Positions 1-64,000 of a DNA stretch of 64,000 nt are shown here, in pieces (position 1 is the first letter of the stretch; each line of letters begins with the position of its first letter). The position numbers and the translations under genes were made by a program. The DNA is from Trematomus loennbergii (taxonomy: Eukaryota > Chordata > Actinopteri > Perciformes > Nototheniidae). A model generated the notes under the pieces. It was not told the DNA's origin. It saw only the letters and a program-made list of their open reading frames with translations, and did no database searches. The stretch is from positions 25,460,898-25,524,897 of the forward strand of contig JAAOOA010000002.1 in NCBI GenBank assembly GCA_012861695.1. The letters are read 5' to 3'.

Positions 1-124
1 AGTGATTATATTTGTATGCCAATATTTTTCTATGGTAAAGTTTTCGTTTTGCACTTTTATTTTGATAGTAATAAGATCGGGACTCTTATTTTGAAGGAAC
101 TTTTACCGGTTAAATCGGTTTACT

Positions 125-232
125 GATAAAGATTGATCCCAGAAAGCACATGACTACTTAGCATGCAAAATGACGTCATTCTGCATGTTAAGTAGCCATA
201 TTGCTTTCGTGTTATCGACTGAATCTTTATTT
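125..232. repeat. imperfect foldback (hairpin) repeat
   Basis: The arms around 125-165 and 190-232 are imperfect inverted complements, for example AGAAAGCACATGACTACTTA against the complement of TAAGTAGCCATATTGCTTTC. The loop contains the self-complementary TGACGTCA, which matches a CRE/ATF site. It looks like a small foldback MITE. No target-site duplication was identified and regulatory activity is untested. Confidence 0.5.
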
Positions 233-519
233 ATGTGATTAGATCACGTTACTCTGATGATAGTGTTCAAGACAGCCTATACAGTATGTCTGAACTCGAT
301 GTTTAGAGTAATGTGTTACGGAGCCTTCTCTTAATATTGTTTCCACATAGAGTATTTTGCGCTGCTCTTTTCCAATGTGGAAGCAGAATGTGTGAAAGCA
401 TACAGCACGATGCGGGGTGTGTCTCTAGACATCTTTAGACTGGAATAGCGGGGCCCAGTACGTGAACTCGCCTCGCAGCCGGTGCACACGCCAGGATAGA
501 GGACATCAGACTCCATAGA

Positions 520-800
520 AACTTGCTCGAGTCCGAGTCCGAGTCCAAGTCGGAGCGTCAATGTACAAGTCGAGTCCGAGTCATCGTGGGGGGAAAAATT
601 CACGAGTCCGAGTACAAGTCAGCGTACGCGATAATTCACGAGTCCGAGGCGAGTCCAAGTCATCGTGCGCGAGAATTCACGAGTCCAAGTCCGTGTCGCG
701 TCAATCAGTGCGCTAGTCCAAGTCGAGTCACGAGTCCCGAAAATCGGCACTCGAGTCTGACTCGAGTCCGAGTCCAGGACTCGAGTACTCCATCTCTGCG
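520..800. repeat. degenerate GAGTCC-rich minisatellite
   Basis: The hexamer-like motif CGAGTC/GAGTCC recurs many times with irregular spacing, interspersed with ATTCACGAGTCC blocks. Open frames on both strands here are by-products of the repeat and have serine/arginine-rich composition. No gene is called. The rest of 1-1416 shows no recognisable gene; the stretch from about 1170 to 1410 resembles degraded transposon sequence. Confidence 0.6.
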
Positions 801-3083
801 TCGCGATGAAAGCAGTTAATAAAATATATCCAGGGGATGCATGCAGAGCTGTCATTGGCTGAGATAAGTCCGGCCGTGCGTCTCGACCAAGCGGCAAACT
901 CTGGGGAAGAGCCGGGACGCCAATGCGGAAGTGCCACAAACTGCAGTTCATATATTGGCCGATAGGCGCTGACTGCAGAAAGGAGCAATTTCCATAGAGC
1001 CCCATGTTAAAATGCCCAATTTCACAGCCTAAAAAAACATGTTTCTACCTATGGATCCAATAAATATTATTATGAATATAGTTAGATTCCACCTTCATGA
1101 TTATGGATCTGTGAGTGAATTGTTTTCTAACACGACCCTTTATTTATATTAGGTCTTAAAGTTTTTGCATAAATTAGGGCGTGGTCACATTGAGTGACAG
1201 CTCTGTCAGGTGACTGCTGCTGTTAGCTTTTTGTCTCTCTGCTAGCTGCTCCGTCCGTGAAGCTACAGGGACTCTGCCTGGTCAGTTCATCCAGGGAACA
1301 CAACTTGATCCCGGCCGTGTTTGTTTGTTCTTCATGCTTATATATCGGACTATTGTGACTCGCTCTGCGGTTAAAACAGACGGTGCATGAATGCCGTTTT
1401 GCGGTAAGTGAAATTCGAGTCAAACTTATCCTTGTTTTAATCCTTGTTTTATTTATGTTAAATTGTTGTTGTCGGTTAATTTTCCATTTTATTTATTAAG
1501 GTTTAAGATATCATTAGTCTTTTATTTTATTATTATCATGCTTGATGTTTACACTTTTCTGCATTTTATAAGGCAATATATACTTTTTTGTTTTTGTCTG
1601 TAGGCTACTTAGGTTATTAAATAGTTATTGTGTCAAAATATAGGAAATGTATTAATATTTTATTGTATAATCGGTACAGGAAATGACATAATTCAGAGCA
1701 CCACCTATTGGCCAAAGACCGCTGCCACCGGCATTGCGATCCATCTTCTGACAAAGTAAGTTGTGTCACTAAAGTCTGATGCATGATTTAATAATTGGGG
1801 CTTTTTTTTAAGCCTTTTCTCGCATAGTTCATCATACATAATGAACTGTTCTAAGTCTGAGAAATGCTTCCGCCATAATCAGCAAAGCAACATTAATGTG
1901 AAATTATTCTTGCGGGCGGCTAGCTAGCTAGCTCACGTTCAACATAAGCTTAAACTAGTTTAGCTACATTTATATCAGCTCATAAGTGGTGTGTGGAAAA
2001 TATTTGTCTTAATTACGGCTACATACGTCGGTGTTAAAGTGTGAGTTATACGTTATTTTAATCGCTTTTGTTTGACACATGACAGTGCTGCCGAGCGGAC
2101 ATTTAACATATGTTTGGGGGGGAGGGGCATAGTCCATGTGCACGGCCATGTGCTTGTTACGAGTCTGAAACAGGAAACACGTAAATGAACTCACTCAGTC
2201 TGTCTAAAGTAGTTAAACCGTCACAATGTGCATTTAAAAAAGCTAGTTTCACTACATAATTCACTTTTTCTGTTCTCTCCTGCAGCTCCTGTACCCACAC
2301 CACAAACCCATACACTGATCTACACCATCATAAAACCAACGGCACTTTTAAGAGCCAAACTCTCCCTATCTCCCTATCCAGCTCTCTTATATCTATCATC
2401 TATTTCTTTATTCACCCTTCTATCTATTCTGTGTACTTCTCTACTTTCCTGTGTTTGTCAGTCTGTCTGTTTGTAATCCTGTGTTAATCATGCCAGGTGG
2501 GTCTACAAAAAAGACATGTCCCTTCTGTCAGAACATTTTATTTTGTGCACAGAAGATCTGTGCACATTGCCTTAAGGAGCAGCCAAAAAAGCTGCGCCTT
2601 GAGAAGAAGCTCAAGCGGTTTGATGAGAAGCGAGAGGATTGGGTGTCTGGGCGGAAGAAGAACCACAACATTGCTTCCATCAAGGATGAAGCCATTGTCT
2701 TGGTATGTACACTTTTTACTGTATGTTAATGCCCGGACACACCAAGCTGACACCAAAGAACTGACACAGACGGACCCCCGACTGTTTGCCAATATATTGG
2801 GCCAGGATAAAGTTGAATGTTGTTTTTATATACATTTATTTCTTAATGATGTTTGTATCTTATTAACCAATATACACTTTGATATCAACTTCAAATATAG
2901 ATATTATTGCAAAGGTATTATTTAATATTCTCTTTTCTTTCAATTTTAAAACTACTCTTATCTTAACTTTCACAGCCAAGGGACACTATTTTAATTTAAC
3001 TTTCACATTTAAATAAACAGAGCACTTCCTTCACTTCCATGTTGTGTTCCATTCTTGCTTATGTACACACTTTTAGACATTAA

Positions 3084-3459
3084 AGGTAGGGTAGGTAAGT
3101 TTGAGAAACCAGCTTGAGTGTGCTAGAATTTGAAAATACACAACCGGAGAAAATCTGCCACTTCCTCACAGAGCCCCTCCTCCAACACACACGAACGCGC
3201 ACATGACCAATGAGGGCACGAGATAAGTTTGTGCACAGATGGAAGGCTGACAGGCAGGTAGGCCATCCAGTTATTTTAGCCGGGCCGGCTCAGATGATTG
3301 GTCGTGCTTTTTACAGTACTACGGCTTCCACAGATGACATTCTTTTATGGATTTTGTCAAAGCACTTCAGATATTCATTGCTATCGGGATGTTAAGAGCA
3401 TTCCATGGAATATAACAAGTGTATCTCGAGCCGGTTTCTCAAACGTACCTACCCCACCT
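3084..3459. mobile_element. TTAA-flanked MITE (left arm)
   Basis: Inverted termini start AGGTAGGGTAGGTAAGTTTG and end with the complement, ACCTACCCCACCT, each flanked by TTAA (3080-3083 and 3460-3463). TTAA targets are typical of the piggyBac and Kolobok superfamilies. There is no transposase. It lies in intron 1 of the unknown gene. A mirrored copy is in the right arm and a truncated one at 57117. Confidence 0.75.
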
Positions 3460-5065
3460 TTAATAAGACTACATCATTGTATGTTACTACTCTATATTAC
3501 TCTTACGACTGCAGCCACAACATACGGGAACGTTTTACATTGCAGCACGCAATTTCAATTTCAACAGTGTCAAGCTATGCTTGGATTGTGTTACATTTTT
3601 AATTATGCAATACTCATTGTGTACACAAGTGTTAACTGTTAATTGTTGAGTGGTCACACATTTGCATCTTATTGTACTTTAACTTTAAGATTATCAGGGT
3701 TTGAACTGGGACTCAGGATACTGATTTATTTGTATTTTGTGTTTGTCTATAAAATATTTTTCTGCTTCTACTGTGTAACCCTTCCTGGTAAATACATGAT
3801 TCTGCAAAAGCTAAACTCAGCATCTAGGTTTATGAATGGCATACAACTAGATGCTGTCATCAGTAATGTTATAGTTGTAGTTATATAGTTGTTTCCTTTC
3901 CATTTCTTTAAACAGTAAATATATTATTTTGTCATTACAGCTTGAGAAACTCCATGCCATTGGCTTTAAACCAGTGCTGCTTCTTGGCAAGGAGACCAGG
4001 AAGAAGGAGGTCAAATGTGAAATCCTAACCCCTCGCTGCACACTGACCGCCTATGCCCAGGATTACCTTGACAAGATAGGCACTTTTTATGAGTTCCTTT
4101 GTGAAGGTGAGATGCTTGCACTATATCTTCACAGTTCACAGTATTGTGTACACAAAATGTTTGTATCAATGTTAAACTCTTCTAGGGATGGTTCACCCCT
4201 AAAACATGTTCAGTCAACGAGTCCTTACCTCCCTGACAGTATAAACGTTGGAGAGCTTAACATTTCCTTATAACCAACACAGTTATATGGAATGAGTTTG
4301 GATCAACTCATTTAATAAAGTCAGTTAAGTTAACAACAACTTACAGCGACTGTTTTCAATCCATCCAAATCTTGTGGGACAACAACTTGATCCAGTATTT
4401 ATCCTTTGAGCCAGAAAGCAGTCATTCGAGCCATTTATTTGGGTTTGGCAAACTATATTTTTGTGAGACAACTAACACACATCCTTTCTACCTGTTAACT
4501 GTCACTATTTTTAGCTGCAAAGTATTACAAAAGTTGAAAGTAATTGCAAAATATTTAGGGATATGGACAACGTTTGACTGTTTATTATTTTAGCAAACTA
4601 CATACAATAAATACATTTGTAAACACTGAGTATGTAGCCTAATGAGACATGGCTTACTCTGCAGAGGGGACTTGTGGACATTTAACTGTTATTTATCAGG
4701 AAATAGGTAGGCAAGTTTACTTGAATTTGAAAAACCATTTTGGGGTATTGTGCTACCACTTGCGCATTCATTGTATACAAATTGAAAGTTGTTAATGTCA
4801 AGGTAGTTGGGTTTGATGACTGAAATGTAGTTTTAGGCTTGAGCCATCCCTTAAGCAATTTCCTTTTAGCAAACCGTTCCTAAACTGTTTGCTTTATCAA
4901 CGCCCAAAAGGGAGAAATGTTTTGAGGTTAATGGTAAGAGCACAATACATGAAGACGATCCCAGTTGACCACATATTCAGTTTGGCAGTTCTGTATTAAG
5001 GTCATGTTTCTCGGGTTGTAAACAAAAGCAGTTATCCAGTGCATCCAGAGGTCCCTTTACATTAC

Positions 5066-5112
5066 ATTTAGCAGACGTTTTTATCCAAAGCGACTTGCTA
5101 CTTATTTGATTG
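5066..5112 (-). repeat. L2-type LINE/SINE 3' tail remnant
   Basis: The complement reads AAGTCGCTTTGGATAAAAACG followed by TCTGCTAAATG. This is the 3' tail shared by fish L2-clade LINEs and many tRNA-derived SINEs. Only the tail survives. Confidence 0.6.
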
Positions 5113-5589
5113 CACTTATGCAAAACACGTTTGCGTCAGTCTTATCAATTCTGAACAAAATGTGTGGATGTAAATAATGTAAGGGAACATACATGCACAC
5201 GTCTATATGTTGTCTACCGACAAATTGACATATCACATCACATGGAATGTAGACACAAATCGGAAGAATAATATCGCAAAAACAAAACCATAAATAGTTG
5301 ACTGGATAAATACCACTATTACTGCTATTAACTTTGACTGCACACAGTCCTATGACATGACGAGTATATTTTTGACCCTGTCTGGAAACATACCTTAAGC
5401 ACGCTGTATTTCTTATTTCTAGATATATGAGTTAACCTCTTTGTCTTAAGCAAGTCAAGACCAACATTTGTTTAACTTGCACAGGTTGGACACAGGACTC
5501 CACTGGCCAGGGGTTGCGGAAGATCCTGAGGAAGAGACAGTCACGCTGAACCTCACACCCTGTGACCCATCTGAACCAGAAAACAACTG

Positions 5590-5875
5590 GCAGGAGGCAG
5601 GGACGTCAGAGACAAGCACCGTGCAGGTGGAGGTGCTGAAGACCCCCCCGTGAAGCAGTGTACCACCAAAGAGGTAGGGCAGGAGGCAGGGACGTCAGAG
5701 AGCCAGGTGCCAGAGACAAGCACTGTGCAGGTGGAGGTGCTGAAGACCCCCCCCCGTGAAGCAGTGTACCACCAAAGAGGTAGGGCAGGAGGCAGGGACG
5801 TCAGAGAGCCAGGTGCCAGAGACAAGCACCGTGCAGGTGGAGGTGCTGAAGACCCCCCCCCCGTGAAGCAGTGCA
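5590..5875 (+). repeat. coding minisatellite in exon 3 (left arm, about 3 units)
   Basis: A unit of about 105 bp beginning GTGAAGCAGTGTACCACC and ending in a poly-C tract is repeated about three times here and about twice in the right-arm copy (18075-18240). In frame, a unit with 8 C encodes 35 residues, so copy number changes protein length without shifting frame, whereas poly-C length changes do shift it. Confidence 0.7.
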
Positions 5876-6287
5876 CCATCATAGAGGTGGGGCAGGAGGA
5901 GCAGCCCCAGCGGGATGATCTGAGACAGGCTACCACCACGGAGGGGCCAGGTAATAAAATAGATAGATGGAATGGGAGGGATGAAACCCTCTTTAATGGT
6001 CACACACACAGCACACACAGTGACATTTGTTCTCTGAGATTTGCAGCTTTTATATTTATAAAAGTCAAGAGTGTTTTCTGATATCTTCCTAAAAGATTAT
6101 TGGAGGTAACTTGTTGACAAGTCATGCTTCTACAATATCTCAAAACACCTAATTGCACTTCTTGCATTTTGGGAATAATGATTGGTCCAATAGGTAAATA
6201 ATAATAACAACAATAGCTTAATCTAAATAACAATTTCACCTACAACTTCATAAATATGAAAGGAAAATGGGATACTTGGGTATGTGT

Positions 6288-7057
6288 ATATCCCCCCGGG
6301 GAGGAGGAAAAAAAAAACACTGACAAATGGTATTCCGTTGTTTTCTTTTACTTGAACGTGTAAAAAGGGCTCTTCAGGTAGAACAGTATTAATAATAGCA
6401 TAATTGAAATAAATTAAATAAATAGCCTACTTTATGTGTGTATGTATGGGTGTAGGCGAGAGCGCAGCCGGTTAAGGATTAGTCCTGCCGCCGAAAAAAC
6501 CCTTTCCGAGGGCACAGAGCACTGCGGAGCCCCTCAGCTAAATTAACCGCACTCTTCATCTCCCATTCACTATCGATATAATGGCAGGTTATGGTAACAT
6601 AGGATTCAGTTGTGAGTGCCGTCCACCCGTCGGTGGTTATCGACACCTTTGAGACAGTTGATAAGAGTACGGCCCGGGACCCTGTAATCTGGTTCCACGC
6701 TTGCCATAAACTCAAGGAAACCGCCTCCTTCCACGACGGAGAGGAGGGGGGAGGGGAGAGGGAGGGGCGGGGTCGGTGTGTACCAGGCTGCAGCAGCAGT
6801 CTGCACTCTGCGCTGCTGGCTTCCTCCAAGTTTACAGTAAAACAAACTGGTGGTGTGATCAATGGTCATTTACAATTATTAATACTATTACTATTATTAG
6901 CATTAGTCTATATTTTGGTTGAAACCAAACCAGGAAAAAAAGAAAAACATAAATATTAATAAAAAAATATATTAATAAAATCGATTTTTAAAAATAATAT
7001 TCGATTATGGAGACTGTAACGAATAATCGAATAATCGAATAATCGCTGGCATCCCTA
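6288..7057 (-). mobile_element. hAT transposon remnant (left arm only)
   Basis: The right arm lacks this insert and gives the empty site (TATATCC joined to TTAGGTAC). On the minus strand, 6479-6862 encodes a fragment with VSITTDGWTALTTESYVTI, typical of hAT/ZBED-type transposases. The right end, read on the minus strand, begins TAGGGATGCCAGCGATTATT, a hAT-type terminus. The other end (CCCCGGGGAGG) does not match, and no 8-bp duplication is visible, so that end is probably truncated. The element is inactive. Confidence 0.75.
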
Positions 7058-7380
7058 TTAGGTACTTGGATATAAATAAATATTAAACATTTAGAAAAAT
7101 ACAGTCTTTCATTCCTGAACAGCCATGTGGTTACTATATGGTTATACCTTTTTCACACAAAAATGCAAAGCAACAGCAGGCTTACTATACATTTGATAAA
7201 TCACAAAATAAAACTCATGTCATTTTGTTTACACACAGAAAGGGTCTTGCATTGTAGCGTTGGGCAGTAGGTCGATTACATCAAAATGATTTGGCACTTG
7301 TCCATATATTGTACGAGAGGTTGATATCATTAATATTGTGGTCTACCTAAAGCAATCCCTGACCCTAGGGTTTGAAAAGG

Positions 7381-7453
7381 GGTTTTTGTCACACAATGTA
7401 TCACTGTGGGAGCCGCTATATAGAGCACTGTGATACAACTCCATACAAAACTC
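7381..7453 (-). other. IGHD: IGHD-like segment, left arm (mirror of R-D6)
   Basis: The order on the plus strand is nonamer GGTTTTTGT (7381-7389), 12-bp spacer, heptamer CACTGTG (7402-7408), 17-bp core GGAGCCGCTATATAGAG (7409-7425), heptamer CACTGTG (7426-7432), 12-bp spacer and nonamer ACAAAACTC (7445-7453). The first RSS is perfect consensus. The second has one heptamer change at position 4 and two nonamer changes. Two 12-RSS facing outwards is the arrangement of heavy-chain D segments. The minus strand is inferred from D-like cores in the mirror arm; the symmetric signals do not fix the reading direction. Confidence 0.8.
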
Positions 7454-7971
7454 CACCCAGTACACTGACTGACATGACAACACACACATGTTGCTCTGTG
7501 TTTGTAATCTTATAATCTAATCTTGTAAAAGGAACCATCAGTGCAATAGTTTTCTAATCTTTTCTTTTCTTCATCTGTCGTGTTGCATATACACCTGAAC
7601 AATGGCTATAAATTATGGGAATGGTGCTAACAAAAGTGTGTAATATCCTCCTAAATTAAATGAGAAGCAGAATTACTCAAGCATGTAAGATCAAAAGGCT
7701 CTGACAGGATTATTCATATTTCAAACTGGGGATATTGTATTCAGGCATGGTGTCCAAAGTGTGGGTTAACCCAGCAGAAAGGTGTTATTAACACTGTATG
7801 TTGGTAGGTCAAGCTTTTTTCTGAAACATTTTTTTTAAACATAATTCCTCATATATTTAATTTAAACTGCCACTTGTACATTTAATATCACCTTGCTTTA
7901 GATTCAAGGGATTTGGGGGATTACCTGATCTTCTCTTTCTTGAGGCACAGTGATATTGAGTATTTTAGTTA

Positions 7972-8396
7972 CAGGGTTTGTAAGGGTCATTAAAAACCTG
8001 GAAAAGTCATGGAAATGTAACTAAAGTTGCATCAAATATAATTAGAATTTGATCTAATCGCCGAAATAGTAATACTATAATGATAAACACTGTATCGTAT
8101 AGTAATGAAACGTAAAATGGCATTTAACTGTCGAGGTATTTTGCTGGTGAGATTTTTACAATCACGCCCTCTAGTCTACAGTTGCTTTAGCCCGTAGATG
8201 CTAGTAAGCCTACTATTTGATTTGTTTTAGATAGGCACAACATGTTTCATATGCAGACCTTATTTTCCTGTTCCATGTTAAAAAACAATTTTCAGTGGTA
8301 CCGCTGAGAAAAAGTAATATTTTTGGTCATGGAAAAGTAGGTAAAGGTCATGGAAAAGTCATTGAAAATCATTGGTGAAAAAGTGTGTGAACCCTG
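7972..8396. mobile_element. non-autonomous DNA transposon with CAGGGTT termini (left arm)
   Basis: It starts CAGGGTTTGTAAGGG and ends GTGAACCCTG, and internally carries several GGTCATGGAAAAGTCA-like motifs. It sits beside a D-like segment and is mirrored at 15656-16085. The second copy of the right-arm duplication (about 17060) lacks it and gives the empty site. It is probably a hAT-like MITE; the duplication is ambiguous. Confidence 0.6.
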
Positions 8397-8403
8397 TAGT
8401 TCA

Positions 8404-8473
8404 GGTTTTTGTATTGCCCAATATCACTGTGGTTGCCATCCCATCCACAGTGCCACACGCTCATACAAAAACC
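8404..8473 (-). other. IGHD: IGHD-like segment, left arm (mirror of R-D3), perfect RSS
   Basis: Nonamer GGTTTTTGT (8404-8412), 12-bp spacer, heptamer CACTGTG (8425-8431), 14-bp core GTTGCCATCCCATC (8432-8445), heptamer CACAGTG (8446-8452), 12-bp spacer, nonamer ACAAAAACC (8465-8473). Both RSS match the consensus heptamer and nonamer at every position and both spacers are exactly 12 bp. The right-arm partner is 15579-15648. Confidence 0.87.
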
Positions 8474-8781
8474 GTTGCTTGATACAGTGCATTGTATTTC
8501 TCTCCCTTTTTTCTGCTCTTATTTTTCACCGACTTTCTCTTTTGGTGTTATTTATGTATCTTTTTTAAACATCAAAGCAAATTCCTTTTACCATCCTTAC
8601 CAATTCTGAATCGTTTTTTGTAAGGTAATTTATAAGCCAATGTTGCCTAACAAAATCCTATGTAGTTGATCACATTATTTTCAATTATCATACATCTGTG
8701 CTTCTCATGAGGAGGTTATGTAGGTCACATATCTCACCTCCTGGTTTCCTTATTAGCACCACATGTCCTCCAGTGGAAAGG

Positions 8782-8803
8782 GGTTTTTGTCACACAATGT
8801 ATC
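8782..8803 (-). other. stranded 12-RSS nonamer and spacer (remnant of D2, left arm)
   Basis: Nonamer GGTTTTTGT (8782-8790) and spacer bases up to ATC, ending in the duplicated octamer AATGTATC (8796-8803), abut the hAT end CAGGGCTCTCGA. This is the mirror of 15248-15269. The matching D core and heptamers are missing from the left arm through the 512-bp deletion near 9475. Confidence 0.75.
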
Positions 8804-9475
8804 CAGGGCTCTCGACTAACTTTTTTCACCATCCTCCCGGAACCGTCCCGAAATACAATCTAAGCCGTCCCGAAATTAATGTGGACCGTCCCGAATTTAA
8901 AATATTTGTTTTTTCTACATTATCATTAGTTAAAATCATTCAAAGTGACCTTTAACATAATAAAACATCATACAAATCATTAGATGATAATTCATCAACC
9001 TTTTTATTTGAGTCAATCAGTCAAACACATAAACAAGGCCAAATATATTTAAAAAAAACACACAAGCGAGAAAGTTGCTCTAATATTGAATCCAACCAAG
9101 TCCCATCCGATTAACAACAAAATCCAACACTCTGTCCTGAAGACAGAACCCAGAGTAACCACTAACCAGGATGACAGTCTGTAACACAGTCAGGAGACCT
9201 TTACAAACTGCCCCGCCCCCTCGCACACAGGAGAGAGCTCTCTCGTCTGGATTGGAAAGATCGAAAATAAGATCGAAAATACATCATAGACGCATTTTGT
9301 AGTCTTATTGCATATTAGAAACGGAGTTGGCGAAACTAAAACTGCAATATAATGTTCATGTAGCAATAATACATATGACATATATGTTTTAAATGTCTCG
9401 ACCACTGTCTTTAATAATTCCGGCCCGGGGCCCGTTTAATACCGGGGCTCGGTACCCATCCCTACATGGGGAGAG
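8804..9475. mobile_element. hAT-type element, left-arm copy, one end deleted
   Basis: This is the mirror of 14115-15247. The end adjoining the RSS remnant, CAGGGCTCTCGA, is present. The opposite end was lost with a 512-bp deletion whose junction lies near 9475-9490 (AGCATATAGCACACTGG). A nested fragment near 9410-9465, read on the minus strand, starts TAGGGATGGGTACCGAG, another hAT-like terminus. No intact transposase was found. Confidence 0.7.
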
Positions 9476-10096
9476 GCGCAGCATATAGCACACTGGCTGT
9501 CACAACACTCACACTTGCTTTGAACCCTTTCATTTTAGTTGATGATTTTACGATTTAATCCTAGAACAGAATCACCTGTACAAGTGTCTCCTTTTGTTTA
9601 GTTTTTTTAATAATGTAAAAAATATGAGTTTCACTAATACAGTTATAAAAGAAAATGCATATACAAACTAAGTATACATGTGAATGAGAAACACATTGCA
9701 TGAAACATGGAAAATAGGCTCTGACAGAAGATTACATATTTTCATACTCATTATATTTTGGTACAGGTATATCATCCTGTTTATCATATTTAAAAATACT
9801 GCCCAGTCTTTTATAGAACAGAATATATCTTTGTTGTCATCATACAAAGTTTAACGACATTTCTTTGGCATCTCTCACTGCAGTAATGAAAATAGACACA
9901 AATAAATAAATAAATAAAAGCAGATGTAGCAGCAATGACAGGGTAATGCAATAAAATGTTATAACAATGTGCATATTATTAATTCTTAAGTACTACGTTT
10001 GTGAAATGTATTCAAACTCACTCTATTTTCTTCAAGTCACAGCTTCCTATAATTGTTTGCATATCTTTCATCTAAAGTTTACGGAGCTTTGCCAGA

Positions 10097-10166
10097 GGTT
10101 TTTGTAACTGTGTCAATCACTGTGGCTGCCCCCGTAGACACAGTGAAACACCACTGTGCAAAAACC
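10097..10166 (-). other. IGHD: IGHD-like segment, left arm (mirror of R-D1)
   Basis: Nonamer GGTTTTTGT (10097-10105), 12-bp spacer, heptamer CACTGTG (10118-10124), 14-bp core GCTGCCCCCGTAGA (10125-10138), heptamer CACAGTG (10139-10145), 12-bp spacer, nonamer GCAAAAACC (10158-10166, one mismatch). Read on the minus strand the core is TCTACGGGGGCAGC, a G-rich core like known heavy-chain D segments. Confidence 0.85.
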
Positions 10167-11192
10167 TGTGCCACTGTAGCTCATCCCCTTCTCTGAAGTA
10201 CACGGCTAATCAAATGGCTACTTTTAAAATGATTCATTTAGATAATTAATAAAAAGAAAAATGGGATTGTAATAACCACTGTACATACCTTTTGTATTTT
10301 TATTAATTCACATTGTTCAATGGCCGTACTAAATGACTTTGAACATGCAGAATATTCCAATAATGAAAGTCTTTTAATATTTTTTCAGACACATGATACT
10401 GTTGATGAGATTTTGTATAGTGCTACTATTATACTGTATGGTATGGCAGCCCACTTTTTACAGTAAATTGACCTCAATATCAACAAAAATTTGAAGAAAT
10501 TATTAACCTTAATTCTCATGGCTTTTAAATATTAAGAAAGTTACAGCATAAACATGCATAAACCTTTACCAAAGTGTAGCTGCTTGTCCCTTATTTACAA
10601 TAAACAGCAACACAACAACTATTCTTCTTTTCATTTAAATAATTATGATTTAAAATTATTCCTGGACCGTTTTAAGATTTGAATAATAATCACATTTTTA
10701 AGATTTAGTTAAATGTTTGGGAATGTAGGCTATCAGGGTTTTTTTCAGCAGCAGTAACATTTATATATATATTCTTCTGAGCCTGAAAATAATATTATTT
10801 TTAATAAGCTTCACATGGACTGGGGCAAAGAACTGTTGCAAATACTGTCGGATCACACTTTCTTGTAATTGCGATGTAGTTTTAGACAGAAATGTGCTGT
10901 TTTACAGAGTGGGGTCAGTACACTAGAAGCCTGCAGATGGCAGCAAAGCACTATCTTTAAATTAAAGATCACCACTGTCGAGGCACCTAGAGATCAGGCT
11001 GCTGCTTTGTTTGCTTACTATCATCAATCACTTTTTGAAATGTTTTTTGATTGTCTTCCTAGTCTGGTCCTATTCATTAAATATAAAGTATTTTAGGCCA
11101 AAAAATGTATTGGATTGTAATAATAACCACTGTAGATACTTAAACAAATAACATTGTTCAATGGCAGGACTTACTAACTAGTTGGATTTTGA

Positions 11193-12015
11193 AGTATGGG
11201 TGGTGAGGAGTTCCTTGAGGTAGGGAGGGGCAGTGCCATGGACACACTGGTGGGTGAGGACGGAGACCTTGAATTCTATCCTCAGTTCTACGGGTAGCCA
11301 GTGCAGTGCTTTAAGGATGGGGGTGATGTGGTCATATTTGCGCACCCTCATCAGGATCCTAGCAGCGCTGTTCTGTATGTACTGGAGCTTCCGGATGCTT
11401 TTGTTAGGGATCCCGATGAGGAGTGCATTGCAGTAGTCCAGCCTGGAGGAGACAAAGGCGTGGACCAGCTTTTCGGCGTCGGACAGAGTGAGTGTGGGGC
11501 GGAGTTTGGCGATGTTCCTGAGGTGATAGAAGGAGTTCTTGCACAGCTGTTTAATGTGGGCCTCAAAGGTGAGATGGGCGTCCATTTTAACACCCAGGTT
11601 GGTGACTATTGAGGTGAGGGTAATGTCCTGGCCGGAGAAGGTGATGGTGGTGATGGTGGATGACTGAACCTGGTGTGGGGTGCCAACTATAATGGCTTCG
11701 GTCTTGGAGCTGTTGAGTTTCAGGAAGTTTTGCTTCATCCACGCCTGTATCTCCTCCAGGCAGGCAGTGAGTGTGGGTGAAGGCAGGGCTGCAGAGGAGG
11801 TGGGGTTGATCCTGAGGTACAGTTGGGTATCATCAGCGTAACAGTGGAATGATACTCCATGTCGGCTGATGATAGAGCCAAGGGGGAGCATGTAGAGTGT
11901 GAAGAGGGTGGGGCCGAGAACTGATCCCTGAGGGACACCACAGGTGACGTTGTGGGTACCCGACTCAGCCTCGCCCAAGGAGACGTACTCTGTTCTCCCG
12001 GTGAGGTAAGATCTG
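11193..12015 (-). mobile_element. LINE reverse-transcriptase fragment in the palindrome centre
   Basis: The minus strand has an open frame of 295 residues (12065-11178), of which the LINE part carries GVPQGSVLGP, the catalytic YADDTQLY box, LNSSKTEAI and the DYCNALLIGIPNKSI / LQYIQNSAARIL region. These mark the C-terminal half of a non-LTR reverse transcriptase of the L2/CR1/Rex1 group. The N-terminal half, endonuclease and 3' tail are absent. The first residues of the open frame (12015-12065) are read through flanking DNA. It occupies the spacer exactly between the two palindrome arms and has no inverted partner. Confidence 0.85.
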
Positions 12016-12343
12016 AAAAAAAAATACCTTATATTTAACGAATAGGACCAGACTGGGAAGAACATTGCTTAGAATTCCGCATTTTATGACCCAGTAAACC
12101 CACAAAAAGTGATGATAGTAAGCAAACAAAGCAGAGTAGACTGACCTCCAGGTGCCTCGACAGTGGTGACCTTTGAAGTTAAAGATAGCGATATGCTGCC
12201 ATCTACAGGCTTCTATGTGCACTGACCCCACTCTGTAAAAAAGAGCACATTTCTATCATTTAACATTTAACTGCAAGAAACACATATTTTCACCATTATA
12301 TCAAAGTTAGTCAAATACTTTCATCAATGGAATATTCTGCATG
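12016..12343. repeat. diverged extra copy of the arm-proximal repeat module
   Basis: The sequence resembles 12440-12690 in direct orientation: shared blocks include AATAGGACCAGACT, GATGATAGTAAGCAAACAAA, GGTGCCTCGACAGTGGTGA and CTGACCCCACTCTGTAAAA. It is visibly more diverged from that copy than the palindrome arms are from each other, so it predates arm formation or escaped homogenisation. Confidence 0.6.
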
Positions 12344-13372
12344 TTCAAAATCCAACTAGTTAGTAAGTCCTGCCATTGAACAATGTTATTTGTTTAAGTA
12401 TCTACAGTGGTTATTATTACAATCCAATACATTTTTTGGCCTAAAATACTTTATATTTAATGAATAGGACCAGACTAGGAAGACAATCAAAAAACATTTC
12501 AAAAAGTGATTGATGATAGTAAGCAAACAAAGCAGCAGCCTGATCTCTAGGTGCCTCGACAGTGGTGATCTTTTAATTTAAAGATAGTGCTTTGCTGCCA
12601 TCTGCAGGCTTCTAGTGTACTGACCCCACTCTGTAAAACAGCACATTTCTGTCTAAAACTACATCGCAATTACAAGAAAGTGTGATCCGACAGTATTTGC
12701 AACAGTTCTTTGCCCCAGTCCATGTGAAGCTTATTAAAAATAATATTATTTTCAGGCTCAGAAGAATATATATATAAATGTTACTGCTGCTGAAAAAAAA
12801 CCCTGATAGCCTACATTCCCAAACATTTAACTAAATCTTAAAAATGTGATTATTATTCAAATCTTAAAACGGTCCAGGAATAATTTTAAATCATAATTAT
12901 TTAAATGAAAAGAAGAATAGTTGTTGTGTTGCTGTTTATTGTAAATAAGGGACAAGCAGCTACACTTTGGTAAAGGTTTATGCATGTTTATGCTGTAACT
13001 TTCTTAATATTTAAAAGCCATGAGAATTAAGGTTAATAATTTCTTCAAATTTTTGTTGATATTGAGGTCAATTTACTGTAAAAAGTGGGCTGCCATACCA
13101 TACAGTATAATAGTAGCACTATACAAAATCTCATCAACAGTATCATGTGTCTGAAAAAATATTAAAAGACTTTCATTATTGGAATATTCTGCATGTTCAA
13201 AGTCATTTAGTACGGCCATTGAACAATGTGAATTAATAAAAATACAAAAGGTATGTACAGTGGTTATTACAATCCCATTTTTCTTTTTATTAATTATCTA
13301 AATGAATCATTTTAAAAGTAGCCATTTTATTAGCCGTGTACTTCAGAGAAGGGGATGAGCTACAGTGGCACA

Positions 13373-13442
13373 GGTTTTTGCACAGTGGTGTTTCACTGTG
13401 TCTACGGGGGCAGCCACAGTGATTGACACAGTTACAAAAACC
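13373..13442 (+). other. IGHD: IGHD-like segment R-D1
   Basis: Nonamer GGTTTTTGC (13373-13381, one mismatch), 12-bp spacer, heptamer CACTGTG (13394-13400), 14-bp core TCTACGGGGGCAGC (13401-13414), heptamer CACAGTG (13415-13421), 12-bp spacer, nonamer ACAAAAACC (13434-13442). It is the most central D of the right arm and mirrors 10097-10166. Confidence 0.86.
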
Positions 13443-14058
13443 TCTGGCAAAGCTCCGTAAACTTTAGATGAAAGATATGCAAACAATTATAGGAAGCTGT
13501 GACTTGAAGAAAATAGAGTGAGTTTGAATACATTTCACAAACGTAGTACTTAAGAATTAATAATATGCACATTGTTATAACATTTTATTGCATTACCCTG
13601 TCATTGCTGCTACATCTGCTTTTATTTATTTATTTATTTGTGTCTATTTTCATTACTGCAGTGAGAGATGCCAAAGAAATGTCGTTAAACTTTGTATGAT
13701 GACAACAAAGATATATTCTGTTCTATAAAAGACTGGGCAGTATTTTTAAATATGATAAACAGGATGATATACCTGTACCAAAATATAATGAGTATGAAAA
13801 TATGTAATCTTCTGTCAGAGCCTATTTTCCATGTTTCATGCAATGTGTTTCTCATTCACATGTATACTTAGTTTGTATATGCATTTTCTTTTATAACTGT
13901 ATTAGTGAAACTCATATTTTTTACATTATTAAAAAAACTAAACAAAAGGAGACACTTGTACAGGTGATTCTGTTCTAGGATTAAATCGTAAAATCATCAA
14001 CTAAAATGAAAGGGTTCAAAGCAAGTGTGAGTGTTGTGACAGCCAGTGTGCTGGGTGG

Positions 14059-14107
14059 AGTTTTTGTATGGAGTCATATCACAGTGCAGAATATAGCAAC
14101 CACAGTG
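14059..14107 (+). other. IGHD: IGHD-like segment R-D2 with 3' RSS split by a transposon
   Basis: Nonamer AGTTTTTGT (14059-14067), 12-bp spacer, heptamer CACAGTG (14080-14086; position-4 variant in this orientation), 14-bp core CAGAATATAGCAAC (14087-14100), heptamer CACAGTG (14101-14107). The 3' spacer is interrupted after seven bases by the hAT element at 14115. The remaining spacer and the nonamer ACAAAAACC reappear at 15248-15269. As it stands the 3' signal has no correctly spaced nonamer, so 3' joining should be crippled. Confidence 0.8.
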
Positions 14108-14114
14108 ATACATT

Positions 14115-15247
14115 CAGGGCTCGAGCTTAAGGACCTCCCGTCGTCCCGGGGCCGAAGAAAATCGGGTCGGGGAGGATACAAATTAATTTTGGGACGAATT
14201 TGGGACGAGAGTTAAAATAAAAATACCCTGCTAACTCTACTACGAACGGCGATGAAAATGAAACTGACTGCACGTTTTGTGTAGCACACAGTTATTAAAC
14301 CTCCTTGTCAACATAAACACACACAAAGCATTTAGCAACCCGCGAAATACACACACACACAGTACGTATAGCTACAGCTGTCAGCCAGCCGTACAGCTGT
14401 GATGTAACTACCATTTTTTTACCCCGGAGCGGTGCGGAGAAACGAAACTTAACTTATGAAGCAGCTTTTGACGGCGCGCTATGCATGGGGCACCCGAGAG
14501 GGGGTTTCCAGACATGTCATTGCAGCTGAGATGAGAACTCTCCATCGCATGTAGTCCTTAGCAATATGCTGCGCCTCTCCCCATGTAGGGATGGGTACCG
14601 AGCCCCGGTATTAAACGGGCCCCGGGCCGGAATTATTAAAGACAGTGGTAGAGACATTTAAAACATATATGTCATATGTATTATTGCTACATGAACATTA
14701 TATTGCAGTTTTAGTTTCGCCAACTCCGTTTCTAATATGCAATAAGACTACAAAATGCGTCTATGATGTATTTTCGATCTTATTTTCGATCTTTCCAATC
14801 CAGACGAGAGAGCTCTCTCCTGTGTGCGAGGGGGCGGGGCAGTTTGTAAAGGTCTCCTGACTGTGTTACAGACTGTCATCCTGGTTAGTGGTTACTCTGG
14901 GTTCTGTCTTCAGGACAGAGTGTTGGATTTTGTTGTTAATCGGATGGGACTTGATTGGATTCAATATTAGAGCAACTTTCTCGCTTGTGTGTTTTTTTTA
15001 AATATATTTGGCCTTTGTTTATGTGTTTGACTGATTGACTCAAATAAAAAGGTTGATGAATTATCATCTAATGATTTGTATGATGTTTTATTTATGTTAA
15101 AGGTCACTTTGAATGATTTTAACTAATGATAATGTAGAAAAACAAATATTTTAAATTCGGGACGGTCCACATTAATTTCGGGACGGCTTAGATTGTATTT
15201 CGGGACGGTTCCGGGAGGATGGTGAAAAAAGTTAGTCGAGAGCCCTG
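14115..15247. mobile_element. hAT-type element inserted in the R-D2 recombination signal
   Basis: The 1133-bp insert starts CAGGGCTCGAG and ends CGAGAGCCCTG. It is flanked by an exact 8-bp duplication, GATACATT (14107-14114 and 15248-15255), the hAT hallmark. Removing the insert and one octamer restores a 12-bp spacer identical to that of R-D4 and R-D6. A nested hAT-like end (TAGGGATGGGTACCGAG) lies at about 14587. No intact transposase was found. Confidence 0.85.
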
Positions 15248-15260
15248 GATACATTGTGTG

Positions 15261-15269
15261 ACAAAAACC
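15261..15269 (+). other. displaced R-D2 3' nonamer
   Basis: ACAAAAACC preceded by GATACATTGTGTG is the second half of the R-D2 3' signal, now about 1.15 kb away from its heptamer. Confidence 0.8.
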
Positions 15270-15578
15270 CCTTTCCACTGGAGGACATGTGGTGCTAATA
15301 AGGAAACCAGGAGGTGAGATATGTGACCTACATAACCTCCTCATGAAAAGCACAGATGTATGATAATTGAAAATAATGTGATCAACTACATAGGATTTTG
15401 TTAGGCAACATTGGCTTATAAATTACCTTACAAAAAACGATTCAGAATTTGGTAAGGATGGTAAAAGGAATTTGCTTTGATGTTTAAAAAAGATACATAA
15501 ATAACACCAAAAGAGAAAGTCGGTGAAAAATAAGAGCAGAAAAAAGGGAGAGAAATACAATGCACTGTATCAAGCAAC

Positions 15579-15648
15579 GGTTTTTGTATGAGCGTGTGGC
15601 ACTGTGGATGGGATGGCAACCACAGTGATATTGGGCAATACAAAAACC
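15579..15648 (+). other. IGHD: IGHD-like segment R-D3, perfect RSS
   Basis: Nonamer GGTTTTTGT (15579-15587), 12-bp spacer, heptamer CACTGTG (15600-15606), 14-bp core GATGGGATGGCAAC (15607-15620), heptamer CACAGTG (15621-15627), 12-bp spacer, nonamer ACAAAAACC (15640-15648). All four signal elements match consensus. Confidence 0.88.
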
Positions 15649-15655
15649 TGAACTA

Positions 15656-16085
15656 CAGGGTTCACACACTTTTTCACCAATGATTTTCAATTACTTTTCC
15701 ATGACCTTTACCTCATTTTCCATGACCAAAAATATTACTTTTTCTCAGCGGTACCACTGAAAATTGTTTATTTTAACATGGAACAGGAAAATAAGGTCTG
15801 CATATGAAACATGTTGTGCCTATCTAAAACAAATCAAATAGTAGGCTTACTAGCATCTACGGGCTAAAGCAACTGTAGACTAGAGGGCGTGATTGTAAAA
15901 ATCTCACCAGCAAAATACCTCGACAGTTAAATGCCATTTTACGTTTCATTACTATACGATACAGTGTTTATTATCATTATAGTATTACTATTTCGGCGAT
16001 TAGATCAAATTCTAATTATATTTGATGCAACTTTAGTTACATTTCCATGACTTTTCCAGGTTTTTAATGACCCTTACAAACCCTG
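15656..16085. mobile_element. non-autonomous DNA transposon with CAGGGTT termini (right arm)
   Basis: It runs from CAGGGTTCACACAC to CAAACCCTG between R-D3 and R-D4. The paralogous position after R-D5 (about 17063) lacks it, so it inserted into one copy of the duplicated D unit. It mirrors 7972-8396. Confidence 0.6.
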
Positions 16086-16605
16086 TAACTAAAATACTCA
16101 ATATCACTGTGCCTCAAGAAAGAGAAGATCAGGTAATCCCCCCAAATCCCTTGAATCTAAAGCAAGGTGATATTAAATGTACAAGTGGCAGTTTAAATTA
16201 AATATATGAGGAATTATGTTTAAAAAAAATGTTTCAGAAAAAAGCTTGACCTACCAACATACAGTGTTAATAACACCTTTCTGCTGGGTTAACCCACACT
16301 TTGGACACCATGCCTGAATACAATATCCCCAGTTTGAAATATGAATAATCCTGTCAGAGCCTTTTGATCTTACATGCTTGAGTAATTCTGCTTCTCATTT
16401 AATTTAGGAGGATATTACACACTTTTGTTAGCACCATTCCCATAATTTATAGCCATTGTTCAGGTGTATATGCAACACGACAGATGAAGAAAAGAAAAGA
16501 TTAGAAAACTATTGCTCTGATGGTTCCTTTTACAAGATTAGATTATAAGATTACAAACACAGAGCAACATGTGTGTGTTGTCATGTCAGTCAGTGTACTG
16601 GGTGG

Positions 16606-16673
16606 AGTTTTTGTATGGAGTCATATCACAGTGCAGTATAGCAACCACAGTGATACATTGTGTGACAAAAACC
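16606..16673 (+). other. IGHD: IGHD-like segment R-D4
   Basis: Nonamer AGTTTTTGT (16606-16614), 12-bp spacer, heptamer CACAGTG (16627-16633, position-4 variant in this orientation), 12-bp core CAGTATAGCAAC (16634-16645), heptamer CACAGTG (16646-16652), 12-bp spacer, nonamer ACAAAAACC (16665-16673). The core differs from R-D2 by loss of two bases. It has no left-arm partner. Confidence 0.85.
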
Positions 16674-16990
16674 CCTTTCCACTGGAGGACATGTGGTGCT
16701 AATAAGGAAACCAGGAGGTGAGATATGTGACCTACATAACCTCCTCATGAGAAGCACAGATGTATGATAATTGAAAATAATGTGATCAATTACATAGGAT
16801 TTTGTTAGGCAACATTGGCTTATAAATTACCTTACAAAAAACTAGTCAGAATTTGGTAAGGATGGTAAAAGGAATTTGCTTTGATGTTTAAATGTACATA
16901 AATAACAGCAAAAGAGAAAGCAAAAAATAAAAGATAAAAGCAGATATTGGAAAAAAAGGGAGAGAAATACAATGCACTGTATCAAGCAAG

Positions 16991-17060
16991 GGTTTTTGTA
17001 TGAGCATGTAGCACTGTGGATCGTATGGGCACCACAGTGATATTGGGCAATACAAAAACC
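16991..17060 (+). other. IGHD: IGHD-like segment R-D5
   Basis: Nonamer GGTTTTTGT (16991-16999), 12-bp spacer, heptamer CACTGTG (17012-17018), 14-bp core GATCGTATGGGCAC (17019-17032), heptamer CACAGTG (17033-17039), 12-bp spacer, nonamer ACAAAAACC (17052-17060). It is a diverged paralogue of R-D3 with intact signals. It has no left-arm partner. Confidence 0.87.
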
Positions 17061-17253
17061 TGAACTAAAATACTCAATATCACTGTGCGTCAAGAAAGAG
17101 AAGATCAGGTAATCCCCCCAAATCCCTTGAATCTAAAGCAAGGTGATATTAAAAAACTATTGCACTGATGGTTCCTTTTACAAGATTAGATTATAAGATT
17201 ACAAACACAGAGCAACATGTGTGTGTTGTCATGTCAGTCAGTGTACTGGGTGG

Positions 17254-17326
17254 AGTTTTTGTATGGAGTTGTATCACAGTGCTCTATATAGCGGCTCCCA
17301 CAGTGATACATTGTGTGACAAAAACC
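17254..17326 (+). other. IGHD: IGHD-like segment R-D6
   Basis: Nonamer AGTTTTTGT (17254-17262), 12-bp spacer, heptamer CACAGTG (17275-17281, position-4 variant), 17-bp core CTCTATATAGCGGCTCC (17282-17298), heptamer CACAGTG (17299-17305), 12-bp spacer, nonamer ACAAAAACC (17318-17326). It is the outermost D of the right arm. J segments would be expected beyond it on the plus strand but none was seen. Confidence 0.85.
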
Positions 17327-18729
17327 CCTTTTCAAACCCTAGGGTCAGGGATTGCTTTAGGTAGACCACAATATTAATGATATCAACCTCTCGTACAATA
17401 TATGGACAAGTGCCAAATCATTTTGATGTAATCGACCTACTGCCCAACGCTACAATGCAAGACCCTTTCTGTGTGTAAACAAAATGACATGAGTTTTATT
17501 TTGTGATTTATCAAATGTATAGTAAGCCTGCTGTTGCTTTGCATTTTTGTGTGAAAAAGGTATAACCATATAGTAACCACATGTCTGTTCAGGAATGAAA
17601 GACTGTATTTTTCTAAATGTTTAATATTTATTTATATCCAAGTACCTAAGGATATACACATACCCAAGTATCCCATTTTCCTTTCATATTTATGAAGTTG
17701 TAGGTGAAATTGTTATTTAGATTAAGCTATTGTTGTTATTATTATTTACCTATTGGACCAATCATTATTCCCAAAAATGCAAGAAGTGCAATTAGGTGTT
17801 TTGAGATATTGTAGAAGCATGACTTGTCAACAAGTTACCTACAATAATCTTTTAGGAAGATATCGGAAAACACTCTTGACTTTTATAAATATAAAAGCTG
17901 CAAATCTCAGAGAACAATGTCACTGTGTGTGCTGTGTGTGTGACCATTAAAGAGGGTTTCATCCCTCCCATTCGATCTATCTATTTTATTACCTGGCCCC
18001 TCCGTGGTGGTAGCCTGTCTCAGATCATCCCGCTGGGGCTGCTCCTCCTGCCCCACCTCTATGATGTGCACTGCTTCACGGGGGGGGTCTTCAGCACCTC
18101 CACCTGCACGGTGCTTGTCTCTGGCACCTGGCTCTCTGACGTCCCTGCCTCCTGCCCTACCTCTTTGGTGGTACACTGCTTCACGGGGGGGGTCTTCAGC
18201 ACCTCCACCTGCACAGTGCTTGTCTCTGACGTCCCTGCCTCCTGCCAGTTGTTTTCTGGTTCAGATGGGTCACAGGGTGTGAGGTTCAGCGTGACTGTCT
18301 CTTCCTCAGGATCTTCCGCAACCCCCTGGCCAGTGGAGTCCTGTGTCCAACCTGTGCAAGTTAAACAAATGTTGGTCTTGACTTGCTTAAGACAAAGAGG
18401 TTAACTCATATATCTAGAAATAAGAAATACAGCGTGCTTAAGGTATGTTCCAGACAGGGTCAAAAATATACTCGTCATGTCATAGGACTGTGTGCAGTCA
18501 AAGTTAATAGCAGTAATAGTGGTATTTATCCAGTCAACCATTTATGGTTTTGTTTTTGCGATATTATTCTTCCGATTTGTGTCTACATTCCATGTGATGT
18601 GATATGTCAATTTGTCGGTAGACAACATATAGACGTGTGCATGTATGTTCCCTTACATTATTTACATCCACACATTTTGTTCAGAATTGATAAGACTGAC
18701 GCAAACGTGTTTTGCATAAGTGCAATCAA

Positions 18730-18780
18730 ATAAGTAGCAAGTCGCTTTGGATAAAAACGTCTGCTAAATGTAATGTAAAG
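18730..18780 (+). repeat. L2-type 3' tail remnant (right arm)
   Basis: AAGTCGCTTTGGATAAAAACG followed by TCTGCTAAATG mirrors the tail at 5066-5112. Confidence 0.6.
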
Positions 18781-20346
18781 GGACCTCTGGATGCACTGGA
18801 TAACTGCTTTTGTTTACAACCCGAGAAACATGACCTTAATACAGAACTGCCAAACTGAATATGTGGTCAACTGGGATCGTCTTCATGTATTGTGCTCTTA
18901 CCATTAACCTCAAAACATTTCTCCCTTTTGGGCGTTGATAAAGCAAACAGTTTAGGAACGGTTTGCTAAAAGGAAATTGCTTAAGGGATGGCTCAAGCCT
19001 AAAACTACATTTCAGTCATCAAACCCAACTACCTTGACATTAACAACTTTCAATTTGTATACAATGAATGCGCAAGTGGTAGCACAATACCCCAAAATGG
19101 TTTTTCAAATTCAAGTAAACTTGCCTACCTATTTCCTGATAAATAACAGTTAAATGTCCACAAGTCCCCTCTGCAGAGTAAGCCATGTCTCATTAGGCTA
19201 CATACTCAGTGTTTAAAAATGTATTTATTGTATGTAGTTTGCTAAAATAATAAACAGTCAAACGTTGTCCATATCCCTAAATATTTTGCAGCTAAAAATA
19301 GTGACAGTTAACAGGTAGAAAGGATGTGTGTTAGTTGTCTCACAAAAATATAGTTTGCCAAACCCAAATAAATGGCTCGAATGACTGCTTTCTGGCTCAA
19401 AGGATAAATACTGGATCAAGTTGTTGTCCCACAAGATTTGGATGGATTGAAAACAGTCGCTGTAAGTTGTTGTTAACTTAACTGACTTTATTAAATGAGT
19501 TGATCCAAACTCATTCCATATAACTGTGTTGGTTATAAGGAAATGTTAAGCTCTCCAACGTTTATACTGTCAGGGAGGTAAGGACTCGTTGACTGAACAT
19601 GTTTTAGGGGTGAACCATCCCTAGAAGAGTTTAACATTGATACAAACATTTTGTGTACACAATACTGTGAACTGTGAAGATATAGTGCAAGCATCTCACC
19701 TTCACAAAGGAACTCATAAAAAGTGCCTATCTTGTCAAGGTAATCCTGGGCATAGGCGGTCAGTGTGCAGCGAGGGGTTAGGATTTCACATTTGACCTCC
19801 TTCTTCCTGGTCTCCTTGCCAAGAAGCAGCACTGGTTTAAAGCCAATGGCATGGAGTTTCTCAAGCTGTAATGACAAAATAATATATTTACTGTTTAAAG
19901 AAATGGAAAGGAAACAACTATATAACTACAACTATAACATTACTGATGACAGCATCTAGTTGTATGCCATTCATAAACCTAGATGCTGAGTTTAGCTTTT
20001 GCAGAATCATGTATTTACCAGGAAGGGTTACACAGTAGAAGCAGAAAATATTTATAGACAAACACAAAATACAAATAAATCAGTATCCTGAGTCCCAGTT
20101 CAAACCCTGATAATCTTAAAGTTAAAGTACAATAAGATGCAAATGTGTGACCACTCAACAATTAACAGTTAACACTTGTGTACACAATGAGTATTGCATA
20201 ATTAAAAATGTAACACAATCCAAGCATAGCTTGACACTGTTGAAATTGAAATTGCGTGCTGCAATGTAAAACGTTCCCGTATGTTGTGGCTGCAGTCGTA
20301 AGAGTAATATAGAGTAGTAACATACAATGATGTAGTCTTATTAAAG

Positions 20347-20722
20347 GTGGGGTAGGTACGTTTGAGAAACCGGCTCGAGATACACTTGTTATATTCCATG
20401 GAATGCTCTTAACATCCCGATAGCAATGAATATCTGAAGTGCTTTGACAAAAGATCCATAAAAGAATGTCATCTGTGGAAGCCGTAGTACTGTAAAAAGC
20501 ACGACCAATCATCTGAGCCGGCCCGGCTAAAATAACTGGATGGCCTACCTGCCTGTCAGCCTTCCATCTGTGCACAAACTTATCTCGTGCCCTCATTGGT
20601 CATGTGCGTGTTCGTGTGTGTTGGAGGAGGGGCTCTGTGAGGAAGTGGCAGATTTTCTCCGGTTGTGTATTTTCAAATTCTAGCACACTCAAGCTGGTTT
20701 CTCAAACTTACCTACCCTACCT
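20347..20722. mobile_element. TTAA-flanked MITE (right arm)
   Basis: This is the mirrored copy of the element at 3084-3459, flanked by TTAA on both sides (20343-20346 and 20723-20726). Its presence at the same place in both arms shows it predates arm duplication or was copied between arms. Confidence 0.72.
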
Positions 20723-22299
20723 TTAAAGTCTAAAAGTGTGTACATAAGCAAGAATGGAACACAACATGGAAGTGAAGGAAGTGCTCTGTTTATTTAAATG
20801 TGAAAGTTAAATTAAAATAGTGTCCCTTGGCTGTGAAAGTTAAGATAAGAGTAGTTTTAAAATTGAAAGAAAAGAGAATATTAAATAATACCTTTGCAAT
20901 AATATCTATATTTGAAGTTGATATCAAAGTGTATATTGGTTAATAAGATACAAACATCATTAAGAAATAAATGTATATAAAAACAACATTCAACTTTATC
21001 CTGGCCCAATATATTGGCAAACAGTCGGGGGTCCGTCTGTGTCAGTTCTTTGGTGTCAGCTTGGTGTGTCCGGGCATTAACATACAGTAAAAAGTGTACA
21101 TACCAAGACAATGGCTTCATCCTTGATGGAAGCAATGTTGTGGTTCTTCTTCCGCCCAGACACCCAATCCTCTCGCTTCTCATCAAACCGCTTGAGCTTC
21201 TTCTCAAGGCGCAGCTTTTTTGGCTGCTCCTTAAGGCAATGTGCACAGATCTTCTGTGCACAAAATAAAATGTTCTGACAGAAGGGACATGTCTTTTTTG
21301 TAGACCCACCTGGCATGATTAACACAGGATTACAAACAGACAGACTGACAAACACAGGAAAGTAGAGAAGTACACAGAATAGATAGAAGGGTGAATAAAG
21401 AAATAGATGATAGATATAAGAGAGCTGGATAGGGAGATAGGGAGAGTTTGGCTCTTAAAAGTGCCGTTGGTTTTATGATGGTGTAGATCAGTGTATGGGT
21501 TTGTGGTGTGGGTACAGGAGCTGCAGGAGAGAACAGAAAAAGTGAATTATGTAGTGAAACTAGCTTTTTTAAATGCACATTGTGACGGTTTAACTACTTT
21601 AGACAGACTGAGTGAGTTCATTTACGTGTTTCCTGTTTCAGACTCGTAACAAGCACATGGCCGTGCACATGGACTATGCCCCTCCCCCCCAAACATGTGT
21701 TAAATGTCCGCTCGGCAGCACTGTCATGTGTCAAACAAAAGCGATTAAAATAACGTATAACTCACACTTTAACACCGACGTATGTAGCCGTAATTAAGAC
21801 AAATATTTTCCACACACCACTTATGAGCTGATATAAATGTAGCTAAACTAGTTTAAGCTTATGTTGAACGTGAGCTAGCTAGCTAGCCGCCCGCAAGAAT
21901 AATTTCACATTAATGTTGCTTTGCTGATTATGGCGGAAGCATTTCTCAGACTTAGAACAGTTCATTATGTATGATGAACTATGCGAGAAAAGGCTTAAAA
22001 AAAAGCCCCAATTATTAAATCATGCATCAGACTTTAGTGACACAACTTACTTTGTCAGAAGATGGATCGCAATGCCGGTGGCAGCGGTCTTTGGCCAATA
22101 GGTGGTGCTCTGAATTATGTCATTTCCTGTACCGATTATACAATAAAATATTAATACATTTCCTATATTTTGACACAATAACTATTTAATAACCTAAGTA
22201 GCCTACAGACAAAAACAAAAAAGTATATATTGCCTTATAAAATGCAGAAAAGTGTAAACATCAAGCATGATAATAATAAAATAAAAGACTAATGATATC

Positions 22300-22620
22300 T
22301 TAAACCTTAATAAATAAAATGGAAAATTAACCGACAACAACAATTTAACATAAATAAAACAAGGATTAAAACAAGGATAAGTTTGACTCAATGTTGTGTA
22401 AAGTACCCGTTATGGTTATAAAAATTAATTAAAAAAAAAAAAAAAACATTGAAAATAATACAGCTTCCGGTTTCCGACGGTCTCCCTTCTCCTGGCAAAT
22501 ATCCTAAACCTTAATAAATAAAATGGACAATTGATCGACAATAACAATTTAACATAAACAAAACAAGGATAAGTTTGACTCAATGTTATGTAAAGTACCC
22601 GTTATGGTTAAAAAAAATAA
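22300..22620. repeat. tandem repeat (about 202 bp) spanning the palindrome's right end
   Basis: AAACCTTAATAAATAAAATGG ... GTAAAGTACCCGTTATGG occurs at about 22301-22418 and again at about 22503-22608. The first copy straddles the palindrome boundary, so the outer edge falls inside a tandem repeat. Confidence 0.65.
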
Positions 22621-22837
22621 ACATTAGAAAATAATACAGCTTCCGGCTTCCCGAGACACGAAGAGGAGACACGAACAATTCTTCCACTTAAAATGCATTA
22701 CTTTGAAAATCGTGCTTTCTGACACGAAAGAAACGTGTGCATAAACACCATATCCCTACGTGCATTGCGGCTAAAACATCCAATCACCGCTGAGGATTAT
22801 TGAAAAGTCCTAAATCTGTTTCTGGTATTGTTTCGGA

Positions 22838-23560
22838 CTTTATTTTGAAATTCAGTTCCTGACAGACGTCAAAAAAGACAGAGATTATCGAATTAAACCA
22901 ATAAATAAAAACAAGGATAATTGTGTGTTATTGTTGAGTAAATAACAGTGTGTTATTTTGAAAAGAATAACAAATTAGAAGGAAAAAAAGATTTTAAAAA
23001 TACAGATTTCAGTATCCTGAGGCTCTGAGCCCCATTTTTTTCCCTCACAGATGGCAACAAAAGTCCGAAATGATACGATTTTAAATAAAAGCAATAATCG
23101 TGGCTTGATATTGAGTAAGAACATGTTTTTATGAACCACACAGCTTCCGGTCTTCCACGACCAGACCGAGAAAAAGACGTGTTGACTTTATTTTGAAATT
23201 CAGTTCCTGACGGACGTCAAAATAGCCCGAGATTATCGAATTAAACCAATAAATAAAAACAAGGATAATTGTGTGTTATTGTTGAGTAAATAACAGTGTG
23301 TTATTTTGAAAAGAATAACAAATTAGAAGGAAAAAAAGATTTTAAAAATACAGATTTCAGTATCCTGAGGCTCTGAGCCCCATTTCTTTTCCTCACAGAC
23401 GGCAACAAAAGTCCGAAATGATACGATTTTAAATAAAAGCAATAATCGTGGCTTGATATTGAGTAAGAACATGTTTTTATGAACCACACAGCTTCCGGTC
23501 TTCCACGACCAGACCGAGAAAAAGACGCGTTGCAGGCACGAAACACATTACCAATAGAAA
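22838..23560. repeat. tandem duplication, period about 348 bp
   Basis: The block starting GAAATTCAGTTCCTGACAGACG and ending GACCAGACCGAGAAAAAGACG is present twice with few differences (for example at 22861 and 23209). Parts resemble 37263-37330 (GTGGCTTGATATTGAGTAAG). No convincing gene; the weak minus-strand frames are repeated with the unit. Confidence 0.7.
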
Positions 23561-23689
23561 TACATTGCTTTTAAAATCGTTCTGTGTGACACGAAAATAA
23601 GGGGATAATCGTGGTGGTGCACACGAATCAATAGATTAAATAACGTGACTATAACACGAAATGCCGTGAGACTGGGTTGCATATTGCGT

Positions 23690-24100
23690 TAGCTTAGCCG
23701 ATCTCCATTTAGACAACGCGCATTTTAAAAGGTTTTTCGCCTGCCGTCTTGTCTGCAGACTTGTCAAAGCATTAATTCATGGTTTTTACTAACCGGTATC
23801 AGTATGTTGTTACTTCGGCATCATTTTGAAACGTGTATTACAATTAAATCACGGTCAAATATGTTCATCTTGTTGTAGTTGTAGCCCCCTTGCCAGCGAT
23901 TCTCTCTCTAGTTTAGCAAACTCAGCCCGACTCAGCCCTGTTTGTTGGCCCCGATAGAACCACGATTTTGTCGGGCCAGAAAAAAGGTGAAAAAGTAGCC
24001 CCGGGCCGGAACTAGGCATAGTGGAAACGCAACCAAAAACGGGCCCGGCACGACAAGGCACGCTTAAACCGCGCTCCGCGCCATGGTGGAAATGCGCCAC
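23690..24100. repeat. dispersed-repeat fragments
   Basis: The stretch 23750-23880 (GCATTAATTCATGGTTTTTAC onwards) recurs at 54305-54415 and, inverted, at 53805-53910. The stretch 24020-24100 (GTGGAAACGCAACCAAAAAC ... GTGGAAATGCGCCA) is the inverse of 30152-30235 and 56888-56985. No gene is seen. Confidence 0.6.
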
Positions 24101-24750
24101 TAGATTACTGCAACTCCCTCCTGGCTGGTCTACCTGCATGTGCCATCCGACCTCTGCAGCTCATCCAGAATGCAGCGGCTCGTATGGTCTTCAACCTTCC
24201 AAAATTGTCCCACACCACGCCGCTCCTCCGCTCACTTCACTGGCTTCCAGTAACTGCTAGAATCCACTTCAAGATAATGGTACTTGCGTAATGCTGTGAA
24301 TGGATCTGGCCCTTCCTACCCCAGCACGTGCACTCCGCTCTGCATCGGCCAAACGGCTCGCTGCACCCGCACTGCGAGGGGGACCCAAGTTCCCATCTGC
24401 AAAAACACGTCGGTTTGCTATCCTGGCTCCAAAATGGTGGAATGAGCTCCCCATTGAAATCAGGACAGCAGATAGCCTACACATCTTCCGGTGCAGACTG
24501 AAAACTCATCTCTTTCGACTCCACTTCGAGCAATACAATTACTAACAAAGCACTTATATACTAATAAAGGACTGGCTTATCTAAAGCCAGTTGAGTAGCA
24601 CTTGAAATGTTTTGGCTCTATGAAACCTGATGTACTTATATGATTCTGTTTTCTTCAAGTTTGTATCTTCCTGGTCGAATGCACTTATTGTAAGTCGCTT
24701 TGGATAAAAGCGTCAGCTAAATGCAATGTAATGTAATAATGTAATGTATT
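24101..24750 (+). mobile_element. L2/CR1-group LINE 3' fragment with tail
   Basis: The plus strand encodes, with interruptions, the reverse-transcriptase C-terminal motif DYCNSLLAGLPACAIRPLQL, IQNAAARMVFNLPK and LLRSLHWLPV. It ends with the L2-type tail TAAGTCGCTTTGGATAAAAG, then CGTCAGCTAAATG and TAATG repeats. The element is 5'-truncated and inactive. The first part of the block abuts another repeat fragment at about 24100. Confidence 0.75.
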
Positions 24751-27700
24751 AAGTTGGTTGTTACTTTCAGAAAACATAAAAAACAGTTAATCTGACATTA
24801 AAGATAAAAAAAAAGAATTCTAAATTTGTTTATCAGTTAACAATTAAGTAAATTAAATATTATTTATGCATGTTAAAAATGTACTTGTTTTAAACCAATA
24901 AACAATTTGCAGTCTAATGTTGTCCTTGAAAGTAACTTGGATCATTACAAAACCCATAACCAAACAAAATACTTTAGAACAATTTTGCTGTCGTTTACTT
25001 AGTGTATCTTGAGTCTTCTCCTGCAGATCAACAATATTAATCGCCAGCATCAACACCCCCTGCATGACATTACACTCCTCTTGGAGGAGGGGACACGTCA
25101 GCAGAATCAGGAAGATTTCTGGTGATTTTATGGGACGGCTTGAATTGCAGAGCAAACCAATCAGGAGTGTAAGATTTACCTGCAAAAAATAAATTGAGAT
25201 TACATTGTAATGTTTAAACAGCATGAATAAGTTTGTGAAAAAAACAATTTAGTGGCTAGTTTGAACCATTTCCATGCATAGAAGGGATTTAGAGCCTTGT
25301 GGGTCACAACTGTATATCTCAGTTCACGTCTCAAGCAAAAGAGAGTAATGCATGGCGGTAATTCAAACGTCTTAACTGATTGTTTGATCCATGGCACTGC
25401 CAGCAGCTGGTTGAAAGCTTCGCTAGCTGCATCAAGGTCCACAGTTAGAGCATTGCTTCTGATGGAGGCCCACTGATATGAAGCATTAAAACAAAGTAGC
25501 AGAACCAGAATGAGTTGATGGAATTCAGAAGATTTTATAATTCTTTTTTTTTTAACTCATGAGTTAAACAATCGAAAAATAACTCACTCAGCCTTCGTGA
25601 AACTTGCAACAAGACTTGTGCTGGTCTGAAACATGGAAGATATTTCTCTGTTGAATGAAAAGAAAAGGAGGGAAACCATGAAAACACTGTATCTACTGCT
25701 GGATGTATGATATTTATGTGTGCAGCTACTTAACTCCAACCGTAATTAAAGTATGAAAATAATGACCTCTTTGCCTCTACGTTGCCATGTGTCATTGACA
25801 GCCATTGTTGAAGTTTAGTCTCATCAAGCCGCCCAGTTATCTGTCCTTTGTCCAAATGCTTAAACGACAGACATGAGATTTAACAGATTTAAGCTCTGAT
25901 AAAAAACTAACATTAAATCAAGGTAAAAAAATAAATATATGATAAAATCTGCAATAACAATGGACCTTGTGCATGAATGTTTTCTTATTTGTATCTTGTG
26001 TTTGTTCCTGAACACAGCAATAAGATGAAAATAAGAAAATCCTATATGGGATTCACGCAACGTGATCTGACAGCCATATCTGTTCCATCTTGAGTATGTT
26101 GATGAATTGTGTTTGATCTTACATTTGATGCGTTTGCCTAGCAATTTTCATTCAGCATAAGGGGGAAAGCCCCACTAAAACCATATAAGGGCATCAGACT
26201 TATCAGTTAAGATTACATCTGTACTTGAAATGTTTCATGCAATATGCAGTGAATCTCTGAATAGGTGAACATATTACCTGTGGAGGTGAAGTGTAGGTAC
26301 AGCTTGTATTCCACCCAGCTGATATTTTCAAGTCTGCTTAAACCAGGAAAAAATATATTGCATATTTAATTGATCTCTTTTAGTTTTACACTACTTCTAC
26401 CATAAAAAGGACATTGATTAGAACTGCTGCTAACTAGACTTATTTCTCTGCTAAGGATACTATTTCTCCAATATGCCTTCACAAAGCAAATAGTTGTATG
26501 TTGCTATATTAATGCTCTGAATCTTTTATTAGGGAACTTACAAATCTACTAAACACCACCCTGGCCATACATACACACCCTTGGGAACGGCTGCCACACC
26601 TTCAGTGGTCCATGGAAGAGATACCAGAGTGGGAGTCAGACTATTTTCTGTTCGCCCTGTCCCAATTTGACCTTTGGCCCCATCACCAAAAGCCCACAGC
26701 TGGCCAGAGGAGGACAAAACCAGTGTATGACGTCTGGGGGACAAAAACAATTGTGATTGTAAATCAATAAATCCAATTAATTTATATAGCTGTACACATC
26801 AAATGTAAAGTTTGTCTCAGGGAGAGGGGGGAGTAACAGAGGAGGGATCCCTCTCCCAGGATGGATAGATGTGCAATAGGTGTCCTTTTTTATTGTAAAT
26901 GTAATGAGCTAGTCACTCGAAAACGCCACAATACATTAAGCCTTTTTTAAATGAAAACACTGTTTTCACCTGCCACAGGAAATGTGTGATGCAGGTCCAT
27001 CCAAACCGTCCACCAGTCTGGGTTTCAGTTCATTATCAGAGGAGTTGTGACCCAGCTGACCGTAGCTTCCCTCTCCAAAAGTGAAAACCTTGCCGTCCTA
27101 GAAATCACGGCGTCACATATCAAAATAAGCAACATCCTAATATTTTTATTATATTTACAATGGAATTTATGATTGGTTGAAATCTGAAGATTCAGTACCT
27201 TTGTTAACACAGCAGAGTGTGCTTCTCCACAGCTTATGAAGGAGACACCCAGAGGTCTGAGGGCGGGTACCATGCAGATGTTGAACCTGTCTGATAAATA
27301 TGATAAAAAAATAGAATAAAAGATTCCCATTTCCAAAATAATTATACATACAAACTATGATGGTCTGTACAATTTCAATATTTGAGGTTAACATTTTAAA
27401 AGCCCTCTTTTCTCTGGACAGAAGGCTTTTATTCTGAAATGTTACCAGGCTAAGGTTGTGGAAAATGCAGTGACTCCAACAATGAAAAGAATACTGGCTT
27501 GCAATGGGCAGTGACTATTATTTACAAATGAATCCATATTTCTAACTCTAAAAATGACAAAAGCCCTCCACTTGCATGGACAATTTGCTGCTTGCTGAAC
27601 ATCACATTACACAATTGAAGTACATAATTGTTACCCTCCACCCTGTTGAGACCCAGCTGGCCAGATTTATTGGCCCCGCAGCAGTACACCAGGCCTGGGA

Positions 27701-28440
27701 GTGTGAGGAACAGGGAGTGGGTCGCTCCGGCCGTAACCTGGGTAACCGCTACTCCGGTCAGAGCGCACACCAGGTCAGGTACAAACTGCAGCGACACCTC
27801 CTTCCCCAGGCCCAGCTGACCATGACTGTTCGAACCCCACGAGAATACATCGCCTCCTGAAAGTGAAATAATAGACTTTTATTCTTTTGTATTATTCTTT
27901 TTTATTCACAAAAATAACTGTAAGACTGTGGGCTTGTTCAGAAGATAATGTCAAATGAATATGTTTTCCTCTTTAGATTAACCTTTTGATTTAAAAATGA
28001 AAATAATTGAACATTCAACATGTATATCCTCTTTTCTGAAATGTGTCGCACCTTTGTCTGCCTTAAGCTCCCACTAATTAAAGAACATTTACTTTGCACT
28101 AAATTGTCGGTGGGGAATAGGGAAACTGGCACAGTGATAAATTAACATTAAAATCGAAATCATTATTACACATAACTAAATATAACAAACTGTGGAACAA
28201 ACAATGTTACTGTTGCATATCATATCAGAGAGATGGCATCAGTATGTGCATTGTCATACCTTTAGTCAGAGCCAGAGAGTGGGAGTTTCCACAAGCAACT
28301 TGAATCACAGGTATTGGCAGTGGCATCTGCACATGACTGCATGTTGACGAAACAATAGAAAGTAAAAATGATCAAACAAATGCCTACTTTCAGACCTAAG
28401 TATACATATTCATACATTGCTGCTTAGTGTGAGATCTTAC

Positions 28441-28591
28441 CTTGGTCTGTTGTGGAGTAGATTTGGTAAAAGGCCTCTCTGTCCGTCCTCTCCTGCCCCC
28501 CAGGAGAACACCTTTCCAGATGCACACACAGCCAGGCAATGGTCCTGACCACAAGCTATGGTCACCACATCGCCCAGCCCCTCCACAAGAC
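28441..28591 (-). pseudogene. copy A exon 2 with 1-nt insertion
   Basis: The exon encodes an RCC1 strand (GLGDVVTIACGQDHCLAVC). It is 151 nt long against 150 in copy B because a C run on the plus strand (28496-28501) has six C instead of five. The frame shifts right after FSWG. Confidence 0.8.
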
Positions 28592-28629
28592 CTTATACAG
28601 GGGGACAGAAAAGAGGATAACATATCAGG

Positions 28630-28835
28630 CATGTGGCGCAGTGGACTAGGGCGTTGGTGTTCGGATCAGGGCAGCACAGGTTCAAACCCCACTGCAGTCA
28701 GCATGTCGTTGTGTCCCTGGGCAAGACACTTCACCCCAAATTGCTCCTGTAGGGATTGCCCACAGTATTGAGTATGTAAGTTGCTTTGGATAAAAGCGTC
28801 TAACAAGTAACATGTAATGTAATGTAATGTATATT
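28630..28835 (+). mobile_element. tRNA-derived SINE with L2-type tail (copy A intron)
   Basis: The head has a pol III A-box-like GTGGCGCAGTGG and a B box GGTTCAAACCC. A central GTGTCCCTGGGCAAGACACT block follows, then the tail GCTTTGGATAAAAGCGTC and TAATG repeats. The same SINE is at the same place in copy B, so insertion predates the HERC duplication. Confidence 0.8.
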
Positions 28836-29535
28836 TGGAATAACAATATCGCCCATCTAATACAAAACAAATCAAGCGAAACGGTTCCAAACGTGCTATC
28901 AACTAAACATAAGAAAAAGTGACAATGCTCATAAAAAAAATGGTGGAAAGTAGGCTACTACTAACTAACTACATTGCCTTAAATGTAAAATGTTGAGTTC
29001 ATTTACTTACTGGTTTCATTTAATGCAATGCTATTCTTTTACAATGTAGGTCATCTTGAATGCAGGACTATATATACTGTATTTTTTTACTTTTAATGAT
29101 CTTAATTATTGTACTGCCACTAATTCCCACAAACCCGAATACATCACTGTAATGAATGTTCCAATTTCCCCTCTGCACTTGAACATCATGCATAACTTTC
29201 GTTGTCTTCACTGACAAGGGGTAAACGAAACTGAAACGTAGCACAGCTGATTGAGCTGCACAACAAGTTCATTTATGGATTTCGATGCAGGCTCATAAGA
29301 TAATGATTAAACACAAGATAAAGTAAATGTAATTGTCTTGAAAGACGAAGAACCATCAGATATTCCTCATCATATATCCTCAAAATATATTCTCAAAATA
29401 TATTCAATTTAGATAAAAAAATGTCATGATAAAAAATACTTCACGTTTTTACTAAAGTACTAACTGTCTAAGTTTTTATTATTGTATGGGCTACTACATG
29501 GCTATTTCTTTTTATGTCGAGATTCTGCAGCCTAC

Positions 29536-29650
29536 CTGTTGTTCTCCCATCTTTACGGTTCTTCTTTCGTCCAAGTTGTCCCTGAGAGTTGTTTCCACAT
29601 GACAACACGCCGCCCTCCCCGTTGAGCAGTAAAGTGTGCTGGTTCCCACA
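29536..29650 (-). pseudogene. copy A exon 1, 5'-truncated
   Basis: Only the 3' part of exon 1 ([20 protein letters not shown] region) remains. At about 29650 the sequence jumps to what in copy B lies at about 56243, removing about 770 bp that include the start codon and the first RCC1 strand. Confidence 0.8.
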
Positions 29651-29934
29651 GGTGAGGTCATCATTATTGGCTCAGACCAGCTGAAACTGAAACAATGCTG
29701 CCAAGCTTCCACAGAAGTGTAGCACCTGTACTTTTTTTATTTATACATACAAGTATACACATATACACACAATCAGTTTGTTTGCCATTACATTAGTAGC
29801 CTATAAATACATTGATTAAAAAACACAGAGAGTGAAGAAATCCACATTCCACAAAGGCCAAATGTTTTATATTTCAATCTTAAAAATTTCTTTATAAATT
29901 GCTTCTTCTTTGGCCCATACTTCACCCAAGTTTC

Positions 29935-30240
29935 ATGAAAATTGGGTTTGTTCAGTACTGCTGAAAAACAAACAAACAGAACCAAAACAAAACATCTTTA
30001 CAAAGCTATTCATCTTAAGGCCAAATAAGTATTTGATACTGGAGAGTTTTTGTTTTATTCTTTTCTAAAACAGCGGGACGATAGCTCATATATGAGACTT
30101 CAAAAGTCTTTTATTTTGAAACTCTACATCAGATTATCCTGATATTCTCTAATGGCGCATTTCCACTAAAGCGCGGAGCGCGGTTTAAGCGTGCCGTGCC
30201 GGCCGTTTTTGGTTGCGTTTCCACTAGGCGTAGTTCCGGC
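29935..30240. repeat. dispersed modules (TTTGATACTGG unit and GCGCATTTCCACT end)
   Basis: GGCCAAATAAGTATTTGATACTGG onwards recurs at 32455, 56590 and 56760. The stretch 30152-30235 (ATGGCGCATTTCCACTAAAG) recurs at 56888 and, inverted, at 24020-24100 and 32397-32415, consistent with termini of a transposon family. Confidence 0.55.
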
Positions 30241-30652
30241 TAGCAGAGTAATTATGTTGTTGAAAATCTTAGGTCACAGGCTTCTCCAACAATGCAACAT
30301 AATAATACAGATAGTAAAAGTAATACAAAAAGAAAAATAGTTCTAAAATAAAGTGAGAGAGAAAAACAAAAAAAAGTGGAATAGTGCAGTACGAGTCTAT
30401 ATACAAGTTATTGGAATGATATATATTAGATAGTAGATATATATTACTAAGTAGCAGATGAATGATATGAAATTGTTTCAGCAGTTCAATTGTTTAACAG
30501 TCTCACTGCCCGCGGGAAGAAACTGTCTCCGAATCTTTTTGTTTTTGCCAGGATGCTGCGGTAACGTCTGCCAGACGGCAACAGAAAGAACAGTCCGGAC
30601 CAAACCCTGTGTCCCATTATTAAAAAAAAAGAATTTCTGATTCTGATGTAAA
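30241..30652. repeat. probable LINE 3'-end remnant
   Basis: The sequence CAGTCTCACTGCCCGCGGGAA with a following GCCAGACGGCAACAGAAAGA and an ending GAATTTCTGATTCTGATG is of a type seen in fish retroelement 3' regions. Family assignment is from memory of such motifs and is tentative. No coding capacity. Confidence 0.35.
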
Positions 30653-30656
30653 TTAA

Positions 30657-31175
30657 AGTGGACCTATTATGCTATATTGGAACAATATATTGTAGGGCCA
30701 TACCTATACAAAACATGTCTGTGAAGTTTTTTGCTTAAAATACCAAACAGTTCACCCATTGTAGCCATGCCTCATACTGCTCATACCCCTCTTTTGCAGC
30801 CCTGTTAGAGAAACGTGGATTTTGGTTCCTTAGCTTGAAAAAAAAAAAAGAGGAGGCGGAGCTAATGCATGTGCTCTACACAGTACAGGTTAGCTCTGAG
30901 TGTTAGCGAGGCTTGCTAATGTAAACAAAGACGAGATTACGTCCAAAACACGTCAGGCATTGTTTCTGATTTTCTGTGGGTCCGCTGCCGATTTGACGTC
31001 AGATCGGCAGCAAATCTGTATCCACTTGTTGTACCCCTGTTTTTAAAAGATTTGGGTATGGAGGAAAAGAGAGAGGGTTTTATTTTCTGACGCTGCGTGA
31101 GTTCCCCGACACACCGGGGACACATATTTATGTATAAAAGACATCACAAAGTGCATTTTGCATGATAGGTCCCCT
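30657..31175. mobile_element. TTAA-flanked MITE
   Basis: It starts AGTGGACCTATTATGC and ends GCATGATAGGTCCCCT, inverted termini, with TTAA at 30653-30656 and 31176-31179. No transposase. Unit 2 lacks it. Confidence 0.7.
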
Positions 31176-31476
31176 TTAATGTATATTTTCTTGTGTCTGA
31201 CGCGTTGTGAGAATGAACGTGCATATATATATTTACTTGTGTGCGCGAGCGTGACACGCATTGCAGACCGCAAGTTAACCGCAAGTTTACCATGACTTTC
31301 TAATGCTTCTATTGCCATTTTTGCCGAGGTTCAAGGCATTGGCTGCAGACAAACAGTGCCATTTCTCCCACTAGTTCAAGCCATCATACTGTATGTATGT
31401 ATTGAATGTGTGTGTGTATACAGGGGCGCCATTTGCCGACAGGCAAGTGCTTGGACCAGAAGGGGTCCCCAAAGAA

Positions 31477-31600
31477 GGTAGATTAATCCAATCCAATCCA
31501 ACTTTATTTATATAGCACTTTAAAACCTCCAGACCAAAGTGCTGTACAGAGAGATACATAAAATATAAAATCACACAGCTCAGCTCACAAAACATAAATA
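31477..31600. repeat. fish interspersed repeat fragment
   Basis: TTTATTTATATAGCACTTTA followed by AAAGTGCTGTACAGAGAG resembles a common fish retroelement-derived motif. Exact family not determined. Confidence 0.4.
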
Positions 31601-31747
31601 AATAAATACATTTAAAATAAAAGATACAAACACAAAACTGGCATTGATCCGGACCATTGACCTTGTATAAAATTCACAAGTGGACCTTTAACAAAAAAGT
31701 TAAAGAGTACCCCTGCTATAGATACTACCCCAGTTCCTAAACTGTAA

Positions 31748-32317
31748 CGGGCCGTCTCCACGGCAGCGTTAAAAAATCTTGAAACGCTTCTGCCCATTCA
31801 CTTTGAATGGGGTGACGTCACTTTTTTCGCTTTCGCCGAAATGCATTGTGGGCAGGCGAGCGGAGATTCTCAGGATTTTCAAGATCCAAAGTTGAACAAT
31901 GTTCAACTTTTGAAGCTGAGGAGGAAGCGTCAGCCAATCAAATCCTGTGTACGCAAATCTGACAGTTCAAGCTCTAGCCAATCAAACGGCGTGTATGCTG
32001 GGAGAGACAGACCGCAGGTCATTTCCTCATATTCCAAAACATGGAGGAGAAATTAGCGGTAGCGAATCAATCACCCGGTGCTTTATGACCAGACCTACCG
32101 GGATATAAACCGGAGGAGCCAGGCATGGAGGGAGGTGGCAGAGACAGTGGTATGTTTTCGCCTGTTTTGGGGAGTTTATATCCAGTTTACTTCGGGCTTT
32201 TTGGCTTCATATGTCGCGGGCGGGAGATTCATGTGATTGGTTGATCGCAAAAAAATCCCCAAGCCTCAGATACGCCCACCTCCAAGATTTTTTTAACGCT
32301 GCCGTGGAGACGGCCCG
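31748..32317. mobile_element. PIF/Harbinger-like MITE
   Basis: The inverted termini CGGGCCGTCTCCACGGCAGC and GCTGCCGTGGAGACGGCCCG are perfect over 20 bp and continue imperfectly. Flanking TAA trinucleotides (31745-31747 and 32318-32320) form the 3-bp TWA duplication typical of PIF/Harbinger. No transposase. Confidence 0.8.
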
Positions 32318-32837
32318 TAATGGAAATGCAGCATAAAGTGAGCCTGGCCTAACAAGGCCTAATGAGGCCTAGCCATACCGTACTAAGCCGAGTGAGGCCC
32401 TGCAGTGGAAATGCGCCATAAGTGACTAGTTGGGGTGTGCTGCTATCACCCTGGAGTGAAATAAGTCTTTGATAATTGACAGTTTCTATTTTATTCTTAT
32501 CTAAAAACAGATGGACGATAGCCCATATGAGATTTCAAAAGTATTTTATTTTGAAACTTCTTAAGTTTTACATTCACTCAGTTATAATGTGGTAGTTATA
32601 CGTAGTTTGTTTTAAATAATTATTGATCACATTATATAGTAGGCTACATATTTCTAATTTAAGCTCCAGTATATGACTGTTTGGTATGTTTTGTAGGTAT
32701 ATTTGTTATTGACCGAGTAAGCGCTTTTATTTTTTTCCAGGCCTCTACCGTAATGCATAGGATATTCGTGCACCGCAATACAACGTGTGGGCTGGCTTGA
32801 CTGTGTATTCCGAAGTGGAAGCTGGCGTGGCTTGACT

Positions 32838-33123
32838 GCACTGATTTTGAGTGATTAGGTCACATGACCTGGAAGTTATTGAAGAAATAAGCAAATTTGT
32901 CCATCAAAATATTAATATAAAATATTTAAAGTATTGAAATGCAATAAAAAGAGGTGTGTCCTATAGGCTATGCAGCAAGTGTAGTTATTTGATCCAGCAC
33001 TGATTTTGAGTCATTAGGTCACATGACCTAGCAGTTATTGAAGAAATATGCTAATTTTTCCATCAAAAATATTAATAAAACGTATTTAAAGTATTAAAAT
33101 GTAATAAAAAGAGGTGTGTTCAA
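32838..33123. repeat. tandem duplication, period about 158 bp
   Basis: GCACTGATTTTGAGTGATTAG ... AATAAAAAGAGGTGTGT is repeated with several differences at 32838 and 32996. Confidence 0.75.
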
Positions 33124-33289
33124 TACATGTATGCTCTAGAGTGGATTTGCTTCACATTCACACGATCGGGAAGCTGTCGATTTATTAAAAAGAACATTGT
33201 TCTTGTGTAATTGAAAAGTCATTTGTTGATGATGGTCCCTAAGTGAAAGCCTTGTTTCACGGAGAAGATCTCTCCGTCGTAATACAGCC

Positions 33290-33385
33290 AGCAGCAGGGG
33301 AAACTGAGAGTAGCATGAAGCTGCAGCGTCGGAGACTGCACTCTCAGGACCGCACTCCCAGGACACTGCCACCTAGCGAGCAGGA
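33290..33385. repeat. left half of a dispersed inverted pair (partner 37060-37165)
   Basis: ATGAAGCTGCAGCGTCGGAG through CCGCACTCCCAGGA occurs inverted at 37087-37147. The pair brackets 3.7 kb but no terminal duplication was established. Confidence 0.55.
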
Positions 33386-33419
33386 GACCTGAATATGAAT
33401 GACAACGCAGAGAGTGTGA

Positions 33420-34440
33420 GTAATGTGAAGTGCTTTTAAAGTTGTATTTGTTTAACATTAATAACAATTCCGGTGCCTTGAAATGAATTGTGATTAGCTA
33501 ACATTAACTATGATAGTCTTAAGGCAATACAAACAAACATCTGTTAGCTTATGATAGCTTCTAACAGTATTAAAGGCACTAAAAACAATTATTCGTTAGC
33601 TATAGCTTTCGGTAAAAGCATTATTAGCAAAAGCATTAGTTTCGTTAGCATATTTGATTATTTGTTTAATGAAACTGTAGCGTGATTTTGGCAAGCCCAA
33701 CTAGGTGTCCTACATTAATTTGTTAATTTAATCACTAATTACAGTAAGAGTGTGAGTAATGTGAATCATGTTGTTTGTTTAAAGTTAACAACTATTCTGG
33801 TGTATTCAATTGGACAGCAATACAAGCAACACGTGCTAAATGTCATCTGTTAGCTGTTGATAAATCGTGATCTTCTCGCTCCCAGGAAAGAAACTTAAAA
33901 TAATGAGACTAATGGAGTCTCTGAAAAGGTTCAAATGGGTATTTTAATTAAGTAACGTGGTTAAAGAACAAGCATAGGTAAGGAAGAGACAAAGCCGTTG
34001 TTGTCTCTCGGGAGGCTGCAGCGAAGAAAAGAGAGCGGGTTGTCCTCTCTCATCCTTTTTATCCTCTTCTCGTTCTCCCCCGCTGTGCAGATAGTGGGAC
34101 CTCCCTTCTCATCTGCTGGTTCGACATCGCGAGAGAACAGATGATTTCGACATTTTGTATTCCCTGCCTACTTCCTTAAGCCTTTTCTCCTCCTTATCTC
34201 TGTGATGACTTTCTATTTAATACCTTATAAACAGCTGTAATACTTAGTTTAGAAGTCCTAGCAACACCGCTACGGCACAGTTCTCATTTACGGAAACTCC
34301 CTCTGACGTCATAGCTTCTCACGTATGTGTAAACACTACGATCAACTGTACCTTCATTTAATATTCAGCAGTAATAATATCTCGACGTCTATAGATGTAG
34401 TGTTAAAGTCCGTACGTTTTGGTGTGTAACACTCCAAGTC
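33420..34440. other. no gene seen
   Basis: There are diverged direct repeats of about 130 bp (33420-33500 and 33750-33815) and a purine/pyrimidine-rich tract. No splice-compatible coding sequence is recognised. Confidence 0.4.
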
Positions 34441-34599
34441 ATTTTCACTTTACATTCAGAAAACACATTATTAGCCACATGCTAACTGCTAACCGGATAT
34501 GAAGGATTTTCAGAATAAAAGCTTGGCATTGAGATTTCCTGAGAACTTCCGGGTTTTTCCACAATAAAACAGCTTTTAAACTGACGATATGTTTTAGAC

Positions 34600-35522
34600 C
34601 AGTGGTTCTCAACTGGTGGGTCGCGACCCAAAGTGGGTCGCGGACCCGTTTCAAGTGGGTCGCGGATGTGTGAGTGAAGAAAAAAAAGTTGAAAAAATAA
34701 ATTGGAATTTTTTTTTTTTTTTTGGGGAAAAAATGCAAACTTTTATTTTGAAGGACCGATTTTCTAACGCTGTGCATGCAGTAGGCGTTGGACTGGAAGT
34801 ACCGGAGACCATAAATGGTTTTGAAAACTTCTGTCACGTAGTGATCATCTTCTCAATAAAACATCTCTGCTGATGTTTTTTCGAGTCTTCTGGCCAATCA
34901 GAATCAAGATTGTTGCCGGAAGTCCCCACGGAGAATAACTGAGGTAGAAACTATTCTTTATACATCCATGGGTACAACTTCAGATAAAAATGAACACATA
35001 ATGAAATATGACCCCGGTTTGATGATTGACAGGTCACAGAACAATGGGAGCTATCTACCCTTACCCACAATTTAAAGTAAGTCACACAGAATCTCCTCTT
35101 TACTCTTCTCTCAGCAAGCTGTCAGAACTAAGTGAAAAACAAACAATGGCATAAAATATTATTAATATGTCGGGTAGTAATAGATTTATTTTTTTATTCT
35201 CAGAGTGTACCAGAATGCGTAGTTTATGTTAGTATTTCTAAAATCTCCTGGGGGAGAATCCCCCCAGACCCCCCTGCTGGGGTGGTGTTTTCAGCATGTG
35301 ATGATTCCATTATCTCATTAAACCTTTTTTAAAAGCATACTTTAAGTTCTGTGAAGGGATATATGCACTGTACTTCACTTTTATTAATATTGTATTCTGA
35401 AAAGCGTATATATTACAGCACGATTTTTTGTTGAATAGATTTGAGTGCTTCAAAATGTTGGGTCACGATGTATTGACCAAGTAAAAAGTGGGTCCCGAGG
35501 CCTAACCAGTTGAGAACCACTG
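34600..35522. mobile_element. non-autonomous hAT element
   Basis: It starts CAGTGGTTCTCAACTGGTGG and ends CCAGTTGAGAACCACTG. An exact 8-bp duplication TTTTAGAC flanks it (34592-34599 and 35523-35530). GTGGGTCGCG repeats lie inside the left end. No transposase. Confidence 0.88.
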
Positions 35523-35530
35523 TTTTAGAC

Positions 35531-37400
35531 TGAATTATGCTATTTAAACATTGATTTTAATTTCTAACATAGCCTATGATGACTCGCTACAAAACCAACT
35601 GTTAGCCTTTTTGTTTATTTGTTTAATGAAACCGTATGTTATGGTTATGTTATTTAGCAGAGGCTTTTTATCCAAAGTGACTCACAAAAAACATAAAATA
35701 ACCATAATAAACATTAGAATATCAATACAAATAGTTACATAGTCAGTTACATTACTTATTACATTTTTAACAGGGTAATTAGTCTCTGTAACCTACTACA
35801 TTTAAAAAAAAGTAAACTTCCCAACTCTGATCATTAATTATAGTCAGCTAATTAATTAAACTTCAAAGGATGACAAAAGCATGTCAATATGATCTGTCTG
35901 TCCGCTACATTAAATCAGCAGTAGCCTAAGTTCTCTCTTCAGTGTAAATGCTTCTTTAATAGTCATTGTATTACTATTTTAATTAATTGTAAATAATCTT
36001 AACTGTGCTGACTGTCTGTTTACTGTTTATCAGACAGTCTCATCATTCTGACATGTTTTGCAATATATTGCATGAGGTGTTTTAGTCAGTTATTATTATT
36101 CTCATGGAGCGTTTTGAAATACAAGGGTATGAAAGCCCTTAACAATATGTGTGTTTTAATTTCAGTAACACTTTCACTTGTAGATTATCTACAATCTCTC
36201 AACAAACTCAGGAGCATGTCAATAGAACATCTGTTAGTTATATTAGGTTAACCATCTACAGATCAGTAGACCATCAGTAACAACAGCTGTAAGACTCTGG
36301 ATGGCAATATCTGTTGAGATTATTAATGCATATCAATTGTGCACCAATGCCTTAGCCTTTCCCTATGCAATACTTTAGATTACATCTTGTTCTTATTGTT
36401 TCAAAGGCATGGCCAAAGGTTTGCCTTCTGGACTCTGGAGGCCAGAAGCTTGCTCGAGGGAACCCTTCAGCCAGTCTTCAGAGTGCCACGACAGAGTGCC
36501 AGAATGGATATCTCCCAGGAGAAGGTGGTCAACAGCAGACCAACAGCAGATTGAAGAATCCAGTGTGGAAATTGTGCCCAATAAATGTATTCTGCACTGA
36601 AATGCCTCTCGGTCAAATTGCATGTTTATCTTTTGCAGCCTGGTGCATAAACACACTAACAGTTGTTTTCAGTAATCTAGCACCTCTTCAAAGACACATT
36701 TGATTTGTTTTATTTTGAACGTGTAATACAAAAAAAAATATATATAATAAATGTATGTCTACATACAATATACATTTACAATTATAAATAGATGATATCA
36801 TTATTACTACAATATATATATTTACGTTGTATGTCAAATTTGATAAGACAAATATAAAAGACTATCTTTTTACATCTGACATACAAAATACATTTGATAT
36901 TAACAACAAATTGTTGTTGTAAAAATAAATAAAATAAACAATAATAAATATAATAATAATAAAAACATATTTTCATGCATGTAAATGTCTACTTTTGCGA
37001 TTTTCATGCATTTTTAGATGGTTAATAACAAGCATTACAATGTCTACTTTTGCGGTCATCCAATCCGCTAGGTGGCGATGTTGCAAAACCACTAGGGTCC
37101 TGGGAGTGCGGTCCTGAGAGTGCAGCCTCCGACGCTGCAGCTTCATACTATTGGAAACTGACGCTGCTGGCGAGTCCGCGAATGTCTGTCGAATATCCAA
37201 CCTAACACTAACTTCACCGCGGTGTTGAACAAGGCTTATTAAGCTGAACATCACCACAATTGTTCTGTCACAGCCGAAGTAAAAACAATAAGTGTGGCTT
37301 GATATTGAGTAAGAAAAAGGTTTATAACGCTGTGAGAATGGGTCTGCAGAGAGCATTTCTCCGCGATCCCAACTTAGCAGCCCGAAAAACGTTTACCCAT
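35531..37400. other. mostly anonymous AT-rich DNA
   Basis: A reversed L2-type tail remnant lies at about 35648-35690 and an AT-rich tract at 36720-36990. Several overlapping frames at 36340-36700 share a short GC-richer patch (36405-36560) that could be an exon relic, but no family is recognised. 37060-37165 is the partner of 33290-33385. Confidence 0.35.
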
Positions 37401-38856
37401 TTAAACAGTCATGGTAGATACCTTGTTTGTTTTAAACATCATAAATACACAAACAACAATGAATACTTACAGGTTGTGTACCCGAATCTCCCGCTGGTCC
37501 AAACAAAGTAGGAACAGCATCGTTCTTCAGTGCCCTACGCTGTACATATCCGGCATGAATCGCTGAAAGGTTTGTGAAGCTTTGTTTCGTGAAATGCTGG
37601 CAGAGGGTGTGGCCTCTGGGTATTCACACGTCACAGTACCCAGGAAGTAAACAATGGAAAATGAGAAATCTCCAACGAGGCGTTTTGGGGCAGCATAGAC
37701 TGTGTTTTACTCACTACAGGGTGTACTTTGAGGGTTTTTGACTCTGCAGACCGTTTACATGCATATAAACCTTCATAACACATAAGGGAATGGGAATAAC
37801 CGGAAAAGAATGACATCGGCCCTTTAATTATTGAAAAAGGATGAAAAACTCTAGTCTAAATGACTCTTTGTGTACTTAATTATACATATTTGTTCCATCT
37901 CTAATTTGTTCATATAATTAATTTCTCTGTTGTTGGATATGAATTGGATTTGGAATTCAAATCTAATGTGAGTTTCCCATTTCACTTCAGTCCACTGACC
38001 TGTTGAGCACAGTGTGCCATCAGAACGGTCTTTCCTGTGCACGGACCTCCTGTCACCACTAGGGGCGCTGCTCTTCACTCTGCTCCACATAGGCTCTGAC
38101 TTCCAGCAAATAGAAATACCCTCCTGTAATGCAATGTGACTGCAAATGTTGTCTATATCAGAATGTCACAGGGAAATAGATCATACAATATCCCCAAAAA
38201 TACATTTAAAGTGGTTATAAAACGTAATTTACTAAATTGTAAAGTAATTATTTGACTTAGAAGAGATCTTCCTCTGCTCTTAATCCTTTACGATGCCAAA
38301 GGTAAGATAAAACAGAACAAGTAAAAATATATTGAATAAAGTGCAAACCGGTATTGAATAGAAAACACATTTATTTAGTTTGTTAGGTTACAAAGTTACG
38401 AAAATAATACATTTCCTGATTAACAAAGATTTTGTTTTACTTTGGTCACACAAACAAAATATTAACTTACATTTTAAACTTGTACAACATGAACGGAAGA
38501 AGTCCTTAATGGTAAGAATGTCATCATAATGTTTCAAAAGCATGGTGCTCAATCCAGAGTGGACCTACTGTAACAGTGACAGAAATGGCAGTAGCCTGAT
38601 TTCTGGACACACAATTTGTGGAGAATGATTTTAAAATGTTGGCCCACTATACACTTTAAAGTGTTGTGTTACGTCAGGCAGTTTTTATTATTTTTAAATC
38701 TTTCTTCCCTATTAAATGTGTGTTTATGCTAAAACACCGGTCATACCTATAACAGAGTTCCCAAAAAACATTATCAAATGATTTCTTAATATGTCAACAT
38801 GTTTAAGTGCAATCAAAACAAATACAAATAAAATACATGCATAACTGTTTCTCAAA

Positions 38857-39194
38857 CTACTGAATAATAGAATATGGACTGCTGATGAAGCTTACATTTG
38901 GCAGATTATTCCGACAAAATAACAACTCTTTAAATGCTAATAATGCGGACTTCATTACTTCATTTGTAATGTCTGCTTTCTTACAGAAGCCTCTGTTGTG
39001 ATTAATAGCCTGGAGGAGCCTGGTGTGCATGGTCCTCTCGGCCGGGTACCTCTGGTAGACGGGCAGTAACAGCAGACGGTAGCAGGTGAAGGATTCTGGC
39101 TTATCGATCTCGGTGGAATCGGGCAACACTGCGACTTTCATCTGAACGCTCTCCATACCCAGGAAGGGAACACGGTAGGAGCCGGTGACGAACA
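38857..39194 (-). pseudogene. copy B final HECT exon with catalytic cysteine
   Basis: It encodes FVTGSYRVPFLGMESVQMKV and FTCYRLLLLPVYQRYP, matching the HECT C-lobe; the cysteine is the expected ubiquitin acceptor. The frame runs about 35 residues past the usual HECT end because one base differs from copy C, which stops at ADITE. Confidence 0.85.
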
Positions 39195-39316
39195 CTGATA
39201 ACAAATAAAGAATCTTAAATTAATTAAATACAACTTCATAGAACACCAAGGAAGCTAATACTGATAGGGACTCCATTTAAACGTAATAAATTATGTCAAT
39301 CATTTCTGATACTTAC

Positions 39317-39418
39317 GAAATAATTTTTTCTTCTCCTCCGCGGTCAGATTCTCAAACACCTCCCAGAAGGTCACGATGTTTGGATGCCTGTCATGGTAGT
39401 CTCCTTCATAACTGTATT
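39317..39418 (-). pseudogene. copy B HECT exon with 1-nt deletion
   Basis: It encodes YEGDYHDRHPNIVTFWEV. It is 102 nt long against 103 in copy C (62527-62629); the missing base is next to ACAGTT/ACAGTGT, which shifts the frame. Confidence 0.8.
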
Positions 39419-39519
39419 CTGTTTGGAAATGACATGTGGAAAGTTCATTTACATCTCCCCTACAAGCACTTAAACACACAAAACTGTAGGAACAAGCAAA
39501 GTAACTTAACAGATCTTAA

Positions 39520-39932
39520 AGGTCTCATGTTAAATACCTTTTTAGGTTTATTTAAAACATTTGGAGACTACTAGAATATGTTTAAATGCTGTAATGTTAA
39601 AAAAAAACATTATTCTTCTCATACTGCCTGCCTGAAAAGAGCTGTATTCAGCCTCTTCCTGAATCTGATGAACTCCTCAGACCCTCCCTCCCAAAAGCTC
39701 AGTCTATTTTCATTGGTCAGTGTTTCCCACTAGCTGTCGATTGTAAAATGGTATCTCAAATCTGATTTGCTCTTTCTTAGACAGGATTTTAAATATGTGG
39801 ATCAGCAGAACATTTGAATTCTTTATTGCTGAAACTTTCTGAGTATCTTTACACACAGGGGAGACATACAGTATATATGTATGTATGTCTGTGTAAAAGA
39901 CATGAAAAAGTGCATATTGCATAATGTGACCT
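39520..39932. mobile_element. TTAA-flanked MITE in HECT intron (copy B)
   Basis: It starts AGGTCTCATG and ends CATAATGTGACCT between TTAA sites (39516-39519 and 39933-39936). The same element sits at 62732-63136 in copy C, so it predates the duplication. Confidence 0.65.
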
Positions 39933-40096
39933 TTAACTGAAACAGTCTCTTACAATTTGAAAATGTATGTTAAACAACTACATAACAAACTGGTCATCTT
40001 GTTCTCCATATTTTTGTGATATATTCTTGTTTCAAATTATATATCCTCAGATAAAAGATAAGATAAAACATTATTCTGAATATCTGAACTTCAGAC

Positions 40097-40279
40097 CTTC
40101 TTGAACACCTCCCAGTCGTAGTTCTCCTGGCCCACCATCACTGCCTGCAGCTCCTCGGGCTGGAAGAACTCCACCACGTCGATGTCACACACCTTGAAGA
40201 AGCCTTTCTTGAACGCTTCAAACACTCCCTCCACTGATTTGTTGAAGCATAGTTGACGTAGGCGTCTACAAACTCTTTC
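40097..40279 (-). pseudogene. copy B HECT exon with 1-nt deletion (reciprocal lesion)
   Basis: The exon encodes KEFVDAYVNYA and, in another frame, VCDIDVVEFFQPEELQAVMV. It is 183 nt. Copy C has one extra base (GAAGGCATAG against GAAGCATAG) where B is shifted, while B keeps CACTCCCTCC where C has lost two bases. Both copies are frameshifted about 20 nt apart. Confidence 0.82.
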
Positions 40280-41527
40280 CTATTAAAACATTTAATAAAA
40301 GAATATACAAAAGATTAAACTGAGCGCTAAAACAATTCTAAATGTTTCTTCTGTAATACACTTTACACAGTAGATCAACGCTAAATCTTTAATGAAAGTA
40401 ATGTATTCTTTTATGACGGATTTAACTGTTTTAACTGCTAGATGGCAGCAAAGATTTGCAGTCGACGTAAGAATGGATCATTGTGTGTTTGTTGACAGCA
40501 TGCACTGCTGAATGGCAAGAAATCTGTGAGGTTGTCAAAGACACAGACTGACAGAAACTAAATACATGTTTAAAGCTTGTGAGGCAGACTAAAGCTGTGC
40601 AGATCAGATTGTTAAATACAGCAGTTAGTACCTGTTGGACGCTGTCACAACTTTCCCAGTTTCTTTCGGATCAAGTTCAGCTGTCTCTCCGCCCCAGGGC
40701 ACCTGGTCAAACAAACGATTACAGCCAGAGTGGAATATGCAGAAACACATGTGGGCAACAGAGCAGAAGTATGTCTTTCGAACTGCGATTGAGTAAACTT
40801 ACAGTGAAAGTAATGTCCATTTGTTTGACCTCATCAGGAGGGCAGTCCAACAGGAACTGCCAAGACCTGCAAACAAGAATGTCAATAATACAAAAAGATC
40901 AATCTAAAACAACTATAACCTGCAAACTACAAACATTTCAGAGAAAGAATATATGTGAGTCTTACTCTCCCATGACAGGGTCGAACTCCTTCATGTCGTC
41001 CAGTGAGGGTTTGACCTTGAGCAGCTTCTTGAAGAGAACCAGTGGGAAGCGCAAGTGGACAAGGTTGTGGTGGTAGAGAGCCAGGCCGCACAGAACGCCA
41101 AACAGGAAGTAAGTCTTCTCCTCTACTTTTGGCTGTTTGGTTTATGACAAAACACATGATTAAGATTTGGTAGGATTCAATAACGATGAAAAGGTCAAAT
41201 GTAATGTTATACATTCACGTCTTTGTTTATAAGACTTTTATAGTAATCACCTCACTTGTATGTTAAATTCAATCAAATGAGGAATTTAATAGTAAATGTA
41301 TAGAGGGCTGGACAGTATATCAACAATATACCAATATATTTAAAAGTGTTCCAATAACATCTTACATGTGGCTAAGACTTTAAACTAAATATTTAGCCCA
41401 CCTAATAAAGAAATACGATATATATATTCAACCTTAAAATACATAGATATTACTTTGGTCATTTTACCCAGCCCTAAGTAAATAAAATGATTTAATTCAT
41501 GCTTTTGTGTTTAATATCGTGTCTTAC

Positions 41528-41664
41528 CCTGACAGGGAACCAGGCCAGAGTGTTGCTCTCGTTGAACATGAACATTTCAGACTTGGGAGACATCAGCTCT
41601 TCAATCACTTGCAGGAAGAAATCTCTTTGTAGACATCCATCACCTTCGTCCTGTCAAATTGCAC
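41528..41664 (-). pseudogene. copy B HECT exon with frameshift
   Basis: The first part reads VQFDRTKVMDVYKE. The rest, FFLQVIEELMSPKSEM, is in a different frame, so one base is missing near 41625. Copy C's exon lies beyond the window. Confidence 0.7.
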
Positions 41665-42284
41665 CTTCAAAGGATCAAATAATGTTTTCATTATTAACAG
41701 TCCTTAAACTAAATCAGTATCAGCTCTGGGTAAATAAAACTTCCTGTCATCCATTTGGGCTTAGAACTAGAGACAAGCAAGACATCAAATGCACAATTAC
41801 TATACCAACAACTCCCCTTACACAATCCACTAATTGCTGCTATTGATGGGCAAGTTTTATCGATTTAACTGTACATTTATTTTATTCACATTATTTAAAA
41901 AACATTTAAAAAATCAATTGGTACTGATTTTTGCAGGCCCTCTCATATTTGTTATGTTTAATTATCTCCAATTACTTCTTAAATATGTACTGTAATTGAC
42001 ATTTTGTTCAAAATGAAGTCAACTGATTTTACACATTAAGTAAAAAGTACTGAAGCAATGAAAAATATGCTTTTAAGTAGCATTGTGGAGAGCGTAGGAT
42101 ACAGATGTTGTTGATTTTTGACCCATTACAGAGAGTAGATCTTCCGATATATCAGCCTTCATTGCTGTGATTTTGACAGTTTTTTATTTCTTGTGAATCC
42201 CACAACATATGGAAGTACAAAACTAAATGGCTGAAGTATCCATAAAATAACTCAGAAACTAAGTATAAAAAGACAAGGGCTACA

Positions 42285-42318
42285 AAATGTTGCAACATTT
42301 TGTTGCAACATTTTGTAG
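42285..42318. repeat. short perfect palindrome
   Basis: ACAAAATGTTGCAACATTTTG followed by TTGCAACATTTTGT forms overlapping self-complementary arms in a HECT intron. No function is inferred. Confidence 0.5.
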
Positions 42319-43299
42319 GTATGTTGTATGTTTACCAAAAGCTCCCTTTTGAAGGCGCAGTGGTCGGCTGCCCCCAGCTGCCTGAAGGTGTCCTCCACCA
42401 GGTGAGAGCGTCTCAGGGTGAGCTGGAAGACCGGCACAGGGGCGGAGTCACCCTGCACTTTCTGTAATTACAAAACCTTAATATATCTTTATCTTAATAA
42501 AGACATCTACACATTGACAGATTGGTTCAAATGAATGCTCAAAACAAGAAACAACCTCAGCTGTATTATGAAAAAACTAAATAAGAACTTCAGTAAATTG
42601 ATTAGAAATTATCTAATGTTACGAATACTGTACCTTTGAGAGCATAGTTAAAGACTGCCACCTTTTGAACCAGAGTGAACAGGAATGGGTAGCGGCAGAA
42701 AATGACGGGTGTCTTGACATCATCCTTAAAGGAAATAAATTGATAATAATAAATAAATAATTTCAGCAAGAAGCATTTCAACAGAAAATGCTCAGGATAA
42801 AATCACAAATAGTTCGGAATAAATGCAATATCTCGAAAATGGTAAGATATGTTTTTACCTCCTCTTTGAAAATTGAAACCAAAGAGCAAGTCCTGATCTA
42901 GCAGAGCAGCACACTGTCACTGATCTCCTCTACGTAGAAGGTGCTCGGTAGGACTTTCCAGCTTTGTTTGCCTATAAGTAAAACACACGTTTAGCCTCAG
43001 AGTTCATTCTGATCACCCATAAAGATTGAACAATCATTTTTCCGACCTCTTCTGGGAAACGACAAAGCTTTGCTAGAAAGGGCCGAAACATCTGCCTCGA
43101 AAGGTAGCAACATTTCAGATGAGTTACAGGGCAGACTGTAAAATAAGCTTTCTGACACCAGCAAAAAAACAGAAAAACTCTTTGGGGCTGGTTCAGATAG
43201 CGGGAAAATCTGTTTTTTTATCCTTTTATAAAGGATAAATGTTTTCCTTTCATGTTTGGTCCTGAAATAAAAAAATTAAAAAAGTAAAACGGCACTCAC

Positions 43300-43449
43300 T
43301 TTGTCAGCATCTTGAGGACCTCCACCAGGTATTTGACTCCGGGGTTATGAGTTACCAGGAGGCCATTTCTGAGCAGAAGGCCAGGGCCTTTTTGAACACC
43401 AAGATGTGCTTCATCAGTATGGAGGGTTTCAGAGTGGACCACCAGCGTC
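43300..43449 (-). pseudogene. copy B first HECT-half exon with frameshift
   Basis: The HERC-like frame reads WWSTLKPSILMKHILVFKKA and then stops at about 43360. The continuation NPGVKYLVEVLKMLTK is in the neighbouring frame. An alternative frame is open throughout but does not resemble HERC. Confidence 0.65.
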
Positions 43450-44816
43450 CTGAGAACAAAAGGCATTGTCCGTCTTGTATTAGACAGCTCAACACACTGC
43501 AAGTAAAAAGCAGATCTTCACCAACTTGACCAAATTAGCAAAACATTTAGAAGAAAAAAACACTGATGCACATCGCTCGGACATGCTTGTTGTTGCCATG
43601 TTTTTTGGCAACAACAACGTGTACATTTCTTGATCTGACAAAGTTATTAATCTGACTCAACAATATAATATATAATATACATACAATTAATTGTAAGGCT
43701 AATGCTATGTTAGCTGGCTAATGCTATGTTAGCTGGCTATTACGTTGGTTGTTACTTTCAGAAAACATAAAAAACAGTAATCTGACATTAATGATAAAAA
43801 AAAAAGAATTCTGAATTTGTTTATCAGTTAACAATTAAGTAAATTAAATATTATTTATGCATGTTAAAAATCGACTTGTTTTAAACCAATAAACTATTTG
43901 CAGTCTATTGTTGTCCTTGAAAGTACCTTGGATCATTACAAAACCCATAACCTAACAAAATACTTTAGAAAAATGTTGCTGTCGTTTACTTAGTGTATCT
44001 TGAGTCTTCTCCGGCAGATCAACAATAATGATCGCCAGCATCAACACCCCCTGCATGACATTACACTCCTCTTGGAGGAGGGGACACGTCAGCAGAATCA
44101 GTACGATTTCTGGTGTTTTCTTATTTGTATCTTGTGTTTTTCCTGAACACAGCAATAAGATGAAAATAAGAAAATCCTACATGGGATTCACGCAACGTGA
44201 TCTGACAGCCAAATCTGTTCCATCTTGAGTATGTTGATGAATTGCGTTTGATCTTACATTTGATGCGTTTGCCTAGCAATTTTCATTCAGCATAAGGGGA
44301 AAAGCCCCACTAAAACCATAAGGGCATCAGACTTAACAGTTAAGATCAAATCTGTACTTGAAATGTTTCATGCAATATGCACTGAGTCTCTGAATAGGTG
44401 AACATATTACCTGTGGAGGTGAAGTGTAGGTACAGCTTGTATTCCACCCAGCTGATATTTTCAAGTCTGCTTAAACCAGGAAAAAATACATTTGCATATT
44501 TAATGTATCTCTTTTAGTTTTACACTACTTCTACATAAAAAGGACATTGATTAGAACTGCTGCTAACTAGACTTATATTCTCTGCTAAGGATACTATTTC
44601 TCCAATATGCCTTCACAAAGTAAATAGTTGTATGTTGCTATATTAATGAACTTACAAATCTACTAAACACCACCCTGGCCATACATACACACCCTTGGGT
44701 GAAAACCTTGCCGTCCTAGCAATCACGGCGTCACATATCAAAATAAGCAACATCCTAATATTTGTATTATGTTTACAATGGAATTTATGATTGGTTGAAA
44801 TCTGAAGATTCAGTAC

Positions 44817-44904
44817 CTTAGTTAACACAGCAAAGTGTGCTTCTCCACAGCTTATGAAGGAGACACCCAGAGGTCTGAGGGCGGGTACCATGCAGATGTT
44901 GAAC
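44817..44904 (-). pseudogene. copy B exon 5 with destroyed splice acceptor
   Basis: The 88-nt exon matches copy A exon 27199-27286. In A the intron ends AGACAG before GTTC; in B the same place reads AGGCAA before GTTC, so the invariant AG is lost. Confidence 0.75.
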
Positions 44905-45883
44905 TTGCCTGATAAATATGATAAAAAATAGAATAAAAGATTCCCATTTCCAAAATAATTATACACACAAACTATGATGGTCTGTACAATTTCAATATCT
45001 GAGGTTAACATTTTAAAAGCCCTCTTTTCTCTGGACAGAAGGCTTTTATTCTGAAATGTTACCAGGCTAAGGTTGTGGAAAATGCAGTGACTCCAAAAAT
45101 GAAAAGAATACTGGCTTGCAATGGGCAGTGACTATTATTTACAAATGAATCCATATTTCTAACTCTAAAAATGACAAAAGCCCTCCACTTGCATGGACAA
45201 TTTGCTGCTTGCTGAACATCACATGACACAATTGAAGTACATAATTGTTACCCTTCTCATCCACCCTGTTGAGACCCAGCTGGCCAGATTTATTGGCCCC
45301 GCAGCAGTACACCAGGCCTGGGAGTGTGAGGAACAGGGAGTGGGTCGCTCCGGCCGTAACCTGGGTAACCGCTACGCCGGTCAGAGCGCGCACCAGGTCA
45401 GGTACAAACTGCAGCGACACCTCCTTCCCCAGGCCTAGCTGACCATGACTGTTCGAACCCCACGAGAATACATCGCCTCCTGAAAAGTGAAATAATAGAC
45501 TTTTAATTATTTTTTGTTATTCTTTTTATTCACAAAAATAACTGTAAGACTGTGGGCTTGTTCAGAAGATAATGTCAAATGAATATGTTTTCCTCTTTAG
45601 ATTAACCTTTTGATTTAAAAATGAAAATAATTGAACATTCAACATGTATATCCTCTTTTCTGAAATGTGTCGCACCTTTGTCTGCCTTAAGCTCCCACTA
45701 ATTAAAGAACATTTACTTTGCACTAAATTGTCGGTGGGGAATAGGGAAACTGGCACAGTGATAAATTAACATTAAAATCGAAATCATTATTACACATAAC
45801 CAAAATAAAAAAACTGAGGAACAAACAATGTTACTGTTGCATATCATATCAGAAAGATGGCATCAGTATGTGCATTGTCATAC

Positions 45884-45935
45884 CTTTAGTCAGAGCCAGA
45901 GAGTGGGAATTTCCACAAGCAACTTGAATCACAAG
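45884..45935 (-). pseudogene. copy B exon 3, 3' part, interrupted by copia
   Basis: It encodes the VACGNSHSLALTK strand. The remaining 15 nt of the exon lie at 50429-50443 on the far side of the retrotransposon. Copy A exon 28260-28326 is the uninterrupted equivalent. Confidence 0.85.
45931..45935. other. copia target-site duplication, left
   Basis: ACAAG here and at 50424-50428 are direct repeats. Copy A has ACAGG once at this site. Five base pairs is the usual Ty1/copia duplication length. Confidence 0.8.
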
Positions 45936-46125
45936 TGTTGAATTATGAATTGTAATATATGAATTCTGTTTATTTAATACTCTTATACTAATCACTTCCT
46001 GTAATCCCCCAATAAAACGTGTCACTTCCGATTGAAGCACAGCTGATGGTGTATGTGTGTATTTATTCCTCTGTCACGTTAAACTATGTTGACGGTATTC
46101 CTGCCCTAAGATCATGGCATCGCTA
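45936..46125 (+). repeat. copia 5' LTR
   Basis: It begins TGTTGAATTATGAATTG and ends ATGGCATCGCTA. Relative to the 3' LTR it lacks a short block around GTGATAAAAGGGACATG. The gag start codon (46114) lies inside the LTR. Confidence 0.85.
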
Positions 46126-48666
46126 ACAGGTTATGGGCCCAGGAGGGACCATGGAAGCCGGTGGAACCGTTTGTGTTTCGACGGAGATGAGAAGAACTAC
46201 GAGTTATGGGAGACAAAGTTTTTGGGTCACCTGCGACTGCTAGGATTGAAGGCTGCCATCCTAGAGGAGCCAGGTGTAGAGGATGAGGCTGATGATCAGA
46301 AAAACGAAGAAGCCTATGCGGAATTGATCCAGGTACTGGACGATAAAAGCCTTTCACTGATCATGAGAGAAGCAGCGGACAACGGAAGAAAAGCGTTACA
46401 AATATTGAGGGACCACTACGCTGGGAAAGGGAAACCACGGGTGATCAGCCTCTACACTGAACTAACGTCGCTGCAAAGAGCCGCTAATGAGAGCGTCACT
46501 GACTATATTATTCGTGCCAAAACGGCAATTACAGCACTGAGAAATGCTGAAGAGACTCTTAGCGACGGGCTGCTGATAGCCATGATTTTAAAGGGACTGC
46601 CAATCTGTTTTAGGCCGTTTGCCATCCACATTACACAAGGGGATGAGAAGCTAACTTTTGGTGAGTTCAAAACAAAGTTGAGGAGCTATGAAAGCACAGA
46701 AAAATACAATGCCAACTTGAGTGAGGAATCTGATAATATTATGAAAGCGAGTGGCTGGGTGAAGTGGAGAGATGGCCCCAATATCACCTGCTACAACTGC
46801 GGTCAGAAAGGACACCGGGCTCGTGAGTGTCGAAGTGCGAGTAGCAGCAACAGCAAAGACCAGAGACAGTGGTGCAGTTTTTGCAAAAATTCCACACATA
46901 TAGATGCAAACTGCAGACGCAAAGAGAGAGACAATGCTAAACAAGCAACTGACGTTGAGGACCACTCATTTGTTTTTAAAGTACGTGACAGTCCAGTAAC
47001 CGGAGTTACACATAAAGGGCTGATGGTCGACACCGGAGCAACGTCACACATAATAACGAACATCGACAAGTTTAAAAGGTTCGATGAGACTTTTCAACCG
47101 AAAGACCACTTTGTTGAATTGGCTGACGGGACAAGAACAAGTGGTGTCGCTTTGAAGAAAGGAGAGGCGGAGGTCTGCCTGCAAGACACGGAGGGACGAC
47201 GAGTGACAGCGATGCTGAAGGACGCGCTCTATATACCGTCCTATCCACAAGACATTTTCTCTGTTAAAGCAGCGACAGCCAACGGAGCATCAGTGAACTT
47301 TCGTCAGGGTTGTAACCAGCTGATTCACCAGAGAGGTAAAATATTTGACATCAAGGAATATGATAGACTTTATTTTTTAAACACTGTGGACTGTGAAGCT
47401 GAGGACGATGCATGTTATGGATGTTATGACATTCAAACATGGCATGAAATACTTGGTCACTGTAACTATGATGATGTGTCACAACTGGAAAAAGTCACTG
47501 AGGGGATGAAAATTAAGGGTGGGATTGATAAATCTAACCTTAACTGTGAAGTGTGTACTCGAGGTAAATTTGCTCAGAGTAGGAACAGACAACCAGATGC
47601 AAGAGCTAAAGCAGCGCTCAATCTTGTGCACACTGATTTAGCAGGTCCCATTGAGCCAGAGGCTAAGGAGGGATTCAGATACACATTGGCTTTTACAGAT
47701 GACTTTTCAGGGGTATTTGTGTATTTCCTAAAAGCTAAAAGTGATACTTTCAAAGCCACAGAGAAATTCATTGCTGATGTCGCACCTTATGGTAAAATCA
47801 AATGTATAAGGTCTGATAACGGTACAGAATTCACCGGGACAAACTTTCAATCGCTCCTTAGACAACATGCAATACGACATGAAACTTCAGCACCTTACTC
47901 ACCCCATCAAAATGGGACAGCTGAGAGAAACTGGAGAACACTTTTTGAAATGGCAAGATGCATGCTTCTTGAGAGCAATTTACCAAAGAAGCTATGGACA
48001 TATGCCGTCATGACTGCAGCTGTAATACGTAACAGATGTTACAACAGACGTGTAGGACAGACACCTTATTATATGCTGACAGGACGTAAGCCGAACCTCT
48101 CGAAAATGAATATATTTGGATCTGTATGCTATGCATACAAGCAGGAAAAGAAAAAGTTAGACTCGAGGTGTGAGAAGGGTATTTTTGTAGGGTATGATAA
48201 AAACAGCCCAGCATACCTAGTCTACAACCCAGACACTGGTAGTGTTCGAAAACACAGGCAAGTGAAGTTTGTCACAAAAAGTATAGTCGAGCGACATACA
48301 CAGACTGATTTTGAGGCAAGTGATGATGATTTTTATGAGAAAAGGTTTGTATCCACCAAGCCAGAAACCCAGGGGACTGACTCGTGTCCAAAAGAGACAC
48401 AGGAGGCTCGAACTGAGACAGATGACACAAACACTCAGACAGGAAAGGGAGCAGAAGGTCAAAATAGAAGCTATCCCCAAAGAGAAAGGAGGAGACCTCA
48501 GTATTTAGAGGACTATGAATGTAAAGTACAGTGTGACGACCAGAAGTATGTAAATATTGACTACTGCTACAGAGTAATGTGTAATGTACCAAACACCTTT
48601 AAAGAGGCCATGAATTCAGCAGAGTCAAAACTCTGGACTGATGCAGGAGGAAATGAATTCTCTTAA
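46114..48666 (+). CDS. copia gag-protease-integrase (ORF 1, 850 aa)
   Basis: An open frame of 850 residues. The N-terminal part is a copia-type gag with a CCHC zinc knuckle CYNCGQKGHRAREC at residues 226-239. The aspartic protease motif MVDTGATSH has its Asp at residue 306. The GAG-pre-integrase region follows from about W443, with HCC residues and CEVCTRGKF. The integrase core triad is D508 (HTDLAGP), D568 (RSDNGTEF) and E604 (NGTAERNWR), giving the D,D35E spacing. The frame ends at 48666 just after LWTDA, where the reverse-transcriptase region continues in another frame; a normal copia polyprotein would be continuous. The start ATG lies in the 5' LTR and the coding sequence runs through the primer-binding site, so gag's first residues are constrained by both. 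Confidence 0.93.
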   Translation: MASLTGYGPRRDHGSRWNRLCFDGDEKNYELWETKFLGHLRLLGLKAAILEEPGVEDEADDQKNEEAYAELIQVLDDKSLSLIMREAADNGRKALQILRDHYAGKGKPRVISLYTELTSLQRAANESVTDYIIRAKTAITALRNAEETLSDGLLIAMILKGLPICFRPFAIHITQGDEKLTFGEFKTKLRSYESTEKYNANLSEESDNIMKASGWVKWRDGPNITCYNCGQKGHRARECRSASSSNSKDQRQWCSFCKNSTHIDANCRRKERDNAKQATDVEDHSFVFKVRDSPVTGVTHKGLMVDTGATSHIITNIDKFKRFDETFQPKDHFVELADGTRTSGVALKKGEAEVCLQDTEGRRVTAMLKDALYIPSYPQDIFSVKAATANGASVNFRQGCNQLIHQRGKIFDIKEYDRLYFLNTVDCEAEDDACYGCYDIQTWHEILGHCNYDDVSQLEKVTEGMKIKGGIDKSNLNCEVCTRGKFAQSRNRQPDARAKAALNLVHTDLAGPIEPEAKEGFRYTLAFTDDFSGVFVYFLKAKSDTFKATEKFIADVAPYGKIKCIRSDNGTEFTGTNFQSLLRQHAIRHETSAPYSPHQNGTAERNWRTLFEMARCMLLESNLPKKLWTYAVMTAAVIRNRCYNRRVGQTPYYMLTGRKPNLSKMNIFGSVCYAYKQEKKKLDSRCEKGIFVGYDKNSPAYLVYNPDTGSVRKHRQVKFVTKSIVERHTQTDFEASDDDFYEKRFVSTKPETQGTDSCPKETQEARTETDDTNTQTGKGAEGQNRSYPQRERRRPQYLEDYECKVQCDDQKYVNIDYCYRVMCNVPNTFKEAMNSAESKLWTDAGGNEFS
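46129..46142 (+). promoter_or_regulatory. primer-binding site, initiator-tRNA anticodon-stem type
   Basis: GGTTATGGGCCCAG is complementary to the anticodon stem-loop of initiator tRNA-Met (CUGGGCCCAUAACC), not to its 3' end. This half-tRNA priming mode is known for Drosophila copia and some relatives. It lies 3 nt after the 5' LTR. Confidence 0.75.
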
Positions 48667-49996
48667 GGAAAATGACACATTCACATTGACCACACTACCA
48701 GAGGGCAAAAATGCAGTGGGGGGTAGATGGGTCTATACAATCAAAGAAAACACAGAAAAGACTGAGATATATAAAGCCAGATATGTTGCAAAGGGATATA
48801 GTCAAGTGGCAGGAATAGACTATAAGGAGACATTTTCCCCGACTGCAAACATGACATCAGTACGAAGCTTGATGCAACTGGCAGCTCAACATGACTTACA
48901 CCTACATCAGATGGATGTTAAAACTGCATATTTACACGCTCCAATTGATTGTGAGCTCTATGTACAGCAACCTGAAGGTTTTGAGGTCAAGTCAGACACA
49001 GATGAAAAGCTAGTCTGCAAGCTGAATAAATCACTGTATGGGTTAAAACAATCTGGAAGAAACTGGAAGAAAATGTTGCATGATCATCTCTGTGAGAACG
49101 GTTTTGCACAAAACCCAGCTGATCACTGTGTCTACAGTAAAGGAATAGAAAATGAGAGGATCATTCTGATTATTTGGGTGGATGACTTAGTTATCGCAGC
49201 TAATGATATTCACACAATTAATACTGTGAAAGAAATGTTGAGCACAAAATTCAAAATGAAGGATCTTGGGAAACTTAAACATTTCCTAGGCATTGACTTT
49301 ACTCAGGAAAAAGGAGAAATAAAGATGGGTCAAAAGAAATTCATTACAAAAATAGTGGAAAAGTTTGGTATGAATGACTGTAAGCCAAGGTCCACCCCGT
49401 GTGAACAGAAACACAACTTTGATGATGATGGTGAAGCTGTTGATGCAACACAATATCGTGAAGTGGTAGGCAGCTTAATATATTTAATGACATCTACACG
49501 GCCTGATCTAAGTTGGATAGTCAGTAAACTGTCACAGTATTTTTCAGAGCCAAAAGAACAACACTGGTTAACTGCTAAACATGTATTGAGGTACTTAAAG
49601 GGCACAATTAATCAGGAGCTATGTTTTAAACAAGATGAAAAACTGAAACTTGTTGCATACTGTGATGCGGATTGGGCAACAGACCAAAATGACAGACGGA
49701 GTATAACAGGGTACTGTTTTAGTCTAACTAGCAATGGGCCTGTTATTTCTTGGAGATCAAAGAAACAGCAAACAGTAGCTTTGTCGACATGTGAGGCAGA
49801 GTACATGGCACTGGCTGCCACAGCACAAGAGAGTTTGTATCTTGTGCAGCTAATAGAGAGCATGGACAGTGAGGGTCAATATACTCCTGTGAAAATCTTT
49901 GAAGATAACCAGGGTGCGCTCTATCCAAGAACCCAGTATGTCGTCAACGATGTAAACATGTGGATGTCAAGTATCATTTTGTTCGAACTGTACTGA
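48641..49996 (+). CDS. copia reverse transcriptase-RNase H (ORF 2, 451 aa)
   Basis: It continues the polyprotein in a shifted frame. It starts MQEEMNSLKENDTF, the usual beginning of the copia RT domain, then GRWVYTIK, RYVAKGYSQ and QMDVKTAYLHAPI. The catalytic box WVDDLVIA has its Asp pair at residues 181-182. RNase H follows with CDADWATDQNDRRSITGYC and STCEAEYMALA. The last residues after EDNQGAL are out of frame; the proper C-terminus (HVDVKYHFVRTV to FGM, stop at 50113-50115) is in another frame. The first methionine is internal to the original polyprotein and is not a natural start. Confidence 0.92.
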   Translation: MQEEMNSLKENDTFTLTTLPEGKNAVGGRWVYTIKENTEKTEIYKARYVAKGYSQVAGIDYKETFSPTANMTSVRSLMQLAAQHDLHLHQMDVKTAYLHAPIDCELYVQQPEGFEVKSDTDEKLVCKLNKSLYGLKQSGRNWKKMLHDHLCENGFAQNPADHCVYSKGIENERIILIIWVDDLVIAANDIHTINTVKEMLSTKFKMKDLGKLKHFLGIDFTQEKGEIKMGQKKFITKIVEKFGMNDCKPRSTPCEQKHNFDDDGEAVDATQYREVVGSLIYLMTSTRPDLSWIVSKLSQYFSEPKEQHWLTAKHVLRYLKGTINQELCFKQDEKLKLVAYCDADWATDQNDRRSITGYCFSLTSNGPVISWRSKKQQTVALSTCEAEYMALAATAQESLYLVQLIESMDSEGQYTPVKIFEDNQGALYPRTQYVVNDVNMWMSSIILFELY

Positions 49997-50115
49997 GTGA
50001 TAACATGATAACCATTGACTATTGCCCTACAGCTGATATGGTTGCTGATATTTTCACTAAGCCTGCAACAAAGGTCAAAAGTGAGAAATTTGTAAAGTAT
50101 TTGTTTGGAATGTAA
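49955..50115 (+). pseudogene. copia RNase H C-terminal fragment in shifted frame
   Basis: The stretch HVDVKYHFVRTVLSDNM, then TADMVADIFTKPAT and FVKYLFGM, is the conserved copia C-terminus. It is separated from ORF 2 by a frame shift between about 49917 and 49950. Confidence 0.8.
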
Positions 50116-50208
50116 ATAACCCCAGAAGTTTCAAACACTGTGTTATTGTGCAGGTGTATAAGGTGTTTACATTTGAATTCATGTTGAGAAATTGTGCAGT
50201 ATAAGAGT

Positions 50209-50217
50209 AAGTGGGGG
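50209..50217 (+). promoter_or_regulatory. polypurine tract
   Basis: AAGTGGGGG lies directly before the 3' LTR and is the expected plus-strand primer site. Confidence 0.65.
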
Positions 50218-50423
50218 TGTTGAATTATGAATGTAATATATGAATTTGTTTATTTAATACTCTTATACTAATCACTTCCTGTATTCCCGTGATAAAAGGG
50301 ACATGCGCAATAAAACGTGTCACTTCCGATTGAAGCACAGCTGATGGTGTATGTGTGTATTTATTCCTCTGTCACGTTAAACTATGTTCACGGTATTCCT
50401 GCCCTAAGATCATGGCATCGCTA
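50218..50423 (+). repeat. copia 3' LTR
   Basis: It is 206 bp, TGTTGAATTATGAATG to ATGGCATCGCTA, with AATAAA-like signals in GATAAAAGGG and CAATAAAACG. The duplicate ACAAG follows at 50424-50428. Confidence 0.85.
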
Positions 50424-50558
50424 ACAAGTATTGGCAGTGGCATCTGCACATGACTGCATGTTGACGAAAACAATAGAAAGTAAAAATGATCAAACAAATG
50501 CCTACTTTCAGACCTAAGTATACATATTCATACATTGCTGCTTAGTGTGAGATCTTAC

Positions 50559-50708
50559 CTTGGTCTGTTGTGGAGTAGATTTGGTAAAAGGCCTCTCTGT
50601 CCGTCCTCTCCTGCCCCCAGGAGAACACCTTTCCAGATGCACACACAGCCAGGCAATGGTCCTGACCACAAGCTATGGCCACCACATCGCACAGCCCCTC
50701 CACAAGAC
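50559..50708 (-). pseudogene. copy B exon 2 (frame intact)
   Basis: The 150-nt exon reads EGLCDVVAIACGQDHCLAVC and KVFSWGQERTDREAF, an uninterrupted RCC1 strand pair. It is the intact counterpart of the frameshifted copy A exon 28441-28591. Confidence 0.82.
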
Positions 50709-50746
50709 CTTATACAGGGGGACAGAAAAGAGGATAACATATCAGG

Positions 50747-50940
50747 CATGTGGCGCAGTGGACTAGGGCGTTGGTGTTCGGATCAGGGGAGCACAGGTTC
50801 AAACCCCACTGCAGTCAGCATGTCGTTGTGTCCCTGGGCAAGACACTTCACCCCAAATTGCTCCTGTGGGGATTGCCCACAGTATTGAGTATGTAAGTCG
50901 CTTTGGATAAAAGCATTTAACATGTAATGTAATGTATATT
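50747..50940 (+). mobile_element. tRNA-derived SINE with L2-type tail (copy B intron)
   Basis: Same SINE and position as 28630-28835: GTGGCGCAGTGG, GGTTCAAACCC, CCCTGGGCAAGACACT and GTCGCTTTGGATAAAAGC. Confidence 0.8.
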
Positions 50941-51534
50941 TGGAATAACAATATCGCCCATCTAATACTAAACAAATCAAGCAAAACGGTTCCAAACGTG
51001 CTATCAACTATACATAAGAAAAAGTTACAATGCTCATAAAAGAAATGGTGGAAAGTAGGCTACTACTAACTAACTACATTGCCTTAAATGTAAAATGTTG
51101 AGTTCATTTACTTACTGGTTTCATTGAATGGAATGTTATTCTTTTACAATTTAGGTAATCTTGAATGCAGGACTATATTACACTGTATTTTTTTACTTTA
51201 AATTATCTTAATTATTGTACTACCACTAATTCCCACAAACCCGAATACATCACTGTAATGAATGTTCCAATTTCCCCTCTGCACTTGAACATCACGCATA
51301 ACTTTCGTTGTCTTCACTGACAAGGGGTAAACGAAACTGAAACGTAGCACAGCTGATTGAGCTGCACAACAAGTTCATTTATGGATTTCGATGCAGGCTC
51401 ATAAGATAATGATTAAACACAAGATAAAGCAAATGTAATTGTCTTGAAAGACGAAGAACCATCAGATATTCCTCATCATATATCCTCAAAGTATATTCTC
51501 AAAATATGTTCAATTTTACGGTGGCCCGGAAGTG

Positions 51535-51895
51535 CAAGACACCACAGCATTTCACAAAACACAACAGCATTTCACAAAACACAACAGCATTTCAGAAAAC
51601 ACTACAGCATTTCAGAAAACACTACAGCATTTCAGAAAACACTACAGCATTTCACAAAACACTACAGCATTTCAGAAACACAAGCATTTCAGAAAACACT
51701 ACAGCATTTCACAAAACACAACAGCATTTCAGAAAACACTACAGCATTTCAGAAACACTACAGCATTTCACAAAACACAACAGCATTTCAGAAAACACAA
51801 CAGCATTTCAGAAAACACTACAGCATTTCACAAAACACAACAGCATTTCAGAAAACACAACAGCATTTCAGAAAACACAACAGCATTTCACATTG
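51535..51895 (+). repeat. 20-bp minisatellite, left arm (about 18 copies)
   Basis: The unit is CAGCATTTCACAAAACACAA with two recurring variants, TTTCAC and TTTCAG, and ACAA or ACTA at the end. Because 20 is not a multiple of 3, all three plus frames stay open (QHFTKHNSIS-like), which is an artefact and not coding evidence. Confidence 0.9.
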
Positions 51896-51919
51896 GACGG
51901 AAAGGGTATTCCTTTAGGG

Positions 51920-53174
51920 CAGTGGTTCTCAAACTTTTTCTGTCATTCCCCACTTTGACAGGTGGGCCTTTTCAAGCCCCACCTGTTCCTCATCGCTCCA
52001 ATAAAATGGTAGGCCAAGCTTAAAATTGTCAAATGTATCGTTCTATAACAGGGGTCTCCAACCTTGTTTAGGATGAGAGCTACTTAAAAAAAATAAAACA
52101 AGTCGTGAGCTATTTTTACTCCTCTTTTTTTTAGTTTTTTGCTGTTATATATTTAGCACATATAACATTATGATATGCTTACCTTTAACCTTCGTTTGCT
52201 ATTTGGGTCTGTGGGACCCCTTTTCAGTGTTTACTAAAAGAAAATGTATGCAATTCAATTATTTTAACGTGTTTTATTTGGGGGTGGACCTCACCTCCCC
52301 TAGGGGGGTCCGGGGGCATGCACCCCCGGGAAGATGTTTTTTTAAATGTTGAAGTGAAATGCATCAATCTGGTGCACTTTGAGCACAGCATGAATTGATG
52401 GAAACAGCTCTCAACACTCAGATGAAAGGGAGCTGTATACTTTTTAATGATCCAAACATCTTTAGAATATGATCACAACCAATAACAAATCATTTAAACT
52501 GGTTTATTCTTATCTTATGTTACCTAGTTAGCATTCTTTCTTTTTATTTATGCATATTTTACTAATCACTCCCCTTTTAAACTGTTCTTTTTTTTTTTTA
52601 CTGTCCTACAGTCCACATTGGAATGATTTCTTACTTTATTTTTTACAACTAGGCTATATTAAATAGATAAACACATTGCTTTTCTTCCCGACTGCAACGC
52701 TGTTGTGTGTGTGTGTGAGAGATTTTTACACATGTCTGTAAATGATTTTGGTTTCAGATGTGTGTGTGTGAGCAGGCTCGGATTGGCCATCGGGAGATTC
52801 GGGACTTTTCCCGGTGGCCCGCTGCCGTTGGTGGGCTGCTGCTGTCGGTGGGCTGCTGCCGTTGGCATAGGCGTGGACTTTCACAGCGCCGCTGCGCTGG
52901 TACCGCATCCGCCGCCGCAAACACCCGCCGTTGCGAGGCTCCGGCGCTGTGAAAGTCCACCGCCGTTGCGAGTCTCCGGCTGTAACAGTCCACTACCGCC
53001 GCAAGGACCCAGGTTCGATTCCGGCCTGAGGTCCAAAAAATGTATTTAAAAAAAAAAAAGTTTAAAAAAATAAATAAAAATCTCCCGTTCATTTATTCGC
53101 GATTTATTCGCGACCCACCTATCACATCTCTGCGCCCCACCAGTGGGGCGCGCCCCACACTTTGAGAAACACTG
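51920..53174. mobile_element. hAT element nested in the foldback element
   Basis: It starts CAGTGGTTCTCAAACTTTTT and ends CACTTTGAGAAACACTG (approximate inverted termini), with an exact 8-bp duplication CTTTAGGG (51912-51919 and 53175-53182). The opposite foldback arm (54800-54825) shows the empty site. It contains a further hAT-like end at about 52050 (GGGGTCTCCAACCTTG) and a GC-rich repeat tract at 52800-53000. No transposase. Confidence 0.87.
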
Positions 53175-54830
53175 CTTTAGGGAGAACACTTCTTGTTTGT
53201 GATTGGACAGAGCCAGCCAGAGAAGCACTGCTGTGATTGGTTGTTTTTGCTGCCAGTCAAGAAATGACGCTTCGTGATCGGTCAGCACCCGACAGCGCAA
53301 CATGTCCCAACACATCAACCGTTAGCTGTTAGCACACACTCAGAGCTCACAGCTCCTCATATCTGTTCAGAAACTGGACAAAAGTTAAACAAGTACAAAC
53401 CACAGACTGTCTATGTCATGGCGAACACAGTCGCTGCTTTATTTATGTCTGTATGACGCTGTTGTGAGTGTGGACGGAGCAGCTACAGGTTAGTTTAGCC
53501 TGATCGATCCGCCCCCTCTCCAGCACGTCTTGTTTGAATGACAGGAGTAAACACTGACAGCTGCGGTGAAACTCGAGCGATTAGAGCGATGCGAAAAAAA
53601 ACATGAATTAATGCTTTATTAATTCATGGTTTTTAAGGGGCTTATCTCCATGTAAATACTATGGTAGACTACCCAATATTCGCATCGCTCTAATCGCTCA
53701 AGTTTCACGGCGGCTGTCAGCTGTGTTTGCTCCTGTCATTCAAACAAGACGCGCTGGAGAGGGGGCGGGGCGTATCTCCATGTAAATCCTATGGGAGATA
53801 CCAACTACAACAAAATGAACATATTGACCGTGATTTAATTGTAATACACGTTTCAAAGTGATGCCGAAGTAACTACATACTGATACCGGTTAGTAAAAAC
53901 CATGAATTAATGCTTTGACAAGTCTGCAGACAAGACGGCAGGCGAAAAGCTTTTAAAATGCGTGTTTTCTGAATGGAATCGGATACATACAGATATGAGG
54001 AGCTGTGAGCTCTGAGTGTGTGCTAACAGCTATGTGTCCCAACACATCAGCCATTAGCTGTTAGCACACACTCAGAGCTCACAGCTCCTCATATCTGTTC
54101 AGAAACGGGAAAAGTTAAACAAGTACAAACCATAGACTGTATATGTCATGGCGAATACAGTCGCTGCTTTATTTATGTCTGTATGACGTTGTTGTGAGTG
54201 TGGACGGAGCAGCTACAGGTTAGTTTAGCCTGATGGATCCGATTCCATTCAGAAAACACGCATTTTAAAAGCTTTTCGCCTGCCGTCTTGTCTGCAGACT
54301 TGTCAAAGCATTAATTCATGGTTTTTACTAACCGGTATCAGTATGTAGTTACTTCGGCATCACTTTGAAACGTGTATTACAATTAAATCATGGTCAATAT
54401 GTTCATTTTGTTGTCGAGTCTCACCGCAGCTGTCAGTGTTACTCCTGTCATTCAAACAAGACGTGCTGGAGGGGGCGGATCGATCAGGCTAAACTAACCT
54501 GTAGCTGCTCCGTCCACACTCACAACAGCGTCATACAGACATAAATAAAGCAGCGACTGTATTCGCCATGACATAGACAGTCTGTGGTTTGTACTTGTTT
54601 AACTTTTGTCCAGTTTCTGAACAGATATGAGGAGCTGTGAGCTCTGAGTGTGTGCTAACAGCTAACGGTTGATGTGTTGGGACATGTTGCGCTGTCGGGT
54701 GCTGACCAATCACGAAGCGTCATTTCTTGACTGGCAGCAAAAACAACCAATCACAGCAGTGCTTCTCTGGCTGGCTCTGTCCAATCACAAACAAGAAGTG
54801 TTCTCCCTAAAGGAATACCCTTTCCGTCCA
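53175..54830. repeat. inverted repeat core of the foldback element
   Basis: 53183-53560 is the inverse of 54450-54820 (GATTGGACAGAGCCAGCCAG; AGCACACACTCAGAGCTCAC). The spacer holds further inverted pairs (53805-53940 with 54270-54415; GCATTAATTCATGGTTTTTAC), which also occur singly at 23750-23880. Short frames here are mirror images and not genes. Confidence 0.8.
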
Positions 54831-55205
54831 ATGTGAAATGCTGTGGTGTTTTCTGAAATGCTGTGGTGTTTTCTGAAATGCTGTTGTGTTTTGTGAAATG
54901 CTGTTGTGTTTTCTGAAATGCTGTAGTGTTTTCTGAAATGCTGTTGTGTTTTGTGAAATGCTGCGGCGTTTTGTGAAATGCTGTTGTGTTTTCTGAAATG
55001 CTGTTGTGTTTTCTGAAATGCTGTTGTGTTTTGTGAAATGCTGCGGCGTTTTGTGAAATGCTGTTGTGTTTTCTGAAATGCTGTTGTGTTTTCTGAAATG
55101 CTGTTGTTTTTGTGAAATGCTGTTGTGTTTTCTGAAATGCTGTAGTGTTTTGTGAAATGCTGTTGTGTTTTGTGAAATGCTGTGGTGTTTTGTGAAATGC
55201 TGTGG
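54827..55205 (-). repeat. 20-bp minisatellite, right arm (about 19 copies)
   Basis: This is the complement of the 51535-51895 array with the same two-variant structure but a different order of variants and a few GCGGCG units, so the arrays have evolved independently since insertion. Confidence 0.88.
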
Positions 55206-55359
55206 TGTCTTGCACTTCCGGGCCACCGTACAATTTAGATAAAAAATGTCATGATAAAAAACACTTCACGTTTTTACTAAAGTACTAACTGTCTAAGTTT
55301 TATTATTTTATGGGCTACTACATGGCTATTTCTTGTTATGTCGAGATTCTGCAGCCTAC

Positions 55360-55582
55360 CTGTTGTTCTCCCATCTTTACGGTTCTTCTTTCGTCCAAGT
55401 TGTCCCTGAGAGTTGTTTCCACATGACAACACGCCGCCCTCCCCGTTGAGCAGTAAAGTGTGCTGGTCCCCGCAGCAGATGTCGGTGATAACCCCGGGGA
55501 CAGACCAGGACACCGGGCTGAGGGCTGTCTGTGGACCGAACTGTCCACTGGAGCTGTCTCCCCAACAGTACAGCTGCACCAT
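55360..55582 (-). pseudogene. copy B exon 1 with start codon
   Basis: It starts [16 protein letters not shown] and continues [20 protein letters not shown], the usual start of a HERC RCC1 domain. The ATG at 55580-55582 is preferred because the upstream extension (from 55723) is not HERC-like. The foldback element lies in the following intron. Confidence 0.82.
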
Positions 55583-55739
55583 CGTGTAGTCTCCACCTGG
55601 ACTCTGTCTGCAGCATCTGCGCCTGCAATTTATCCCCTCTGATGCTGCCTTCAGTTGCTGCGGAGGTATCAGTATCACAATAGTAAATATGCATTTTTGT
55701 TTCTCTTTCTGCGGGTGTTGCATATTGAGTACCAGGCTT

Positions 55740-57110
55740 GCTTAAAAGTATATCACGTTAACTAAGTTTGTAACTAGCTTAAATTTGCCATATATTTTCC
55801 AACAAAGCAAGCAAAAGACAATCTAATAGAAACAATGATGTAAGTTATCTAATTTACGAGCCTGCCAATAAGACAGGAAGGCAGCATGAGAGACACCAGT
55901 TACCAGAAGAGATCTCTTATCTTTTAAAAGTCATGTTGACCGAAATGCTGAAACCTAATGTAGCAAAATATAACTAGGTATATCTGCAAAAGTGGATTTT
56001 TTATGTTTAGGGTGTTCCGACCAAATTTAATAGGTTCTCGTGTTGTTTTTTGTCTGACATAAATGGCAGAAATTCTTACAAAAACTAAAATGTGGACCTT
56101 TTAAATACAGAAACAAATATACAAGGCATTCATTAAACATTTTATTATTACATAGATATTTGTCAAAATTATAGTAGATGTGAATTAAACTGACTCCTGT
56201 TTGGTTTAGTTTCACAGAAATGAAATGAAACTTAAATGCTGGGTGAGGTCATCATTATTGGCTCAGACCAGCTGAAACTGAAACAATGCTGCCAAGCTTC
56301 CCCAGAAGGGTAGCACCTGTACTTTTTATTTATACATACAAGTATACACATATACACACAATCAGTTTGTTGCCATTACATTAGTATTATAAATACATTG
56401 ATTAAAAAATCCACATTCCACCTAGGCCAAATGTTTTATATTTCAATCTTAAACTTTTTTTTTTTGAATTGCTTCTTCTTTGGCCCATGCTTCACCCACG
56501 TTTCATGAAAATTGAGTTTGTTCAGTACTGCTGAAAAACAAACAAACAGAACCAAAACAAAACATCTTTACAAAGCTATTCATCTTAAGGCCAAATAAGT
56601 CTTTGATACTGGAGAGTTTTGTTTTATTCTTATCTAAAAACAGAGGGATGATAGCTCATATATGAGACTTCAATGGTCTTTTATTTTGAAACTCTACATC
56701 AGATTGTCCTGATTTTCTCCGAGTGACTAGATGGGGTGTCCTGCTATCACCCTGAAGTGAAATAAGTATTTGATACTGGAGAGTTTTTGTTTTATTCTTT
56801 TCTAAAAACAGCGGGACGATAGCTCATATATGAGACTTCAAAGGTCTTTTATTTTGAAACTCACATCCGATTATCCTGATATTCTCTAATGGCGCATTTC
56901 CACTAAAGCGCGGAGCGCGGTTTAAGCGTGCCGTGCCCGGCCCGTTTTTGGTTGCGTTTCCACTAGGCGTAGTTCCGGCTAGCTGGTACTTTTTCACAGT
57001 TTTTCTGGCTCTCCAAAATCTAGGTTCTTTCCGGGCCAACAACCGGGCTGAGTATGCTAAACTAGTGAGAGAATCGCTGGCAACTACAACAAAATGAACA
57101 TATTACCGTG
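55740..57110. other. upstream flank of copy B, repeat modules only
   Basis: 56240-56880 matches 29660-30150 in unit 1. A TTTGATACTGG module is present twice (56590, 56760). 56888-56990 repeats 30152-30240. No gene is seen. Confidence 0.6.
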
Positions 57111-57116
57111 ATTTAA

Positions 57117-57322
57117 AGGTGGGGTAGGTAATTTTGGAGAAACCAACTCGAGTGCGCTAAAATTTGAAAATACACAGCCGGAAAAAATCTGCCACTTCTT
57201 ACAGAGCCCCTCCTCCAACACACACGAACGCGCACATGACCAATGAGGGCACGAGATAAGCTTGTGCACAGATGGAAGGCTGACAGGCAGGTAGGCCATC
57301 CAGTTATTTTAGCCGGGCCGGT
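57117..57322. mobile_element. truncated copy of the TTAA MITE
   Basis: AGGTGGGGTAGGTAATTTTG follows TTAA (57113-57116) and aligns with 3084-3290 of the palindrome element, then breaks off at GCCGGGCCGG. Confidence 0.7.
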
Positions 57323-57479
57323 TTTATTTAAAAAAAAAAAAAAAATGATCAGTTAGATGAGTTTCTCCCGTTACATGGATATAAAACATTCATAGTTTAT
57401 TAAATGAACATGCCCTCAGACACTGTTTCCTGCAAGATGTTGCGGCAGTGCCCCGGTACCGGGTTAACAGGTTAAACAG

Positions 57480-58715
57480 TGGTAGATACCTTGTTTGTTT
57501 TAAACATCATAAATACAAAACAACAATGAATACTTACAGGTTGTGTACCCGAATCTCCCGCTGGTCCAAACAAAGTAGGAACAGCATCGTTCTTCAGTGC
57601 CCTACGCTGTACATATTCGACATGAATCGCTGAAAGGTTTGTGAAGCTTTGTTTCGTGAAATGATGGCAGAGGGTGTGGCCTCTGGGTATTCACACGTCA
57701 CAGTACCCAGGAAGTAAACAATGGAAAATGAGAAATCTCCAACGAGGCGTTTTTGGGCAGCATATACTGTGTTTTACTCACTACAGGGTGTACTTTGAGG
57801 GTTTTTGACTCTGCAGACCGTTTACATGCATAAAAACCTTCATAACACACAAGGAGACGGGAATAACCGGAAAAGCATGACATGGCCCTTTAATTATTGA
57901 AAAAGGATGAAAAAACTCTAGTCTAGTCTACTCTTTATGTGTACTTAATTATACATATTTGTTCCATCTCTAATGTCTGTTCATATAATTAATTTCTCTG
58001 TTGTTGGATATGAATTGGATTTGGAATTCAAATCTAATGTGAGTTTCCCATTTCACTTCAGTCCACTGACCTGTTGAGCACAGTGTGCCATCAGAACGGT
58101 CTTTCCTGTGCACGGGCCTCCTGTCACCACTAGGGGCGCTGCTGTTCACTCTGCTCCACATAGGCTCTGACTTCCAGCAAATACAAATACCCTCCTGTAA
58201 TGCAATGTGACTGCAAATGTTATCTATATCAGAATGTCACAGGGAAAATAGATCATACAATATCCCCAAAAATACATTTAAAGTGGTTATAAAACGTAAT
58301 TTACTAAATTGTAAAGTAATTATTTGACTTAGAAGAGATCTTCCTCTGCTCTTAATCCTTTACGATGCCAAAGGTAAGATAAAACAGAACAAGTAAAAAA
58401 TATATTGAATAAACTGCAAACCGGTATTGAATAGAAAACACATTTATTTAGTTTGTTAGGTTACAAAGTTACGAAAATAATACATTTCCTGATTAACAAA
58501 GATTTTGTTTTACTTTGGTCACACAAACATAAAATATTAACTTACATTTTAAACTTGTACAACATGAACGGAAGAAGTCCTTAATGCTAAGAATGTCATC
58601 ATAATGTTTCAAAAGCATGGTGCTCAATCCAGAGTGGACCTACTGTAACAGTGACAGAAATGGCAGTAGCCTGATTTCTGGACACACAATTTGTGGAGAA
58701 TGATTTTAAAATGTT
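57480..58715. other. HERC 3' flank, shared with 37410-38650
   Basis: It aligns with unit 1 throughout, including TTTACATGCATAAAAACC and GGCCCTTTAA near 57820-57895, which resemble a transposon end. No additional coding sequence is recognised. Confidence 0.5.
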
Positions 58716-59404
58716 GGCCCACTCAGTGGCGGCCGGTCCATAGGGGCGCTAGGGGCGCCGCCCCACCTCTTCCCATATTAAAAAAAAATTAAAAAAAATT
58801 AAAATATTTAAAAAAATATATATATTTTTATTTTTATTTTTAATGAACAAGGTAAATATTATATAATTGGTATCAGTAAAATGTATAATCTACAATAAAA
58901 TCTCGTTTAAAATTGTGTTACGATGTCTAAAGTTACTGATAAGTCACATGTTCCTGCCTGGCCTTGCCCGTGTACCTTCTCTCGTCTGGGCGCTAAGAGA
59001 GGAGCCCTCAACCAGTGCAGCAGCAGCCACTAGCAGCTGACTGTTGCTATCTGTAACGTGTAAACTATGCCGCGAAAACATAATTTCAGCCAATCAGCTT
59101 CGTCAAATATGATGGTCACAGGGCTCCTACGTGAGCGCCCGGTGCAGTCTGTGAGTTGTTTGGACTCGTATCCAAGGAGACAAAACAGGAAGCTGTCATA
59201 CACTCTGGAAGCTACTAACTAAGCAGCTAATGAAAACTCAGTTTTTGACATAAAAATTGAATTATGGATCATCAATCATTTTTCAAAGTGACAGACACAT
59301 TGGATTAACCTATGGATTAACCTTCAGCTGCGTTTTTCTCGTTTTTGATCAGAATTGTTATTCTGCAAAAGGTGAGCATATCTCCATGTTTTGCTACCTA
59401 TTAA

Positions 59405-60317
59405 AGGCCCCTACACACCAGGCCGATATCGGCCGTCTTGCGTTGTTGGGCGAAAACGGGTTCCTTGTCGCCCAAAGTCAATTTGGTGTGTCCCGAACCC
59501 TCGGCCGTGACACGCCTTATTTGGCCTTTCACGGTCGACACCCGGCCGATTCAACATGTTGAATCGGCCGGGTGTTGGACACAAGTTATCGGGCCAAGAA
59601 ACCACTCTGATCAGCTGTTCAGCTTGCAAATGAGAAGCGAAACGGAAGTGAGGGACGTAAACAAACGATTTAAGGCACAAGACAGCAGCTAAACCCCAGC
59701 AGGTGATACTTAAAGACATCAAACATAGCCCTTAAATGTCCTCTCTTACCTCCCACACATAGCAGGGACATCTCTGATATCGGCGGGAGCGTCCCCGGCT
59801 GTCCTCTGCTGAGAGCTCCGTGATTTGTTTGGTCAAGTCCGGTTTTTCATCTCATCGTAAATTTAGCAAGAAGTGGCCATTATTACATTGCTGACTCAAT
59901 AAACTACACACCCGCCAGAACACTGCGATCATCAGATGCAGGTCTATTAACTGTGATTTTATAGTATGTCTGCACTTTATGTGCTCATTTCATCATGCAT
60001 GTATTTTTATATTCTAAAACATGTTTTCGATGGACGAGAGTGAAAATGGAACGGCAGCCGCTATTTGTTTGTATATCAGTCTGTTCTTCTCTGTCTTCCG
60101 GTTGTTGCCTATTTTGAATGACGAATACACACTACCGCCGCCTGCTGGTAAGGAGAGTTATTGCCACTCACGCATGCGCAGTTCGTACGTGCTCGGCTGT
60201 AGTAAAGCAGTGTATTTCAGTGCGACACACGGCCAATACGCAGGAGAACTCGTCGATGGATCTGTCGGTGTCGGATGTCGGCGAGTTCTCTGGTGACTGC
60301 CTGGTGTGTCAGGACCT
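59405..60317. mobile_element. TTAA-flanked element, first of an inverted pair
   Basis: It begins AGGCCCCTACACACCAGGCC after TTAA (59401-59404) and ends CTGGTGTGTCAGGACC before TTAA (60318-60321). It contains a short palindrome CCCGGCCGATTCAACATGTT mirrored at 59549-59575. Confidence 0.65.
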
Positions 60318-60505
60318 TTAAGCTACGTCGTGTGATGTCTGTATTTGCTTCCCCTGTCGCGAGTTCTGATCGCTCAGTGATGATACTTATATTTCTAGAA
60401 TATGTGGAATCTCAGCTTGTAAGCTTGTTTGTGCATATTCGATAAGTATATCGATTGATTTATACCTAGAGTGCGTTAGCATTTTTTCGCTCATGGCTCA
60501 TTTAA

Positions 60506-61336
60506 GGCCCTGACACACCAGGCAGTCACCAGAGAACTCGCCGACATCTGACACCGACAGATCCATCGACGAGTTCTCCTGCGTATTGGCCGTGTGTCGC
60601 ACTGAAATACACCGCTTTACTACAGCCGAGCACGTACGAACTGCGCATACGTGAGTGGCAATAACTCTCCTTACCAGCAGGCGGCGGTAGTGTGTATTCG
60701 TCATTCAAAATAGGCAACAACCGGAAGACAGAGAAGAAGAACAGACTGATATACAAACAAATAGCGGGTGCCGTTCGAACCATGTTTTAGAATATAAAAA
60801 TACATGCATGATGAAATGAGCACATAAAGTGCAGACATACTATAAAATCACAGTTAATAGACCTGCATCTGATGATCGCAGTGTTCTGGCGGGTGTGTAG
60901 TTTATTGAGTCAGCAATGTAATAATGGCCACTTCTTGCTAAATTTACGATGAGATGAAAAACCGGACTTGACCAAACAAATCACGGAGCTCTCAGCAGAG
61001 GACAGCCGGGGACGCTCCCGCCGATATCAGAGATGTCCCTGCTATGTGTGGGAGGTAAGAGGGACATTTAAATCGTTTGTTTACATCCCTCACTTCCATT
61101 TCGCTTCTCATTTGCAAGCTGAACAGCTGATCAGAGTGGTTTCTTGGCCCGATAGCTTGTGTCCAACACCCGGCCGATTCAACATGTTGAATCGGCCGGG
61201 TGTCGATCGTGAAAGGCCAAATAAGGCGTGTCACGGCCGAGGGTTCGGGACACACCAAATTGACTTTGGGCGACAAGGAACCCGTTTTCGCCCAACAACG
61301 CAAGACGGCCGATATCGGCCTGGTGTGTAGGGGCCT
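60506..61336. mobile_element. TTAA-flanked element, second of an inverted pair
   Basis: It is the inverse of 59405-60317: begins GGCCCTGACACACCAGGCAG after TTAA (60502-60505) and ends GGTGTGTAGGGGCCT before TTAG (61337-61340), a one-base change from TTAA. It lacks part of the middle of the first copy. Confidence 0.65.
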
Positions 61337-62167
61337 TTAGACGCTTCTTGTGAGACTTGTGTTTTGTTTCGGTAAACATGGTTCATATCATCAGTTAGAT
61401 GCGTTTCCTCTGAGTAGGACACATGAATAGTTTATTACATTTTAAGAAGCCCTGAGACACAGTTTCGTGAGAAAAAAAACGGGGGAAAAAAGCCCTTAAC
61501 AGGTTAAATGGGAATTAAATCAGTGTTCCCAAAGCCCCGGTGTTCTGCAGTTTGTGTGGGCCGACTGTACTGTTGCACAGTTTATGCTGTAGAAACTCCA
61601 AGGTGTTTGGAAGTTTCATAGCTAACCACACTGAAGTTATGGAGGTATTGATCAGTCTTCTCATATTTTTAAGCCTCAAATTGTCCTTCTCCCCCCCCCC
61701 TCCCCTCTAACATCACCAGAAGTCATGATTTAAGGGGTCTTTTCTCAAAAAAAATTACCGGGGGAGCATGCCCCCGGACCCTCTAGTATTGTTTGATCAC
61801 CATTTCCACAGCCCCACCTAAAATATTTTCCACCAGCCGCCACTGGGCCCACTATACACTTTAAAGTGTTGTGTTACGTCAGGCAGTTTTTATTAATTTT
61901 TAAATCTTTCTTCCCTATTCAAATGTGTGTTTATGCTAAAACACCGGTCATACCTATAACATAGTTCCCAAAAAACATTATCAAATGATTTCTTAATATG
62001 TCAACATGTTTAAGTGCAATCAAAACAAATACAAATAAAATACATGCATAACTGTTTCTCAAACTACTGAATAATAGAATATGGACTGCTGATGAAGCTT
62101 ACATTTGGCAGATTATTCCGACAAAAATAACAACTCTTTAAATGCTAATAATGCGGACTTCATTACT

Positions 62168-64000
62168 TCATTCTGTAATGTCTGCTTTCTTACAGAAGCC
62201 TCTGTTGTGATTAATAGCCTGGAGGAGCCTGGTGTGCATGGTCCTCTCGGCCGGGTACCTCTGGTAGACGGGCAGTAACAGCAGACGGTAGCAGGTGAGG
62301 GATTCTGGCTTATGGATCTCGGTGGAATCGGGCAACACAGCGACTTTCATCTGAACGCTCTCCATACCCAGGAAGGGAACACGGTAGGAGCCGGTGACGA
62401 ACACTGATAACAAATAAAGAATCTTAAATTAATTAAATACAACTTCATAGAACACCAAGGAAGCTAATACTGATAGGGACTCCACTTGAAACGTAATAAA
62501 TGATGTCAATCATTTATGATACTTACGAAATAACTTTTTCTTTTCCTCCGCGGTCAGATTCTCAAACACCTCCCAGAAGGTCACGATGTTTGGATGCCTG
62601 TCATGGTAGTCTCCTTCATACACTGTATTCTGTTTGGAAATGACATGTGGAAAGTTACTTTACATCTCCCCTACAAGCACTTAAACACACAAAACTGTAG
62701 GAACAAGCAAAAATAACTGAGCATATCTTAAAGGTCTCATAAAATTAAGTTAAATATCTTTTTAGGTTTATTTAAATATTTTTGAAGACTACTAGAATAT
62801 GTTTAAATGCTGTAATGTTCAAAAAACCCATTATTCTTCTCATACTGCCTGCCTGAAAAGAGCTGTATTCAGCCTCTTACTGAATCTGATGAACTCCTCA
62901 GACCCTCCCTCCCAAAAGCTCAGTCTATTTCATTGGTCAGTGTTTCCCACTAGCTGTCGATTGTAAAATGGTATCTCAAATCTGATTTGCTCTTTCTTAG
63001 ACAGGATTTTAAATATGTGGATCAGCAGAACATTTGAATTATTTATTGCTGAAACTTTCTGAGTATCTTTAGTATATATGTATACAGTATGTCTGTGTAA
63101 AAGATGTGAAAAAGTGCATATTGCATAATGTGCCCTTTAACTGAAACAGTCACTTAAACAAATACCTAAAAAACGGGTCATCTTGCTCTCCATATTTTTC
63201 GAATATATTCTTATTTCAAATGATATATCCTCAGACATAAGATAAAACATTATTCTGAATATCTGAACTTCAGCAGACCTTCTTGAACACCTCCCAGTCG
63301 TAGTTCTCCTGGCCCACCATCACTGCCTGCAGCTCCTCGGGCTGGAAGAACTCCACCACGTCGATGTGACACACCTTGAAGAAGCCTTTCTTGAACGCTT
63401 CAAACACTCTCCACTGATTTGTTGAAGGCATAGTTGACGTAGGCGTCTACAAACTCTTTCCTATTAAAACATTTCATAAAAGAATATACAAAAGATTAAA
63501 CTGAGCGCTGACATTAGTATCCCACGCCTAAAACAATTCTAAATGTTTCTTCTGTAATACACTTTACACAGAGCAACTCAACGCTAAATCTTTAATGAAA
63601 GTAATGTATTTTTATGACGGAGGTTTAACTGTTTTAACTGCTAGATGGCAGCAAAGATTTGCAGTCGACGTAAGAATGGATCATTGTTGTTTGTTGACAG
63701 CATGCACTGCTGAATGGCAAGAAATCTGTGAGGTTGTCAAAGACACAGACTGACAGAAACTAAATACATGTTTAAAGCTTGTGAGGCAGACTAAAGCTGT
63801 GCAGATCAGATTGTTAAATACAGCAGTTAGTACCTGTTGGACGCTGTCACAACTTTCCCAGTTTCTTTCGGATCAAGTTCAGCTGTCTCTCCGCCCCAGG
63901 GCACCTGGTCAAACAAACGATTACAGCCAGAGTGGAATATGCAGAAACACATGTGGGGAACAGAGCAGAAGAATGTCTTTCGAACTGCGATTGAGTAAAC
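62168..64000 (-). pseudogene. HERC-type ligase copy C, HECT 3' exons (partial, continues past the edge)
   Basis: Visible exons are 63834-63904, 63279-63460, 62527-62629 and 62168-62403. The last carries the HECT cysteine in LTCYRLLLLP (codon 62291-62293) and ends ADITE. The 63279-63460 exon is 182 nt against an expected 184, because GTGGAGGGAGTG has become GTGGAGAGTG, which breaks the frame before the conserved VVEFFQPEELQAVMV. The 62527-62629 exon is intact where copy B is not. If the 2-nt loss is a sequence error, copy C could be functional. Confidence 0.82.
62732..63136. mobile_element. TTAA-flanked MITE in HECT intron (copy C)
   Basis: This is the equivalent of 39520-39932, flanked by TTAA at 62728-62731 and 63137-63140. 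Confidence 0.65.

Follow-up and report, generated by a model that had tools for sequence, protein, structure and literature searches.

Immunoglobulin heavy-chain D-like segments in two mirrored arms of a Trematomus loennbergii contig

D-like units and their recombination signals

Nine D-like units, eight of them complete, were located by a motif scan between positions 7381 and 17326 of the window, that is, the whole 64-kb stretch of DNA that was analysed (Table 1). All nine follow the plan nonamer, 12-bp spacer, heptamer, core, heptamer, 12-bp spacer, nonamer. The two signals point outwards and enclose a core of 12, 14 or 17 bp. Three units lie on the minus strand and six on the plus strand. 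The initial annotation had reported nine units with spacers of exactly 12 bp, six in a right arm and three in a left one, and each was found where it had been placed. It had also described a 3' signal interrupted by a transposon in its unit R-D2. Indeed, R-B1 retains its 3' heptamer and the first 7 bases of the adjoining spacer, inside which the insertion begins at position 14115.

Table 1. Coordinates of the D-like units, the inverted repeat and associated features
Feature	Position	Strand	Remarks
D unit L-B	7381..7453	-	core CTCTATATAGCGGCTCC (on - strand); signals 13/16 (5'), 16/16 (3')
D unit L-A	8404..8473	-	core GATGGGATGGCAAC; 32/32 signal positions match
D unit L-C	10097..10166	-	core TCTACGGGGGCAGC; signals 15/16 and 16/16
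D unit R-C	13373..13442	+	core TCTACGGGGGCAGC; signals 15/16 and 16/16
D unit R-B1	14059..14128	+	core CAGAATATAGCAAC; 5' signal 14/16; 3' nonamer displaced by insertion
Transposon-like insertion in R-B1	14115-15247		ends CAGGGCTC / GAGCCCTG
D unit R-A1	15579..15648	+	core GATGGGATGGCAAC; 32/32 signal positions match
D unit R-B2	16606..16673	+	core CAGTATAGCAAC; signals 14/16 and 16/16
D unit R-A2	16991..17060	+	core GATCGTATGGGCAC; 32/32 signal positions match
D unit R-B3	17254..17326	+	core CTCTATATAGCGGCTCC; signals 14/16 and 16/16
Inverted repeat, left arm	1413..11193	-	pairs with 12344-22392; self-BLAST
Inverted repeat, right arm	12344..22392	+	self-BLAST and arm alignment
Asymmetric spacer between arms	11194..12343		1.15 kb
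LINE-type reverse transcriptase fragment	11178-12068	-	Pfam RVT_1, E=3e-17
Older partial copy of arm sequence	12110-12254		in inter-arm spacer; about 87% identical; self-BLAST
649-bp stretch, right arm only	16608..17256	+	about one B-A pair long; arm and unit alignment

Signals were scored at 16 consensus positions each, hence 32 per paired unit, and spacings of 8 to 30 were tried. A score of at least 14/16 is reached by 16 of the 18 signals, every one with a spacer of exactly 12, and the 22 other spacings between 8 and 30 yield no such site in the 64-kb window. Thirty first-order Markov sequences contain on average 0.07 sites of this strength with a 12-bp spacer, against the 16 observed. Relaxing the cut-off to 12/16 gives 21 sites with a 12-bp spacer, of which four fall outside the units, while the random sequences average 2.6. 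When up to 5 mismatches in 32 are allowed, paired units occur eight times in the window and in none of 200 first-order Markov sequences. Both signals score at least 14/16 in seven of the nine units, and both are perfect in three (L-A, R-A1 and R-A2), the same three that had been singled out initially as matching consensus throughout. The 3' signals score above the 5' signals. The lowest-scoring intact signal (7426-7453) has 13/16; this one and the broken R-B1 make up a pattern as would be expected if the units were under weak constraint.

Read flush with the 3' heptamer, each of the six distinct cores is open (YGGS, WDGN, SYGH, EYSN, QYSN and LYSGS), and this frame is rich in Tyr, Gly, Ser and Asn. 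Read in reverse, four of the six have a hydrophobic open frame (VAIF, VAIL, VAIP and AAPV), and some alternative forward frames, IVWA and LYIAA, are likewise hydrophobic. The six cores do not occur in the literature text searched, which is no test of their use in transcripts. The search for notothenioid CDR3 sequences for comparison found none, and no notothenioid name was noticed among the 120 VH matches listed of 1,168.

The mirrored arms

The units lie in a near-identical inverted repeat that extends well past the D region, a feature that the initial finding does not mention. The main pieces of its arms are 98.5-99.8% identical by self-BLAST. The arms differ by 22 substitutions in 8,874 aligned bases (0.25%; 14 transversions and 8 transitions), by 18 small gaps and by five large indels of 29-764 bp. 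The 649-bp stretch confined to the right arm is an extra pair of D segments.

Such near-identity fits a recent duplication, and it also fits two haplotypes mis-assembled head to head. In the latter case, a substantial possibility though rated below even, the mirror would be an artefact and the genome would carry one cluster only, each haplotype having 3-6 D segments; this is still compatible with the IGHD assignment made below. A 0.25% difference with 18 small gaps is about what allelic difference plus long-read error would give, and the large indels, one of which is a B-A pair, resemble haplotype variants. However, the asymmetric 1.15-kb spacer, with its LINE fragment and its roughly 87% identical copy of arm sequence, is not expected from a simple fold-back. 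If real, the mirrored D layout is unusual. As aligned, the edges of the repeat (1413, 11193, 12344 and 22392) miss the listed signals, and an origin of the repeat by RAG action is therefore not proposed.

Identity and ancestry of the units

By build and descent, the units are very probably germline IGHD-type segments of bony fish. This was already the reading of the initial annotation, and it is upheld by the paired outward 12-RSSs (complete in eight of nine units), the clustering, the short, variable cores of 12-17 bp with an open frame in six of six, and the 3' signals that are stronger than the 5' ones. Mis-assembly of the mirror is compatible with this assignment, as is the possibility that the cluster is an orphon.

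An orphon would be a D-only island with no further part in making antibodies, either a copy from the IGH locus or a remnant left behind when J and C were lost. We regard this as a real contender, at somewhat less than an even chance. Searches for J and C exons nearby, as advised initially, and for V segments found none in the 64-kb window. Neither the strict motifs for J and for V FR3 nor a J with an RSS spacer of 22-24 has a match there; the best hit of a profile built from 120 fish VH proteins has only E=0.55, and no Ig domain was detected in the 50 ORFs run against Pfam, 35 of the 81 candidate ORFs lying outside that scan. Examined by eye, a C1-like motif at 40,771 (minus strand) is unlike an Ig domain, as are four Cys-Trp/Phe-Cys matches and a further one in the copia ORF. 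The right flank is made up of fragments of HERC-like genes together with a copia element, and one D unit is broken by an insertion. As a precedent, human chromosome 15 carries ten IGHD orphons (PMC7555362).

Conversely, the decay of the signals is slight, since both reach at least 14/16 in seven of the nine units and are perfect in three. Furthermore, the window begins just 7.4 kb to the left of the first D unit, so that J segments could lie just outside. The chances appear about equal that at least some of these candidate D segments are used in the heavy-chain repertoire and that none is.

As to the host, the matches point to a teleost, probably notothenioid-like: the RCC1 ORF has 67 matches, and all nine of those labelled by organism are teleost. 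The ORF at 2352-2729 has 20, 11 of them bearing notothenioid names, and over 71 residues counted from its Met it is identical to a protein of Pagothenia borchgrevinki. No link of HERC to teleost IGH as a known neighbour was found in the titles and abstract openings of the 10 papers listed of 17 matched.

The units fall into three classes, A, B and C, which have heptamers and nonamers in common and unrelated spacers, cores and flanks. The three pairs of classes differ at 2/32, 1/32 and 3/32 heptamer and nonamer positions against 14/24, 16/24 and 12/24 spacer positions (Fisher p = 4e-5, 2e-7 and 2e-3, in the same order), a conservation that is partly ascertained because the units were found by those very motifs. 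Their cores differ at 6-8 of 14 aligned positions. Since spacers, cores and flanks are unrelated between classes, the units are most unlikely to be copies of one dispersed repeat, and the initial preference for gene duplication is supported within the window.

RSSs are thought to be descended from transposon ends, and transposon-like insertions are present among the D units. The units are nevertheless very unlikely to stem from a dispersed transposon or MITE family with ends that resemble RSSs by chance: copies of one element would share interior and spacers, and those of the units are not shared between classes. The all-consensus unit pattern has no match in viral_contigs and genome_contigs, collections of viral and prokaryote DNA that say little about fish. 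T-cell receptor D segments, whose short cores likewise lie between two RSSs, can be practically dismissed on spacer length: TRBD and TRDD have a 12-RSS on one side and a 23-RSS on the other, while all 16 strong signals here have a spacer of 12, none has one of 22-24, and weak 23-spacer sites (at least 12/16) number five against a chance mean of 3.5.

In two pairs of related units, the cores diverge more than their surroundings. R-B2 and R-B3 differ at 4/12 aligned positions and by one gap within the core, compared with 4/134 upstream and 0/33 downstream; R-A1 and R-A2 differ at 4/14 core positions, against 17/356 plus three gaps upstream and 0/35 downstream. Germline editing of D ends by RAG was considered and set aside; the divergence of these two pairs is accounted for as well by selection or by conversion among D segments.

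Proposed origin, possible use and known systems

The present IGHD-type units very probably go back to a few ancestral D segments, representing classes A, B and C, that were duplicated locally. One B-A pair would have been repeated in tandem, and the D segments would have come to lie in two mirrored arms. RAG would pair the 12-RSS of a D first with the 23-RSS of a JH segment and next with that of a VH segment; the 12/23 rule prevents VH and JH from joining directly. With 12-RSSs at both ends, a D would remain a RAG substrate when inverted. From what is understood of V(D)J joining, it would recombine through whichever signal faces J and give the reverse complement of its core. Given the hydrophobic reverse frames of four of the six cores, inverted use could leave a recognisable mark in CDR3, even though certain forward frames are hydrophobic as well. 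It seems unlikely that the mirror is both real and at work, as a natural pair of divergent arrays whose D segments RAG would employ in either orientation, for instance to feed J-C clusters on either side or to add reverse-complement D sequence to the repertoire.

Should the mirror be real, it would provide a natural experiment on whether the J-facing signal of a D is the one that RAG uses, regardless of orientation. The near-identical arms would then document a change of D copy number by two segments at once, one step in the diversification of fish heavy-chain loci. If the mirror is a fold in the assembly, it is a caution for the annotation of fish immune loci.

The D units themselves are of an ordinary kind: IGHD clusters and inverted D segments have already been described in teleosts, as far as the portions of the reports consulted go. 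Atlantic salmon has 25 IGHD segments with 12-bp spacers on both sides, and there, as here, the D segments are clustered and each is flanked by nonamer-12-heptamer signals. Some lie beside an inverted, expressed C-tau gene. Unlike the present units, the salmon D groups accompany C-mu or C-tau, and the sections of that report seen describe no mirrored D-only pair (PMC2996982). Zone 5 of the medaka IGH locus likewise contains inverted D segments, within a much-duplicated teleost locus; according to the text available, these occur together with C-delta exons next to a gap in the assembly, whereas no C exon was found here, where two D arrays are opposed in orientation to each other (PMC3141427). 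The human IGHD orphons at 15q11.2, in the available account, lie outside the main locus and have a mapped status, whereas the present cluster is a candidate orphon (PMC7555362). The question of the signal facing J has previously been approached with engineered mouse alleles. In the excerpts available, an inverted DQ52 inserted upstream formed deletional joints through the signal facing JH; that allele is an engineered single D, whereas the array described here is natural (PMC11153149).

Diversity segments and their recombination signals

All nine D units proposed in the initial annotation are present (Table), and each consists of a core of 12, 14 or 17 bp flanked on both sides by outward-pointing heptamers and nonamers with 12-bp spacers, as in IGHD-type diversity segments. 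Unit names give the arm of the inverted repeat (L, left; R, right) and the unit class (A, B or C). When scored against the RSS consensus, three units (L-A, R-A1 and R-A2) agree at 32 of 32 signal positions, which fits the number for which this had been claimed (L-D3, R-D3 and R-D5). On the D strand the 3' signal is perfect in eight of nine units and the 5' signal in three of nine; the 5' signal of L-B matches at 13 of 16 positions. R-B1, the unit formerly named R-D2 and thought to be disrupted by a transposon, indeed has no 3' nonamer: after 7 bases its 3' spacer gives way to an insertion at 14115-15247 (ends CAGGGCTC / GAGCCCTG). The left-arm copy of this transposon-like insertion (8804-9489) has only one CAGGGCTC / GAGCCCTG-type end, and there is no inner B-type unit beside it.

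Table. Coordinates of the D units and of two example HERC-like block pairs in the window
Feature	Position	Strand	Remark
L-B	7381-7453	-	
L-A	8404-8473	-	
L-C	10097-10166	-	
R-C	13373-13442	+	
R-B1	14059-14128	+	without 3' nonamer
R-A1	15579-15648	+	
R-B2	16606-16673	+	
R-A2	16991-17060	+	
R-B3	17254-17326	+	
HERC-like block pair	27081-28316		with 44699-45940
HERC-like block pair	37401-38648		with 57472-58723

These signals far exceed chance expectation. Sites with a 12-bp spacer matching at least 14 of 16 positions number 16 in the window, whereas 30 first-order Markov sequences average 0.07, and among spacers of 8 to 30 such sites occur at no length except 12. At a laxer cut-off of 12/16, spacer 12 yields 21 sites (chance mean 2.6) and spacer 23 yields five (chance mean 3.5). 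If up to 5 mismatches in 32 are allowed, the window has eight complete paired units, versus none in 200 first-order Markov sequences; the rest of the 64 kb beyond the D arrays holds none. The all-consensus unit pattern has no match in viral_contigs and genome_contigs, which says little about fish genomes.

The mirrored arrangement

The D arrays sit within an inverted repeat in which, by self-BLAST, 1413-11193 pairs with 12344-22392. Over 8,874 aligned bases the arms show 22 substitutions, of which 8 are transitions and 14 transversions; their alignment also has 18 small gaps and five that are 15 bp or longer. The order of units is C-B-A-B-A-B in the right arm and C, A, B in the left. Missing from the left arm are 511 bp, which span the inner B unit and run into the first part of the insertion, and 649 bp, approximately one B-A pair; the right arm lacks 764, 105 and 29 bp. 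The spacer of about 1.15 kb between the arms contains a reverse-transcriptase fragment (RVT_1, Pfam) and an older, ~87% identical copy of arm sequence (self-BLAST). The mirror may reflect an inverted duplication that is either very recent or gene-converted, or two haplotypes assembled head to head; we consider the two about equally probable.

Each arm carries one copy of a small Cys-rich ORF (MPGGSTKKTCPFCQ...; 2352-2729 and 21077-21454), and relatives occur in cyprinids, Centropristis and notothenioids. The left copy has 20 matches, 11 of them named as notothenioids (Pagothenia, Chaenocephalus, Dissostichus), three as other fish and six without an organism name, and a run of 71 residues from its Met is identical to a Pagothenia borchgrevinki protein. 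An overlapping ORF (2488-2925) has no Pfam match. The Cys-rich ORF is possibly a multicopy or transposon-linked gene.

Classes, cores and possible use in either orientation

The units fall into three classes. Heptamers and nonamers differ at 2/32 (A1-B3), 1/32 (C-A1) and 3/32 (C-B3) positions, versus 14/24, 16/24 and 12/24 for the spacers (Fisher p = 4e-5, 2e-7 and 2e-3), a comparison that is partly biased because the units were located by their signals. Aligned core positions differ at 8/14, 7/14 and 6/14, respectively.

Among the tandem copies at 15579-17326, heptamers and nonamers are identical and cores are far more divergent than the immediate flanks. R-B2 and R-B3 differ at 4/12 aligned core positions plus one gap, 4/134 upstream and 0/33 downstream; for R-A1 and R-A2 the values are 4/14, 17/356 plus three gaps, and 0/35. 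Two pairs are too few to distinguish between selection, conversion and end-editing as causes.

The frame flush with the 3' heptamer is open in all six distinct cores (YGGS, EYSN, WDGN, QYSN, SYGH and LYSGS), and the B cores (n=3) have a stop in another frame. According to PMC11153149, D segments bear 12-RSS and VH and JH 23-RSS, and RAG joins D to JH first and VH to DJH next. From what is established about V(D)J recombination, the window's D segments would be expected to follow this scheme. An inverted array would not necessarily be dead, and would contribute reverse-complement cores; in four of the six, an open frame is hydrophobic (VAIF, VAIL, VAIP, AAPV).

Surroundings and relation to known loci

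The initial annotation, which favoured an IGH locus or an orphon, suggested looking for J and C exons; this was done across the window only and none was found. Strict J and V FR3 motifs have no match in the 64 kb, nor does a J with an RSS spacer of 22-24, and no CACNGTG heptamer lies in the 90 bases preceding any of six loose W-G-x-G matches. By tblastn against the window, a human-type VH gave at best E=2.7 and 120 fish VH proteins E=0.030, a 32-residue piece containing a stop; a profile of the latter gave at best E=0.55. Pfam detected no Ig domain in 50 window ORFs. These include 46 of the 81 ORFs listed for a suitable Cys-Trp/Phe-Cys pattern; the other 35 lay outside the scan. The single C1-like motif, at 40,771 (-), does not appear to be an Ig domain. 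Since the window's left edge is only 7.4 kb from the nearest D, V, J or C segments may lie further left.

Much of the window from ~23 to 64 kb is made up of duplicated segments, and several of these bear RCC1 or HECT domains (HERC-like); the repeated blocks in 23,000-64,000 that carry parts of such domains are ~90-97% identical. An RCC1 ORF (27,522-27,878) has 67 matches, teleost in all nine with an organism name. Going by the matches of this ORF and of the Cys-rich one, the DNA comes from a teleost, probably one that is notothenioid-like. A copia-type retrotransposon occupies 46,093-49,996; Pfam identifies gag, zinc knuckle and integrase domains in the first of its long ORFs, and its second (48614-49996) appears reverse-transcriptase-like by eye. 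A tandem array of ~20-bp units, translating into repeated SISQNTTAFHK-like runs, occurs in two inverted copies (51539-51892 and 54832-55212).

A limited literature search, partly of titles and abstract beginnings, found neither a report of a mirrored D-only pair nor the core sequences of these units. According to PMC2996982, Atlantic salmon has 25 IGHD segments whose spacers measure 12 bp on either side, which those of the window resemble. Inverted D segments occur in medaka IGH zone 5 (PMC3141427), and D segments adjoin the inverted C-tau gene of salmon (PMC2996982). Human IGHD orphons have also been described (PMC7555362). The units of the window are assigned to a known kind. Double 12-bp spacers and inverted D segments are thus familiar from teleosts; the mirrored layout, if verified by reads, would be unusual.
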